A stretch of 64,000 bases of DNA from assembly GCF_010093815.1 (NCBI RefSeq), contig NW_022985576.1, positions 1 through 64,000 on the forward strand, read 5' to 3'. The DNA comes from Pseudovirgaria hyperparasitica. Taxonomy: Eukaryota > Ascomycota > Dothideomycetes > Acrospermales > Acrospermaceae. The number at the start of each line of letters is the position of its first letter. Position 1 is the first letter of the stretch. Of this stretch, positions 1 to 64,000 are shown in pieces. The translations under genes and the position numbers were made by a program. The notes below the pieces were generated by a model, which was given only the letters and a program-made list of their open reading frames with translations, did not search any database and was not told where the DNA came from.

Positions 1-2999
1 TACCTTATAGAGGTAATTTTACTATAGATATTACTTATATTTACTTTAGTAATAGTAGTTCTAGAGATAGAGATAATATACTTATCTTCTTAATCTATAA
101 GAACTACTCTATAGATCTATAGACTATTCTACTAACTTAAGACTACTAGCTAATAGAAATAATAAGTTCTATTTCTATATAGAATATTAATTTATTTTAT
201 TAACTAGAGTAGTCTTAGAGCTACTAAAGGGAGGGTCTTCTTATATTACTATCTCTAGCTATAGTAGTATTAATTTTATAGCTCTAGAGATATACTTTAA
301 TTTCTTATTCTCTCTATTCTTAGCTAATTTAAGACTATAGAGATATATTTAACTAGTCTCTTATTTATATCTATATCTATATTTATAAGAGAGCTACTAG
401 CTTTTCTATAAAGTTCTATATCTACTATAGTAGTCTAAGAATAGATTAGAGTAACTAGCCTTTTATATTAGAGAGGTCTTTTTACTAGTACTATAGAATT
501 ATATTTTTAGCTTTTAGAATATATAACTTAGTATCTTTTCTTTAATAAATTATTTTATAGAATTCTTTTAGAATAGAGAATTTAATCTTTACTTTATTAT
601 ATTCTATTATAGCTTCTATTTCCTAGAATATATTAACTATACTATTTAAAAGTTATTCTATAAGACTAGTAATATAATAAAGATTATTAAATATATCTAG
701 AATATAATTCTAGTACTCGTATAGATCTTAAATAGTAAGAATATAGTTAATAGTAGAGGTATTTACTTCTATAATATCTACTAGTAGATCTTAGAGAGTA
801 GTAGATAGCCTTAAGACTATAAGAGTAGTTAAAGACTCTACTTTAGTACTTATAACCCTTAACTATAATTATATCAATCTTATTTAAACTTATTAATCTT
901 ATAACTCTTTATAAGTAGATATCTTCTTTTTTAGTAGAGCTATTACTATTATTAGTTTCTATAAGAAGATCTAGAGATATAAAAGAAGAGTTAGTATAGA
1001 GAGAGTATTAGAGAGATTAAGAAAGTATAAAGAGAAGAGAGTTCTATACTTCTTATATATCTTATTTTATACTTTATTAAATACTAGGTATATAATAAAT
1101 TTTATAAATAAACCTTTATTAATAGCTATATATCTATATATATATTAAATCTATAAATAAATATATACTAGATATATAGAAAATCTATAAATAAATATAT
1201 ACTAGGCGCTTAGTAAAATCTATAAATAGATAGACGCTAGGTATATCTCTATCTCTTTATTATAAGGTTTTCTATAAATATCTTTCTTTTATAAATTTTC
1301 TCTCTCTTTTCTTCTTTTCTTTATTAGCTTTAATAGAGTCTTATATAAGTATAGTATAAAGTAAGTATTTATAGAAAGACTTTAAATTTATATATATCTC
1401 TCTTTATATCTTCCTTACTTTAATAGTATAGTTTATTATTTTACTATAATAATAAAACTTATCTTTAAAATAATAGTAGAGTTTATCTTTATAGAAGAAT
1501 AGATATAGAGTATATAGAGAATCTATAAATAAATATATACTAGATATATAATAAAATCTATAAATAAATAGATGCTAGGTATATCTTTATTCTTATAAGA
1601 CTTTCTATAAGTATCTTCTTCTTCTAGACTTTCTCTTTCTATTCTTTTTCTTATTAGTTTTCTATAGAATTATAGAGGTCTCTAATAGATAGACTTTAAT
1701 TATATAACCGGCTTATATATAGCGGGTAGACTATAAATATACCCTTACTTATGTTTTTCTTTACGTCTTCTTTAGTTTAATACTTATATTTTTCTTTATA
1801 TCTTTCTTAGTTTAATAATAAGACTTACTATTTCTTAGTAATAATAGAGTTTATCGCCTCTTTTTAATAATAGAGCTTATTATTATAAGACTACTTTTTT
1901 TTAAAGTATTACTCTCTTTTATTTTAAAAAAAACTTCTATTCTCTAGAAGGAGATATTAGTCTTAGAGAAGTATATATACTCTTCTTAATTAAAGTTTTA
2001 TAGAGGAGAAATTACTACTTCTACTTATACTTATACGTTATTAAGATATTCTATAAGCTATCTATAGTATTCTTTCTTATTACTACTCTTATTATTATTA
2101 TATATAATTCTTTTAATAGATAGTTAGAAGGACTTATTACACTACTTACTCCTTATATTATATATAAAATACTCCTTTAGTCTATAGCTTAGAAACATCC
2201 CTTTTAGTTTAGTTCTATCTAGTTCTATAAGCTAGTAGATATAGTTAAATACTAACTAGATTCTATATAGCCCTCTCTAATACTACCTTAGTTTCTATTC
2301 TATATTCTTCTATTATTATAAATTATATAGAAGAATAATAGTATTAATCTATAATAGTTCTTAATAGAGATAATAATTATTATTCTATATCTGTCTTAAT
2401 TCTTTATAAGTCTATATAGTATAGATATATACTTCTTAGAGATCCTTAGATCTTCTCTTTAGTTATCTAGCTTAAAGAGTAAGTAAGTCTAATATTAATT
2501 ATATCTTATTCTAAGGGAGTATTTAGAATAATTTAAATTCGACCTCTATAGATATAATTAGTTTGTAGCTAAGTATAAGATATATAGTACTATATCTAAT
2601 ACTAGTACAAGTTATAATTCTATCTATCTATATAACTATATAAAGGTATTTAGACTAGTTCTTATATCTACTATTAGTTATCTTTATAAGGGTATTAGTA
2701 AGTAGTATAAAACTTCTTTTAATAATTCTATTTATATAGAGATTATATATAAATATAACCTTCTAATAAATTCTATAGAGTTAAAGAAGTTCCTCTATAG
2801 TATCTATATTCTCTTTTCTACTATTATAAGTAATCTTAGAAATAATTCTATATCTATAAATAACATTTTTAAAGAGAAACTTTATAATAATAGTAGACAT
2901 AGCTACTATATATACCTCCACCTTAGTCTATCGACTTAGCTACTCCCTTATAGATACTACCTTACTATATTCTATAGAAGGTAGTAGCGTTATTATACC
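1..2999. other. AT-rich RIP-type DNA, no gene seen
   Basis: Almost no CA or TG dinucleotides occur here and TA dominates, the dinucleotide signature of repeat-induced point mutation. I find no reading frame with recognisable protein similarity and no RNA gene. A partly duplicated segment at 1.15-1.93 kb is listed separately. The stretch is probably repeat DNA too decayed to classify by eye; it may include the outer part of the Gypsy fossil that follows. Confidence 0.6.
1146..1930 (+). repeat. Diverged direct duplication, period about 340 bp
   Basis: The motif ATCTATAAATAAATATATAC occurs near 1,149 and 1,183 and again near 1,523. Downstream sequence also matches in order: a CTAGGTATATCT block at about 1,230 and 1,580, a pyrimidine-rich block at about 1,300 and 1,620, and a TTTAATA/ATAATAAAAC-like block further on. 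The second unit starts near 1,521. It could be two partial LTRs or an old tandem duplication; edges are soft because of base decay. Confidence 0.45.
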
Positions 3000-5900
3000 T
3001 AGATATATTCTTTACTAGAGAATAGACATTACTATATAGTAGAGCCCTTTATTAAGACCACTAAGAAGTTTACTCTACTACTAATATTTATTATAAGTCT
3101 TTATATACTATTATATATCTCTATATATCTCTATCTACTAATACTTATCTTTAATTCTTCTAAGAGTCCCTTCACTACCTCTATAATCTATCTTATTATA
3201 AGTAGTAGTAATTATATATATCCTAGTATTCGGGTTATTAACTACTTATATATATTAGTAATATCTATCTCCTCTCTACTAGAGTATTTAGTCTTATATA
3301 AGAAACTTAAGATAGTTAGTTATAAAGGCCTTATATATATAATTAATTAGATTAGTTAGTCTCTTAAGTATAGTAAGATACTTTATAATTCTTTACTACT
3401 TATTACTATATTTATTAGTTAGAGATAACTTAATAGTAGTATAGTTAAGTATCTCTATTAAGTAATCCTTCTATAGATAGACTTAATTAATAATATTCCT
3501 AGTATATCTATATATAGAGCTATATCTATAGACTTATCTAGATTAAAAGTAGAGATATCTAGTAGTTCTTCTCTCTTATATATCTACAAGATACTATTAG
3601 TAACTATATTATACTTTCTAGATATACATCTAATTATAAAATTCTATAGTTAAATCTATATAAGCTATCTTATAATAAGTACCCCTAGTAAGTTAGTTAT
3701 AGTATAGTTAATTAAAGTAATAAAAGTATTTATATCTATTTCTATAATAAAGTATATACTATAGAGATATTAGTAGAACTTTTATAGTATATAGAGAAGA
3801 GCTTAGTACTCTAGCTTTATAGTATTATATTCTCTCTTATCTTTTAACTATATCTCTCTATTATACTATAATAGTTAATACTTCTAGTTCTTATTCTTCT
3901 ATATTAGTATAGCTCTCTAGCTAATATTACTTAAGTCTATGGCTAGAATAATATCTTCTATATCTATTCTATACTATAGTATTATTAGTACTAGAATAGT
4001 TATTAGAGCTTTCTTTAGTATATCTATTAAGGTCTATTCTATAGATATCTATTACTATACTAACTTATTCTTTAATAGTATAAATAGTAGTAATACTATA
4101 ACTATATATTCTAGAATCTATATATAGAAATATATATATATACTAAGAAAGGTCTATATATTTATTATATTCTTATAGGACTTCTATTCTCTAATAGTTA
4201 TAATTTTCTTATTACTTAGTCGTTTCCCTTTACTATTATAGATATATTCTATAATATTAGTAGCTTTAATATACTATTAAGTCTTCTTACTACTTAGAGT
4301 ATATCTAGTATAGTTAATATCTATAAGGACCTTATTAATATTAAGTAAATACTCTAGAATATATCTATAGATTCCGGGTAGTACTTCTTTAGAGCTATAC
4401 TTTATAGTAGAGTCTTTAATATCTAAGTTATCTAGAAATAGTAGAGCCCTCTCTAGAATATATTTCTATATAATAGTTAATATAATTCTAATAAACTAGA
4501 CTACTAAATTAGTAGCTCTCTAAGGTAATATTATACTATATAGTAACTCTAGAGATATTATAAAACCTATAAGGTCTTAGTAATATTCTACTAGTAGAAT
4601 CTAGTTATATTCTAAGAAGAAATTAATAAATATTAAGATAGCTATCTCTATAAAGTACTCTAAGAATTCTTTATATAATAGTAGTATAGCTATATCTTAA
4701 ATTATAATATAGTTAATTTTAGTTACTAAGTTAATTAACCTATAGTCTTACTTCTTATTAGCTTTCTTCTTCTTCTCTATAAGGAAGTATATATTCTAAT
4801 ATAGACTATTATAGAGTTTAAGCCTTCTACTATTAAGACGTTCTTTTAGAATTATTAGTATCTTTCTATAGAGAGCTCTTAGAATATTAAAGTTCTTAGC
4901 TTACTACGCCTTATACTCTATTATTTAGATCTTCTATAGAGGTACTATCTTCTTATTAAACTTACTAAGATAGAAGAACTTCTATACTAGTACCTTCTCT
5001 TAATATAATAGAATTATATATAGAAGGTTAAGCTCTATAGAGCGTAGTTCTATTCTAATCTTTAGCTAGCTTATATATAGAGGTATAAGGCGTGTCTCTA
5101 GAGAGAGAGATACTCTATAGAGTTTAATTAATCTATTAAAGATATTAAGCCCTAAGTATATAGCTAGAAGGAGTATCTATTATATAATTACTTACTTATA
5201 CTAGTCTAGATACCCTAGTAGGTTTTAGAGGACCTTCTAGTAGGCCCTAGAGCTATTAATAGAATATATTTTAACTCTCTTTCTTTTAGATATAGTAGCT
5301 ATACTAAATACTTTTAATACTTCTAGTAAGTATTACTACTAGAGACTAGTAGAGCCTACTATAAGATACTCTATTATTATACTCTACTTATATATAAAGG
5401 TAGTATATCTAGCTACTATAACTAGGGTAGCTAAGTTATCTTTTCTTAATAACTAAATAATATTTTTAGGCCGGATTTCTTTAGAAAGTATTCCTATATA
5501 ACTTATCTCTATATCTATATAAAAATATAGCCTATCCCCTTTATTAGTAGCCTTACTATCTTCCATTTAGTATAGATTATTAATTAAGGGTAGCCCTTAA
5601 CTAATAATCTAGCTTAACTCTAGCTTCTAGAGATCTACTCTACTATATAGTTAGTCTCTAGTAGTAGAATTATTCTCTATTTCTAAGACTAATATATACT
5701 TATCTAGGCTAGTTTTAAAGATTATATTATAGCATGGTTATTTTATTCTTTCTCTTTAGCTCTCTCTTCTTATATCTTATAGACCTTTCTAGCTATAAAG
5801 TTAGAGGCGCTCTTCTTAAATACTATATAATATAAGTTACTATTAAGACTTAGTAGTTTACTAATAGTAATATTTATAGTTATTCTAAGAATATATACTA

Positions 5901-6200
5901 GGTATACTCTACTAGCTTCTATACCTAGTTATTATCTCTTATATAGATAGTTATTAAGCTTAACTTCTTAAATATATAATTTTTAACTAGGGTTTAGGTT
6001 ATCCCCTTTATCTATCTTATCTCTAAGTATTATTAGCTTCTATCTAGATATCTCTTAATTACTATTCTTTTTACTATCTTCTTATTCCTTAATAATTCTT
6101 ATATATTATTCTTTATATATCCCTTAGAGATAAGGTATTTTTCTCTTTCTAGTATAATTAGATATATTCTTTATAATCTCTCTCTCTCTAAGATTATAAG
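3000..6200 (-). mobile_element. Ty3/Gypsy LTR retrotransposon fossil (pol region)
   Basis: On the minus strand, 4,760 down to 4,380 translates to a reverse transcriptase resembling a common fungal Gypsy family. Short matches include DYRLINLVTKIN, the EFLEYF...INFFLEYN block (family: EFSEEFAGC..SLIDFFSGYD) and an ALLFLDNLDIK block near the catalytic site. The element is broken many times and old, heavily altered by RIP. LTRs and exact ends were not found, so the limits given cover only the part whose orientation I trust. A solo LINE-type palindrome (5,574-5,610) sits in its upstream part. Confidence 0.55.
5574..5610. repeat. Solo copy of the TTATTAGTTAAGGG palindrome
   Basis: Arms of 17 bases around a TAG core (5,591-5,593) pair with one mismatch, explicable as one G-to-A change. 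The central 31 bases match the palindromes that bracket the LINE coding blocks elsewhere in the window, yet no LINE sequence is visible on either side. Here the paired arms extend further, to AGATTATT...AATAATCT. Confidence 0.8.
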
Positions 6201-8739
6201 TACTATAGATTCTATAGAGGCTATCTCTTTATAAATATATCTATTACTAGCTATATTAAAGCGTCTATAAAACTCTATATATCTATTCTTTCTATCTCTA
6301 GATAGTATAATTTCTTCTTCTAAGTTACTATCTACTAAAGTCTTATAGTAGCTTATTACTATTTTAGTACTAATACTATATATTAGTATTCTCTATAAAG
6401 TATTAATATTTATTATAGATATAGAGATCTTTACTCTCTCTCTATACTAATCTAAGCTATTCTAAACTATTATTATATAGTTTTAAATTATTTATAGAGT
6501 AGTCTAAGAACTCGCTAAAAAAGATAATAATAGAATTTTCTTACTATTTATTCTAAAGTATTCTCTAAATACTTATACTCTATTAATATTTAGTAGTCTA
6601 TTCTTAATATATTCTACTATTTCTAGGTATCTATATATTAGATAATTCTCTCTATATATAATATAAATAATTAGTCTCTAGAGTCTATTCTAAATTATAA
6701 TAGAGTTCTAGATACTTAGAGTAGAGATATACTCTCTCTTCTAGATATAGTTTTATAGATAAATCTAAGCTAATTCTATAGATATAACTTATACTTAAGG
6801 GTATACTAAAAGGTTAAGTCTTTATATCTATAAGTTAATAATAGCTAAAAGTAATTCTAGTTTATACTTTCTAAGAGATAGAAATATAGAATTAGAAGTA
6901 AAGTAAGATTTTATCTTAATTAATATAAGGTCTAGTTTACTAAACCTCTCTACTATCTTATTAAACTTAACTAATTCTAGTATAATATAAGTCTTAACTA
7001 TAGAGGAGTTACTAAACTTATTAGCCTACTATTCTCTATATAACTATTCTTCTAAGTTAGTCTTCTTTCCTTCTATCTTTAACTTTTAGTATATAGCTAT
7101 AGCTAGTTTTTATATAGCTAAGTACTTATTAATCTAAGCTAGTTTCTTAATTACTCTAGCTTTCTATAATATAAAACTATAGATAGTTATCTAGTTATAG
7201 CTATATATATCTATTATAAGCTAATATTTCTCTATAGTTTATACTTTAAGACTATTAGATAGGCCCTTAAGAAAGAGTTCTATTTATAAATATAGGCTTA
7301 GACTTTCTTTAGTAGCTAGTTTCTCTATAATAATATAATACTATAAATAATATATAGAGAGAGAGTATAACTAGTCTACCTTAACTATTTCTATATATTT
7401 CTATATAAAGTAGATAGTTCTCTCTTTTAGTACTAAGTTAAATAGAGAGAATTCCTTAAGTAGCTCTTTATATAATATAGTCTACTCTTACTTTTAAAAA
7501 CTAACTATTTCTTTAATAGTAAGTTAGAGGTAGTCTTTATAGTATAATAGTAGAGATATTATTTTCTTATCTAGTAGAACCTTATAGTTAGTATATATAT
7601 CTTTATACTTTTAAAGAAAGGTTATAATATTTATTCCTTTAAAGTAATCTAGAGCGAGTATAGATAGAGAGACTACTCTCTCTTATTATATAAATACTAT
7701 AAAGAAGTTAAGTATCTCTCTATAAGTTACTAGGTTCTTACTCTAAGTTCTAGTTATACTATTACTAATAGTAGATATACTAATAGAGATACTAGAGATA
7801 GATTACTAGTTAAGAGATTATTTTAACTAAGAGTTAATCTAACACGTCTATCTATAATACCTACTATTTCTTTATTATATTAACTAGTTCTCTTATAAGA
7901 TAAGTTATTACTATTATCTTTCTTAATATAAGATTTATAATACTCTACTTATATTAATATTTATATATAAGGTATTTCTAGAGTAGTACGTTTATAGACC
8001 TTTATTTATAAGTAGTAGCTATAGTAATATTAGAAGGACTATACTATTTACTTCTAAGAACTCCATTATTATTATTCTTATTACTCTATTTAGTCTCTTT
8101 TTATATTCTATTTCTATAAAGTTCTTTTAAGTTATATTATTCTATAGACTAGTATATATATACTTTTAGTAGTAATTTCTAAGAGACTAGCTTCTAGTAA
8201 TTCTAGAGTTTTTAGCTTCTAGACTTATAGCTTTAATCTAGTAGATCTAGATTATCTTAGTAGTTACTTAATATATCTTCTCTATATCAGTTTAGAAGTT
8301 CTAATCTCTCTCTATAAGTTTAAAGTCTAGATATAATCTCTAAAATTATAGTAAGCTATTCTTAGGCGTGTCCCTTTAAAGAAAGAGATTTACTTCTTAA
8401 ATAAGATAGATATAATAATATTATATCTATCTTCTCTATATACTATAAGTACTCTTTAACCTTATAACTACTTATTAGTTCTCTTATATAATAGAATAGG
8501 TCTATATAATACTTATAATTAATTCCTTAATAACTATATCTATTAATTAATACCTATAGAAGTCTATAAATATAAAGAAAAGTAAAATACTTAAATATTA
8601 GTAATAGGAGTATATGTCTATCCTAAATAAGTAGAGAAACGTCCTTCTTAAGTATATAAATATACCATGTAATTAAGCTAGAGATATATATATATAGAGC
8701 TATAGATACGGCCTTCTATAATAGTCTTAAGAGAGAATA
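6201..8739. other. AT-rich decayed DNA, unassigned
   Basis: CA and TG remain nearly absent and no frame is recognisable on either strand. It may be the gag side of the Gypsy fossil on its left, since that element reads leftwards. The change to a CG-containing sequence at about 8.70-8.76 kb marks the start of the plus-strand LINE. I see no LTR-like ends here. Confidence 0.45.
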
Positions 8740-11700
8740 GAAAAGAAATTTATTCTATAGAAAGAAAAGGCTACGAAGTCTTACGAACCGCGTCCACGTC
8801 GTCATAGCTAGGCAATGCCTCTTCGGAGGTAGCAAGAGGTTTAGAGCGGCGTTAATGGCGACCTCGTTGTCGCTAGGTAGGTGGTTATAGAGTTTTCGCG
8901 ACGCGTTACTCTATAGGGACCACACCATAATAAACCAGCTAGGATAGTATATACTTCTATCCTATTCTTAATTAATATGTTAAGAGGAGTCTACGAGGAT
9001 ACCGGGATAAGAAAACCACCTAACGCGCTACTACTATGTCGAAAGCAGGCCTAAATCTACCTTACCATGTGGGTAGAGAAAGCGGAAGTCCTAGTAGCGC
9101 GATAGGACACCTCGAGGCTTAAATAACTCTAGGTGCGTAAGGATTAGCGAGAAATCACGTTAAGGGTAACTATAAACTACTACGGATGAACTTATTAAGG
9201 CTAACTCTCCTATAGTATTAAACTATGTTTATTAAGACGCCTAGCGCGACCACTAGTAGCGCGACTCTATTAAGACCTTTCGCTCGATATAGGATACCGC
9301 TTAGGTCTAGAATAGATAGAGCGGCTCCCGTATATAAGAGATGTTATAGTCTACCGTAGGAGGTAGGGCGCTAGTATATATAGATAATAGTATACGGACA
9401 TAGGCAAGAGGCGGCTATAGGGACCTATTAAAAAGTAGTAGAAATAAGTCGGGTTAGTAGATAGAGGATACTTAAGTCGCCTAGGCGCGTTACGCGAGTA
9501 TATATATATAGGATTTAAAGGATACTCGCCTATAAGATACGGTCGGCCTATTATAGAGAGATCCTTATAGGTAACGCGAAACCGGATAGTAGCTATACTT
9601 AAAGGCGGGGCGTGGTATATAGTAGTAACTACTAGCTCTAAGGACCTTACCCCTTTAATAGGCTCTAACCTTTAGTATATCTAGAAGTAGACGGGATTAC
9701 GTCCTAGCTAGGGAGACTACTATATAGCCCGAGAGAACGGATACGTGTATTAATTTATAAAGAGATAGAACGTGTCGCTAGACACGCACGCTAGTAACAT
9801 GAGTTTAAGGAGTAAACCTTATAGTTTCCTAGCTAGATAAGGCGTCGTACCCCTCTTCTAGTAGAGCCGGAGGTATAAGTCTAAAGGGGATAAGATAAGG
9901 CGAAAATAGGAGTAGAGCCTAATAGTATAGGGCACGTCGAACCTGTAGGAGTTATCCGACTTCGAACTAGAGGCTAGAATAAGAACACGCTGGCGTAGGT
10001 CTAACAGGCATCCCCAAAGGAAATTATAAATAAGATTAACGAATAGAAAGGAATGTAGTTAAGCGTCGTGGCTACTAAAGTTATACTAGGTAGGGTAGTA
10101 CTTACTACTATAATAAATACTACGTAGTAAAATATCTCGCGAGATCCGAACGCGATAGGTAGTATCTTCCCCGGCGCGTCTATTAGGGTAGCTATATATC
10201 TAATTATAGTATATATAGTACCCGTACGGGGATAGGCTATCGGAGCGGAGAATATTACGTGTATAGAATAATCTAACACGCGAAAATACCTAGGGATTAA
10301 GATCGTAAAAGCGTGGTAGAAGAATCTATAGGCGATTAAGACGACGGCGAAAAAACACTCTACTATAATTATAGAGCTCCGAGACCCCGCCCTTATATAA
10401 CGTATTATATAGGAGGGATTCCTAATAGAAGGAGAGCTCCTTATGGCCGAGCTATAGGATAGAACATAGGTAATAATATAGTGCTTTAACTGTTAAGGGT
10501 ATAGATATACTATATAAAGGTACTTATAGAAGACTAAGTGCGGATAGTGCCGTGGGGACCACGCTATCTAGAAGTGCCCTTATAAACCGTGAGGAGACGG
10601 ACTAAGAAATAGGGACATAGTATAGTGTTTAAACTATGATAGGAAATACCTATTATGGTCGTTAACGTGTATAAAACGTAAATAGGTTATAGAATATATT
10701 TATATAATAAAAGCAAGAGGCGCGAGATGGTTATAGAATATAATACCTACTACGAGCCCTTCCTTTATAACACCTCTAATCTCCCCTCTAGAAGGTAGTT
10801 AGGTAGGATAGTAGACTATCCTAAAGATAATAGGACGACTAAAAGGCATAGTTAAAGCCGCTGCCGCGCGAGGATAGTCGCGCCTCTAAGGAATAAGTAT
10901 ATAGATATATATACTCCCTAGTATCTAATAAGGGACTAGAATATACTCCGAATTATATAGGTAAATATATAATATAAAAGAGAGAACTAGGTAACGCTTC
11001 TCGAAGAGACCGGGGCTATAATACTCGCTATCTAGGAACCCTATAAATACTACTAGACGAGTAAACCAACTACACACCCCGGATACTATACTATATACCC
11101 TCTAGGACTAGAAAGATAAGTCCTCTTCTATATTTATAGGTTAATACTACTCTTATTATAGTTATATACCGAGCGCGATAACCTTAGAATAATACTATAC
11201 CTATAAATAGATATAGGCCCCCTATATATACATAACATATATAACTAATAACATATACTTATACTAGACAAGATGCTCGAGGGTACTACGGAACTAGGGT
11301 AATACATCCTCCTAGGAGACTTTAACCTCTACTACTAATAGTAGGGAGGCCTAGCCGTAGTTAGGGAAGAACTTAGAGTAAGCGAACTACGCACCTACTA
11401 CTACGACTTTCTATACCTACTTACACCTATAGAATAAGTTATATAGAAAAAATATAAATAGGACGAAGACGGGTCTACGCTTAACCTTACCTTCGCTATG
11501 GAGTATATTAGTTACTAGATCTAATACTACCGCCTAGGCTAGGTATAGACGGATTCTAACCATGAATATATAGAAACTATAATAAACGTATATACCCCGA
11601 ATAAATAATAGGGACGATAGATATAGAAGGATACTAACTAGGAAAAGTACCTAAAGGACCTAGAATCGACGATCCTAGATCCCTCTATAGTTAATATATC

Positions 11701-12892
11701 TAACGACCTAGCTATAGACTAGGCCGTATAGATACTCCTATAAATATACTAGAATGCGAGAAATAAACACGTCCTATACTAAATATACCGGCCCCCGGAA
11801 GTAAAGGGGATTCCTTAAGTATGGGAAAGTAGATAAGACGCCCGAAGGCTATATAGACGCGTATACTATATAAGAATACCCGAGTTATAGAAAGAATAGA
11901 AGGAAGCGATATAATAACGCGATAAAGTCCTCTATAACGAAAGGCGTAAATAGTGGCGTATAATTACTAGTTAATAGATACGACACGTAATAGGGCTATG
12001 GCGCATGGCAAAATAGGCTAAGGGCGTAGACACTCCGACACCCCCGCCACTTATACCTCCCCTAATATATTAGGGGAGAATATACTCCACGGGCCTTAAG
12101 AAAACTAAGGCTCTACGGGAGGCTATATTCCCTCTCCCGGAACTAGTAGACCTATTAGACGTTTACGGCGCCGAATACCTATATATAGTAGACATCCCCG
12201 AAGAAGTTACGGAGGAGGATATACTTAATATTATTAAGATACTTCTAAATAAGAAAGTACCCGGACTAGATAGAATTCTAAATTAATACCTAAAAAGTAC
12301 TATAAAAGTAACTCTACCGCTTATTACTTATATATTCTAAGCATGCGTTACGTAGGGGTACCACCCCTAGAGCTTCTAAGTCGTCTATACTATTATACTC
12401 CCGAAACTAGGAAAGAGCCCTAACTCCCTAAAGGGATAGAGACTAATCACCCTTCTCTTCTATCTAGATAAGATACTAGAGACTACGATAGCGAAGAAGA
12501 TAAGCACCGTAGTATAGGAATATAATCTCCTCTCTCCGAACTAGAAGGTAAAGATAGGTAGCTCCCTAATAATAGCTATCTAATATATTATTAAAGTCGT
12601 CTAGGCCGTATAGAAATAGAGACGGGTAGTATCGCTCCTCTCCCTCGATATGGCCGGAGCGTTTAATAAGGTAAACTATATAAGACTTATTTATAACCTC
12701 CGGATGAGACGAATACTAGAATAGATTATACGCTTTATATAGTTATTCCTTATAGGAAGAATAACTTAGATATATATCTCTAGGTACTAGAGCGAATATA
12801 AAGAGACGGTATACGGCATCCTATAAGGGAGTACTATCTCTCTAATCCTATTCCTCTTCTTTATAGTAGACCTTCTTTAAGGAATAAAGTAT
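8740..12892 (+). mobile_element. Tad-like LINE, plus copy, 5' part (interrupted)
   Basis: Non-LTR retrotransposon in plus orientation. ORF1 has CCHC zinc knuckles near 10,480-10,590 (CFNC..., KCG.C...H....C spacing). ORF2 has an apurinic-type endonuclease motif LLGDFN near 11,310-11,330 and the N-terminal part of the reverse transcriptase at 12,130-12,300 (PLPELVDLLDVYGAEYLYI, then the PGPDGI-type block, here PGLDRI). Many Gln and Trp codons read as stops, as RIP would give. It is cut at 12,892 by the minus-strand LINE; the 3' part resumes after that insertion. Its first 1.2 kb (8.74-9.97 kb) has no match in the other copies and lacks the 5' palindrome, so it is a different subfamily. The 5' end is placed by composition only. 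Confidence 0.8.
12872..12892 (+). repeat. Target-site duplication, left copy
   Basis: About 21 bases ending in GGAATAAAGTAT recur at 18,205-18,225 with only C/T and G/A differences. They flank the minus-strand LINE and belong to the reverse transcriptase reading frame of the interrupted plus-strand LINE. Confidence 0.75.
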
Positions 12893-13127
12893 AATAATAA
12901 TAATAATATTAGTAAACTAGGTAGAGTACCACTCTATAGGCGCATGCCTCCTCTAGTCTAAGCTACTATATAAGAAGAAACCTACGAATAGGAAAAACTC
13001 CCTTATATCCATGACTACGCTCTGTCTATCCTCTCGTTCTTTTATATATATAGCCCTAGGGGCTACCTATGGGCCTATAGCCTATATTATAATAGTTTAC
13101 CCTTAGGTAGCACGTATAGGTGCGGAG

Positions 13128-13160
13128 ATTATTAGTTAAGGGCTACCCTTAACTAATAAT
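13128..13160. repeat. LINE 3' palindrome (minus copy)
   Basis: Fifteen-base arms around CTA pair perfectly. Read on the minus strand, the ORF2 frame ends with ATT ATT AGT TAA, so the apparent stop lies inside the left arm of the hairpin. Confidence 0.85.
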
Positions 13161-16100
13161 TGCGGTTCTCCCGGGGTTCTTCCGACGTATACCGGGGTTC
13201 TTCTAGTATATATCGGGCTTCTTCCGGTATATATACGCGGGTCTACTAGAACTAGGGGAGAGGAAGGTATACGAGCATCTATCGGGCGACGTCCTTAGGG
13301 TACTTATTAAGCTATCGCGTGATATCGGAGGTCCTTATTATACGGATAAGGGCTTATCTTAGGGTATAGAGGCTAGAGCACGTCGCGAGGTAGTAGCGTA
13401 TTATACCTCTCCGGCCGTAGTCCTCGCACTAGAGAGATATATCTAGGACGCCTCTCTAGTAGAGGTAATATAGAAGACCTATAGCGCCTATTCGGGCTTA
13501 GAGGAGTATAGATACTTAGGCCTTCGTTAGCCCTTTATATATCTATTTACTTAGTTCCTTCTAAGGCCCTCGGATCTATTCTAGATACCTATTCTATTAG
13601 GAGGCCTACTAGGCTTTAAGTATCTCCCTCTATTTATTCTAGATCTATAACCGTATAACGCGGCTAAGCTCCTTAGGGCTCTATTAGCTTAGGATAGCAT
13701 CCGGGTTATTTTAAACCTCCTATACGGTCTAGCTCGAGTCCGCCTCTATATGGTATTTATATTATACTTGAGTTCGTCCTATAGTAGAGAGGGCCTAGTA
13801 ATATATGCAGATACGTGTACGTAGTACGACGAAGGTATATACCCTATCTTCTCTACGTTCTTATACTTATTATTTAGTAAAGTATATAAGTCTCTATATC
13901 TAGTAGAAGTCCTATATACTCGTTACGTTTATCTCGCGTTAGAGGAGCGTTATATTAGTAGCTTTATATATACCGGAGATAAGGCGGAGTATACGGTTTT
14001 ATATAGACTTAAGCTTTGCCCGCCGAGCTTATATAAGGGCTATATACTAGTACTCGTGTCCGTATATAAAGGCTAGGCGTACTAGAGAGACGTATAGCTA
14101 TCTCGCCTTATCCTAGACTATTCCCTATATAGATACCGTAATCCGGCGTATAGCGGTTTCTATCTAGAGGGCTCTAGAGACGGCGTGTACCATCTATGGT
14201 CCCTATTTTAGCTTATTATCGATTATAACGCCGAGTGCTCGTATACTCTATACTAGTGGTTCTATAAAGGCGTCGATTTAGGGGCGATGTACTCTCTCCC
14301 TAGTAGCCTATCCTCTATAGTAGTTAATAAAGTATATAAGCTAGTATTTTTTAGGTGTGAATTTTACTCCGTGGCGCTTTACCTACTAGACGCATTTCTT
14401 ATGGTCTCGTTCGAGTCGTATATATATTCTACTAGTACTACTATCGACCGTAAGAAGGTATATATTATCCGCGTATCCGACTACCTCTATATATTCTATT
14501 CCCTAAAGGAGATCTACTATAAAGAAGAGGAAGAGGATCGGGGAGATAGTGCTCCCTTATAGGATGCCGTATACTATCTCCTTATATTCGCTTTGGTATC
14601 TAGGGATATATATTTAAGTAGTCCTTTACGCGAGGAAGGACTATATAAATTATATAATCTACTTAGGTATTCGCCTTATCCGGAGGTTATAGATAAGTCT
14701 TATATAGTTTACCTTATTAAACGCCCCTACTATGTCTAGGGAGAGTAGTATAACGACTCGTCCTTATTTCTATATAGTCTAGATAACCTCGAGGATATAT
14801 TAAATGGCTATAATTAGGGAGCTTTCTACCTTCGCCTTCTGGTTTACTAGAAGAAGGCCGTATACCTATACTACTATACTTATCTTCTTAGTAATTATAG
14901 CTTCTAGTACCTTACTAAGGTAGAAGAGGAGGGCGATCGGCCTCTATCCCTTCAGCGTGTTTAGGCTCTTCCCTAGTTTTAGGAGTATAACTATATATAT
15001 AGTTTAGAAGCTCTATAGGTGGTATTCTATACGGGCGCACGCTCGGAATATATAGCCTATAATCGGTAAGGTCACCTATATAGTCCTCTTAAGGCATTGA
15101 TTCGGAATTCTATCTAGCCCGGGCGCTTTATCGTTCGGGAGTGTCTTAATAGCGCCGAGTATATCGTCGTCCGTGATTTCCCTAGGGATACTTATAGCTT
15201 CCGGGTATTCCGTGCTATTAATATTAAATAGGTCTACGGGTTCTAGGAGAGGGAATATAATCTCTTATAGGATCTCTATTTTCTCGAGGCTTGTAGAGTA
15301 TATCTTTTCTTAATATATAAGAGGGGGTATAAGTGGTGTAGGTGTCGGGGAGGCGGTGCTTTTGGCCCATTTTACTATATACCATAGTCTAGTGGTATTA
15401 CGTGTGTATCTATCTATAACTATATACTACTATTTACATCGCTCGTTGCGGAGGACCTTATCTCGTTATCTTCTCGCCTCTCTCTATTTATTCTACGCTT
15501 TAGGTATATGGTTATAGTATACGCGTGTATATAATCTCTAGACTTCTCGTCTATACTCTCGTACTTAAGATATACTTTTCGGGTCTAGGGGTCTATATAT
15601 TTGGTACGGCACGTGTTTATCTCTTACTCCCTAGTATACCTATAGGAGTATATTCACGGCCTGGTCGATGGCCGGGCCATTAGATATATCGACTATAGAC
15701 GGGTCTAGAATCGTTAATTCCAGGTCCTTTAGGTACTTTTTTTAGTTAGTATCCTTCTATAGCTATCGCCCTCATTAGTCTTAAGGGGTAGATACGTCTA
15801 TTACGGTCTCTATATATTTATAGTCGGAGTCTATCTATATAAGGCTTGGGCGGTAGTATTAAGTTCTATTATAAATATGTCTAGTGGCTAGGGTAAGGTC
15901 GAGTATAGATCCGCCCTTATCTTATTTATGTTTTCGCTAGGTAATCTATTCTACTAGTATAAGAAGGTATAGGAAGCCGTGGTATTGGGTGCGTAGTTCT
16001 CTAGCTCGAAGCTCTTCGCGGGTGACGGTTAGTCCACCCTACTAGCTATAATAGAGGTTAAAGTCTTCTAGGAGGATGTGTTATCCTAGCTCGGTAGTGC

Positions 16101-17916
16101 CCTTAAGCATGTTATCCGCCTAAAGCGATCGGTTCTAATTATATATATTATGTATATGGAGGGGTCCGATATTCGTCTAGAGGTATAGTATTATCTAGAG
16201 GTTATCCCGTTTAGTATATAACTATAATAAGAGTAGGATAGACTTATAGACATGGAAGAGGACTCTCCTCTCCGGTCCTAGGGGGTATATTATATAATAT
16301 CCTAGGTGTGTTATTAGTTTATTCATCTGGTAGTATTTATATAGCTCCTATATAGCGAGTATTATAGCTCCGGTCTCCTCGAGGAGTATCGCCTAGTTCT
16401 TATGTTTATACTATATGTTTGCCTATATAATTAGGAGTATATCTTGGTCTCTTATTAGGTGCTAGGGAATATATAGGCCTATATATTTATTTCTCTAAGA
16501 CGCGACTATCCTCGTACGGCGGCGGCCTTAGTAATTCCTTAGGGTCGTTCTATTATTAGCTTTCTTAGGACGGTTTACTATTTCTAACCGCTTCCTTATA
16601 AGGAGGTAGTCTATAGTAGTAGTATTATAGTAAAGAGAGGAACGGTAGTAGGTCGCATCGTTTATAGCTACCTTACTCCCTTTATCCGGATTAAGTAGAT
16701 ATATTTAGTAACCTATTTGCGTTTCGCGCACGTAGCTAACTACGATAGGTGCTTACCGTCGTAGTTAGAGTACTTTACTATATCCCTATCCCTCTAGCCC
16801 TCTCCTCGTGTCCTATAGGGGCACTTCTAGGTACTATATTCTTATCGATACTACCTATACCTAGTCTTTTAGGAGTACCGCTATACCGTATACCCGTATC
16901 CCTAATAGTTAAAGTACTATATTATCGCCTATGCTCTATCCCATGGTTCCGCTATAAGAAGCTCCCCTTCCGCTAGGAATCCCTCTTACGTAATTTAATA
17001 CGCGAGGGCGGGGTCCTTAAGCTCTACTATTATAGTAGAGTATACCTTTAATCTAGTTTTAATCCCTTATATATTCTTCTACTATACTCTTACGATCTTA
17101 ATTCCTAGGTATTTTCGCTCGTTTAACTATTCTATCCGTATAATATCCTCTTCTCTAATAACCTATCCGCTTATAGGTATAGAGTATATCTATATCGGGT
17201 ATGTGGCCGCCCTAATAGAGGCGCCTAGAAAGATACTACTAATCGCGTTCGGATCGCGTGAGATAGTCTACTACGCGATATTCGTTATCGTGGTAAGTAC
17301 TACTCCTCCTAGCATGAGTTTAGCGGCGACGACGTTTAACTATATTCTCTTTTATTTATTAATCTTACTTACTATATCCTTTAGGGATGCTTACTAGACC
17401 TATACTAGGGTGTCCTTATCCTAGATTACGACGCGTATACTATACGCCATATTACCGGTCCGGGGGGCCCGTGGTATAGCCTCCGGTGTTACTACTATTT
17501 ATACCTATATACTAGGGCGCTTACCTTAAGTAAGTTCCTCCTGGATTCTACGTAGGCTAGCCTCTATTCGGTCGAGTCTACCCTCCGGTCCTCCTAGTTA
17601 TATCTTCTTCTTCTTCTCCGTAATTCCCTTTAGATTCTAGATAAGGTCCTAGAATATATATAGAAGGGTCTTCTAGCCCTCTCCGGCTTCCTTCTCTATA
17701 CATACTACCTAGTAGTTAATATAATCTAGAAGGGTTTCCCCTCTCGGGGTCCCCTTTATTCCGTCTATCTATAGCGGCGTGCGCCTTTAGATGTGTTCTA
17801 CGTTTTAGATAGGTATATAGTTACCCTTAGTAATATTGCTATATAGCCTTTTCTATTATACTAGTAGGGGTATATCCGGTATATACCGGGGTATATTAGT
17901 GCCTAAGGCCGCCATA

Positions 17917-17949
17917 TTTATTAGTTAAGGGCTACCCTTAACTAATAAA
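17917..17949. repeat. LINE 5' palindrome next to ORF1 ATG
   Basis: Perfect arms of 15 bases around CTA. On the minus strand the hairpin ends one base before an ATG at 17,915-17,913 that opens the ORF1 frame (MAALGTNIP...). Confidence 0.85.
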
Positions 17950-18204
17950 AGGGGGTTGGTATATCGGCGTTCTAGTAGCGTGGTCCGTGCCTCTATCTCC
18001 GTAAGGATTTTAAGAGGGTATATATATATCTTTACACGGCGATAACGTCTTGGTTTCGACGCTGCACGTACGTGCGTGTAGTAGTAGTTAGTATACTCGG
18101 TATACTCTATCGATTAAGGTGTGTATCTCGCTGTATTACCCCGAATGGACTAAGTTAGCCTCTTAGGGATGTAAAAGAAGTTTAAATATTAATAATAAAG
18201 TAAA

Positions 18205-19719
18205 CTTCTCGAAGGAATAAAGTATATAGAGATAGTCGGATACGCTAATAATATATATCTCCTAGCTATTAATAATAATACTAACCGAATATATAGACGA
18301 CTAGAATAGGACTATAAGAGGTGCCTCTAGTAGGTAAAACGCTATAGAGTAATGTTCGCCCCGGAGAAATACTAGCTTATATACTTTATTAACCATTAAG
18401 GGAAATAGGTAACTAGAGAAGGTGAATAATGCCCCCGAATTAACGTATTTAACGAACTACTAGCATAAAGTATACACGCGCTCGGAGTTATACTAGATAG
18501 TAAGCTTAAATAGGGACTATAAGTGGTATACACCGTCTCTAGGGCCCTCTAGATAGAAGCCGCTATATAATGGATTATAGCCTCCACGTGGGGAACCGCC
18601 TAGAATAAGGCACGCTAGCTATATATATCTATAGCATGACCCGCCTTCACGTATAGACACGAGTACTAGTACACGGCCCTTATATAGATTAGGCGAATAA
18701 AGCTCGAATCTATATAGAACCGTATACTCCGTCTTATATTAGGCGTATATAAAGCTACTAACACGGTGCTACTACGACGCGAGATAGACGTTATAAGTAT
18801 ATATAACTTCTACTAGATATAGAGGGTAGTATACTTTACTAAATAATAAGTATAGAAACGCATAGGAAATATAGAATATACTTTCGCCATACTACGTATA
18901 CGAATTAGTATATATTACTATATACTCCTATATATAGGCCGGAATTAAATACGGTATAGGTGCTTAATAGAAGCTAACTCTAGCTAAGTAGTATAAGAAG
19001 TCCGAGATAACCCGGACGCTTTTCTAAACTAGTAGAGCCTTTAAGAACTTATAAAAAATATACGGTCGTGGACTTAAGATAAGTAGAAAGAGGCACTCCG
19101 TGCCTACTAGACCTTCTAGTAGAATAGGTACCTAGAGTAGATTTAAGGGCTATAGAAGGAACTAAGTAAATAGATATATAAAGGGCTAACGAAAGCCTAA
19201 GTATCTATACTTATCTAAGCCCGAACGGGCGCTATAGGACTCCTATACTATATCTATAAGAGAGGCGTTCCCGATACCTCCCTATAGTATAAGGTATATA
19301 GCCGGAGAGGTATAATACGCTACTATCTAGCTATATACCCTAACCTCTATATATAACGGTAATAGCTTATTCATGTTACGAAGACTTTAGATATCGTATA
19401 ATGGCTTAATAAGTACCCTAAGGACGTCTCCTAATAGATACTTATATATCTACTACTCCTCTAGTACTAGTAGACCTAGAAATATATACTAGAAGAGACC
19501 CGGTATACGCTGGTAGTAACCCGATATATACCGGAAGAACCCTAGGAGAACCCCGATTATTAGTTAAGGGCAGCCCTTAACTAATAACCTCCGCACCTAT
19601 ACGTACTACCTAAGGGTAAAATAACGGTAATATAGGCTATAGACTAATAGGCGTACCCTATAGCTATATACTTAAGACGAAATAGAGGTTTAATGAGATG
19701 TAGTTATAGATATAAGGAA
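18205..19719 (+). mobile_element. Plus-strand LINE, 3' part, ends at scaffold gap
   Basis: This continues the interrupted plus-strand LINE. The frame resumes at the target duplication (LLEGIKY) and runs straight into the reverse transcriptase active-site block, IVGYANN, where the usual YADD has become YANN by G-to-A change. The rest of ORF2 follows to the 3' palindrome at 19,556-19,588. The sequence stops at the run of Ns inside the 3' untranslated region. Bases 16,599-19,719 recur at 19,730-22,850, so this piece and 21,336-22,850 are probably the same locus represented twice. Confidence 0.75.
19556..19588. repeat. LINE 3' palindrome with unchanged CAG core
   Basis: Core reads CAG here while the duplicated copy at 22,687 reads TAG. 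This shows the pre-RIP form of the palindrome, GGGCAGCCC. Confidence 0.85.
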
Positions 19720-19729
19720 NNNNNNNNNN
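19720..19729. other. Assembly gap (10 Ns)
   Basis: Ten undetermined bases. The sequence right of the gap restarts at the sequence found 3,131 bases earlier, which suggests two overlapping contigs scaffolded without being merged. Confidence 0.98.
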
Positions 19730-21047
19730 TAAGGAGGTAGTCTATAGTAGTAGTATTATAGTAAAGAGAGGAACGGTAGTAGGTCGCATCGTTTATAGCT
19801 ACCTTACTCCCTTTATCCGGATTAAGTAGATATATTTAGTAACCTATTTGCGTTTCGCGCACGTAGCTAACTACGATAGGTGCTTACCGTCGTAGTTAGA
19901 GTACTTTACTATATCCCTATCCCTCTAGCCCTCTCCTCGTGTCCTATAGGGGCACTTCTAGGTACTATATTCTTATCGATACTACCTATACCTAGTCTTT
20001 TAGGAGTACCGCTATACCGTATACCCGTATCCCTAATAGTTAAAGTACTATATTATCGCCTATGCTCTATCCCATGGTTCCGCTATAAGAAGCTCCCCTT
20101 CCGCTAGGAATCCCTCTTACGTAATTTAATACGCGAGGGCGGGGTCCTTAAGCTCTACTATTATAGTAGAGTATACCTTTAATCTAGTTTTAATCCCTTA
20201 TATATTCTTCTACTATACTCTTACGATCTTAATTCCTAGGTATTTTCGCTCGTTTAACTATTCTATCCGTATAATATCCTCTTCTCTAATAACCTATCCG
20301 CTTATAGGTATAGAGTATATCTATATCGGGTATGTGGCCGCCCTAATAGAGGCGCCTAGAAAGATACTACTAATCGCGTTCGGATCGCGTGAGATAGTCT
20401 ACTACGCGATATTCGTTATCGTGGTAAGTACTACTCCTCCTAGCATGAGTTTAGCGGCGACGACGTTTAACTATATTCTCTTTTATTTATTAATCTTACT
20501 TACTATATCCTTTAGGGATGCTTACTAGACCTATACTAGGGTGTCCTTATCCTAGATTACGACGCGTATACTATACGCCATATTACCGGTCCGGGGGGCC
20601 CGTGGTATAGCCTCCGGTGTTACTACTATTTATACCTATATACTAGGGCGCTTACCTTAAGTAAGTTCCTCCTGGATTCTACGTAGGCTAGCCTCTATTC
20701 GGTCGAGTCTACCCTCCGGTCCTCCTAGTTATATCTTCTTCTTCTTCTCCGTAATTCCCTTTAGATTCTAGATAAGGTCCTAGAATATATATAGAAGGGT
20801 CTTCTAGCCCTCTCCGGCTTCCTTCTCTATACATACTACCTAGTAGTTAATATAATCTAGAAGGGTTTCCCCTCTCGGGGTCCCCTTTATTCCGTCTATC
20901 TATAGCGGCGTGCGCCTTTAGATGTGTTCTACGTTTTAGATAGGTATATAGTTACCCTTAGTAATATTGCTATATAGCCTTTTCTATTATACTAGTAGGG
21001 GTATATCCGGTATATACCGGGGTATATTAGTGCCTAAGGCCGCCATA

Positions 21048-21080
21048 TTTATTAGTTAAGGGCTACCCTTAACTAATAAA
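21048..21080. repeat. LINE 5' palindrome (duplicated block)
   Basis: Identical to 17,917-17,949 at offset 3,131; probably the same locus counted twice. Confidence 0.8.
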
Positions 21081-21335
21081 AGGGGGTTGGTATATCGGCG
21101 TTCTAGTAGCGTGGTCCGTGCCTCTATCTCCGTAAGGATTTTAAGAGGGTATATATATATCTTTACACGGCGATAACGTCTTGGTTTCGACGCTGCACGT
21201 ACGTGCGTGTAGTAGTAGTTAGTATACTCGGTATACTCTATCGATTAAGGTGTGTATCTCGCTGTATTACCCCGAATGGACTAAGTTAGCCTCTTAGGGA
21301 TGTAAAAGAAGTTTAAATATTAATAATAAAGTAAA

Positions 21336-22963
21336 CTTCTCGAAGGAATAAAGTATATAGAGATAGTCGGATACGCTAATAATATATATCTCCTAGCTAT
21401 TAATAATAATACTAACCGAATATATAGACGACTAGAATAGGACTATAAGAGGTGCCTCTAGTAGGTAAAACGCTATAGAGTAATGTTCGCCCCGGAGAAA
21501 TACTAGCTTATATACTTTATTAACCATTAAGGGAAATAGGTAACTAGAGAAGGTAAATAATGCCCCCGAATTAACGTATTTAACGAACTACTAGCATAAA
21601 GTATACACGCGCTCGGAGTTATACTAGATAGTAAGCTTAAATAGGGACTATAAGTGGTATACACCGTCTCTAGGGCCCTCTAGATAGAAGCCGCTATATA
21701 ATGGATTATAGCCTCCACGTGGGGAACCGCCTAGAATAAGGCACGCTAGCTATATATATCTATAGCATGACCCGCCTTCACGTATAGACACGAGTACTAG
21801 TACACGGCCCTTATATAGATTAGGCGAATAAAGCTCGAATCTATATAGAACCGTATACTCCGTCTTATATTAGGCGTATATAAAGCTACTAACACGGTGC
21901 TACTACGACGCGAGATAGACGTTATAAGTATATATAACTTCTACTAGATATAGAGGGTAGTATACTTTACTAAATAATAAGTATAGAAACGCATAGGAAA
22001 TATAGAATATACTTTCGCCATACTACGTATACGAATTAGTATATATTACTATATACTCCTATATATAGGCCGGAATTAAATACGGTATAGGTGCTTAATA
22101 GAAGCTAACTCTAGCTAAGTAGTATAAGAAGTCCGAGATAACCCGGACGCTTTTCTAAACTAGTAGAGCCTTTAAGAACTTATAAAAAATATACGGTCGT
22201 GGACTTAAGATAAGTAGAAAGAGGCACTCCGTGCCTACTAGACCTTCTAGTAGAATAGGTACCTAGAGTAGATTTAAGGGCTATAGAAGGAACTAAGTAA
22301 ATAGATATATAAAGGGCTAACGAAAGCCTAAGTATCTATACTTATCTAAGCCCGAACGGGCGCTATAGGACTCCTATACTATATCTATAAGAGAGGCGTT
22401 CCCGATACCTCCCTATAGTATAAGGTATATAGCCGGAGAGGTATAATACGCTACTATCTAGCTATATACCCTAACCTCTATATATAACGGTAATAGCTTA
22501 TTCATGTTACGAAGACTTTAGATATCGTATAATGGCTTAATAAGTACCCTAAGGACGTCTCCTAATAGATACTTATATATCTACTACTCCTCTAGTACTA
22601 GTAGACCTAGAAATATATACTAGAAGAGACCCGGTATACGCTGGTAGTAACCCGATATATACCGGAAGAACCCTAGGAGAACCCCGATTATTAGTTAAGG
22701 GTAGCCCTTAACTAATAACCTCCGTACCTATACGTGCTATCTAAGGGTAAAATAACGGTAATATAGGCTATAGACTAATAGGCGTACTCTATAGCTATAT
22801 ACTTAAGACGAAATAGAGGTTTAACGAGATATAGTTATAGATATAAGGAAGTTTTTCTCTATAGGGTTTCTTCTTATATAGTAGCTTAGACTAGAGGAGG
22901 CATAGGCCTATAGAGTACTACTCTACCTAGTTATATAATATTATTATTATTATTATTATAGAA
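21336..22963 (+). mobile_element. Plus-strand LINE 3' part with complete 3' end
   Basis: Same sequence as 18,205-19,719 up to 22,850, then the remaining 3' untranslated region and an (ATT)n tail ending at about 22,963. Joined to 8,740-12,892 it gives an original element of about 5.8 kb. The active-site block again reads YANN. After the 3' palindrome (22,687-22,719) come about 245 non-coding bases before the tail. The junction reads ATTATAG, like the other LINE tails here. Confidence 0.8.
22687..22719. repeat. LINE 3' palindrome (duplicated block)
   Basis: Matches 19,556-19,588 apart from a TAG core and neighbouring transitions. Confidence 0.8.
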
Positions 22964-25102
22964 AGAAAAAAGAAAAAGAAGAAGAAGAAGAGAATTAAAT
23001 ACTAAAGAAAAAGATCTAGAGACTAGTATATTCTAATAGATCTATAGATTAGTCTAATAGAGCCCTAATACTAATACTAGAGAAATACCGCCTATACTAT
23101 AATAGAAGATTAGTAAGAGAATATAACTAGAGTCTAGAATTAAACCTATATTTAATTCTACTAGACTACTATATCTATTATCTAGATAATTATCTAGAAG
23201 ATAATAGTACTAGAAATATAGTTAGTAATTATTTATCTAGAGAGTCTAAATAGTCTTATATAGAAAGTAGACTAGCTACTTATAAAGACTATAAAGCCTT
23301 TATAGTTTTTAGAATCTAGATAAGGTTCTTATAGATATCTAGTCTAAACTAATTATTAGCTAAGTATTATAATATAGAACTAGAAGAGAAAAGAACTTAT
23401 ACTCTAGTATTAGTTAAATAGATCTATACTATATAAGTAATATAAGTAATCTCTAGTCTAAAATACTCGGTTAATAGTTATTATAATAAGGAATTCTAAG
23501 TAACTTATAAGTTCTAATAATTTATCTTTCTTAAGGTATAATAAATATAAGAGTAAGTTTAATTTAACTAGGTAAACTAGTAGAGTCTAACATGAATAAT
23601 ATAGAGTCTAGTACTTACTACTTAGTTAGTATAGTCCTTACTAGCTAGGGTATAGCCCTAGTAGTAAATAATATTATTTATCTATAGAATCTAAGTATTA
23701 GTAACTAGACTCTAACTAGATAAGAAAGAAGAATCTAGTCTTATAATAGAGAATAATAAGGTTATTAGAGTCTAGAAAAATAGAAGAAAAACTATATCTT
23801 TATACCTAGAACTCTTAAAATTATAAATAGGTCTTTATAAATAGAATATTATAAATAAGATATCTATAATATATAAGTATCTATTTATATATAACTCTAA
23901 AATATATAAATAACCCTTATTTATATACTCTTAATAGATAAGTAAATAGTTCTAGTATATATAATAATAGATACTCTATTAACTAAGAAGTACCTAGTAT
24001 AGATAGATTAATATAAAAATAGTTCTTAATTAGAGAACTAAACCCTTTCTTCTATATACTTAATAATAGATCTAAGATCTAAGAAGATATAGAGCTAAAT
24101 CAAAGTAGATATATAGATAGTATAGCTAGTAGAATTTTACTAGACTTACTATATAAATATATATATTAAGTCTAAGTAGTCTAGCTTATAGAGAGTACTA
24201 TATATAGTAATAATAGAGATTACTACTATACTATAGTAATAATTATTACTACTAAGGTAAGAATAAATACTATTATATTAGAAGTTATTTATAGAAGAAT
24301 AGTTATTTATCTAGTACTAGAGATATAGATATAAAAGAAGCTACTAACTTAGAAATTAAACTATCTTCTATAAATAACCTATAATAGATTTAATAGATAG
24401 ATTCTTTTAATAGAAGATATATATACTATAATCTAATAGTAGATATTAAGTCTACTTACTAAGGCCTATATTAGAGAGTATTATATATAATAATAACTAT
24501 TACTATAAATTAATAGTAATTACTATTATAATAAGTAAGTATAGAAGAATAGCTTTAAAAATAGTTTCCTAGAAGGCTAGTAGGAATAGACTAGATAATA
24601 CTTACTTATAAGTAGTCTTCTACTAGTATAGACTCTAGTAATAAATAAGTAGAGAGAGAGAGTAGTATTAAGGGTAGACTCTAGATATACTTAACGCTAG
24701 TATACTATATCTATACTATTACTATTTTCTTACTTAATAAGACTAAGTAAGTCTCTTTTTAATAGTATACTTTCTTCTATATCTTAAGAAAGCTAAGTAG
24801 ACTATAGCTTTCTCTCTTATTAAACTTATTATATTCTATAAATACTCTTATATCTATATATATGTTATATTTCTATAATATATATAATATTAAAATTAAA
24901 ATTAATATTAAAGCTATAGATAAAGAATTTAAAGTTAAAAAAATCCTAGAGTCTAGAATTAGTAATAGAATACTAGAATATCTAATTAAGTAGAAAGACT
25001 ATAGATATAAATTAAATACTTAGAAACCTAGAGAATATTTAATAAACTACTAGTAACTATTATAGAAGTTCTATTAAATAAATCTAGATTTATCTAGTTC
25101 TC
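22964..25102. other. AT-rich decayed DNA, unassigned
   Basis: It starts with a short purine run (GAAAGAAAAAAGAAAAAGAA), then gives CA/TG-depleted sequence without a recognisable frame. It is the left flank of the Gypsy insertion and ends with the TTCTC target duplication at 25,098-25,102. Probably an older repeat. Confidence 0.5.
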
Positions 25103-25330
25103 TGTAAGAATAGGGTTATTAGATAGTAGTATAGTTAGATAGAATAATATAGTATATTCTATCCTAGAACGAATTACTACTAAACCCTTTTAGTAGAAAT
25201 CTAAGAGTATATATATAAAGGGACGCCGATCTATCTAGCACGTAACTATTTACCGCCCTTCCCGCCACCTCCTAACTCTATTAGCTAAGGTATATATAGA
25301 TTAGATTATATCTAAGGCTAAGTCCTAATA
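25103..25330 (-). repeat. Gypsy 3' LTR (left)
   Basis: 228 bp, starting TGTAAGAATAGGG and aligning without gaps to 32,287-32,514. The end corresponds to ...CCTAACA in the partner. The inner edge is followed by a pyrimidine-rich run, the polypurine tract when read on the minus strand. Confidence 0.93.
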
Positions 25331-25815
25331 ATTATCCCTTCTCTCTAGGAAGCTACCCTTAGCGACCTAGATTATTATCTATCTCTATATCTCTATTCTA
25401 AGTCTCGTAAGACCTTAGTCGTTCTCTATACTTTATCTTAGATATTTACTAATATTTACTAATCTAAGATTTATATAAGCGTTTTTCTAATAAACTAGAG
25501 TTTATCTATTCTAGATTCTTATATAGGTAAGATTACCTAATTAGGCCTAGCGTATCACGTAATATAATTAGGTAAGCCTAGGTACTACCTATATTAAAAT
25601 CTTTTCTTAGAAATATTCCTTTCTTTAAAAAACTTCTTAACTCTTTATAGAGTTTTTTAGATTATTAGATATATTACCTAATCCTTATAGATATAGATTT
25701 ATATAGATTTACTATAATTTAGTACGATTTATATAATTTACTAATTTTCGTACTATATTTAGCTAGTAATAGTAATAATTTATAATAATCTATATAAATT
25801 AGTAATAATTATAAT

Positions 25816-26797
25816 ATGGTTTCCTAAAATCTTAACGCTCTAAAGTAATTGGTATAGAAATAGATACCTTTAAATAATCCCTATCTTATATATATTACTA
25901 ATATATCGAAAGCTATTAATCTACCCTAACCTAGACCAGGCTCTAATAATCTAGCTATATATTATTATAGTTATCGCTTTCTATTATATATTACTTACGG
26001 TAGTACTAAATCTATAATATATAGTACTTATATAACTAAGAAGCGTTATTACTTATAGATAATTAAATAAGTTCGAAGAACTTTATATAGATTTACTTAT
26101 ATTAGTATAGATTACTACTAGGCCTCTAGTAACCTCTACTAATAAGAAGTATAGTACTACTAATCATAACGCCTTAGAGAAGGCTTTCTACGAGCTATAT
26201 ATCTAAGATAAGGGTTATGCCTAGGAGTACGATTCTAATAAGATCCGTAAGGATTTATTAGAATCTACTATAGCTATTATTACCGCGATTACTAGGTAAT
26301 ATCGTTTTTCTTAAATCGTTATAGATTCTTACTAATATATATTAATCTCTATAATAGTACTAAAATCTCTACTACTTTGGACTTCTTTCTATATACTAGT
26401 AATATTAAAATTCCTAGAAAAGGTTCTAGTAAAAAGGCTAAGTTTCCCTTCTTACGTATACTAAAGAGCTATAAATTTAGAGAAGATAGCTCTAATCTAG
26501 AAGTTTCTATACTAAAGGTATATAGTTCTATACTAATCGTTAAATCTTTTCGCTGATTTATATAATTACTAGCGTGCCCACGCCGTTCCGTCCCTCTCTA
26601 TCCCGGGTTCTACCGCTCTATAGGTTTCTATAGAGGAGTTTATAGCTATAAGGCACGCTATATAGAATTTATAGCGTCGGAATAAAAGGCTAGAGACTTA
26701 TATTATAAAGCTCTATACTATACTAAATAAGAACTAGTAGAAGGAATTAGATATAACTATCGCGGTAATTAGTACTTCTACTCCTACTCCGACTTAA
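25816..26797 (+). other. ORF relic antisense to the Gypsy element
   Basis: Inside the Gypsy fossil, between integrase and the 3' LTR, the plus strand carries a protein-like frame opposite in direction to pol. It opens at an ATG at 25,816 and ends at about 26,797. Recognisable stretches include NALEKAFYELYI, DFFLYTSNIKIPRKGSSKKA and RRNKRLETYIIKLYTILNKN, the last a possible coiled coil. Intron-like GT...AG intervals with branch-point-like motifs interrupt it. It is decayed like its host element. I recognise no family. It may be a captured host sequence or an accessory ORF of this lineage; a chance open frame is less likely given its length and composition. Confidence 0.45.
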
Positions 26798-29700
26798 TTA
26801 GTTTAAATCTATACTAATTAGTACTAATATATTTCTTTTATCTAGCGTTTTTAGTTTTTGGTTTTAATTTTAAAGTAATCTTACTTCTTCTAGATAGATT
26901 AGTACGAATTTATATAGATCTATATAGATCTTTATATTTTCTTTTAGCTTTCTTAATTTTATCTTTCTTTAATAATAACTTCTTTAATCTCTTTAGTAAT
27001 CTATACTAATCTATACTAATTAGTACCGATTTTCGATGTCCATTTCTCTTAGTAAATTATTTTTCTAAGTCTCTTTTTTAGTTAAATTTTTTTAAAGTTC
27101 TAAGTTTGAACTTTCTAAGGGAGTTCTAAGTTTAAACTTTCTAAGAAAGTTCCTTAATTCCTTAGAGTGTTTTTAAAGATCTATGTCTCTTTAACCTTCT
27201 TTCTTTTAGGCGGCCGTTCTTAGCGCTAAACTATACTAAAAAACGTTAAATTACCGTACTTTAGTATAATTCTCTACGATTCCGCAGCTTTCTTTACTAA
27301 TTACTACTTATATACTAATATTACTACTTTACTAATATTTATTATAGGTTCCTAAGTATCTTTATTAGAATTATATTCTTTCTAATAAATTTTATATAGC
27401 TACGTGCTATCTTTAGCGCGTTACTAGCTAAGTATCTACTTAACTTTATAGATATCTATACCTTCTTATATAACTACTTTATATAGTATCTATTTAGAAT
27501 AATCCGGTAATAATAAGGCATGAAATAGCTTAAGAAGCGTAATATAGAATATATTATATATCTTTAATATAGGAGGGAGTTATAACTTATACGCCTAGTT
27601 ATTAATTATACGAGTAATTTTATATAGATCTATTATTATATAGTTAAGCTTCTTCTTTAGTCTAATACTACGAATATTCTTACTATTTAGTAAAACTTTA
27701 TCCCTAATATTAAAGATCATGGGTTTTCTACCCTTATTATAGTGCGATTTACTATAATCTATAGTATCTTATAGTAACTTTATAACGCTTCTTTATGTTT
27801 AGAATAGTTCTATAGTAATTTCTATTACTTTAATATTAGGTCGTTCTACTTTAAACTAAGTCCCTAAGAACCATATATTATAGTTCTAACCGAAGTTTAC
27901 TTCGAACGAACTTACGTAGATTAACGTATATTAGCTATTATTATACGTGAATTCCGCGATATAGACTAACCTTATCTAGTTATTCTACTTATAGTTATAA
28001 TATACGCGTAAATACGCCTTAACTATCTAATTCTACCGCTCCGTTTATCTATCTATTTATAGATAGAATATAGTACTAAGTTTCTACTTAATTCCTAGCG
28101 TATAGTAGAAATCCTTCTAAAATTTAGATATTATCTACGGACCTCTATCTAAAACTATACTATTTAGTATACCGTGGAGCCGAACTACGTTATAGAGTAG
28201 TATATCTATAAGATCCGGTACTTGGATTATCTTCCTTATAGGGATATAGTATAATATCTTTATAAATCTATCTAGAACTACGAGTAAACTATTATAAATA
28301 TATCTAGAATACTTACTTAGGGGTAGATCTATAATAAAATCCATTAATAATTCCTTCTATACCTCCTTTAGTATAGATAATAGCCTTAATTTACTATATA
28401 GTAAGTATCTATATACTTTTGTATACTAGTAAACGTTATACATTTTTATATAGTCCTTTATATATTTATAAAGACCCGGCTAGTCGTATATTCTTTAGAT
28501 TAAATTAACTATTCTTATAATACCGAAGTATCCTACTTACGTGTAATTATACTATTCCCTTAAAATATTAATTTATAAGCCGTCTTCTAGTACGTAGAGT
28601 CGGCCTTAGAAGTAGATCGCGTCTAATTATTATTTCTACCTTAATAACTACGGCGGATCTATAGCGCTTCCTTTTATACTTATAACTTTCTTTACTAATA
28701 TATTAGAATTCTAGGTAGATTTAATTAAGTCTTTAAGGGTTTTCTTATTTCCTTAGATATTTATTTAGATTACTTAATACCCGCTCTAATTCCCGCGGAG
28801 AATCGCTAAAAGTGTCCTAGCTTCTAGTATTCTATTAGATAACTAGTCTTATAGTATCTAAAGTATAGTATAGTCTAAATTATACTAACTATCTACGTTA
28901 TTCTATAACGATTTCTTATAATCTTTATACCGCGATAGAGGATTAGCTTTATTCTCTCTTCTAGCTTTATATAAGATTTTAAAGTTAAATATTAATATCT
29001 ACTTAGCCTAATATACTTATTAGCGATTAAGGACCTTAGTTAATATAAAGTAATATAGATTTACGTAATCCGATAATAATTTAATCTAATATATAGAGCC
29101 TTCTAAATAATATCGCTATTACTTAAAACTCTTAATAATTATAAGTAGTTTCTAGTTATGCGTATTATAACGCGTCTCTATATCTACTATTTTATAGAAA
29201 AAGAAGGCGACCAGGTACTATTATACCTTATCTTTTATATCTTTATATAGTTAACTAATAATTCTAGTAATTATAAATTCTAACGCGTTAGTTTTAATCT
29301 AAATATACTTCTTAGAATTAAAATACCTAAGAATTAGCGTAGTTATAAAGTAATTCTTTAATAATTAGAACGTATCTCGTGCTTCCGGCGTTAACTATAT
29401 CTTAACTAACTTAGCTTTACGCTATACTCGCCTACCTATAGAGATTTTACCGCCATTCTCTATAAGTTTATTAAGCGGCGCTATAATTTATAAGAAGTCT
29501 ATAATAAATTTATAATAATAATTTATAAAACCTATAAACGTTCTAATTTAACGTATAGTAGTAGATTCTAGCTATTCTATAATAGTCTTTATATACTCCG
29601 GCTCTATTTTTAGGCCGCTATATATTATAATAAAGCTAAGAAACCTAACTTCTTATTAGTAAAACTTATATTTAGATAATTTTACGTAGAGTTTATACTA

Positions 29701-32286
29701 CCTTAGATGATTTAGTACTAATTCCACGTATTCTTTATAATTCTACCTACTATTAGAGTAAATTAGTATATTATTAAGATAAACTATATAAATCACGTTA
29801 AGTAATTCTATAAGTATAGTATTAATATATTCTTAAAACGCTCTTAGTGTATTTATCAGCCTAAATAGTATAATAGTATACTTAAAATAACTATATCTAG
29901 TCCGAAATGCGGTTTTCTACTTATCTCCGCGATAAATTTAAAGCTAGTAATATATATCTTATAAATCTAGCTTCGTAAAGTACTTTACCTTTATTAATTA
30001 GTCTAAAGATTTATTAACTAGCGGTAATAGATAATGATTCTTCTTAGTTACTATATTTAGTATCTAATAGTTAATGCATAGATATAAACTTCTATCTTTC
30101 TTCTTTACGAAGAGAATAGATACGCTAGCTAATAATATACTATAATATATCTAGCCTCTTCTAAGGTATTCTTTAATATATTTATAAAGAACTTTAAGTT
30201 CTAGTCTCGAAAGTAGATAAAGTAGACTATAAGGGACGTCTACTCTCTCTTCGAGCTTAATCTTTAGCTTATATAGTCTATAGTTAGGGAGAAGTAATGT
30301 ATCTCCTACTAAAAATATATCTATATACTATAAATATACGTTAGGTAGCGTGTCTTCGCCCTAATTATTACTATTATCCTCGTCTTTATTAATAATTAAT
30401 AAGAATATAAGATAGATTAGTAATAATTAGGTCCGTATAGCGAGATTCTATACCTTCTTACTAATAGTTATAACTTACTAGTATAATTTACTATGGTATT
30501 ATCGGAATATTAATATCTCCTTCTAGAAATTAAGGATAGAGTTTAGGCGTCTAAGCTAAGGTATACCTAGAATTATATTCTATTAGCTAATATTAGCTAT
30601 AATAAATTTATTAGATATCTACTATTTTATTATCTTTAAGTTATAAACTTTATAATTTATTATAGCTTTATCTAAAGTTCTAACTTTATATCTATTAACT
30701 ATAATAGTTTAGCTAACTTTACTAAGATTATATAATAATCTATACTCCTTTACGAGAATTAATAAAATATAGTTATCTTCTATACTAGTATCTATAAGGG
30801 CCTATATAGTTTTATTACTATTTACTATAGATAATAATACTTTTAGTAATATAAGGTCTTTACTCGCCGGAAGGCGCTATAGCTCCTCCTAAGTATATAT
30901 AATTTAGCTAAGAATATGGTTAGATCTTATATACTAGCCTATTCTTTTTTTAGATTCTTATAGTTAGATAAAATATATTCTATTTCTCTATACTTATAGT
31001 AATAAAGTACGCTATGATTCTACTATTTTATAATAGATATTATATTTAAGTCTATGCCTTATCCTTTTCTATGTTAAGAAGTACCGCCTTAATTATTTTA
31101 GTATCCTCTTAATATGTTTCTACTCCGATTTATACTCTTCTAGCGCTAATTATAGTAAGGTTACTCTTAATCAAATATATTTAATCGACCTTATTTCTAA
31201 TCTATATAGAGTTTATTAGTTTTACCTAGAGAGCCGCGTTCCTTAAGGATATAGTAGTATTTATTAGCTTTCTTCTCTAATTCGTATAGATAGTTAAAAC
31301 TTAATAATACTATTTCTAGTCTTTCGTGGATTAATGGAAGTAGTACTTCGCGAAACTAGAATATATAAATATTTTTCTATAGCGTAGGGATATTATTCTA
31401 TAGGTTTTAGAGGTATTATAGTAGTTAAGTAGGTGTCTAGTTCGGTTATTATACTATACTTCTTAACTTAGATAGTACCTTTCTTTTATATTCTCTATCC
31501 ATTCCGAGGGTATTTAGTATAAATATAGCTAAATATTTCTAGGTTATCGTAGATAGTAGCTATACTTCCTTCTATCTATTCTATTAATCACGGGATTATA
31601 AGTCTAGGTATCGTTCTCCAAACAAAATATATTATACTTTAGTAGAAAAGAGTAGAGGGTTATTAAGGAAGTACTTTTCGTAGTCTCTCTTCTAGTCTTT
31701 CTACTCCTTTTAGTTCTTCTCTATAAATATAGTTAGGTCTTTAGATTTTAGTATACCTAGGGAAGGAGTAGAGTAAATCAGTAATAAAGCGGCTAGGTAT
31801 ACGGTAGATTATCGTAACTCTAATGGTAGGTAAACTAATTCCGCCTAAATTAGTATAGGAAGTCGTCTATCTACTATTATTTAGCGTAGTTCTTTAAGAG
31901 ACTTCTTAAGTTCTTATCTCTTTATAAGGAGTTTTATATATTCTATCTATTCTTTAAGAGTTTAAATCTCTTAAGTCTAATTCGCGATATATTTCTAAAG
32001 TTTAGTAATGGTTTATTATAATACCTTACGTGGCTCCGCCATGACTTATTATCTAGCTTTATATTATTAGAAGTTACTTAGTATATCTACTATTTCTTTA
32101 TCTAAAAGCTCCGTAATTTAGTCTAATATCTCTACTTCTTAGTTAGAAACGGCTAGGATTAATACTAATTATAGAGAATCTCTATTATTTAATATAGTAT
32201 TACTTATCTCTATAGTAGATCGTGTTAACCTTCTTAGTTCTAGTTAGACTATCTTAACTATAGTACTATATAGAGAGTAATTTAAA

Positions 32287-32514
32287 TATAAGAATAGGGT
32301 TATTAGATAGTAGTATAGTTAGATAGAATAATATAGTATATTCTATCCTAGAACGAATTACTACCGAACCCTTTCGGTAGAAATCTAAGAGTATATATAT
32401 AAAGGGACGCCAATCTATCTAGCACGTAACTATTTATCGCCCTTCCCGCCACCTTCTAACCCTGTTAGCTAAGGTATATATAGATTAGGTTATGTCTAAG
32501 GCTAAGTCCTAACA
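32287..32514 (-). repeat. Gypsy 5' LTR (right)
   Basis: 228 bp partner of 25,103-25,330, ending ...CCTAACA before the TTCTC duplication. It keeps slightly more C and G than the left LTR. I could not identify the primer-binding site at its inner edge. Confidence 0.93.
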
Positions 32515-32519
32515 TTCTC

Positions 32520-32884
32520 TATACTAAGCTAAGAATTATTAAAATCTAAAGAAGAATTTAGAACCTTCTTAGTATACTAAATACTTAGAATAAGAATTCT
32601 AATTAGAGAACCTTAGTAGAACTATATAGATTCTTTAAATCTAATCTCTAGAGATTATTTTATAGTAATTAATTTAAACTTATACTAATATATTTACTAC
32701 TTTACTTATCTACTAGCTAGTTACTATTTATACTCTATTAATACTTATTATAAATCTACTTATACTCTTCTAAGTCTTCTAAGTACTCTTATCTTTAGAA
32801 AAGCTAGAATACTCTATATAATAGACTACTTTAGAGATAAGCTATACTCTTATTAGAAAGGTTTATTATAATATATATATATAT
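32520..32884. other. AT-rich decayed DNA, unassigned
   Basis: Right flank of the Gypsy insertion and continuation of the sequence left of 25,098. Contains an AT dinucleotide run at about 32,869-32,892. No frame recognised. Confidence 0.5.
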
Positions 32885-33109
32885 ATATATATACTATTTA
32901 AGAGTAAAATAATAATAATAAAGACTATAAACTAATAGATATACTCTATTACTATATACTTAAGAAGAAATAAAGATTTAATAAGATATAATTATTAGAA
33001 TAAGAGAGGTTTTCTCTCTTAGATTTCTTTTTATATAGTATCTTAGACTAGAGAAGATATAGATCTATAGAATACTACTCTATCTAGTTATATAATAATT
33101 ATTATTATA
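32885..33109 (+). mobile_element. LINE 3' end scrap
   Basis: About 225 bases match the last part of the LINE 3' untranslated region base for base apart from RIP-type changes: the CTTAAGAAGAAATA block, the block equivalent to AGTAGCTTAGACTAGAGGAG, and CTATCTAGTTATATAATAATT leading into an (ATT)n tail. The copy is 5'-truncated, as is common for target-primed insertions, and the tail joins flanking DNA as ATTATAG. Confidence 0.8.
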
Positions 33110-33410
33110 GATACTATAAGATAGTAGACTCTATATACTAACTATCTATATTAAAAGAATTAAATCTTAAAGTAACTACTTTAATAGTAGAGTATACTAC
33201 TTATAAAGAGCTAGATACTAGATATAGAATAGTAGACTATATACTTAACTTATATATCTAATAGATACTTAGATTTATTTCTTAATTATATAGTTTATAC
33301 GTAGAGTAGCTAATAAGTAGATAGTCTAGCTTAGCTTAAACTATTTTAAGGTACTATTTATACTACCCGTAACATAGCTAATACTCTCTAACAAGGTATA
33401 TATATTATAT
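33110..33410. other. Edge of the AT-rich tract
   Basis: CA/TG-poor sequence that ends abruptly near 33.40-33.42 kb, where CG, CA and TG return. No gene or element recognised. Confidence 0.6.
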
Positions 33411-33694
33411 ATTGACGAGAAGGCTATAGAAGACGTACGTACGTACACTGTCTAGATCGTTTATTATCATTGAATTCTCTAGAGCTTACTACACGAAATC
33501 AGATCACATTCAAAGTCATGAAGCTGTCATCCAGCCATGCTAACAGCCGTATACCATTATTAAGACTTTTTAAGTCAGCGCATATCTTCCGAAAAGACAT
33601 TACCGACCATGCAATGCAATCGTGAGCCTCATTATAGATCCACAAGGACGAAACATTTCATCTAAGCGTAGCCTCGGTTCATTGGCAAGAACGT

Positions 33695-35486
33695 CTAAAC
33701 CGTATAGCGAAAGAAGGTCGCATTGTCCCCCTTGTGCATCTCCACCGTCTTCTCATCCACAGTGTAATCTGCAGGGGCTTTCGTGTTCTCGCGATCTCGT
33801 CGTGAATTCTCATAGCGCAGATATGCGGTCATACCGATACACAGGATGGTGCTAATGGATAGCGTTCCGATAAGTATGGCATGGCCGGTACGGAATTGAG
33901 GCGAATCTTTTGGTAGGTAGATGTAAGCGGCCACGACACCACCGAGATTGCCGAATCCGACGTGCATGGCAATGCCAACGGCACGCTTGAATGAGCCGCC
34001 GATGTTGTTGCCGTTCCATGCTACACCTTGCGGGACGTTGGGGTAGATGCCAGAGGCGGCAAGGAAGGTGCCGGCGTATTTGACATGCGGTTTGGCGGAG
34101 CCACATAGCAGAGAAAAGCCAACGATACTGGGTCAGCGTGAGTATGGCTCGGCGACGCGAGTGTGGGGAGTGTGACTTACGCAAGGAGGTTGAACCCGAT
34201 CATATAGATACCGCGTTGCTTGTGCTTGTCGGCAAGGTATCCGCCCGAGATGCAGAATACACACGCAACGACATATGGCGGGACTGTCATTAGCTGTGCC
34301 ATGTTGTCGGTGTAATTTAGTGTTTTGACAATGGTCGGCAGAAAGAGTGAGAAGGAGTAAAGCGGTGTGTAAATGCCGATGGTGATGAACATGTGCACCC
34401 AGATCTTCCAATCCTTAAGAGCGTCCCAGAAGTAAGTAGCCTGCGGGCGGTCGTCCAGAGCACTACGGTCCTCCTTGAGACGACGCTGTACCTCATTTTT
34501 CTCGCCTTGGGACAGAAAGTTTGCCGTATCAGGATAATCGTTCATGGCCCAGAACGCTATCAGAGCTGTGCCCGCATGGTAAGCACGGCTGTACACCCAT
34601 GATGAATGAAGCTTAGAAACTTACCGATCACGAACGTAAGAAGACCTTCGAAGATGAAAATCCATGACCAAGCACTTCGACCAGCAACGCCGTTCATCTC
34701 GCCGATACCGCGGGCAAGCAGACCGCCAAATGCGCCAGCAGCGGTTGCAGCAGAAAAAAAAATAGCCATCCTGAATCCGCATTCGTGGCGCTTGTACCAC
34801 ATGGTGATACTGCCAACCGTCAGTCTCACGTCGCACACAACCACGGTGTTAGCCAGGTTGTACGGGAGGACTCACTAGTATGTCACGCCTGGGAACAAAC
34901 CGCCTTCCGCAATACCCAGAAAGACGCGAGCCGCCATCAATCCTTGGTAATTGTGGACAACTCCCATGAGAGTACAGACAACACCCCAAGCAATCATGAT
35001 AGTAGGGATCCAGATTGAGGGACGAGACTTCTTCATCATGATGTTGCTCGGAATTTCTGCAGCCACATAAAATGGGAAGAAGATAGCGAGAGCATTCTTC
35101 GAATAATCAGTGAGAGAATGGAGAGAGGTAGGAGAATCTGTAGCATACATTGTACTTAAGGCTCTTTGGGTCCATATTGAGATCGGTCTCAAGGTGCTGG
35201 AGACGGGCATTGCCAATATTTGTACGGTCGAGGAAACTCAGTCTATAGGTTGTTAGTGAGGAGAAGAATGTATGAGAATGTATAGCAGAACACACAGGTA
35301 GAGCAAAGCCAGAAAGGGGATCAGGGCAAAGTCAATTTTCCTGAGTAAGCGTTCGGTACTTTTAGTGTCGTAACCCAGAGACTCGTTGTCAGAGTTGGTA
35401 GAGTCCACATTGTGGATAGGGTGCTTCTCGCCTGCAGGAGCAGCGCCATCGGACGAGTTCAACGAAGAGGTGGTTTCGATGGCCAT
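33695..35486 (-). CDS. MFS transporter, allantoate/nicotinate permease-like (ACS family)
   Basis: Six exons on the minus strand: 35,486-35,296, 35,242-35,149, 35,096-34,876, 34,809-34,625, 34,565-34,181 and 34,127-33,695. The five introns are 52-66 bases with GT...AG ends, and all joints keep frame, giving 502 residues, normal for the family. The start (AGCATGG context) precedes a hydrophilic cytosolic tail of about 50 residues. Family marks are DRTNIGNAR (69-77) after the first membrane segment, EIPSN (109-113), RPSIW (120-124) and RVFLGIAEGGLFPG (152-165). About twelve membrane segments are expected and the C-terminus is charged (RYENSRRDRENTKAP...). Members of this anion:cation symporter group (Dal5, Tna1 and relatives) import small organic anions such as allantoate, nicotinate or pantothenate across the plasma membrane; the substrate here cannot be read from sequence. 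No disabling change is visible despite RIP-damaged DNA on both sides. Confidence 0.93.
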
Positions 35487-35617
35487 GCTGGACACCCGGT
35501 CTGGGGCTGAGGTCTCTGGAGCTGGAGCAGAGTGAAGGTTAGCCAGGAGTGAATGGCCGTGGACGCTGACGGAACAAACGAAGTACAAGGTCCATAGCCT
35601 CCAGAGGAAACGGGGAG

Positions 35618-35629
35618 TTATATATATAG
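35618..35629 (-). promoter_or_regulatory. TATA-like box of the MFS gene
   Basis: On the minus strand TCTATATATATAA lies about 135 bases upstream of the ATG at 35,486, leaving room for a transcription start near 35,590 and a leader of about 100 bases. No other TATA-like run occurs in the 400 bases upstream of this start. Confidence 0.5.
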
Positions 35630-35939
35630 AGGTCAGGGGTAGGTTGCAAATGTGCAGGGTCTTGGCTGCTGGAATAAGGCGGTTATGTGATGGCGAGAAT
35701 TCAGCAAGTTGGGCGAGAGTAAGTGAGCGTGAGTGAGAGGGCGGCGAATGGAGGGTGTGAGAATGAAGCAAATAAAAGCAAATGGAAGCAAAGCAAAGCA
35801 TCAAGCACAACACAGCCAATGAGAGGCCGTTGCGCGTGTGCTAGCGCGATGCAGGCGCAGGCGCCCGCAGACGCAGACCAGGAGGGGGACTCAGGAAGTT
35901 CGGACGCTGCAGTGACCGTGCTCATATATGCGGCGGCCC

Positions 35940-36215
35940 ATGACAGATAATATACTCGCCCCAATCCTGCCTGGGCTCTACGTACACCCCCCCCCCCTGG
36001 CTACCTTTCTCTACCCTTCTCTACCCTTCTCTACCTTTCTGTAAACTTCTCTATTACCTTTAAGAACCCCCAAGCGCATAGTTGGGCGGCAGCTTTGACA
36101 CCCATCTGTGCACATATCAGTATGACCGGCGTTTTATGTGTACCAGCTACCAACGTCTACGTCTCCACTACCCAGGAATTCACTTCCAAAGCATCGGCTA
36201 GATACGCGATGACCT
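35940..36215. other. Intergenic; C-run and pyrimidine minisatellite
   Basis: Eleven consecutive C bases (35,987-35,997) are followed by about four copies of a ten-base TTCTCTACCC-like unit to 36,045. No gene seen. The tract lies upstream of the MFS gene but too far for a core promoter element. Confidence 0.7.
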
Positions 36216-36502
36216 TTATGTATATAATATTATCCTGATACTCGACATGACATCAGACGCCCTCGTCTGTATCTCGATGGCATTGATGCAACAAAGTCCT
36301 ACAACTGGACTGGGCCTTCTGGCTGATACTCCTCCAAGGTTAGTAGTCTGTGCATCATACATAGTAAACACTCTTGCAAAAATTGACATTCTCACGCAGC
36401 TAAAAGAACGCGGTGCCGTTCCCATGTCACAATACACCGCTGCCTACTACTCATCTCTGTGCAGCCATTGCGCTCTCTGCACTCAATACTAACTACTAAT
36501 GC
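36216..36502. other. Intergenic, no gene supported
   Basis: Ordinary base composition. Short open frames overlap on both strands, but none has recognisable similarity or convincing splice context. Confidence 0.5.
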
Positions 36503-37108
36503 TTACTCTTTCTCCTGCTCCTGTTGTTGGCCAGTGTCCCCAGAGCCACTATTACTACTCTGTCCATATTCGCTGCTCTCATCCAACGCCTGCCATGCCA
36601 TGCCGTGCAATTCGCGTGCGAATATCCATTCGTTGGCTAGTCTCGTGTTATAGCTTGCGGGTCCGTCGTCAACGGTATTGTCCCGCATGACATCGCTCAC
36701 TGATGGTGAAAAGATCTCTGCTGCTACGGCTGTTGGCACCAGTCCTCCCCGTCTATCCGCGTCCGGTTGCGGCAGCAAGTAATCTTCCAGTACTGCGGAT
36801 TGTTGAAGCAATGAGAATTACGAAAGATACACAAAGCATGGTCAGTAGTGACCTGCCTTTCCCCGATCCCTTGGACTCCAACCACGGCGAAGCGCGCAGG
36901 AGATTAGGCTGGAACTATTGGATGCTGACTTTGTCGAACATTCCATTCCAGCCGGATCAATGGTAAAAGAGTCCTTTGGCGATAATAAGCTGATCGTGAT
37001 TGGTCTCGGCACACTTTGTCCTGCTAGATCTGCCTGTTCTGCCGTATAGTGTCCATGGCAGCGGGGTGCGAGCACATGGCAGGTCATTCCTAGACGTAGG
37101 GGTGTCAT
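36503..37108 (-). CDS. Weak candidate: two-exon hypothetical protein
   Basis: Minus-strand model with exons 37,108-36,853 and 36,792-36,503 and a 60-base GT...AG interval between them; the joint keeps frame and gives about 181 residues. The first half (MTPLRLGMTCHVLAPRCHGH...) is mixed, the second acidic and ends in a Gln/Glu-rich tail (GDTGQQQEQEKE). I recognise no domain, signal peptide or membrane segment. Against it: the donor GTCACT is not the usual fungal type, the only good branch-point motif is too close to the donor, and a plus-strand frame of similar length overlaps. It could be chance. Confidence 0.2.
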
Positions 37109-38554
37109 GGTGTCAATAGAGGGCTGATCGTTGTCTGAGCCAGCGTATCAAGGCTACAAGAGTTGTCAATGATTAGCCTGGGCGAGTCTTGCAGTGCCCT
37201 TCGGTCTACAGCCTATACGCGCTCATGCCGATTCGGCTTGGACGAGTAAAAGCTTGATCAGTTCATTACAGCAGCCTACATTATGATAGGGACAGAGAAT
37301 TAATTGGAGGTAGGTATTTTCATTGTACTGTATGTGGGCATGTCGACATGACGGGTCTGGTCACCGTGAACCGATAGCGTATGGCAGAGGCACCTGCACG
37401 CAACTGCACCTACACCCGTTCCCGCACCCGCTCCCATCTCACACGGCGAAAGTGGATGTAATGAGTGTCTTACTAGTGGTTGTTGTAGATGTAGTGGAAG
37501 TAGTGGAGGTAGGATGTGGCGGCTGTGGTGGATGCGCGGGGCCGCTGGGCGGAGAGAACTTGTGGCGCCCGCCGTGTCGGAGGCTGAATCCATCAGATGC
37601 TTCATGTTGCTTTGTCGTTATCGTCAGCTCATCACTCAAAGACTCACCCAATTCTCATGCATACCCATGTCCAAACTCATGTACATATTTGCACGAGCTC
37701 CGCGTAGTTTCCCACTATTTCGAGTGGGCGATTCGTGAAAGATGTCTGCGTCTCCCGTCCTGAAGTCTCTAGATTTATCCCCGTACTTGATGCATAAGTG
37801 CTAAGCAAGGGCCCTTATAAACAGCCCGCACCGACATGTGCCTCCTGCATCAAGATGCGCCGCAACACATTTAGCTTGAGCAGAGAGGCGTGTCGCACAT
37901 ATAAATGGAAGCTCTACCATACACACCAAAGGCCAGAGTCCATTTCGAGCTAGACCGTGTACACGAGGGAAGAAGACATGGCCGTCCGGGCCTGGGAGCC
38001 GAAAGAGCAAGACACGTTTGACCACGTTGTACCTTGAGCCAAAGCGGCAATCGAGTACATCGTACTCTGTATGACTATGGTCAGGGGTGCGCCAGTATTG
38101 GCTGCCGAGACAGGAACATTTTGAAATGATAAGCACGCCGCCGCACGCCCGTCTCCAGGTGGCTTGCCGTGGTCATACTAAGGGATGTCAGTAGTGCATG
38201 TCGTCAGCTTTAGACCACGCCTCCAGCGGGTGGTCGCAGTCGGGGGCGCTGGCAAGGAATGCTGGCCGAGTCCAGAAAAACAGACCTACAGTATGTGTTT
38301 GTACTGCAGATTCGATCAGTGCATTGCTCGCGGCGCAGGTCCTCATAAGCCATGTCAAGTAGATGGATATAGTGGTGAGGGTATCATAGCGATATTGGAA
38401 GGGGAACAGGAATGCGAAAAGTGAGCGTGACAGTAATTAGGTAAATGTGAAGGCCCCTGCGCCGTCTGCGGACTGACTGCAGACTGCCAAGTCGCAGGAG
38501 TCGGCCCGATATCTTTGCGGGCCATGACAGGTCAGGACAGAGGCAGAGACATTT

Positions 38555-38583
38555 CAACAACAACAACGACAACAACAACAACG
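38555..38583 (+). repeat. CAA microsatellite
   Basis: About nine imperfect CAA units with one CGA interruption. Confidence 0.9.
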
Positions 38584-39963
38584 TTTCTTATTCACTCAAT
38601 CTTTATCACTTCGCCAGCTGAACCACACGCCACTTACCATCTTCGACGACCCGCTCTGTGAGCCATATATCATCCCAGCAGCCGCCGCGTCTCGTCGCTA
38701 GGACGAAGGCGACGACAAGCACAAGGACAACCCGTCTTTGCTTCCGTACATCGGGTCCGTGGTCCGTCAGTCATCTGCCCCAGCTCTTACAGCCTCCCTG
38801 TTTCCTACAAGTCGATTGATTGATTAATCTGCTTCCCGCCTCTCACGGAACCCACGTCCCAGCAAGCATGCTCGCCGCCACCTGTCAGGCTGTCTTGGGC
38901 AACTCATGCAGCTGTCTCTGTCCACGTTGCCGCAGTCGGGCGACGGCGTGCATCGACCACCGTGCAACGCACTGTCTCAATATCGGTGTGCGGCTGGAAG
39001 GTATCGACTATGTCTCCCATCACCATGCCCCGACGAGGACAATACATGCCATTGTTTCCTCTGATCCTTGCAATCAGCCGTGTGCTCGCTGAGCGAAGAG
39101 CCAGGGAGTTCCCTCCATGCCTTGCTAGCTTCGCCCAAGAACTATCCTGTCTTATCATCCTTACTCTTCCAATGTCCATTAATGTCGTCTCCTTACTACA
39201 CTAAGCGATATGCACATGTGTTCTTTGTCCGCCTGTCCATCTACATCGCACGTCCCAGTGCGAGACCATACGACCGTGACCTATCGTGACAGCCATCCAA
39301 TTCTTGTCATTCCATTGTACGTGGGCTCCTGGTCTCGACATCAGTGCACGCGAGGGCGCCCTGTACATCACAGAGAGGCACGCCGCAAGGCTGCCACCCT
39401 TGCTCTTCAGCGGTGTATTGACGAGGCTCCATTGTGCTATATCCTGTGCTTTATTTATCATATCTTCAATTTCCAATGTCAGTACCATTATTCTCTATTC
39501 TCTTTTCATGATAGTATCATCTCCTGATTTTGAATGACAGATCCGCATACGCTACCAGCTATTTCATGTTCCGGTGCGATGGGGTAGATTGGCTGCTCGT
39601 TGAGCTCCTGTGAATTGTCCTATAGCGTGCTCTACTCCGAGAGAAGTCCTTTCCTGACGACATAGTAGCTACTTCTCGATCGTTGTTTGGTTCATGTCAG
39701 ACGCTTTGAAAGATCATCTGTCTATACGCGTTCTACCCAACACACCTTTTTCACTTCCAGCCCGAAGTCTTATCGATTGACCATCGGAGATAATCCTGGC
39801 TCGAGTACATGAAAACTATAACGCTAGTGTCCATCTTTCGACGATCTGACTTCGATTTCACCATCTTGTCCTTGTTAAGCCCGCTGGGAGCTATGAGTCC
39901 CCTGCACAGGCCTTGCTACACGCCACAATATTCTCTTCTCCAACGTAATAGAGGTCCAATCGT

Positions 39964-40000
39964 CTATCTGTCTGTCTGTCCGTCCGTCGCTCTGTCCGTC
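39964..40000 (+). repeat. CTGT/CCGT tetranucleotide repeat
   Basis: TCTG units passing into TCCG units; on the opposite strand it inflates an Arg/Thr/Asp-rich open frame. Confidence 0.85.
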
Positions 40001-40054
40001 TTGAAAACGAAGAAGACGAAGAAAAACGTGTGTTTGTTTTAGTAGGAAAATATA

Positions 40055-40094
40055 AAGAAGAAGAAGAAGAAGAAGAAGAAGAAGAAGAAGAAGA
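40055..40094 (+). repeat. GAA microsatellite
   Basis: About thirteen GAA units; it explains poly-Ser and poly-Leu in overlapping minus-strand frames. Confidence 0.95.
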
Positions 40095-40246
40095 GAGGAG
40101 CATGGCATGACAAGACATGTGTGGGAAAGACAAACTCTCAACCTGGGAGGGTGTAGATAGTGGGCCCACATTCCAGATTGCATGAAGGCCACGTCAAGGG
40201 GAAGAATCTCCTTCGGCCACCTTATTCTCTGCTCTTGGTCAAGAAT

Positions 40247-40758
40247 TCAAACGCTGGTGTGCAAGATCAAGGTCTTCCGGGTTACATCTCTGGCTGATTT
40301 GCTCTCTTCAGGGACTTCGCGTTCGATAAGGCTCGATGAAGTATAGGAGCCATATAGGCCCAATGCTGTTCACAATATAACACGATCTCAAGTATATAAA
40401 ATACGAGCAAGGGCTAAGTGATGGACTAACCATGTTCTGATGGTACGACGGCACTATGTTCATTGTACAGCGCCGCGGCCACATGCTCCAAGACGCGAAG
40501 CATGATTTTAGGGTTCTGGATGTACTTGGCCCAACTTCTGTTCACCGCTGTTGCTGAGAAGGAGTAAGTATACTTACCTGGCGTCACGAACCGCAGATTG
40601 AGTTGTGAAGCGAAGAGTTAGGTCTCCCAAAGCACCCATAAGTTTCCCCTTGTGTCTCCTACTAAGGCGTTCTTCTTGGCAGTGAAGTATTTGATGTTTG
40701 AGGGTAATCCCGTTATCCTAGTAATATCAATGTTCGGTGTGACGTTTTCGAGTTGCCG
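40247..40758 (-). pseudogene. Broken host gene of unknown function at island edge
   Basis: A coding-like minus-strand frame runs in two exons, 40,758-40,431 and 40,365-40,247, with a 65-base intron (donor GTTAGT, acceptor AACAG) whose joint keeps frame to a TGA stop. Upstream a plausible acceptor (CATTCCCAG) precedes 40,758. Readable stretches are TPNIDITRITGLPSNIKYFT, KKNALVGDTRGNLWVLWET, LFASQLNLRFVTPGKYTYSF and VNRSWAKYIQNPKIMLRVLE. One in-frame TAA at 40,620-40,618 splits the long exon; it follows WET and would be CAA (Gln) before a C-to-T change, as RIP makes. A possible first exon starts at the ATG at 40,946 (MSYVFDIAAAEDTVRK) but its link is unclear. I recognise no family. It could also be a real gene with an intron I mis-read. 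Confidence 0.4.
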
Positions 40759-40929
40759 CTGGGAATGTAACGATTTTCAATACCAGACCTACGAAGGATA
40801 TATTTCCTAGTGATGTATATATATATCTATGATCTCGGCCATTGTGATGTTTATCCTTGTAATCTCCAAATGTGGCCTGGTTCTTAGCTTCGGTTAGACT
40901 TTCTCACAGTGTCCTCGGCGGCTGCAATG

Positions 40930-41211
40930 TCAAATACATAAGACATCTCGTGTCCCGCCTCTGCAGTTCATGTAGTCATAATCGCAAGCGCACTCAAGGA
41001 GTCGCAATATAGTGGACCGAAACATGAGCTGGCACTTCTCTAATACTTGGCAAGTGTTAGTATTAGGCTCATACAGGTAGCCCGTGAGTGTCGTAGGTTT
41101 CTTTGTATTGCAGCCTATGACTGCGAAGTTGAGATTGGCCCCTACTGCTTTAATATCGAAGTATTCGGTCGAATATATCACGGCGAACCCAGCACGGAAA
41201 AGGTGTGGGTA
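40930..41211 (-). pseudogene. Cys-rich reading frame, possible gene fragment
   Basis: A minus-strand frame ending in TGA at 40,930 has seven Cys in its last 70 residues (GCNTKK, NTCQVLEKC, LLECACDYDYMNC, DVLC). It opens after a TAG near 41,209, where the sequence CTAG/GAAAAT could be a splice acceptor. No upstream ATG or signal peptide is visible before the AT-rich tract begins, so any 5' exon is missing or unreadable. The composition is coding-like. The position at the island/AT-rich border suits small secreted proteins of fungi, but no family is recognised and no role is claimed. It overlaps the possible first exon of the broken gene on its left. Confidence 0.3.
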
Positions 41212-41289
41212 TCCGCCATTTTCCTAGAACCTAACGAGCTAGGACTGGTACACGCGTGTTCTCACACCAATCTTCCTATTATAAGCCTT

Positions 41290-42899
<1,610 letters not shown>

Positions 42900-43780
42900 A
42901 TAGCTAGTAAAATAAATCTCTATCTATAAAGACGTATAGTTATAATACTATTCTTAGTAATTATATAATAGAATTACTATTTAAGTACCTACTCTAAGAG
43001 AGATAGCTATACCTTAATAAGATAGTAAAATAAGTATATAAAGAGCTTAAGATAGTAACCTTACTATCTACTATCTTAAAGTAGCTAAAGAAGAGAGGGT
43101 AGACTAGAAGTCTACTATAGTATATTTATTTCTAATACTCTAAGGTTACACGTTATTTCTATTATAAGAATATTACTTAGCTATCTACTAATTACCTTAT
43201 ATTTATTAATAAGATTATCTTTAATAAGAAAATAGAATAGAGAAGATAGGGTAGAGCTTCTTATAGAGAGACTCCTAGGTAATTTATAAGGATTAATCGA
43301 GGCCCTATATATAGTATATATAGTACTATCTCTATTAATAGCTTCGTTATCTATAGTATTAAGAAAGGTTACTATACTAAGTAAGAGTTTATTAACTAGC
43401 TAGAGATATATCTATTCTCTAGTCTATAAGCAAAGTACTCTAATTAGACTATAGTTATTATTATAGATAATCTCTCTCTTTATACTAATAATAACATTAC
43501 TTCTATAGTTACTATAGCTAGTTATACTCTTTAATATATACTATCTTACTTATCCAATTATAATTCTACTAAGTTAGTATAGGTAGTTCTAAAGATATAG
43601 ATTTAAAGGTAGTATCTATTTATATATAAGTAGTTATATAACTTCAAGAAGTTCTTATGCTATATCTTTAAGAATAGCTACTATAATTAGTTTACTCTCC
43701 GCTTCTTTAAGTATATAGCTAATAGCTAGTATATTAATGAAACGCTATGAGAGCGTATTATTACGGATTTAAAGTAGTTT
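42900..43780 (+). mobile_element. Tc1/mariner-type DNA transposon, RIP-damaged transposase
   Basis: Plus-strand translation shows the order expected for a fungal Tc1/mariner transposase: a helix-turn-helix-like start (LSTILK, KKRG) near 43,060-43,100, then INRGPIYSIYSTISINSFVI (family: R..RWSILPA....G) near 43,290-43,360, then IIIDNLSLYTNNNITSI with the second catalytic Asp at 43,466. Exactly 34 residues later, in NYNSTK, the place of the catalytic Glu is Lys (AAG), as G-to-A change of GAG would give. Several stops of Gln/Trp type break the frame, so the copy is dead. Terminal inverted repeats and TA duplications were not found, so the limits mark only the recognisable transposase. Confidence 0.75.
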
Positions 43781-44719
43781 AAGTATAGTAGAAGGTATGG
43801 TTTTACGGTAGAAGTAAGGGATATTAGTTTACTTTTTATAGTACTCTTTACTAACTAATATTCTATTATTCTTACTTATATTTATAGAGAGAAGATATAC
43901 TTATTTATATATATATATATATATATATTTAATATAAACTTTATAGTATCTCTACTTAAAAATCTTATATAGCTCTAGAAGCGAGTCTATAGAGTACCTT
44001 TACTACTTTCTTCTACTCTACTATCTTAAGATTACCCTTATACTTATAAAGATAGTAATAAGTATCTAATACTATACTTAATAGAATAATATACGCCTTT
44101 ACTATTTTATAATAAGTAGTTCTAGAATAAGTAATCTCTTTAATCTATCTATACTAATAATAGTTATTAACTATATACTTACGGAGTAATCTAATCCCGT
44201 TCTTTATCTCTATATACGTTTCCTTTATATATTACTATTTAAGTACTAACTAAACCACGTTAGTCTAATAAAGTTCTAGTTAAGTAGAGCTACTATATAG
44301 TACTAGATTTATTATCTCTAGTAGTATTAATAGATAATAGCACTAACTCTTAACCTTATAAGTTAGTAATAGTAACGTATAGAGTAGTAGAATACCTAGT
44401 AGATATAGAGGTACACGTAATATAAATATAGAATTAAATCTAGTCTATTAAAGTTAAGTCTATCTTATCTACTTATAAAAATATTAATACTTAGCCCTTT
44501 TCTTATTCTTTACTCTTCTATCTTCTTAATAGTACTAAAGCTTATTAATTACTACTTAAACCTTCTAAGTCTAGAGTTACTTAGTAAGGGTAGTAAGATT
44601 AACTTATCTAGATATATCTATCTTCTTTACTAACTTTCTCTTATAGAGTTTAGATATAGGTTACTTTATTATATCTATAGAAGAATTCTTAATAGAGACT
44701 CTAGTAATACTAGTAGTAA
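43781..44719. other. AT-rich DNA right of the Tc1/mariner relic
   Basis: Unassigned and CA/TG-depleted, with an AT dinucleotide run at about 43,901-43,930. It is the left flank of the LINE insertion and may contain the right end of the transposon. Confidence 0.5.
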
Positions 44720-44733
44720 TAGCGTATATCTAT
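44720..44733 (+). repeat. LINE target-site duplication, left
   Basis: TAGCGTATATCTAT, repeated exactly at 50,029-50,042. Confidence 0.9.
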
Positions 44734-44972
44734 AATAATAATAATAATAATATTAGTAAACTAGGTAGAGTACCACTCTATAGGCGCATGCCTCCTCTAG
44801 TCTAAGCTACTATATAAGAAGAAACCTATAAATAGGAAAAACTCCCTTATATCCATAACTACGCTCTATCTATCCTCTCGTTCTTTATATATATATAGCC
44901 CTAGGGGCTACCTATAGACCTATAGTCTATATTATAATAGTTTACCCTTAGGTAGCACGTGTAGATACGGAG

Positions 44973-45005
44973 ATTATTAGTTAAGGGCTACCCTTAACTA
45001 ATAAT
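44973..45005. repeat. LINE 3' palindrome
   Basis: Perfect 15-base arms around CTA; 4.79 kb from the matching 5' palindrome and in the same orientation. Confidence 0.88.
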
Positions 45006-48000
45006 CGCGGTTCTCCTGGGGTTCTTCCGACGTATACCGGGGTTCTTCTAGTATATATTAGGCTTCTTCCGGTATATATACGCGGGTCTACTAGAACTAG
45101 GGGAGAGGAAGGTATATAAGTATCTATCGGGCGACGTCCTTAGGGTACTTATTAAGCTATCGCGTAATGTCGGAGGTCCTCGTTATACGGATAAGGGCTT
45201 ATCTTAGGGTATAGAGGCTAGAGCACGTCGCGAGGTAGTAGCGTATTATACCTCTCTAGCTATAGTCCTCGTACTAGGGAGATACGTCTAGGACGCCTCT
45301 CTAGTAGAGATAATATAGGAGACCTATAGCGCCTATTCGGGCTTAGAGGAGTATAGATGCTTAGGCCTTCGTTAGCCCTTTATATATCTATTTACTTAGT
45401 TCCTTCTAAGGCCCTTAGATCTATTCTAGATATCTATTCTATTAGGAGGCCTACTAGACTTTAAGTTCTCCCTCTATTTATTCTAGATCCATGACCATAT
45501 AACGCGGCTAAGCTCCTTAGGGCTCTATTAGCTTAGGATAGTATCCGGGTTATTTTAAACCTTCTATATAGTCTAGCTTAAGTCCGCCTCTATATAGTAT
45601 TTATATTATACTTAAGTTTATTCTATAGTAGGGAGGGCCTAGTAATACGTATAGATACGTATACGTAGTACGGCGAAGGTATATACCCTATCTCCTCTAC
45701 GTTCTTATACTTATTATTTAGTAAAGTATATAAGTCTCTATATCTAGTAGAAGTTCTATATACTTATTACGTTTATCTCGCGTTAGAGGAGTATTATATT
45801 AGTAGCTTTATATACACCGGAGATAAGGCGGAGTATATAGTTTTATATAGACTTAAGCTTTACCCGCTAAGCTTATATAAGGGCCGTATACTAGTACTCG
45901 TATCTATATATAAAGGCTAGGCGTGCTAGGGAGACGTATAGCTATCTCGCCTTATCCTAGGCTATTCCCTACGTAGATACCGTAATCCGGTATATAGTGG
46001 TTTCTATCTAGAGGGCTCTAGAGACGGCGTGTGCCACCTATAGTCCCTATTTTAGCTTATTATTAATTATAACGCCGAGTGCGCGTATACTCTGTACTAG
46101 TAGTTCTATAAAGGCGTCGATTTAGGGGCGACGTACCCCCTCCCTAGTAGCCTATCCTCTATAGTAGTTAATAAAGTATATAAGCTAGTATTTTTTAGGT
46201 GCGAATTTTACTCTATAGCGCTTTACCTACTAGACGTATTTCTTATGGTCTTATTTAAGTCGTGTACATGTTCTACTAGTACTACTATTAACTATAAGGA
46301 GGTATATATCGTCCGCGTATCCGACTATCTCTATATATTCTATTCCCTAAAGAAGGTCTACTATAAAGAAGAGGAAGAGGATTAGGGAGATGGTGCTCCC
46401 TTACGGGATGCCGTATACCGTCTCCTTATATTCGCTTTAGTATCTAGGGATATATATTTAAGTAGTTCTTTACGCGAGGAAGGACTATATAAATCGTATA
46501 ATCTACTTAGGTATTCGCCTTATCCGGAGGTTATAGATAAGTCTTATATAGTTTACCTTATTAAACGCCCCTACTATATCTAGGGAGAGTAGCGTAACGA
46601 CTCGTCCTTACTTCTATATAGTCTAGATAACCTTAAGGATATATTAAATAGCTATAATTAGGGAGCTTTCTACCTTCGCCTTCTGGTTTACTAGGAGAAG
46701 GCCGTGTACCTATACTACTATACTTATCTTCTTAGTAATCGTGGCTTCTAGTACCTTACTAAGGTAGAAGAGAAGGGCGATTAGCCTCTATCCCTTTAGC
46801 GTATTTAGGCTCTTCCCTAGTTTTAGGAGTATAACTATGTATATGGTTCGGAAGCTCTATAGGTGGTATCCTATACGGGCGCACGCTTGGAATATATAGC
46901 CTATAATTAGTAAGGTCGCCTATATAGTCCTCTTAAGGTATTGATTCGGAATTCCGTCTAGCCTAGGCGCTTTATTATTCGGGAGTATCTTAATAGCGCC
47001 GAGTATATCGTTATCCGTGATTTCCCTAGGGATACTTATAGCTTCCGGGTATTCCGTGCCGTTAATATCTAATAGATCTACGGGTTCTAGGAGAGGGAAT
47101 ATAACCTCTTATAGGATCTCTATTTTCTTAAGGCTCGTGGAGTATATCTTTTCTTAATATATAAGGGAAGGTATAAGTGGTATAGGTGTCGGGGAGGCGG
47201 TGCTTTTAGCCTATTTTACTATATACCATAGTCTAGTAGTATTACGTGTATGTCTATCCGTAACTATACGCTACTATTTACGTTACTTATAGTGGAGGAC
47301 CTTATCTTATTATCTTCTCGCCTCTCTCTATTTATTCTACGCTTTAGGTATACGGTTATAGTATACGTATATATATAATCTCCGGACTTCTCGCCTATAC
47401 TCTTATACTTAAGGTATACTTTTCGGGTCTAGGGGTCTATATATTTAGTACGGCACGTGTTTATCTCTTACTCCCTAGTACGCCTATAGGAGTATATTCA
47501 CGGCCTAGTTAATGGCCGGGCCATTAGATACGTCGACTATAGACGGGTCTAGGATTATCGATTCTAGGTCCTTTAGGTACTTTCACTAGTTAGTATTCTT
47601 CTATAGCTATCGCCCTCGTTAGTCTTAAGGGGTGGATACGTCTATTATAGTCTCTATATATTTATGGTCGGAGTCTATCTATATAAGGCTTAGGCGGTAG
47701 TATTAAGTCCTATTATAAATATATCTAGTGGCTAGGGTAAGGTCGAGTATGAATCCGCCCTTATCTTATTTATATTTTCGCTAGGTAATCTATTCTACTA
47801 GTATAAGAAGGTATAGAAAGCCGTGGTATTAGGTGCGTAGTTCTCTAGCTCGAAGCTCTTCGCGGGTAACGGTTAGTCTACCCTACTAGCTATAATAGAG
47901 GTTAAAGTCTCCTAGGAGGATATATTATTCTAGCTTAGTAGTACCCTTAAGTATGTTATCCGCCTAAAGCGATTAGTTCTAATTATATATATTATATATA

Positions 48001-49760
48001 TAGAGGGGTCCGATATTCGTCTAGAGATATAGTATTATCCGGAGGTTATCCCGTTTAGTATATAACTATAATAAGAGTAGAATAGACTTATAGACACGGA
48101 AGAGGACTCTCCTCTCCGGTCCTAGGGGGTGTATTATATAATATCCTAGGTATGTTATTGGTTTGTTTGTCTAGTAGTATTTATATAGCTTCTATATAGC
48201 GAGTATTACAGCTCCGGTCTCCTTAAGGAGTATCGCCTAGTTCTTATGTTTATACTATACGTTTGCCTATATAATTAGGAGTATATCTTGGTCTCTTATT
48301 AGGTGCTAGAGAATATATAGGCCTATATATTTATTCCTCTAAGACGCGACTATCCTCGTACGGCGGCGGCCTTAGTAATTCCTTAGGGTCGTTCTATTAT
48401 TAGCTTTCTTAGGACGGTTTACTATTTCTAACCGCTTCCTCGTAAGGAGGTAGTCTATAGTAGTAGTATTATAGTAAAGAGAGGAACGGTAGTAGATCGT
48501 ATCGTTTATAGCTACCTTACTCCCTTTATCCGGATTAAGTAGATATATTTAGTAATCTATTTATGTTTCGCGCACGTAGCTAACTACGACGGGTACTTAC
48601 CGTCGTAGTTAGAGTACTTTACCGTATCTCTATCTCTCTAGCCCTCTTCTCGTGTCCCGTAGGGGTACTCCTAGATACTATATTCTTATTAATACTATCT
48701 ATACCTAGTCTTTTAGGAGTACCGCTATACCGTATACCCGTATCCCTAATAGTTAAAGTACTATATTATCGCCTATACTCTATCCCATGGTTCTACTATA
48801 AGAAGCTCCTCTTCCGCTAGGAATCCCTCTTACGTAATTTAATACGCGAGGGCGGGGTTCTTAAGCTCTACTATTATAGTAGAGTATACCTTTAATCTGG
48901 TTTTAATCCCTTATATATTCTTCTACCATGCTCTTACGATCTTAATCCCTAGGTATTTTCGCTTATTTAACTATTCTATCTACGTGATATCCTCTTCTCT
49001 AATAACCTATCCGCTTACGGGTATAGAGTATATCTATATTAGGTATATGGCCGCCCTAATAGAGGCGCCTAGGAAGATACTACTAATCGCGTTTAGATTA
49101 CGCGAGATAGTCTACTACGCGATATTCGTTATCGTAGTAAGTACTACTCCTTCTAGCGTGAGTTTAGTAGCGACGACGTTTAACTATATTCCCTTTTATT
49201 TATTAATCTTACTTACTATATTCTTTAGGGATACTTACTAGACCTATACTAGGGTGTCCTTATCCTAGATTACGACGCGTATACTATATGCCACGTTACC
49301 GGTCTAGGGGGCCCGTGGTATAGCCTCCGGTATTACTACTATTTATATCTATATACTAGGGCGCTTACCTTAAGTAAGTTCCTCCTAGATTCTATATAGG
49401 CTGGCCTCTATTCGGTCGAGCCTACCCTCCGGTCCTTCTAGTTATATCTTCTTCTCCTCCTCTATAATTCCCTTTAGATTCCGGATAAGGTTCTAGAATA
49501 TATATAGGAGGGTCTTCTAGCCCTCTCTAGCTTCCTTCTCTATATATACTACCTAGTAGTTAATATAATCTAGGAGGGTTTCCCCTCTCGGGGTCCACTT
49601 TATTCCGTCTATCTATAGCGGCGTGCGCCTTTAGGTATATTCTATATTTTAGATAGATATATAGTTACCCTCGGTAATATTACTATATGGCCTTTTCTAT
49701 TATACTAGTGGGGGTATATCCGGTATATACTAGGGTATGTCGGTGCCTAAGGCCGCCATA

Positions 49761-49793
49761 TTTATTAGTTAAGGGCTACCCTTAACTAATAAA
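49761..49793. repeat. LINE 5' palindrome
   Basis: Perfect arms around CTA, one base from the apparent ORF1 ATG on the minus strand. Confidence 0.88.
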
Positions 49794-50028
49794 AGGGGGT
49801 CAGTATATCGGCGTTCTAGTAGCGTGGTCCGTGCCTCTATCTCCGTGAGGATTTTAAGAGGGTATATATATATCTTTATACGGTAATAACGTCTTGGTTT
49901 CGACGCTACACGTACGTGTGTATAGTAGTAGTTGGTGTACTCGGTGTACTCTATCGATTAAGGTGTATATCTCGCTATATTACCCCGAATAGACTAAGTT
50001 AGCCTCTTAGGGATGTAAAAGAAGTTTT

Positions 50029-50042
50029 TAGCGTATATCTAT
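50029..50042 (+). repeat. LINE target-site duplication, right
   Basis: Exact copy of 44,720-44,733. Confidence 0.9.
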
Positions 50043-50972
50043 AGCTCTATTAATATATGTGTAATCTTATAATAAAGATAACTAGATAAGAATAGAATAA
50101 TAAAATAGTAGTCTTACTTATTAGTATAACTAACGTCTATATAATAGTAAGTTAACTCTATTATACTAATTATCTTAATCTATTTTAGACTAGCTTCCTT
50201 CCTCTACTAAGTCTTATTATATATAATTATAGTATACTCTCTTAATAGAGTCTCTATATTTAGCGAACTTTAAAGTTCTATATCTAGTAATAGTATAGAA
50301 GAGTTATAGTAATAAGTATATTAAGATTACTAAAGAGGTTTCTTACTCTAGAACTTATACTTTATACTATTCTTATAGGTATTTATAATAATCTTATTCT
50401 TTATATTAGTAAGCGAGTAGATCTTATCTATATCTATATAGACTCTCTTCTAGCTAATAATCGACTAGTTATTAATAGCGAGAGTCCTCTACTATTTCTT
50501 TCTTATACTAAGACTATATACTATCTAGTAAGTATTAAAGGTCTAGTTATTAGTACTAAGTCTTATACTAATTAAGTTATTTATTATACTCTTATATATC
50601 TTATATTTAAATATATATTATAGAATAGTAGTAAGTTTATTTACTATCTATAGAATCTACTAGAGAAGAAGAAAAAGAAGAAGAAGAAGAAGAAAAAGAA
50701 GAAGAAGAAGAAGAAGAAGAAGAAGAAGATAGAGATAAAGAGATAGATAGAGGAGTAGGTATAGCCTCCGGAGACGCCGAAATATTAATAATATATGGTT
50801 TTTTTAGCGCTACGGTATATTTACAAGCTTATTTCTTTACTATTACCCTTATAGTAGTAGTCTTTACTAATTTAGTAGTAGATTTATACTAGAAAGAAGA
50901 AGAAGAAGAAGAAGATTTAACTAACGTATCTATTATAAACTAAATACTTTAAGTAGGTTTTTTTTAACCTAG
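50043..50972. other. AT-rich flank with GAA array
   Basis: Before the LINE insertion this joined 44,719. It contains a GAA/AAG-rich array (50,663-50,729) and a short less-decayed patch at about 50,758-50,840. No frame recognised. It ends at the TGTTAGGAC start of the next LTR. Confidence 0.55.
50663..50729 (+). repeat. GAA microsatellite
   Basis: About 22 GAA units with two AAA interruptions. Confidence 0.9.
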
Positions 50973-51280
50973 TGTTAGGACTAGTACTAGAATAGACTTA
51001 ACTAGACTACTACGGCCTAGTACGGTCCCGTAATAGATGAATCTAGGTTAAGTTAGCTAGATTAAGCGAGGGTACTATATAAGTAGACTATATATACTTA
51101 ATTTCTACTCTTTAGAAATTAACCTTATTATAAGAGTAGACTACTCTTTTAAATATATTTCTAAATCCTTCTATAATCTATTAGACTACTATTCTATATC
51201 TATAATTCTTATATTTTAATTTCTCTTTATATAGTATAATAGTAGTTTATAGAAATAGCTTTAACTACTTATTATAATAC
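50973..51280 (+). repeat. Gypsy 5' LTR, right end approximate
   Basis: Starts TGTTAGGAC as many fungal Gypsy LTRs do. The partner LTR is not in the window, so the right end is estimated from an ATA ending followed by a possible primer-binding site. Confidence 0.55.
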
Positions 51281-52940
51281 TTATAGTACCGTCTCTTATA
51301 GTAGACCTTCTTCTAACTTAAATAAGAAGAATAGTCTATCTATAACTACCTCTACTAATAACTATATCTTATAGACTATTATACTAATAACTTATATAAT
51401 ATTCTATATAACTATAGAAGATATAATAGAATATAAGAATAGAGTCTATTATACTCTATCTTAGTCTAGTTCTAACTATACTAGACCTAGTCTTAATATA
51501 AGACTAGACTCTATTAATATTAATAAGCTAATTTATTAGAACTATCTAATATCGGCTATACTCTATAATAATATATATACTAGACTATATAAAGAGAGAT
51601 AATATTAGACTTAACTTAAGTAATAACTATATAAACTTAATAAAGCTTAAGGATATACTATAAAACTTAAAGCTATATTATATACTTTAGTTCTAGTAAT
51701 AACTAATTTATATCTATATAGATCTATACTAACTAAAATAGTCTATTCTAGTCTACTACTATCTTAATTATCTTAATCTAAGAAACTATCTTACTTTAAT
51801 AGTAAAAGTAGAAAGAGCTTCTATATATAGACTTATTAATATAGCCGATTCTTCTATCTATTTATAAATAATAGTAATAAAATTAGATTTATCTAGAACT
51901 ATCTTAATCTAATACCTTTAGAATATTAGATAGTATACTAAATTAAATACCCTAAGAATATCTATAACTAGAATACGTTTACTAAATTCCTTCTCTAATA
52001 TTTTTATAATAAAGCTAAATAATATAACTAGGCCTAGGGCTATATCTTTAAGACTTAATAATAAGATAATTAGTTACTATTATAACTTCTTAAATATCTT
52101 TAGTCTCTCTAGAGAGAAGCTAAAGAAGATTATATTATTAAATAATATAATAACTTTAAATAGTTTCTTACTCTAAATATAAAGAACTATCTTAGTCTTA
52201 TAATAATAATCTCTATAGATCTCTAAGCTCTTATAAATCTTATAAAGTAATACTAGTAAATAATAAATAACTAATACTATACTAGTATATAACTATCTCT
52301 AATAATCTAATCTAATATAAAATTATCTAACTAAAACTAATTTAGTAATAGATCTCGTAGAATATTATAAGACTACTACTATATCTTAAACTTAAAACTA
52401 TAAGAATTATATTATAGATCTCTCTACTAATTAATATATTAAGATATAAGAACTAACTTATATAAATAATCTAAAGTTACTTACTATATCTATAGTAGAA
52501 TAGACTATATAGTATCTAAGTACTATTTAGAGAAACTACTAAGTACTAATATAACTAACTAATTAGTTATATATTATAAGTACTAGTAGCTAGAATATAT
52601 CACGCCTAACTATCTAGTATAGAATATAAAAAACTAATAGTCTATAAGAAACCCTTATAACTTATAGAAGTAACTATAATAGAGAGATAATCCGCTAAAT
52701 AGTATATTAAACTATAGACTAGATCTATTAAGGTCCCTTATAGATAATATTAGACTATAATACTTAATAGTAGTTTAGCTACTAATATTATATTAATCTA
52801 ATAAGTATAAGAACTTAATATTAATATCTAAGCTCTAATAGATACTATATTCTATAGTATTAATAGTTCTATTAAGTTATATAGTATCTATACTATTAAA
52901 TATAGTATCTAGAATAGTAGAGAGAAATAGAAACTCTACT

Positions 52941-52945
52941 ACTTA
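52941..52945 (+). repeat. TRIM target-site duplication ACTTA, left
   Basis: Matches 53,548-53,552 exactly. Confidence 0.9.
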
Positions 52946-53085
52946 TGTAAGGAGGCGGGCTCTACGCACCAACCAACTATACTAAAAGGACCGAATCTTG
53001 AAGCTACTGCTTCAAGGGTGGAGCACACTACTTATATACGACTGCTACACATATGTATAATTAACTAGTAGGCACGTGCCTAATA
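52946..53085 (-). repeat. TRIM LTR, left (3')
   Basis: 140 bp, aligning without gaps to 53,408-53,547. Confidence 0.9.
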
Positions 53086-53165
53086 ATATCTCCCCTTTTT
53101 AAAGGCGCGTACCCTTACGCGTTATAGGCATCTACCTTACGAAAGATGAACTAAACTAGCTATAA

Positions 53166-53200
53166 TAGGCCTAGTATACGCGCTAGCTATACTAGGCCTA
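53166..53200. repeat. Hairpin in TRIM interior
   Basis: Arms TAGGCCTAGTATA and TATACTAGGCCTA (13 bp, perfect) around CGCGCTAGC. Confidence 0.85.
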
Positions 53201-53407
53201 GTATAAACCATATACACATAATTAATATTCGTAATACCGCCTCTAGTACTAGACACGCTAACTTACCGTAGTAACGTTACTACCATATTATCTATTACGT
53301 GTATAAAGCACACGTAACGTAGTAAGCTAAACGGAATCGTACGAAATTCAATAACGGTTAACTAGACCGAGAGTTAAACCCGTGACCCCGTAGTAGCTTT
53401 AAGATTA

Positions 53408-53547
53408 TATAAGGAGGCGGGCTCTACGCACTAACTAACTATACTAAAAGAACCGAATCTTAAAGCTACTGCTTCAAGGGTGGAGCATACTACTTATATA
53501 TAACTACTACATACATGTATAATTAACTAGTAGGCACGTGCCTAACA
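53408..53547 (-). repeat. TRIM LTR, right (5')
   Basis: 140 bp, ends ...CCTAACA before the ACTTA duplication at 53,548-53,552. Confidence 0.9.
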
Positions 53548-53802
53548 ACTTAACCTTTATTATAGTAGATAGTTTCTTTAATATAATTCTAGATATACTA
53601 TAGCTTAAGAAATATAATCTAAAACTAGACTTTCTTAAGAAGATAGCTAGCTAGTATATATATCTATCTTAATAGAAACTAGTATAGCTTATTAATAATA
53701 AATAATTCTAGAAAGATTATAAGAAGGTAATCTCTACTATCTATATACTTTTACTTATCTAAAATAGTAAGCTTAGTATTAAAGTAGATAAAAACCTACT
53801 AT

Positions 53803-53867
53803 ATTAGTATAAAATATACTAATATATTATATTAGTATAAAATATACTAATATATTATATTAGTAAT
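53803..53867 (+). repeat. 28-bp tandem repeat, about 2.3 units
   Basis: Units begin ATTAGTATAAAATATACTAA, each with an internal palindrome. It lies within the Gypsy fossil. Confidence 0.8.
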
Positions 53868-54996
53868 TAATTTCTCTAAATTACCTTAATACTAATCTAC
53901 TAATCTTACTATTAATCTTAAAGATAGCTAGTAACCTCTATATAGATCTATCTACCCTCTTTTAGAATCTAAATTATAAGTCCTTTAAGAATATATTAAA
54001 AAGAACCTTATATAAGAATAGATTAGATCTAGTATATCTCTAGCTAGAGCTCTAATTCTCATTATAAAGAAGAAGAATAGAAGCCTCTATCTATATATTA
54101 ACTACTATAGCCTAAATAATATTATATAAAAGAATTATTATCTACTACCTCTTATCTCTAAGTCTATTAATAGACTAGAATATATAAAGATCTTTACTAA
54201 GCTTAATCTATATAATATCTACTACTATCTTTATATTAAGAAGGGCGATAAATAGAAAACAGCCTTTAGAATCTATTATAGATACTTAAAGTATACTATA
54301 GTCCCTTTTAGACTAACTAACACACTAGATACCTTTTAAGTATATATTAATAACACACTAGTAGATCTACTTAATATAATATATATTATATATCTAGATA
54401 ATATTCTTATCTTCTTAGATAATAAGAAGAAGTATATCTAGTATATATATATATAGTTCTAGATAGACTAGAAAAGTATAAGCTATATATTAAGCTATCT
54501 AAATATAAGTTCTATTAGAACTATATTAACTTCCTTAGCTTTATTATTATTAACTAAGGTATAACTATAGAGAGAGATAGAGTTACTACTATGATAGACT
54601 AGCCTAAACTAAAATCTATTTAAGATATATATGTCTTTATTAGCTTTACTAACTACTATTAAAAATTTATTAAATACTTCTCCCGTTTAGCTATACTATT
54701 TAATATATATACTACTACTATTAATTTATATATTATAGTCTATAGTAGATAGAAATAGTATAATAATAATAATAATATTATATAACTAGGTAGAGTAGTA
54801 CTCTATAGGCCAATACCTTCTCTAGTCTAAGCTACTGTATAAGAACAAACCCTATAGAGAAAAACTTCCTTATATCTATAACTATATCTTATTAAGCCTC
54901 TATTTTATCTTAAGTATATAGCTATAGAGTACGCCTATTAGTCTATAGTCTATATTACTATTATTTTACCCTTAGATAGTACGTATAGATACGGAG

Positions 54997-55029
54997 GTTA
55001 TTAGTTAAGGGCTACTCTTAACTAATAAT
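54997..55029. repeat. LINE 3' palindrome, one arm altered
   Basis: Core CTA; the right arm reads CTCTTAACT, one transition from the consensus. Confidence 0.8.
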
Positions 55030-58000
55030 TAGGGTTCTTCTAGGGTTCTTCTAGTATATATTAGGTTACTACTAGTATATACTAGGTCTCTTCTAGTATA
55101 TATTTCTAGGTCTACTAGTACTAGAGAAGTAGTAGATATATAAATATCTATTAGAAGATATCCTTAGAGTACTTATTAAGCTATTATATAATATCTAAAG
55201 TCTTTATAATATAGATAAGATATTACTATTATATATAGAGGTTAGGGTATATAGCTAGATAGTAGTATATTATACCTCTCCGGCTATACGCCTTATACTA
55301 TAGAGAGATATTAGAAACGCCTCTCTTATAGAGGTAGTATAGAAGTTCTATAGTATCTATTCGGGCTTAGATAAGTATAGATACTTAGGCTTTTATTAGC
55401 CCTTTATATATCTATTTACTTAGTTCCTTCTATAGTCCTTAAATCTACTCTAGATATCTATTCTACTAGAAGGTCTAGTAGATATAGAGTATCTCTTTCT
55501 ATTTATCTTAGATCTATAACTATATATTTTTTATAAGTTCTTAAAGACTCTACTAGTCTAGAAAAGTATCTAGGTTATCTTAGACTTCTTATATTACTTA
55601 ACTAGAGTCGGCTTCTATTAAGTATCTATACTATATTTAATTCTAGTCTATATATAGAAGTACGCGGTAATATATACTAATTTATATATATAGTATAGTA
55701 AAAGTATATTCTATATTTTCTATATATTTCTATACTTATTATTTAGTAAAGTATACTACCCTCTATATCTAGTAGAAGTTATATATACTTATAATATTTA
55801 TCTTACGTTATAGTAGTACTATGTTAGTAGCTTTATATATACCTAATATAAGATAGAGTATATAGTTCTATATAGATTTAAGCTTTATTTACCTAGTCTA
55901 TATAAGGGCTATATACTAGTACTCGTGTCTATACGTGAAGGCGGGTCGTACTATAGATATATATAGCTAGCGTGCCTTATCCTAGGCGGCTCTCTATATA
56001 GAGACTATAATCTATTATATAGCGGCTTCTATCTAGAGGGCCCTAGAGATAGTATATACTACTTATAGTTCCTATTTAAGCTTATTATCTAGTATAACCC
56101 TAAGTATACGTATACTCTATACTAGCTATTTATTAAATTTATTAATCTAGAGACGATATTTACCTTTTCTAGTTATCTATTTCCCTTAATAGTTAATAAA
56201 GTATATAAGCTAGTATTTCTCTAGAGCGAACTTTACTCTATAGTATTTTACCTACTAGAGATATCTCTTATAGTTCTATTCTAGTTATCTATATATTTAG
56301 TTAGTATTATTATTAATAGCTAGAAGGTATATATTATTAGCATATCTAACTATCTCTATATACCTTATCTCTTAAAGAAGGTCTACTATAAAGAAAAGAA
56401 ATAGAATTAGAGAGATAGTACTCTCTTATAGAATACTATATACTATCTCTTTATATTTACTCTAGTATCTAGAGATATATATCTAAGTTATTCTTTCTAT
56501 AAGAAATAACTATATAAAGCGTATAATCTATTCTAGTATTTATCTTATCTAGAGATTATAAATAAGTCTTATATAGTTTACTTTATTAAACGCTCTAGCT
56601 ATATTAAGAGAGAGAAGTAATACTACCCGTCTCTATTTCTATACGGCCTAGACGACCTTAAGAATATATTAGATAGCTATTATTAGAGAGCTATCTATCT
56701 TTACCTTCTAGTTTAGAGAGAGAAGATTATATTTCTATACTACGGTACTTATCTTCTTTACTATTATAGTCTCTAGTATCTTATCTAGGTAGAAGAGAAG
56801 AACGATTAGTCTCTATCCCTTTAGAGAGTTAGAGCTCTTTTCTAGTTTTAGAAGTATAATAGTATAGATAACTTAGAAGCTCTAGGGGTAGTACCCCTAT
56901 GTAATATATACTTAGAATATATAAGTAATAAGTAGTAGAGTTGCTTGTATAGTACTTTTTAGATATTAATTTAGAATTCTATCTAGTCTAGATACTTTAT
57001 TATTTAGGAGTATCTTAATAATATTAAGTATATTCTCCTCTATAACTTCTTTAGAGATATCTACTATATATAGATATTTAGTACTATAAATATCTAATAG
57101 ATCTACTAGTTCTAGAAGAGAGAATATAGTCTTCTATAGAGTCTTAGTTTTCTTAAGACTTATAGAGTATATTCTTCTCTAATATATTAGAGAAGGTATA
57201 AGTAGTAGGGGTATTAGAGTATCTACGCCCTTAGTCTATCTTACTATATACTATAGCTCTATTATATATTATATCTATTAACTAGTAATTATATACTACT
57301 ATTTACGCCTTTTATTATAGAGGACTTTATCGCGTTATTATATTACTTCCTTCTATTCTTTCTATAACTTAGGTATTCTTATACGGTATACGTATATATA
57401 TAGCCTTTAGATATCTTATCTACTTTTCTATACTTAAGGAATTCTCTTTACTTCTAGAGACTAGTGTATTTAGTATAGTATATATTTATTTCTTATATTC
57501 TAGTATATTTATAGGAGTATCTATATAGCCTAGTCTATAGCTAGGTTATTAGATATATTAACTATAGAGGGATTTAGAATCGCTAATTCTAGGTCCTTTA
57601 GATACTTTTCCTAGTTAGTATTCTTCTATATCTATTATCTCTATTATTTATTTAGAGTATATATATTTATTATAGTTTCTATATATTTATAGTCGGAATC
57701 CGTCTATATCTAGTCTAGATAGTAGTATTAGATCTAGTAGCTAATATACTCCGTAATAAAGGTAAGGTTAAGTATAGATCTATCTTTATTCTATTTATAT
57801 TTTTTCTATATAACTTATTCTATAGATATAAGTAGATATAGAAAGTTATAGTAACGGGTACGTAGTTCCCTTACTCTAAGTTCTTCTCTAACTACGGCTA
57901 GGTCTCTCTACTATTAGTAGTAGAGGTTAAAGTCTCCTAGAAGAATATATTACTCTAGTTTTATAGTACTCTTAAGTATCTTATCTAGTATAAGTATATA

Positions 58001-59770
58001 TTATTAGTTATATATTATATATATATAGAGGGCCTATATCTATTTATAGGTATAGTATTATTCTAAGGTTATTATACTTAGTATATAACTATAATAAGAG
58101 TAGTATCAACCTATAAATATAGAAGAGAACTTATCTTTCTAGTCCTAGGGGGTATATAGTATAGTATCTAGGGTATATAGTTAGTTTACTTATCTAGTAG
58201 TATTTATAGAGTTCCTAGATAGTAAGTATTATAGCCCTAGTCTCTCTAAGAAGCGTCGCCTAGTTCTCTCTTTTATATTATATTTATCTATATAATTTAG
58301 AGTATATTCTAGTCTCTTATTAGATACTAGGGAGTATATATATCTATATACTTATTTCTTAGAGACGCGACTATCCTTACGCGGTAGCGGCTTTAACTAT
58401 ACCTTTTAGTTATTCTATTATCTTTAGAATAGTCTACTATTCTATCTAACTATCTTCTAGAGAGGAGGTTAGAGATATTATAAAGAAAGGGCCTATAGTA
58501 GATATTATATTCTATAACTATCTTATATCTCTTACTTTTATTATATAAATATATTCTATAATCTATTTATATTTTATATACGTTAATAACTATAATAGAT
58601 ATTTTCTATTATAGTTTAAATACTATACTATATCTCTATTTCTTAGTCTATCTCCTTATGGTTTATAAGAGTATCTCTAGATAGTATAGTCCCTACGGTA
58701 CTATCCGCACTTAGTCTACTATAAATACCTTTATATAGTATATCTATACCCTTAATAGTTAAAGTACTATATTATTATCTATACTCTATTCTATAGCTCG
58801 GCTATAAGAAGCTCTTCTTCTACTAGGAATCCCTTCTATATAATATATTATATAATAGCGGGGTCTTAGAGCTCTATAATTATAGTAGAGTGTTTTTTTA
58901 CTATTATCTTAATTATCTATAGGTTCTTCTACTACGCTTTTATAATCTTAATCCCTAGATACTTTTATATATTAGATTATTCTATATATATAATATCCTC
59001 TACTCTAATAGTCTATCTCTATATAGATACTATATAGACTAGAATCGAGTATATAGCTACTCTAATAGACGCGCTAGGGAAGATACTATCTATTATATTT
59101 AGATCTTATAAGATGTTTTACTATATAGTATTTATTATAGTAGTAAGTACTACTCTACCTTATATAACTTTAGTAGCTATAATACTTAACTATATTTCTT
59201 TCTATTTATTAATCTTATTTATAATTTTCTTTAGAGATATCTATTAGACCTACGCTAGTATATTCTTATTCTAGATTATAATATATATACTATATACTCT
59301 ATCTATGGTTCTAGTAGTCCTTAGTATAGTAGCTCCGGGTATTACTATAATCTAAGTCTATATATTAGGGCGCTTACCTTAGAATAGCTCTTTCTAGATT
59401 CTCTATAGACTAGCTTCTATTTAGTTAAGTCTACTACTAGGTTTCTCTTATAGTAACTTTCTTTCTTCTTCTATAATTTCTCTTAGATTCTAGATAAGGT
59501 TCTAGAATATATAAAGAAGGGTCTTCTTTCCCTTCTTAGCGTCCCTCTCTATATATATTATTTAGTATTTAATTTTATCTAGAAGGGTCTCCTCTTATAG
59601 AGTTCCCTTAGTCTAGATTATCTATAGTACTTCGTACCCTTAGTTAGTTTCTATATTTTAGATAGGTATCTAGCTATCTATATTAATATTACTATATAGC
59701 CGTTTCTACTATACTAGTAGGGGTATATCTAGTATATACTAGGGTATTACGGTACCTAAGGCCGCTATAG

Positions 59771-59801
59771 TTATTAGTTAAGGGCTACCCTTAACTAATA
59801 A
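59771..59801. repeat. LINE 5' palindrome
   Basis: Perfect 14-base arms around CTA, kept intact although surrounding sequence is strongly decayed. Confidence 0.85.
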
Positions 59802-60040
59802 AAGGGAGTTAGTATATTAGCGTTTATTAGATATAGTCTATACTTATATTATTAAAGAGTCTTTAAGCGTATATATATAGTATCTCTATATATTAGTATT
59901 ATTATATATTATATACTATACGTATATACGTATAATAGAGGTTATTATACTTAGTATACTCTATTACTTAATGTATATAAATTACTATTTTACCCCGAGT
60001 TAACTAGTCTAGTCTATTAGAGTATAAGAAGTAGATCTAT

Positions 60041-63000
60041 AATAATAATAATAATATTATATAACTAGGTAGAGTAGTACTCTATAGGCCTATGCCTTCT
60101 CTAGTCTAAGCCACTATATAAGAAGAAACCCCATAGGGAAAAACTTCCTTATGTCTATAACTACATCTCGTTAAACCTCTATTTCGTCTTAAGTATATAG
60201 CTATAGGGTACGCCTATTAGTCTATAGCCTATATTACTATTATTTCGCCCTTAGGTAGCACGTGTAGATGCGGAGGTTATTAGTTAAGGGCTGCCCTTAA
60301 CTAATAATTGGGGTTCTCCCGGGGTTCTTCCGGTATATATTAGGTTACTACCGGCGTATACCGGGTCTCTTCCGGTATATATTTCTAGGTCCACTAGTAC
60401 TAGAGGAGTGGTAGATATGTAAGTATCTATTAGGAGACGTCCTTAGGGTACTTATTAAGCTATCGTATAATATCTAAAGTCTTTATAATGTGGATAAGCC
60501 ATTACCGTTATATATAGAGGTTAGGGTATATAGCTAGATAGTGGCGTATTATACCTCTCCGGCCGTACGCCTTATACCATAGGGAGATATCAGGAATACC
60601 TCTCTTATAGATATAGTATAGGAGTCCTATAGCGCCCGTTCGGGCTTAGATAAGTATAGATACTTAGGCTTTCGTCAGCCCTTTATATATCTATTTACTC
60701 GGTTCCTTCTATAGCCCTCGAATCTACTCTAGATACCTATTCTACTAGGAGGTCTAGTAGGCACGGAGTGCCTCTTTCTACTTATCTTAAGTCTATAACC
60801 GCATGTTTTTTACGAGTTCTTAAAGGCTCTACTAGTCTAGGAGAGCGTCCGGGTTATCTCGGACTTCTTATACTACTTAGCTAGAGTCGGTTTCTATTAA
60901 TCACCTATACTATATTTGATTCCGGCCTATATATAGGAGTGCGTGGTAATATATACTAATTTATACACGTAGCGCGGCGAAAGTATATTCTACGTTTCCT
61001 ATATATTCCTATACTTATTATTTAGTAAAGTATACCACCCTCTATATCTAGTAGAAGTTATATATACTTATAACGTCTATCTCGCGTCGTAGTAGCACCG
61101 TATTAGTAGCTTTATATACGCCTAATATAAGACGGAGTATACGGTTCTATATGGATTTAAGCTTTATTCGCCTAGTCTATATAAGGGCCGTATACTAGTA
61201 CTCGTGTCTATACGTAAAGGCGGGTCGTGCTATAGATATATATAGCTAGCGTACCTTATCCCGGGCGGTTCCCCACGTAGAGACTATAATCTATTATATA
61301 GCGGCTTCTATCTAGAGGGCCCTAGAGACGGCGTATACCACTTATAGTCCCTATTTAAGCTTGCTATCTAGTATGACTCTAAGCGCGCGCATGCTTTATA
61401 CTAGTAGTTCGTTAAACGCGTCGATTCGGGGGCGTCGTTCGCCTTCTCTAGTTACCTATTTCCCTTAACGGTTAATAAAGTGCATAAGCTGGTATTTCTC
61501 CGGGGCGAACTTTATTCCGTGGCGTTTTACCTACTAGAGGCACCTCTCGTGGTTCTATTCTAGTCGTCTATACGTTCGGTTAGTATTATTATTAATAGCT
61601 AGGAGGTATATATTATTAGCGTATCCGACTACCTCTATATACTTTATTCCTTAAAGAAGGTCTACCATAAAGAAGAGGAATAGAATCAGAGAGATAGTGC
61701 TCCCTTATAGGATGCCATATACCATCTCTTTATATTCGCTCTAGTACCTAGGAATATATATCTAAGTTATTCTTCCTATAAGGAATAACTATATAAAGCG
61801 TATAATCTATTCTAGTATTCGTCTTATCTAGAGGTTATAAATAAGTCTTATATAGTTTACCTTATTAAACGCTCCGGCTATATCGAGGGAGAGGAGCGAT
61901 ACTACCCGTCCCTATTTCTATGCGGCCTAGACGACTTTAATAATATATTAGATAGCTATTATTAGGGAGCTATCTATCTTTACCTTCTAGTTCGGAGGGA
62001 GGAGATTATATTCCTATACCGCGCTACTTATCTTCTTCACTACTATAGCCTCTAGTATCTTATCTAGGTAGGAGAGAAGGGCGATTAGTCTCTATCCCTT
62101 TAGAGAGTTAGGGCTCTTTCCTAGTTTCGGGAGTATAATAGTATAGATAACTCGGAAGCTCTAGGGGTGGTATCCCTACGTGACGTATGCTTAGAATATA
62201 TAAGTAATAAGCGGTAGGGTCGCTTTTATAGTGCTTTTTAGACATCGATTTAGAATTCCATCTGGTCCGGGTGCTTTATTATTTAGGAGTGTCTTAATAA
62301 TATTAAGTATATCCTCCTCCGTAACTTCTTTAGGGATATCTACTATATATAGATATTCGGCGCCATAAACGTCTAATAGGTCTACTAGTTCCGGGAGAGG
62401 GAACATGGCCTCCCGTAGGGCCTTAGTTTTCTTAAGGCTCGTGGAGTATATTCTCCCCTAATATATTAGGGGAGGCATAAGTAGCGGGGGTGTCGGAGTA
62501 TCTACGCCCTTAGCCTATTTCGCTATACGCCATAGCCCTATTACGTATCGTATCTATTAGCTAGTAATTATACGCTACTATTTACGCCTTTCGTTACGGA
62601 GGACTTTATCGCGTTATTATATTACTTTCTTCTATTCTTCCTACGACTCGGGTATTCTCATACGGTATACGCGTATATATAGCCTTCGGGCGTCTTATCT
62701 ACTTTCCCGTACTTAAGGAATCCCCTTTACTTCCGGGGGCCGGTATATTTAGTATAGTACGTGTTTATTTCTCGCCTTCTAGTATATTTATAGGAGTATC
62801 TATACGGCCTAGTCTATAGCTAGGTCGTTAGATATATCGACTATAGAGGGATCTAGAATCGCCGATTCTAGGTCCTTTAGGTACTTTTCCTAGTCGGTGT
62901 CCTTCTATATCTATTATCCCCGTTATTTATTCGGGGTATACACGTTTATTACGGTTTCTATATATTCATGGTCGGAATCCGTCTATACCTAGCTTAGGCG

Positions 63001-64000
63001 GTAGTATTAGATCTAGTAACTAATATACTCCGTGGCGAAGGTAAGGTCAAGCGTGGACCCGTCTTCGTCCTATTTATATTTTTTCTATATAACTTATTCC
63101 ATAGGTATAAGTAGGTATAGAAAGTCGTGGTAGCGGGTGCGTAGTTCCCTTACTCTAAGTTCTTCCCTTACCACGGTTAGGCCTCCCTACTATTAGTAGT
63201 AGAGGTTAAAGTCTCCTAGAAGGATGTGTTACCCTAGTTCCGTAGTACCCTCGAGCATCTCGTCTAGTATAAGTATATATTATTAGTTATATATATTATA
63301 TATATATAGGGGGCCTATATCTATTTATAGGTGTAGTATTATTCTAAGGTTATCGCGCTTAGTATACGACCATAATAAGAGTAGTATAGACCTATAAATA
63401 TGGAAGAGGACTCGTCTTTCTAGTTCTAGAGGGTATATAGTATGGTATCCGGGGTATATAGTTAGTTTACTCGTCTAGTAGTATTTATAGGGTTCCTAGA
63501 TGGCGAGTATTATAGCCCTAGTCTCTTTAAGGAGCGTCGTCTAGTTCTCTCTTTTATATTATACGTTTACCTATATAATTTAGAGTATATTCTAGTCCCT
63601 TATTAGGTACTAGGAAGTATATATACCTATATACTTATTCCTTAGAGGCGCGACTGTCCTCGCGCGGTAGCGGCTTTAACTATACCTTTTAGTCGTCCTA
63701 TTATCTTCGGGATAGTCTACTATTCTACCTAACTACCTTCCGGAGGGGAGGTTAGGGGTGTTATAAAGGAAGGGCCCGTAGTAGGTATTATATTCTATAA
63801 CTATCTTACGCCTCTCGCTTTTATCGTACGAATGTATTCTATAATCTATTTATGTTTTATACACGTTATTAACCACGACGGGTATTTCCCGTCATAGTTT
63901 AAATACTATGCTATGTCCCTATTTCTTAGTCCGTCTCCTCGCGGTTTATAAGGGCACTCCTAGGTGGCGTGGTCCCTATAGTACTATCCGTACTTGGTCT
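60041..64000 (-). mobile_element. Tad-like LINE, minus, least decayed copy, runs off window
   Basis: It begins with an (AAT)n tail directly after the previous LINE's 5' end, so the two are head to tail. The 3' palindrome (60,277-60,307) keeps an unmutated CTG/CAG core. Reverse transcriptase has an unbroken stretch at 62,406-62,191 with the N-terminal RT block LLNNKAPGPDGILN, where Pro-Gly-Pro-Asp-Gly is canonical for LINE enzymes. The endonuclease GDFN motif is near 63,210. ORF1 and the 5' end lie outside the window. CG, CA and TG are more frequent here than in the other copies, so it is the youngest or least mutated; stops still occur in other parts of ORF2. Confidence 0.9.
60277..60307. repeat. 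LINE 3' palindrome, unmutated core
   Basis: Core CTG on the plus strand (CAG in LINE sense). With 19,556-19,588 it gives the pre-RIP sequence of the palindrome. Confidence 0.88.

Follow-up and report, generated by a model that had tools for sequence, protein, structure and literature searches.

One and the same 31-base palindrome stands at the coding edges of two unrelated retrotransposons of Pseudovirgaria hyperparasitica, a LINE and an LTR element of Ty3 type about 11.4 kb long, and its sequence and placement suggest that it is a control hairpin common to both. At the 5' site of the 12.9-kb LINE its sense form is TTATTAGTTAAGGG-TAG-CCCTTAACTAATAA. In the LINE it occurs before the start of ORF1 and at the stop of ORF2. 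The Ty3-type element has it ahead of pol, or else in frame with pol, and again where the last frame stops, and a degenerate version precedes gag.

The stretch of DNA analysed, here called the window, has 64,000 nt. It contains 23 matches to the arm TTATTAGTTAAGGG with at most two mismatches, where 3.34 are expected and the maximum in 100 shuffles is 9, and 22 of these 23 combine into 11 hairpins, nine of them with both arms exact (Table 1). The initial annotation had reported the palindrome twice in direct orientation, about 4.8 kb apart, in each of three LINEs, and the spacings are indeed 4789 (12.9-kb LINE), 4788 (44.7-kb) and 4773 (54.8-kb). The single 3' palindromes that it assigned to the 60.0-kb copy and to the plus-strand copy are also recovered, at 60277 and 19557 (duplicate at 22688). 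The plus-strand copy belongs to the same LINE as the 12.9-kb element that is nested in it.

Table 1. Positions of the palindromes, the 12.9-kb LINE and its reading frames in the window
Feature	Position	Strand	Remark
12.9-kb LINE (non-LTR retrotransposon), RIPed	12894..18199	-	edges accurate to a few bases; minus-strand RVT_1 match
ORF1	16500..17915	-	opens with ATG GCG GCC (17915); approximate 3' limit; numerous stops from RIP
ORF2 (reverse transcriptase, probable endonuclease)	13153..16450	-	TAG 13155-13153; 5' limit approximate
5' palindrome, 12.9-kb LINE	17918..17948	-	two bases ahead of ORF1 ATG
3' palindrome, 12.9-kb LINE	13129..13159	-	holds ORF2 stop; about 235 bases from LINE 3' end
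3' palindrome, 44.7-kb LINE	44974..45004	-	arm search
5' palindrome, 44.7-kb LINE	49762..49792	-	arm search
3' palindrome, 54.8-kb LINE	54998..55028	-	one arm mismatch
5' palindrome, 54.8-kb LINE	59771..59801	-	arm search
3' palindrome, 60.0-kb LINE	60277..60307	-	5' part of LINE beyond window
3' palindrome, plus-strand LINE copy hosting the 12.9-kb insertion	19557..19587	+	arm search
5' palindrome within tandem duplicate of 16599-19719	21049..21079	-	absent from the initial annotation
3' palindrome within tandem duplicate of 16599-19719	22688..22718	+	arm search
Palindrome (one mismatch), 5' side of pol, old heavily RIPed Ty3-type LTR element	5577..5607	-	absent from the initial annotation
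Degenerate palindrome (7 mismatches) near gag start, same Ty3-type LTR element as 5577	7803..7833	-	

The reading frames of the LINE were determined from the codon periodicity of transversions, which is insensitive to repeat-induced point mutation (RIP). Read along the minus strand, ORF1 codons begin at coordinates equal to 2 modulo 3, with which the ATG at 17915-17913 agrees, and ORF2 codons begin at 0 modulo 3 as far as the 3' palindrome. The periodicity of the ORF1 frame is visible from about 17.73 kb down. Of the 12 transversions in the 150-nt bin next to the ATG (17883-17733), just 2 fall in the third position of ORF1, which counts against the ORF1 frame there, and the first 180 nt also lack ORF1 periodicity when three LINE families are compared. 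In the roughly 600 nt that follow the 5' palindrome, the gaps between these families are multiples of three, and the palindrome is 2 nt from the ATG in all three families. The transversion test thus supports both frames, except in the first 150 nt of ORF1. That the 5' palindrome precedes the ATG of ORF1 is upheld, with a gap of two bases (17918 versus 17915) in place of the single base given before. The 3' palindrome does hold the stop of ORF2, which is a TAG (13155-13153) in the context AAT TAT TAG in the 12.9-kb copy and GAT TAT TAG in less mutated copies. The TAA previously read from ATT ATT AGT TAA is in the wrong frame, and its triplet is CGA or CAA in the less RIPed copies L033, L039 and L040. 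Since the palindrome has stop codons in two of its three frames, any copy at the end of an ORF will contain a stop without further cause.

A domain search finds an RVT_1 match in the ORF2 frame of the 12.9-kb copy and, in the reverse transcriptase (RT) frame, a sub-threshold Exo_endo_phos_2 match (E 0.0065, 16.8 bits against a cut-off of 27.4 bits), and the RT of the relative L033 matches L1 ORF2p and R2 proteins in a PDB search. The 12.9-kb nested insertion, the one checked, has an imperfect target-site duplication of about 27 bp and no LTRs, and L033 carries a (TTA)n tail. By its LINE-type RT, absence of LTRs, target-site duplication and simple 3' tail the element is a LINE, with the ends taken from one insertion. 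This insertion lies in the RT region of another LINE and has an ordinary duplication, and its palindromes are some 235 and 250 bases inward of its ends; in this case the palindrome is neither the target site nor its duplication.

The second element has, in one copy, 364-bp direct repeats 11 kb apart, an RT_RNaseH domain above the cut-off and an Integrase_H2C2 domain just under it, and there is a weak match of an RT-bearing gypsy-type ORF. Direct LTRs around a gag-pol with RNase H and integrase identify it as an LTR retrotransposon, which we take to be of Ty3 type partly from general knowledge of the family. Because gag and pol share one frame and the palindrome, in its unmutated letters, is open in that frame, the pol-side palindrome may lie inside the gag-pol frame, and even be translated, instead of preceding a start; the degenerate copy before gag may likewise be in frame and translated. 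Comparison of the LINE frames with the LTR-element frames by blastp gives nothing convincing, the best match (E 0.18 over 12 residues) being at the palindrome itself. In less mutated copies (L039, L040, L051) the last frames of both elements end in PDY-stop, which is a weak lead.

Genome-wide there are 529 palindromes with at most three mismatches, to be compared with about 519 junctions of four LINE and Ty3-element classes. When 71 palindrome rows were read, 70 fell in these four junction classes, so that the palindrome is nearly confined to the coding-edge settings of the two elements. The four classes leave roughly 10 palindromes over, and some half sites coincide with none of the palindromes listed. 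For pairing within the LINE, 78 of 100 listed 5' sites (192 in all) and 98 of 100 listed 3' sites (204 in all) were used. Among the sites listed, at least 54 of the 78 have a 3' site on the same strand 4-9 kb downstream; the distance is 4.73-4.82 kb for 52 and, for the remaining two, 5.4 and 7.9 kb. On the pol side, 37 of 39 sites (39 of 41 listed) have a 3' partner. The distance is 7275-7302 bp for 34 of these and 12.7-15.2 kb for the other three, whose pairing may be due to chance. The palindrome has no match in viral_contigs and genome_contigs, which are viral and prokaryote collections and so little informative, and Rfam gives none in positions 12000-23000 of the window.

Between families, and with transitions ignored, the 30 arm bases differ at no purine/pyrimidine position at the three sites compared, i.e., all but the 3' LTR-element site, of which the window copy runs off the window. 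Flank windows conserved as well as the arms number 20 of 422, 13 of 570 and 169 of 909 at the three sites, and the product is about 2e-4 if the sites are independent. At single sites the conservation is accordingly modest, with 2-19% of flank windows equalling it. The families differ in one base of the palindrome alone, the unpaired centre, and do so at both LINE sites. Within families the situation is another: a RIP-tolerant downstream flank has 204 matches genome-wide, and the exact palindrome adjoins at least 14 of the first 17 listed, so that flank and palindrome are kept about alike. Retention within families is thereby ruled out as evidence of selection, and it is uninformative also because the RIPed form of the palindrome is RIP-proof. 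Compensatory changes in the stem, which the initial annotation had suggested looking for, are not seen; the arms hardly vary, and not at all between families. One LINE subfamily combines TCGAGGG with CCCTTGA, which pair via G-U in the sense RNA only, probably as the result of a single event.

The predicted fold of the hairpin has an energy of -18.1 kcal/mol (z -6.06), and that of the 5' arm pair of the 12.9-kb LINE -15.8 kcal/mol. The hairpin is part of the minimum-energy fold in four of four contexts of 149 nt each; at the 5' LINE site and at the 3' LTR-element site longer stems enclose it. The hairpin that the initial annotation placed at start and stop is borne out as conserved, and it is predicted to fold strongly. 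Exclusive recognition by the LINE's own proteins becomes less likely, since the same 31 bp stand at the coding edges of the unrelated Ty3-type element.

We tentatively propose, at somewhat less than an even chance, that the palindrome acts as a shared cis-acting RNA hairpin at the coding edges of both elements. At the first AUG it would slow or gate the entry of ribosomes, and at the other edge it would mark the end of translation. An RNA-binding protein that handles the RNAs of both elements, Gag-like or from the host, would bind the hairpin and thereby switch the RNA out of translation and into packaging or reverse transcription, and the 31-bp unit would have passed between the families, probably by template switching of reverse transcriptase. 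The proposal builds on the positions, the frames within the limits given, the near-confinement, the between-family arm conservation and the predicted folding; from these we infer action as RNA, a binding protein and a route of transfer. In favour of an RNA signal speak the placement at ORF start and stop, pol being in frame after the palindrome, the 3' partners of most LINE 5' and pol-side sites, the confinement, the arm conservation, the folding and the G-U variant. Against it speak that any palindrome is equally a dyad in DNA, that so stable a hairpin beside an AUG should hinder scanning, from which the element would need relief, and that the gag copy is degenerate, though an RNA signal would be expected there.

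It is also conceivable, though doubtful, that a functionless palindrome has been spread by template switching or recombination and kept only where it leaves the frame unbroken, which confines it to the borders of ORFs or to the single frame in which it is open. Such spread fits the observations that the LINE and LTR-element sites share the 31 bp and a few bases only, that a stop inside is automatic, and that the centre-base differences resemble inversion of the palindrome. It also fits L031, the sole exception among the 71 rows, a chimera in which 21 nt of LINE 5' end and the palindrome are joined to a gypsy fragment of another family, with the joint at, or in the first bases of, the palindrome. 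It does not account for arms without purine/pyrimidine change at three sites where the flanks do change, nor for the constant 2 nt to the ATG in three LINE families, and a free spreader should reach other places, while 1 of 71 rows is elsewhere and the junctions nearly use up the palindromes. A DNA dyad bound by a homodimeric protein, with a role in transcription, insulation or chromatin of retroelements, is unlikely. The dyad is perfect and its centre base neutral to orientation, the 5' LINE site is about 250 bp from the LINE 5' end, and about 150 bp separate one LTR-element site from the 3' LTR. Dimer sites, however, are generally shorter than some 30 fully conserved bases, a position between gag and pol is ill suited to a promoter, and the G-U variant breaks the dyad in DNA.

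That the 5' palindrome pairs with the 3' one, in a single RNA or across two RNAs, so that start and stop are brought together or genomes dimerise, is quite improbable. The same self-complementary arms in both copies would allow a long duplex, and Ty3 RNA has been reported to dimerise via a short palindrome (PMC11381356). The local hairpin is nevertheless predicted in all four contexts, in 149-nt folds that cannot show long-range pairing, and the copy before gag, nearest to the usual place of dimerisation, is degenerate. We give hardly any credence to the conservation being a by-product of RIP, whereby a mutated form free of CpA looks frozen while its surroundings still change. The window copies are strongly RIPed and their arms lack CpA and TpG, and the close association of flank and exact palindrome agrees with such an origin. 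The arms are, however, unchanged in a test that ignores transitions, by which this explanation is largely refuted, and the little-RIPed L039, L040 and L031 share the same original arms.

Fungal Tad-type LINEs have two ORFs, an endonuclease and a reverse transcriptase; the present LINE shares with them the two ORFs, the reverse transcriptase and the fungal host, its endonuclease being a probable one, and we know of no bracketing palindrome in that group. A literature search, mostly outside subscription journals, found no description of a palindrome that brackets start and stop, and the un-RIPed arm as a text string occurs in none of the papers searched. A Conserved Hairpin Site is described in GalEa Copia elements of filamentous ascomycetes (PMC5445492), with an extended form common to distant families in five species and with the loop as its less conserved part. 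It resembles the present case in being a hairpin that retroelements of such fungi have retained, but it follows the 5' LTR, in the position of the primer site, whereas the palindrome described here marks the edges of ORFs in a LINE, which has no LTR, and in a Ty3-type element, in which the copy closest to the 5' LTR is degenerate and some 500 bp away. The dimerisation candidates tested in yeast Ty3 RNA are also self-complementary, but they are 6 nt long and located in the 5' UTR and gag near the 5' end (PMC11381356), while the present palindrome has 31 bp, stands at start and stop and also occurs in a LINE. The RT of stringent-type LINEs is reported to recognise 3' stem-loops (PMC5135761); here too a stem-loop is found in the 3' part of a LINE, but its place is the ORF2 stop, some 235 nt short of the end, and a second copy precedes ORF1.

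On a bolder and rather unlikely reading, the hairpin would be a common coding-edge mark of both retrotransposons, and a single trans-acting factor would read it, so that a LINE and an LTR element in the same nucleus, with different replication routes, share one switch from translation to replication, or one of them borrows the machinery of the other. For RIPed genomes the lesson is that conserved signals should be assessed by transversions, because the frozen look of a RIPed motif can have a trivial cause. By the usual view, the RNA signals of non-LTR and LTR retrotransposons are separate. The occurrence of one identical 31-base palindrome at the coding edges of both classes would indicate either that they share a step of recognition or that control modules are exchanged between retroelement classes, which is directly testable.

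A conserved, foldable palindrome of 31 bases, P, stands at both start and stop and is common to two classes of retroelement. Its arm TTATTAGTTAAGGG matches 23 places in the window with up to two mismatches, against 3.34 expected, and 22 of the 23 pair into 11 hairpins TTATTAGTTAAGGG-NNN-CCCTTAACTAATAA. In less mutated copies (loci L039, L040 and L031) the arms read TTATTAGTCAAGGG and CCCTTGACTAATAA, from which the form in the window arises by repeat-induced point mutation (RIP) of CpA, leaving arms that contain no CpA. The LINE at 12.9 kb bears the signature of RIP, which from known biology points to a filamentous ascomycete: TpA/ApT is 1.66 and (CpA+TpG)/(ApC+GpT) 0.25, against 0.76 and 1.24 between 34 and 40 kb, where the window is richer in GC. 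Since no closed ORF of at least 250 aa with an ATG start is listed in the window, frames were derived by comparison. Among the fetched genomic loci, L037 contains a masked run of N, and a stretch inside the LINE in L010, stop-free in every frame, is probably N as well.

The 35.0-Mb genome (59 contigs, the window being C28) holds 426 exact copies of P and 529 with up to three mismatches to a RIP-tolerant pattern. These compare with 192 5' LINE junctions and 204 matches to the 3' LINE flank (both with up to three mismatches, P not being required for the latter) and 123 LTR-element junctions (up to two), a total of 519 that balances the 529 only approximately, the thresholds being unequal. As far as counted, P is nearly confined to these two elements. 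When 71 rows of P were read in the window and fetched loci (69 distinct, two places appearing twice; the loci were chosen, non-random, and L001-L008 omitted as repeats or RT matches), 70 fell into four classes: LINE 3' (34), LINE 5' (17), pol side (10) and LTR-element 3' (9). The remaining row, in L031, is a chimera in which 21 nt of LINE 5' end and un-RIPed P are fused, at P or within its first bases, to the RT of another Ty3-type family, the unit being bordered by an inverted repeat of 9 bases.

Among the matches listed, the spacings of P form two main classes genome-wide, about 4.78 and 7.30 kb. The initial annotation had P twice per LINE about 4.8 kb apart, and LINE pairs in the window are indeed spaced 4773-4789 bp. 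Among the matches listed, a 3' partner exists for at least 54 of 78 5' LINE sites (in 52 cases at 4733-4822 bp) and for at least 37 of 39 pol-side sites (in 34 cases at 7275-7302 bp).

The LINE at 12.9 kb lies on the minus strand, as its RT matches show, nested inside a plus-strand copy of the same LINE. Fixed transversions between LINE families A and B (three copies each) were counted by codon position, because RIP yields transitions only. Between about 17.7 and 16.5 kb third positions carry the excess when read in frame mod 3 = 2, to which the ATG at 17915 belongs; between about 16.4 and 13.2 kb they do so in frame mod 3 = 0, shared with the RT match. P had been placed one base before the ORF1 ATG and around a TAA ending ORF2; it does lie immediately upstream of the ATG and does contain the stop, with a gap of two bases and a TAG, respectively. 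Directly after the ATG the pattern fails: the initial 150-nt bin has 6, 4 and 2 transversions in the three frames, the 2 being those of ORF1, and the family comparison gives no excess at third positions over the initial 180 nt. Here families A, B and D differ by gaps whose lengths are divisible by three; some of these gaps may be alignment ends. After P, ATGGCGGCC is retained in copies of these families, with differing two-base spacers (AT, CC, TC), and the end of P followed by N and CATGGCGGCCTTRG matches 31 genomic sites. A 3.1-kb tandem duplication of 99.74% identity, the closest pair among listed repeats over 200 bp, covers the end of this LINE and its host copy, and is either very recent or an assembly effect.

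Coordinates of features (window positions unless a locus is named)
Feature	Position	Strand	Remark
LINE at 12.9 kb	12894..18199	-	RIPed copy
5' P	17918..17948
3' P	13129..13159
ORF2 stop (TAG)	13155-13153	-	frame mod 3 = 0
Tandem duplication	16599-19719 and 19730-22850
LINE 3' end match	32882-33117		235 bp, heavily RIPed; ends few bases short of expected P
Run of N	L037, ~1195-1980
Third frame after pol	L013 (C1), 1037-4000	-	no Pfam match
LINE-P-RT fusion	L031 (C47:6500-16400), 4510-4560
1451-aa unbroken ORF	L029 (C36:49000-58900), 1597-5949	-	reverse-transcriptase domain; 50% GC locus; without P

Outside P, the seven loci fetched from the 7.3-kb class have no match to the LINE. The element concerned, about 11.4 kb long, is of LTR type: one copy has direct repeats of 364 bp, Ty3-type RNase H matches exceed the cut-off, and an integrase zinc-binding match falls just short of it. 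In sense order it consists of LTR, about 500 bp, a degenerate P, gag frame, P, pol frame, a long third frame, P with a stop in that frame, 150 bp and LTR. In frame with pol, 10 nt past P, is an ATG position, intact in L059. Since gag and pol periodicity share one frame, in which unmutated P stays open, the middle P may be internal to a joint gag-pol frame. Over its last part the third frame is weakly assigned: no second family spans that part, and by stop counts frame 0 does better than frame 1 without clearly beating frame 2.

Conservation of the 30 arm positions was scored between families by purine/pyrimidine class, families C and D having one copy each. There is no difference at the 3' LINE site (A, B, C), the 5' LINE site (A, B, D) or the pol-side site (two LTR-element families), where 20 of 422, 13 of 570 and 169 of 909 flank windows, respectively, do equally well, the pol-side flank including a stretch absent from the window copy. 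The product over the three sites is about 2e-4, assuming independence and like flanks; taken pairwise, the 3' LINE site stands out less, 32, 56 and 48 of the 422 windows likewise lacking any difference. The centre base is A in LINE3-A (6/6 rows), LINE3-B (26/27) and LINE5-A (10/10), and T in LINE3-C (1/1), LINE5-B/D (6/7) and the LTR element (18/18), two further rows being unclassed. As an A/T swap here is equivalent to reversing P, the pattern resembles an inversion of the hairpin in place, to which the small inversions reported at plastid-genome hairpins would be a parallel.

The predicted fold of P has -18.1 kcal/mol (z -6.06) unmutated and -15.8 (z -5.62) RIPed, that of the degenerate gag-side P -10.6 kcal/mol, and P is within the predicted minimum-energy fold of all four 149-nt contexts. 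For the 5' LINE site an extended stem is predicted, whose outer part takes in the G of the AUG and leaves its A and U unpaired next to P; in the prediction for the 3' LTR-element site, P caps a longer stem. Compensatory changes preserving pairing, to which the initial annotation looked, are not present. One LINE3 subfamily has TCGAGGG...CCCTTGA, probably a single event, where G-U pairing holds in sense RNA only. Once P is at the end of an ORF a stop inside it is automatic, because two frames of unmutated P contain stops; its adjoining the LINE ATG is not automatic. That P is a DNA dyad seems to us improbable, and that it is a functionless palindrome, tolerated only in harmless places, somewhat unlikely.

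In the literature searched, with subscription journals mostly outside, no report of this arrangement was recognised. Nearest to it comes the Conserved Hairpin Site known from fungal GalEa elements, extended forms of which are likewise common to distant families in some species (PMC5445492); for Ty3, dimerisation palindromes are described (PMC11381356). Our preference, held tentatively and as possible rather than probable, is that P acts as an RNA hairpin at coding edges, where it would serve translation control and take part in RNA recognition, and that it would have passed between elements through template switching.
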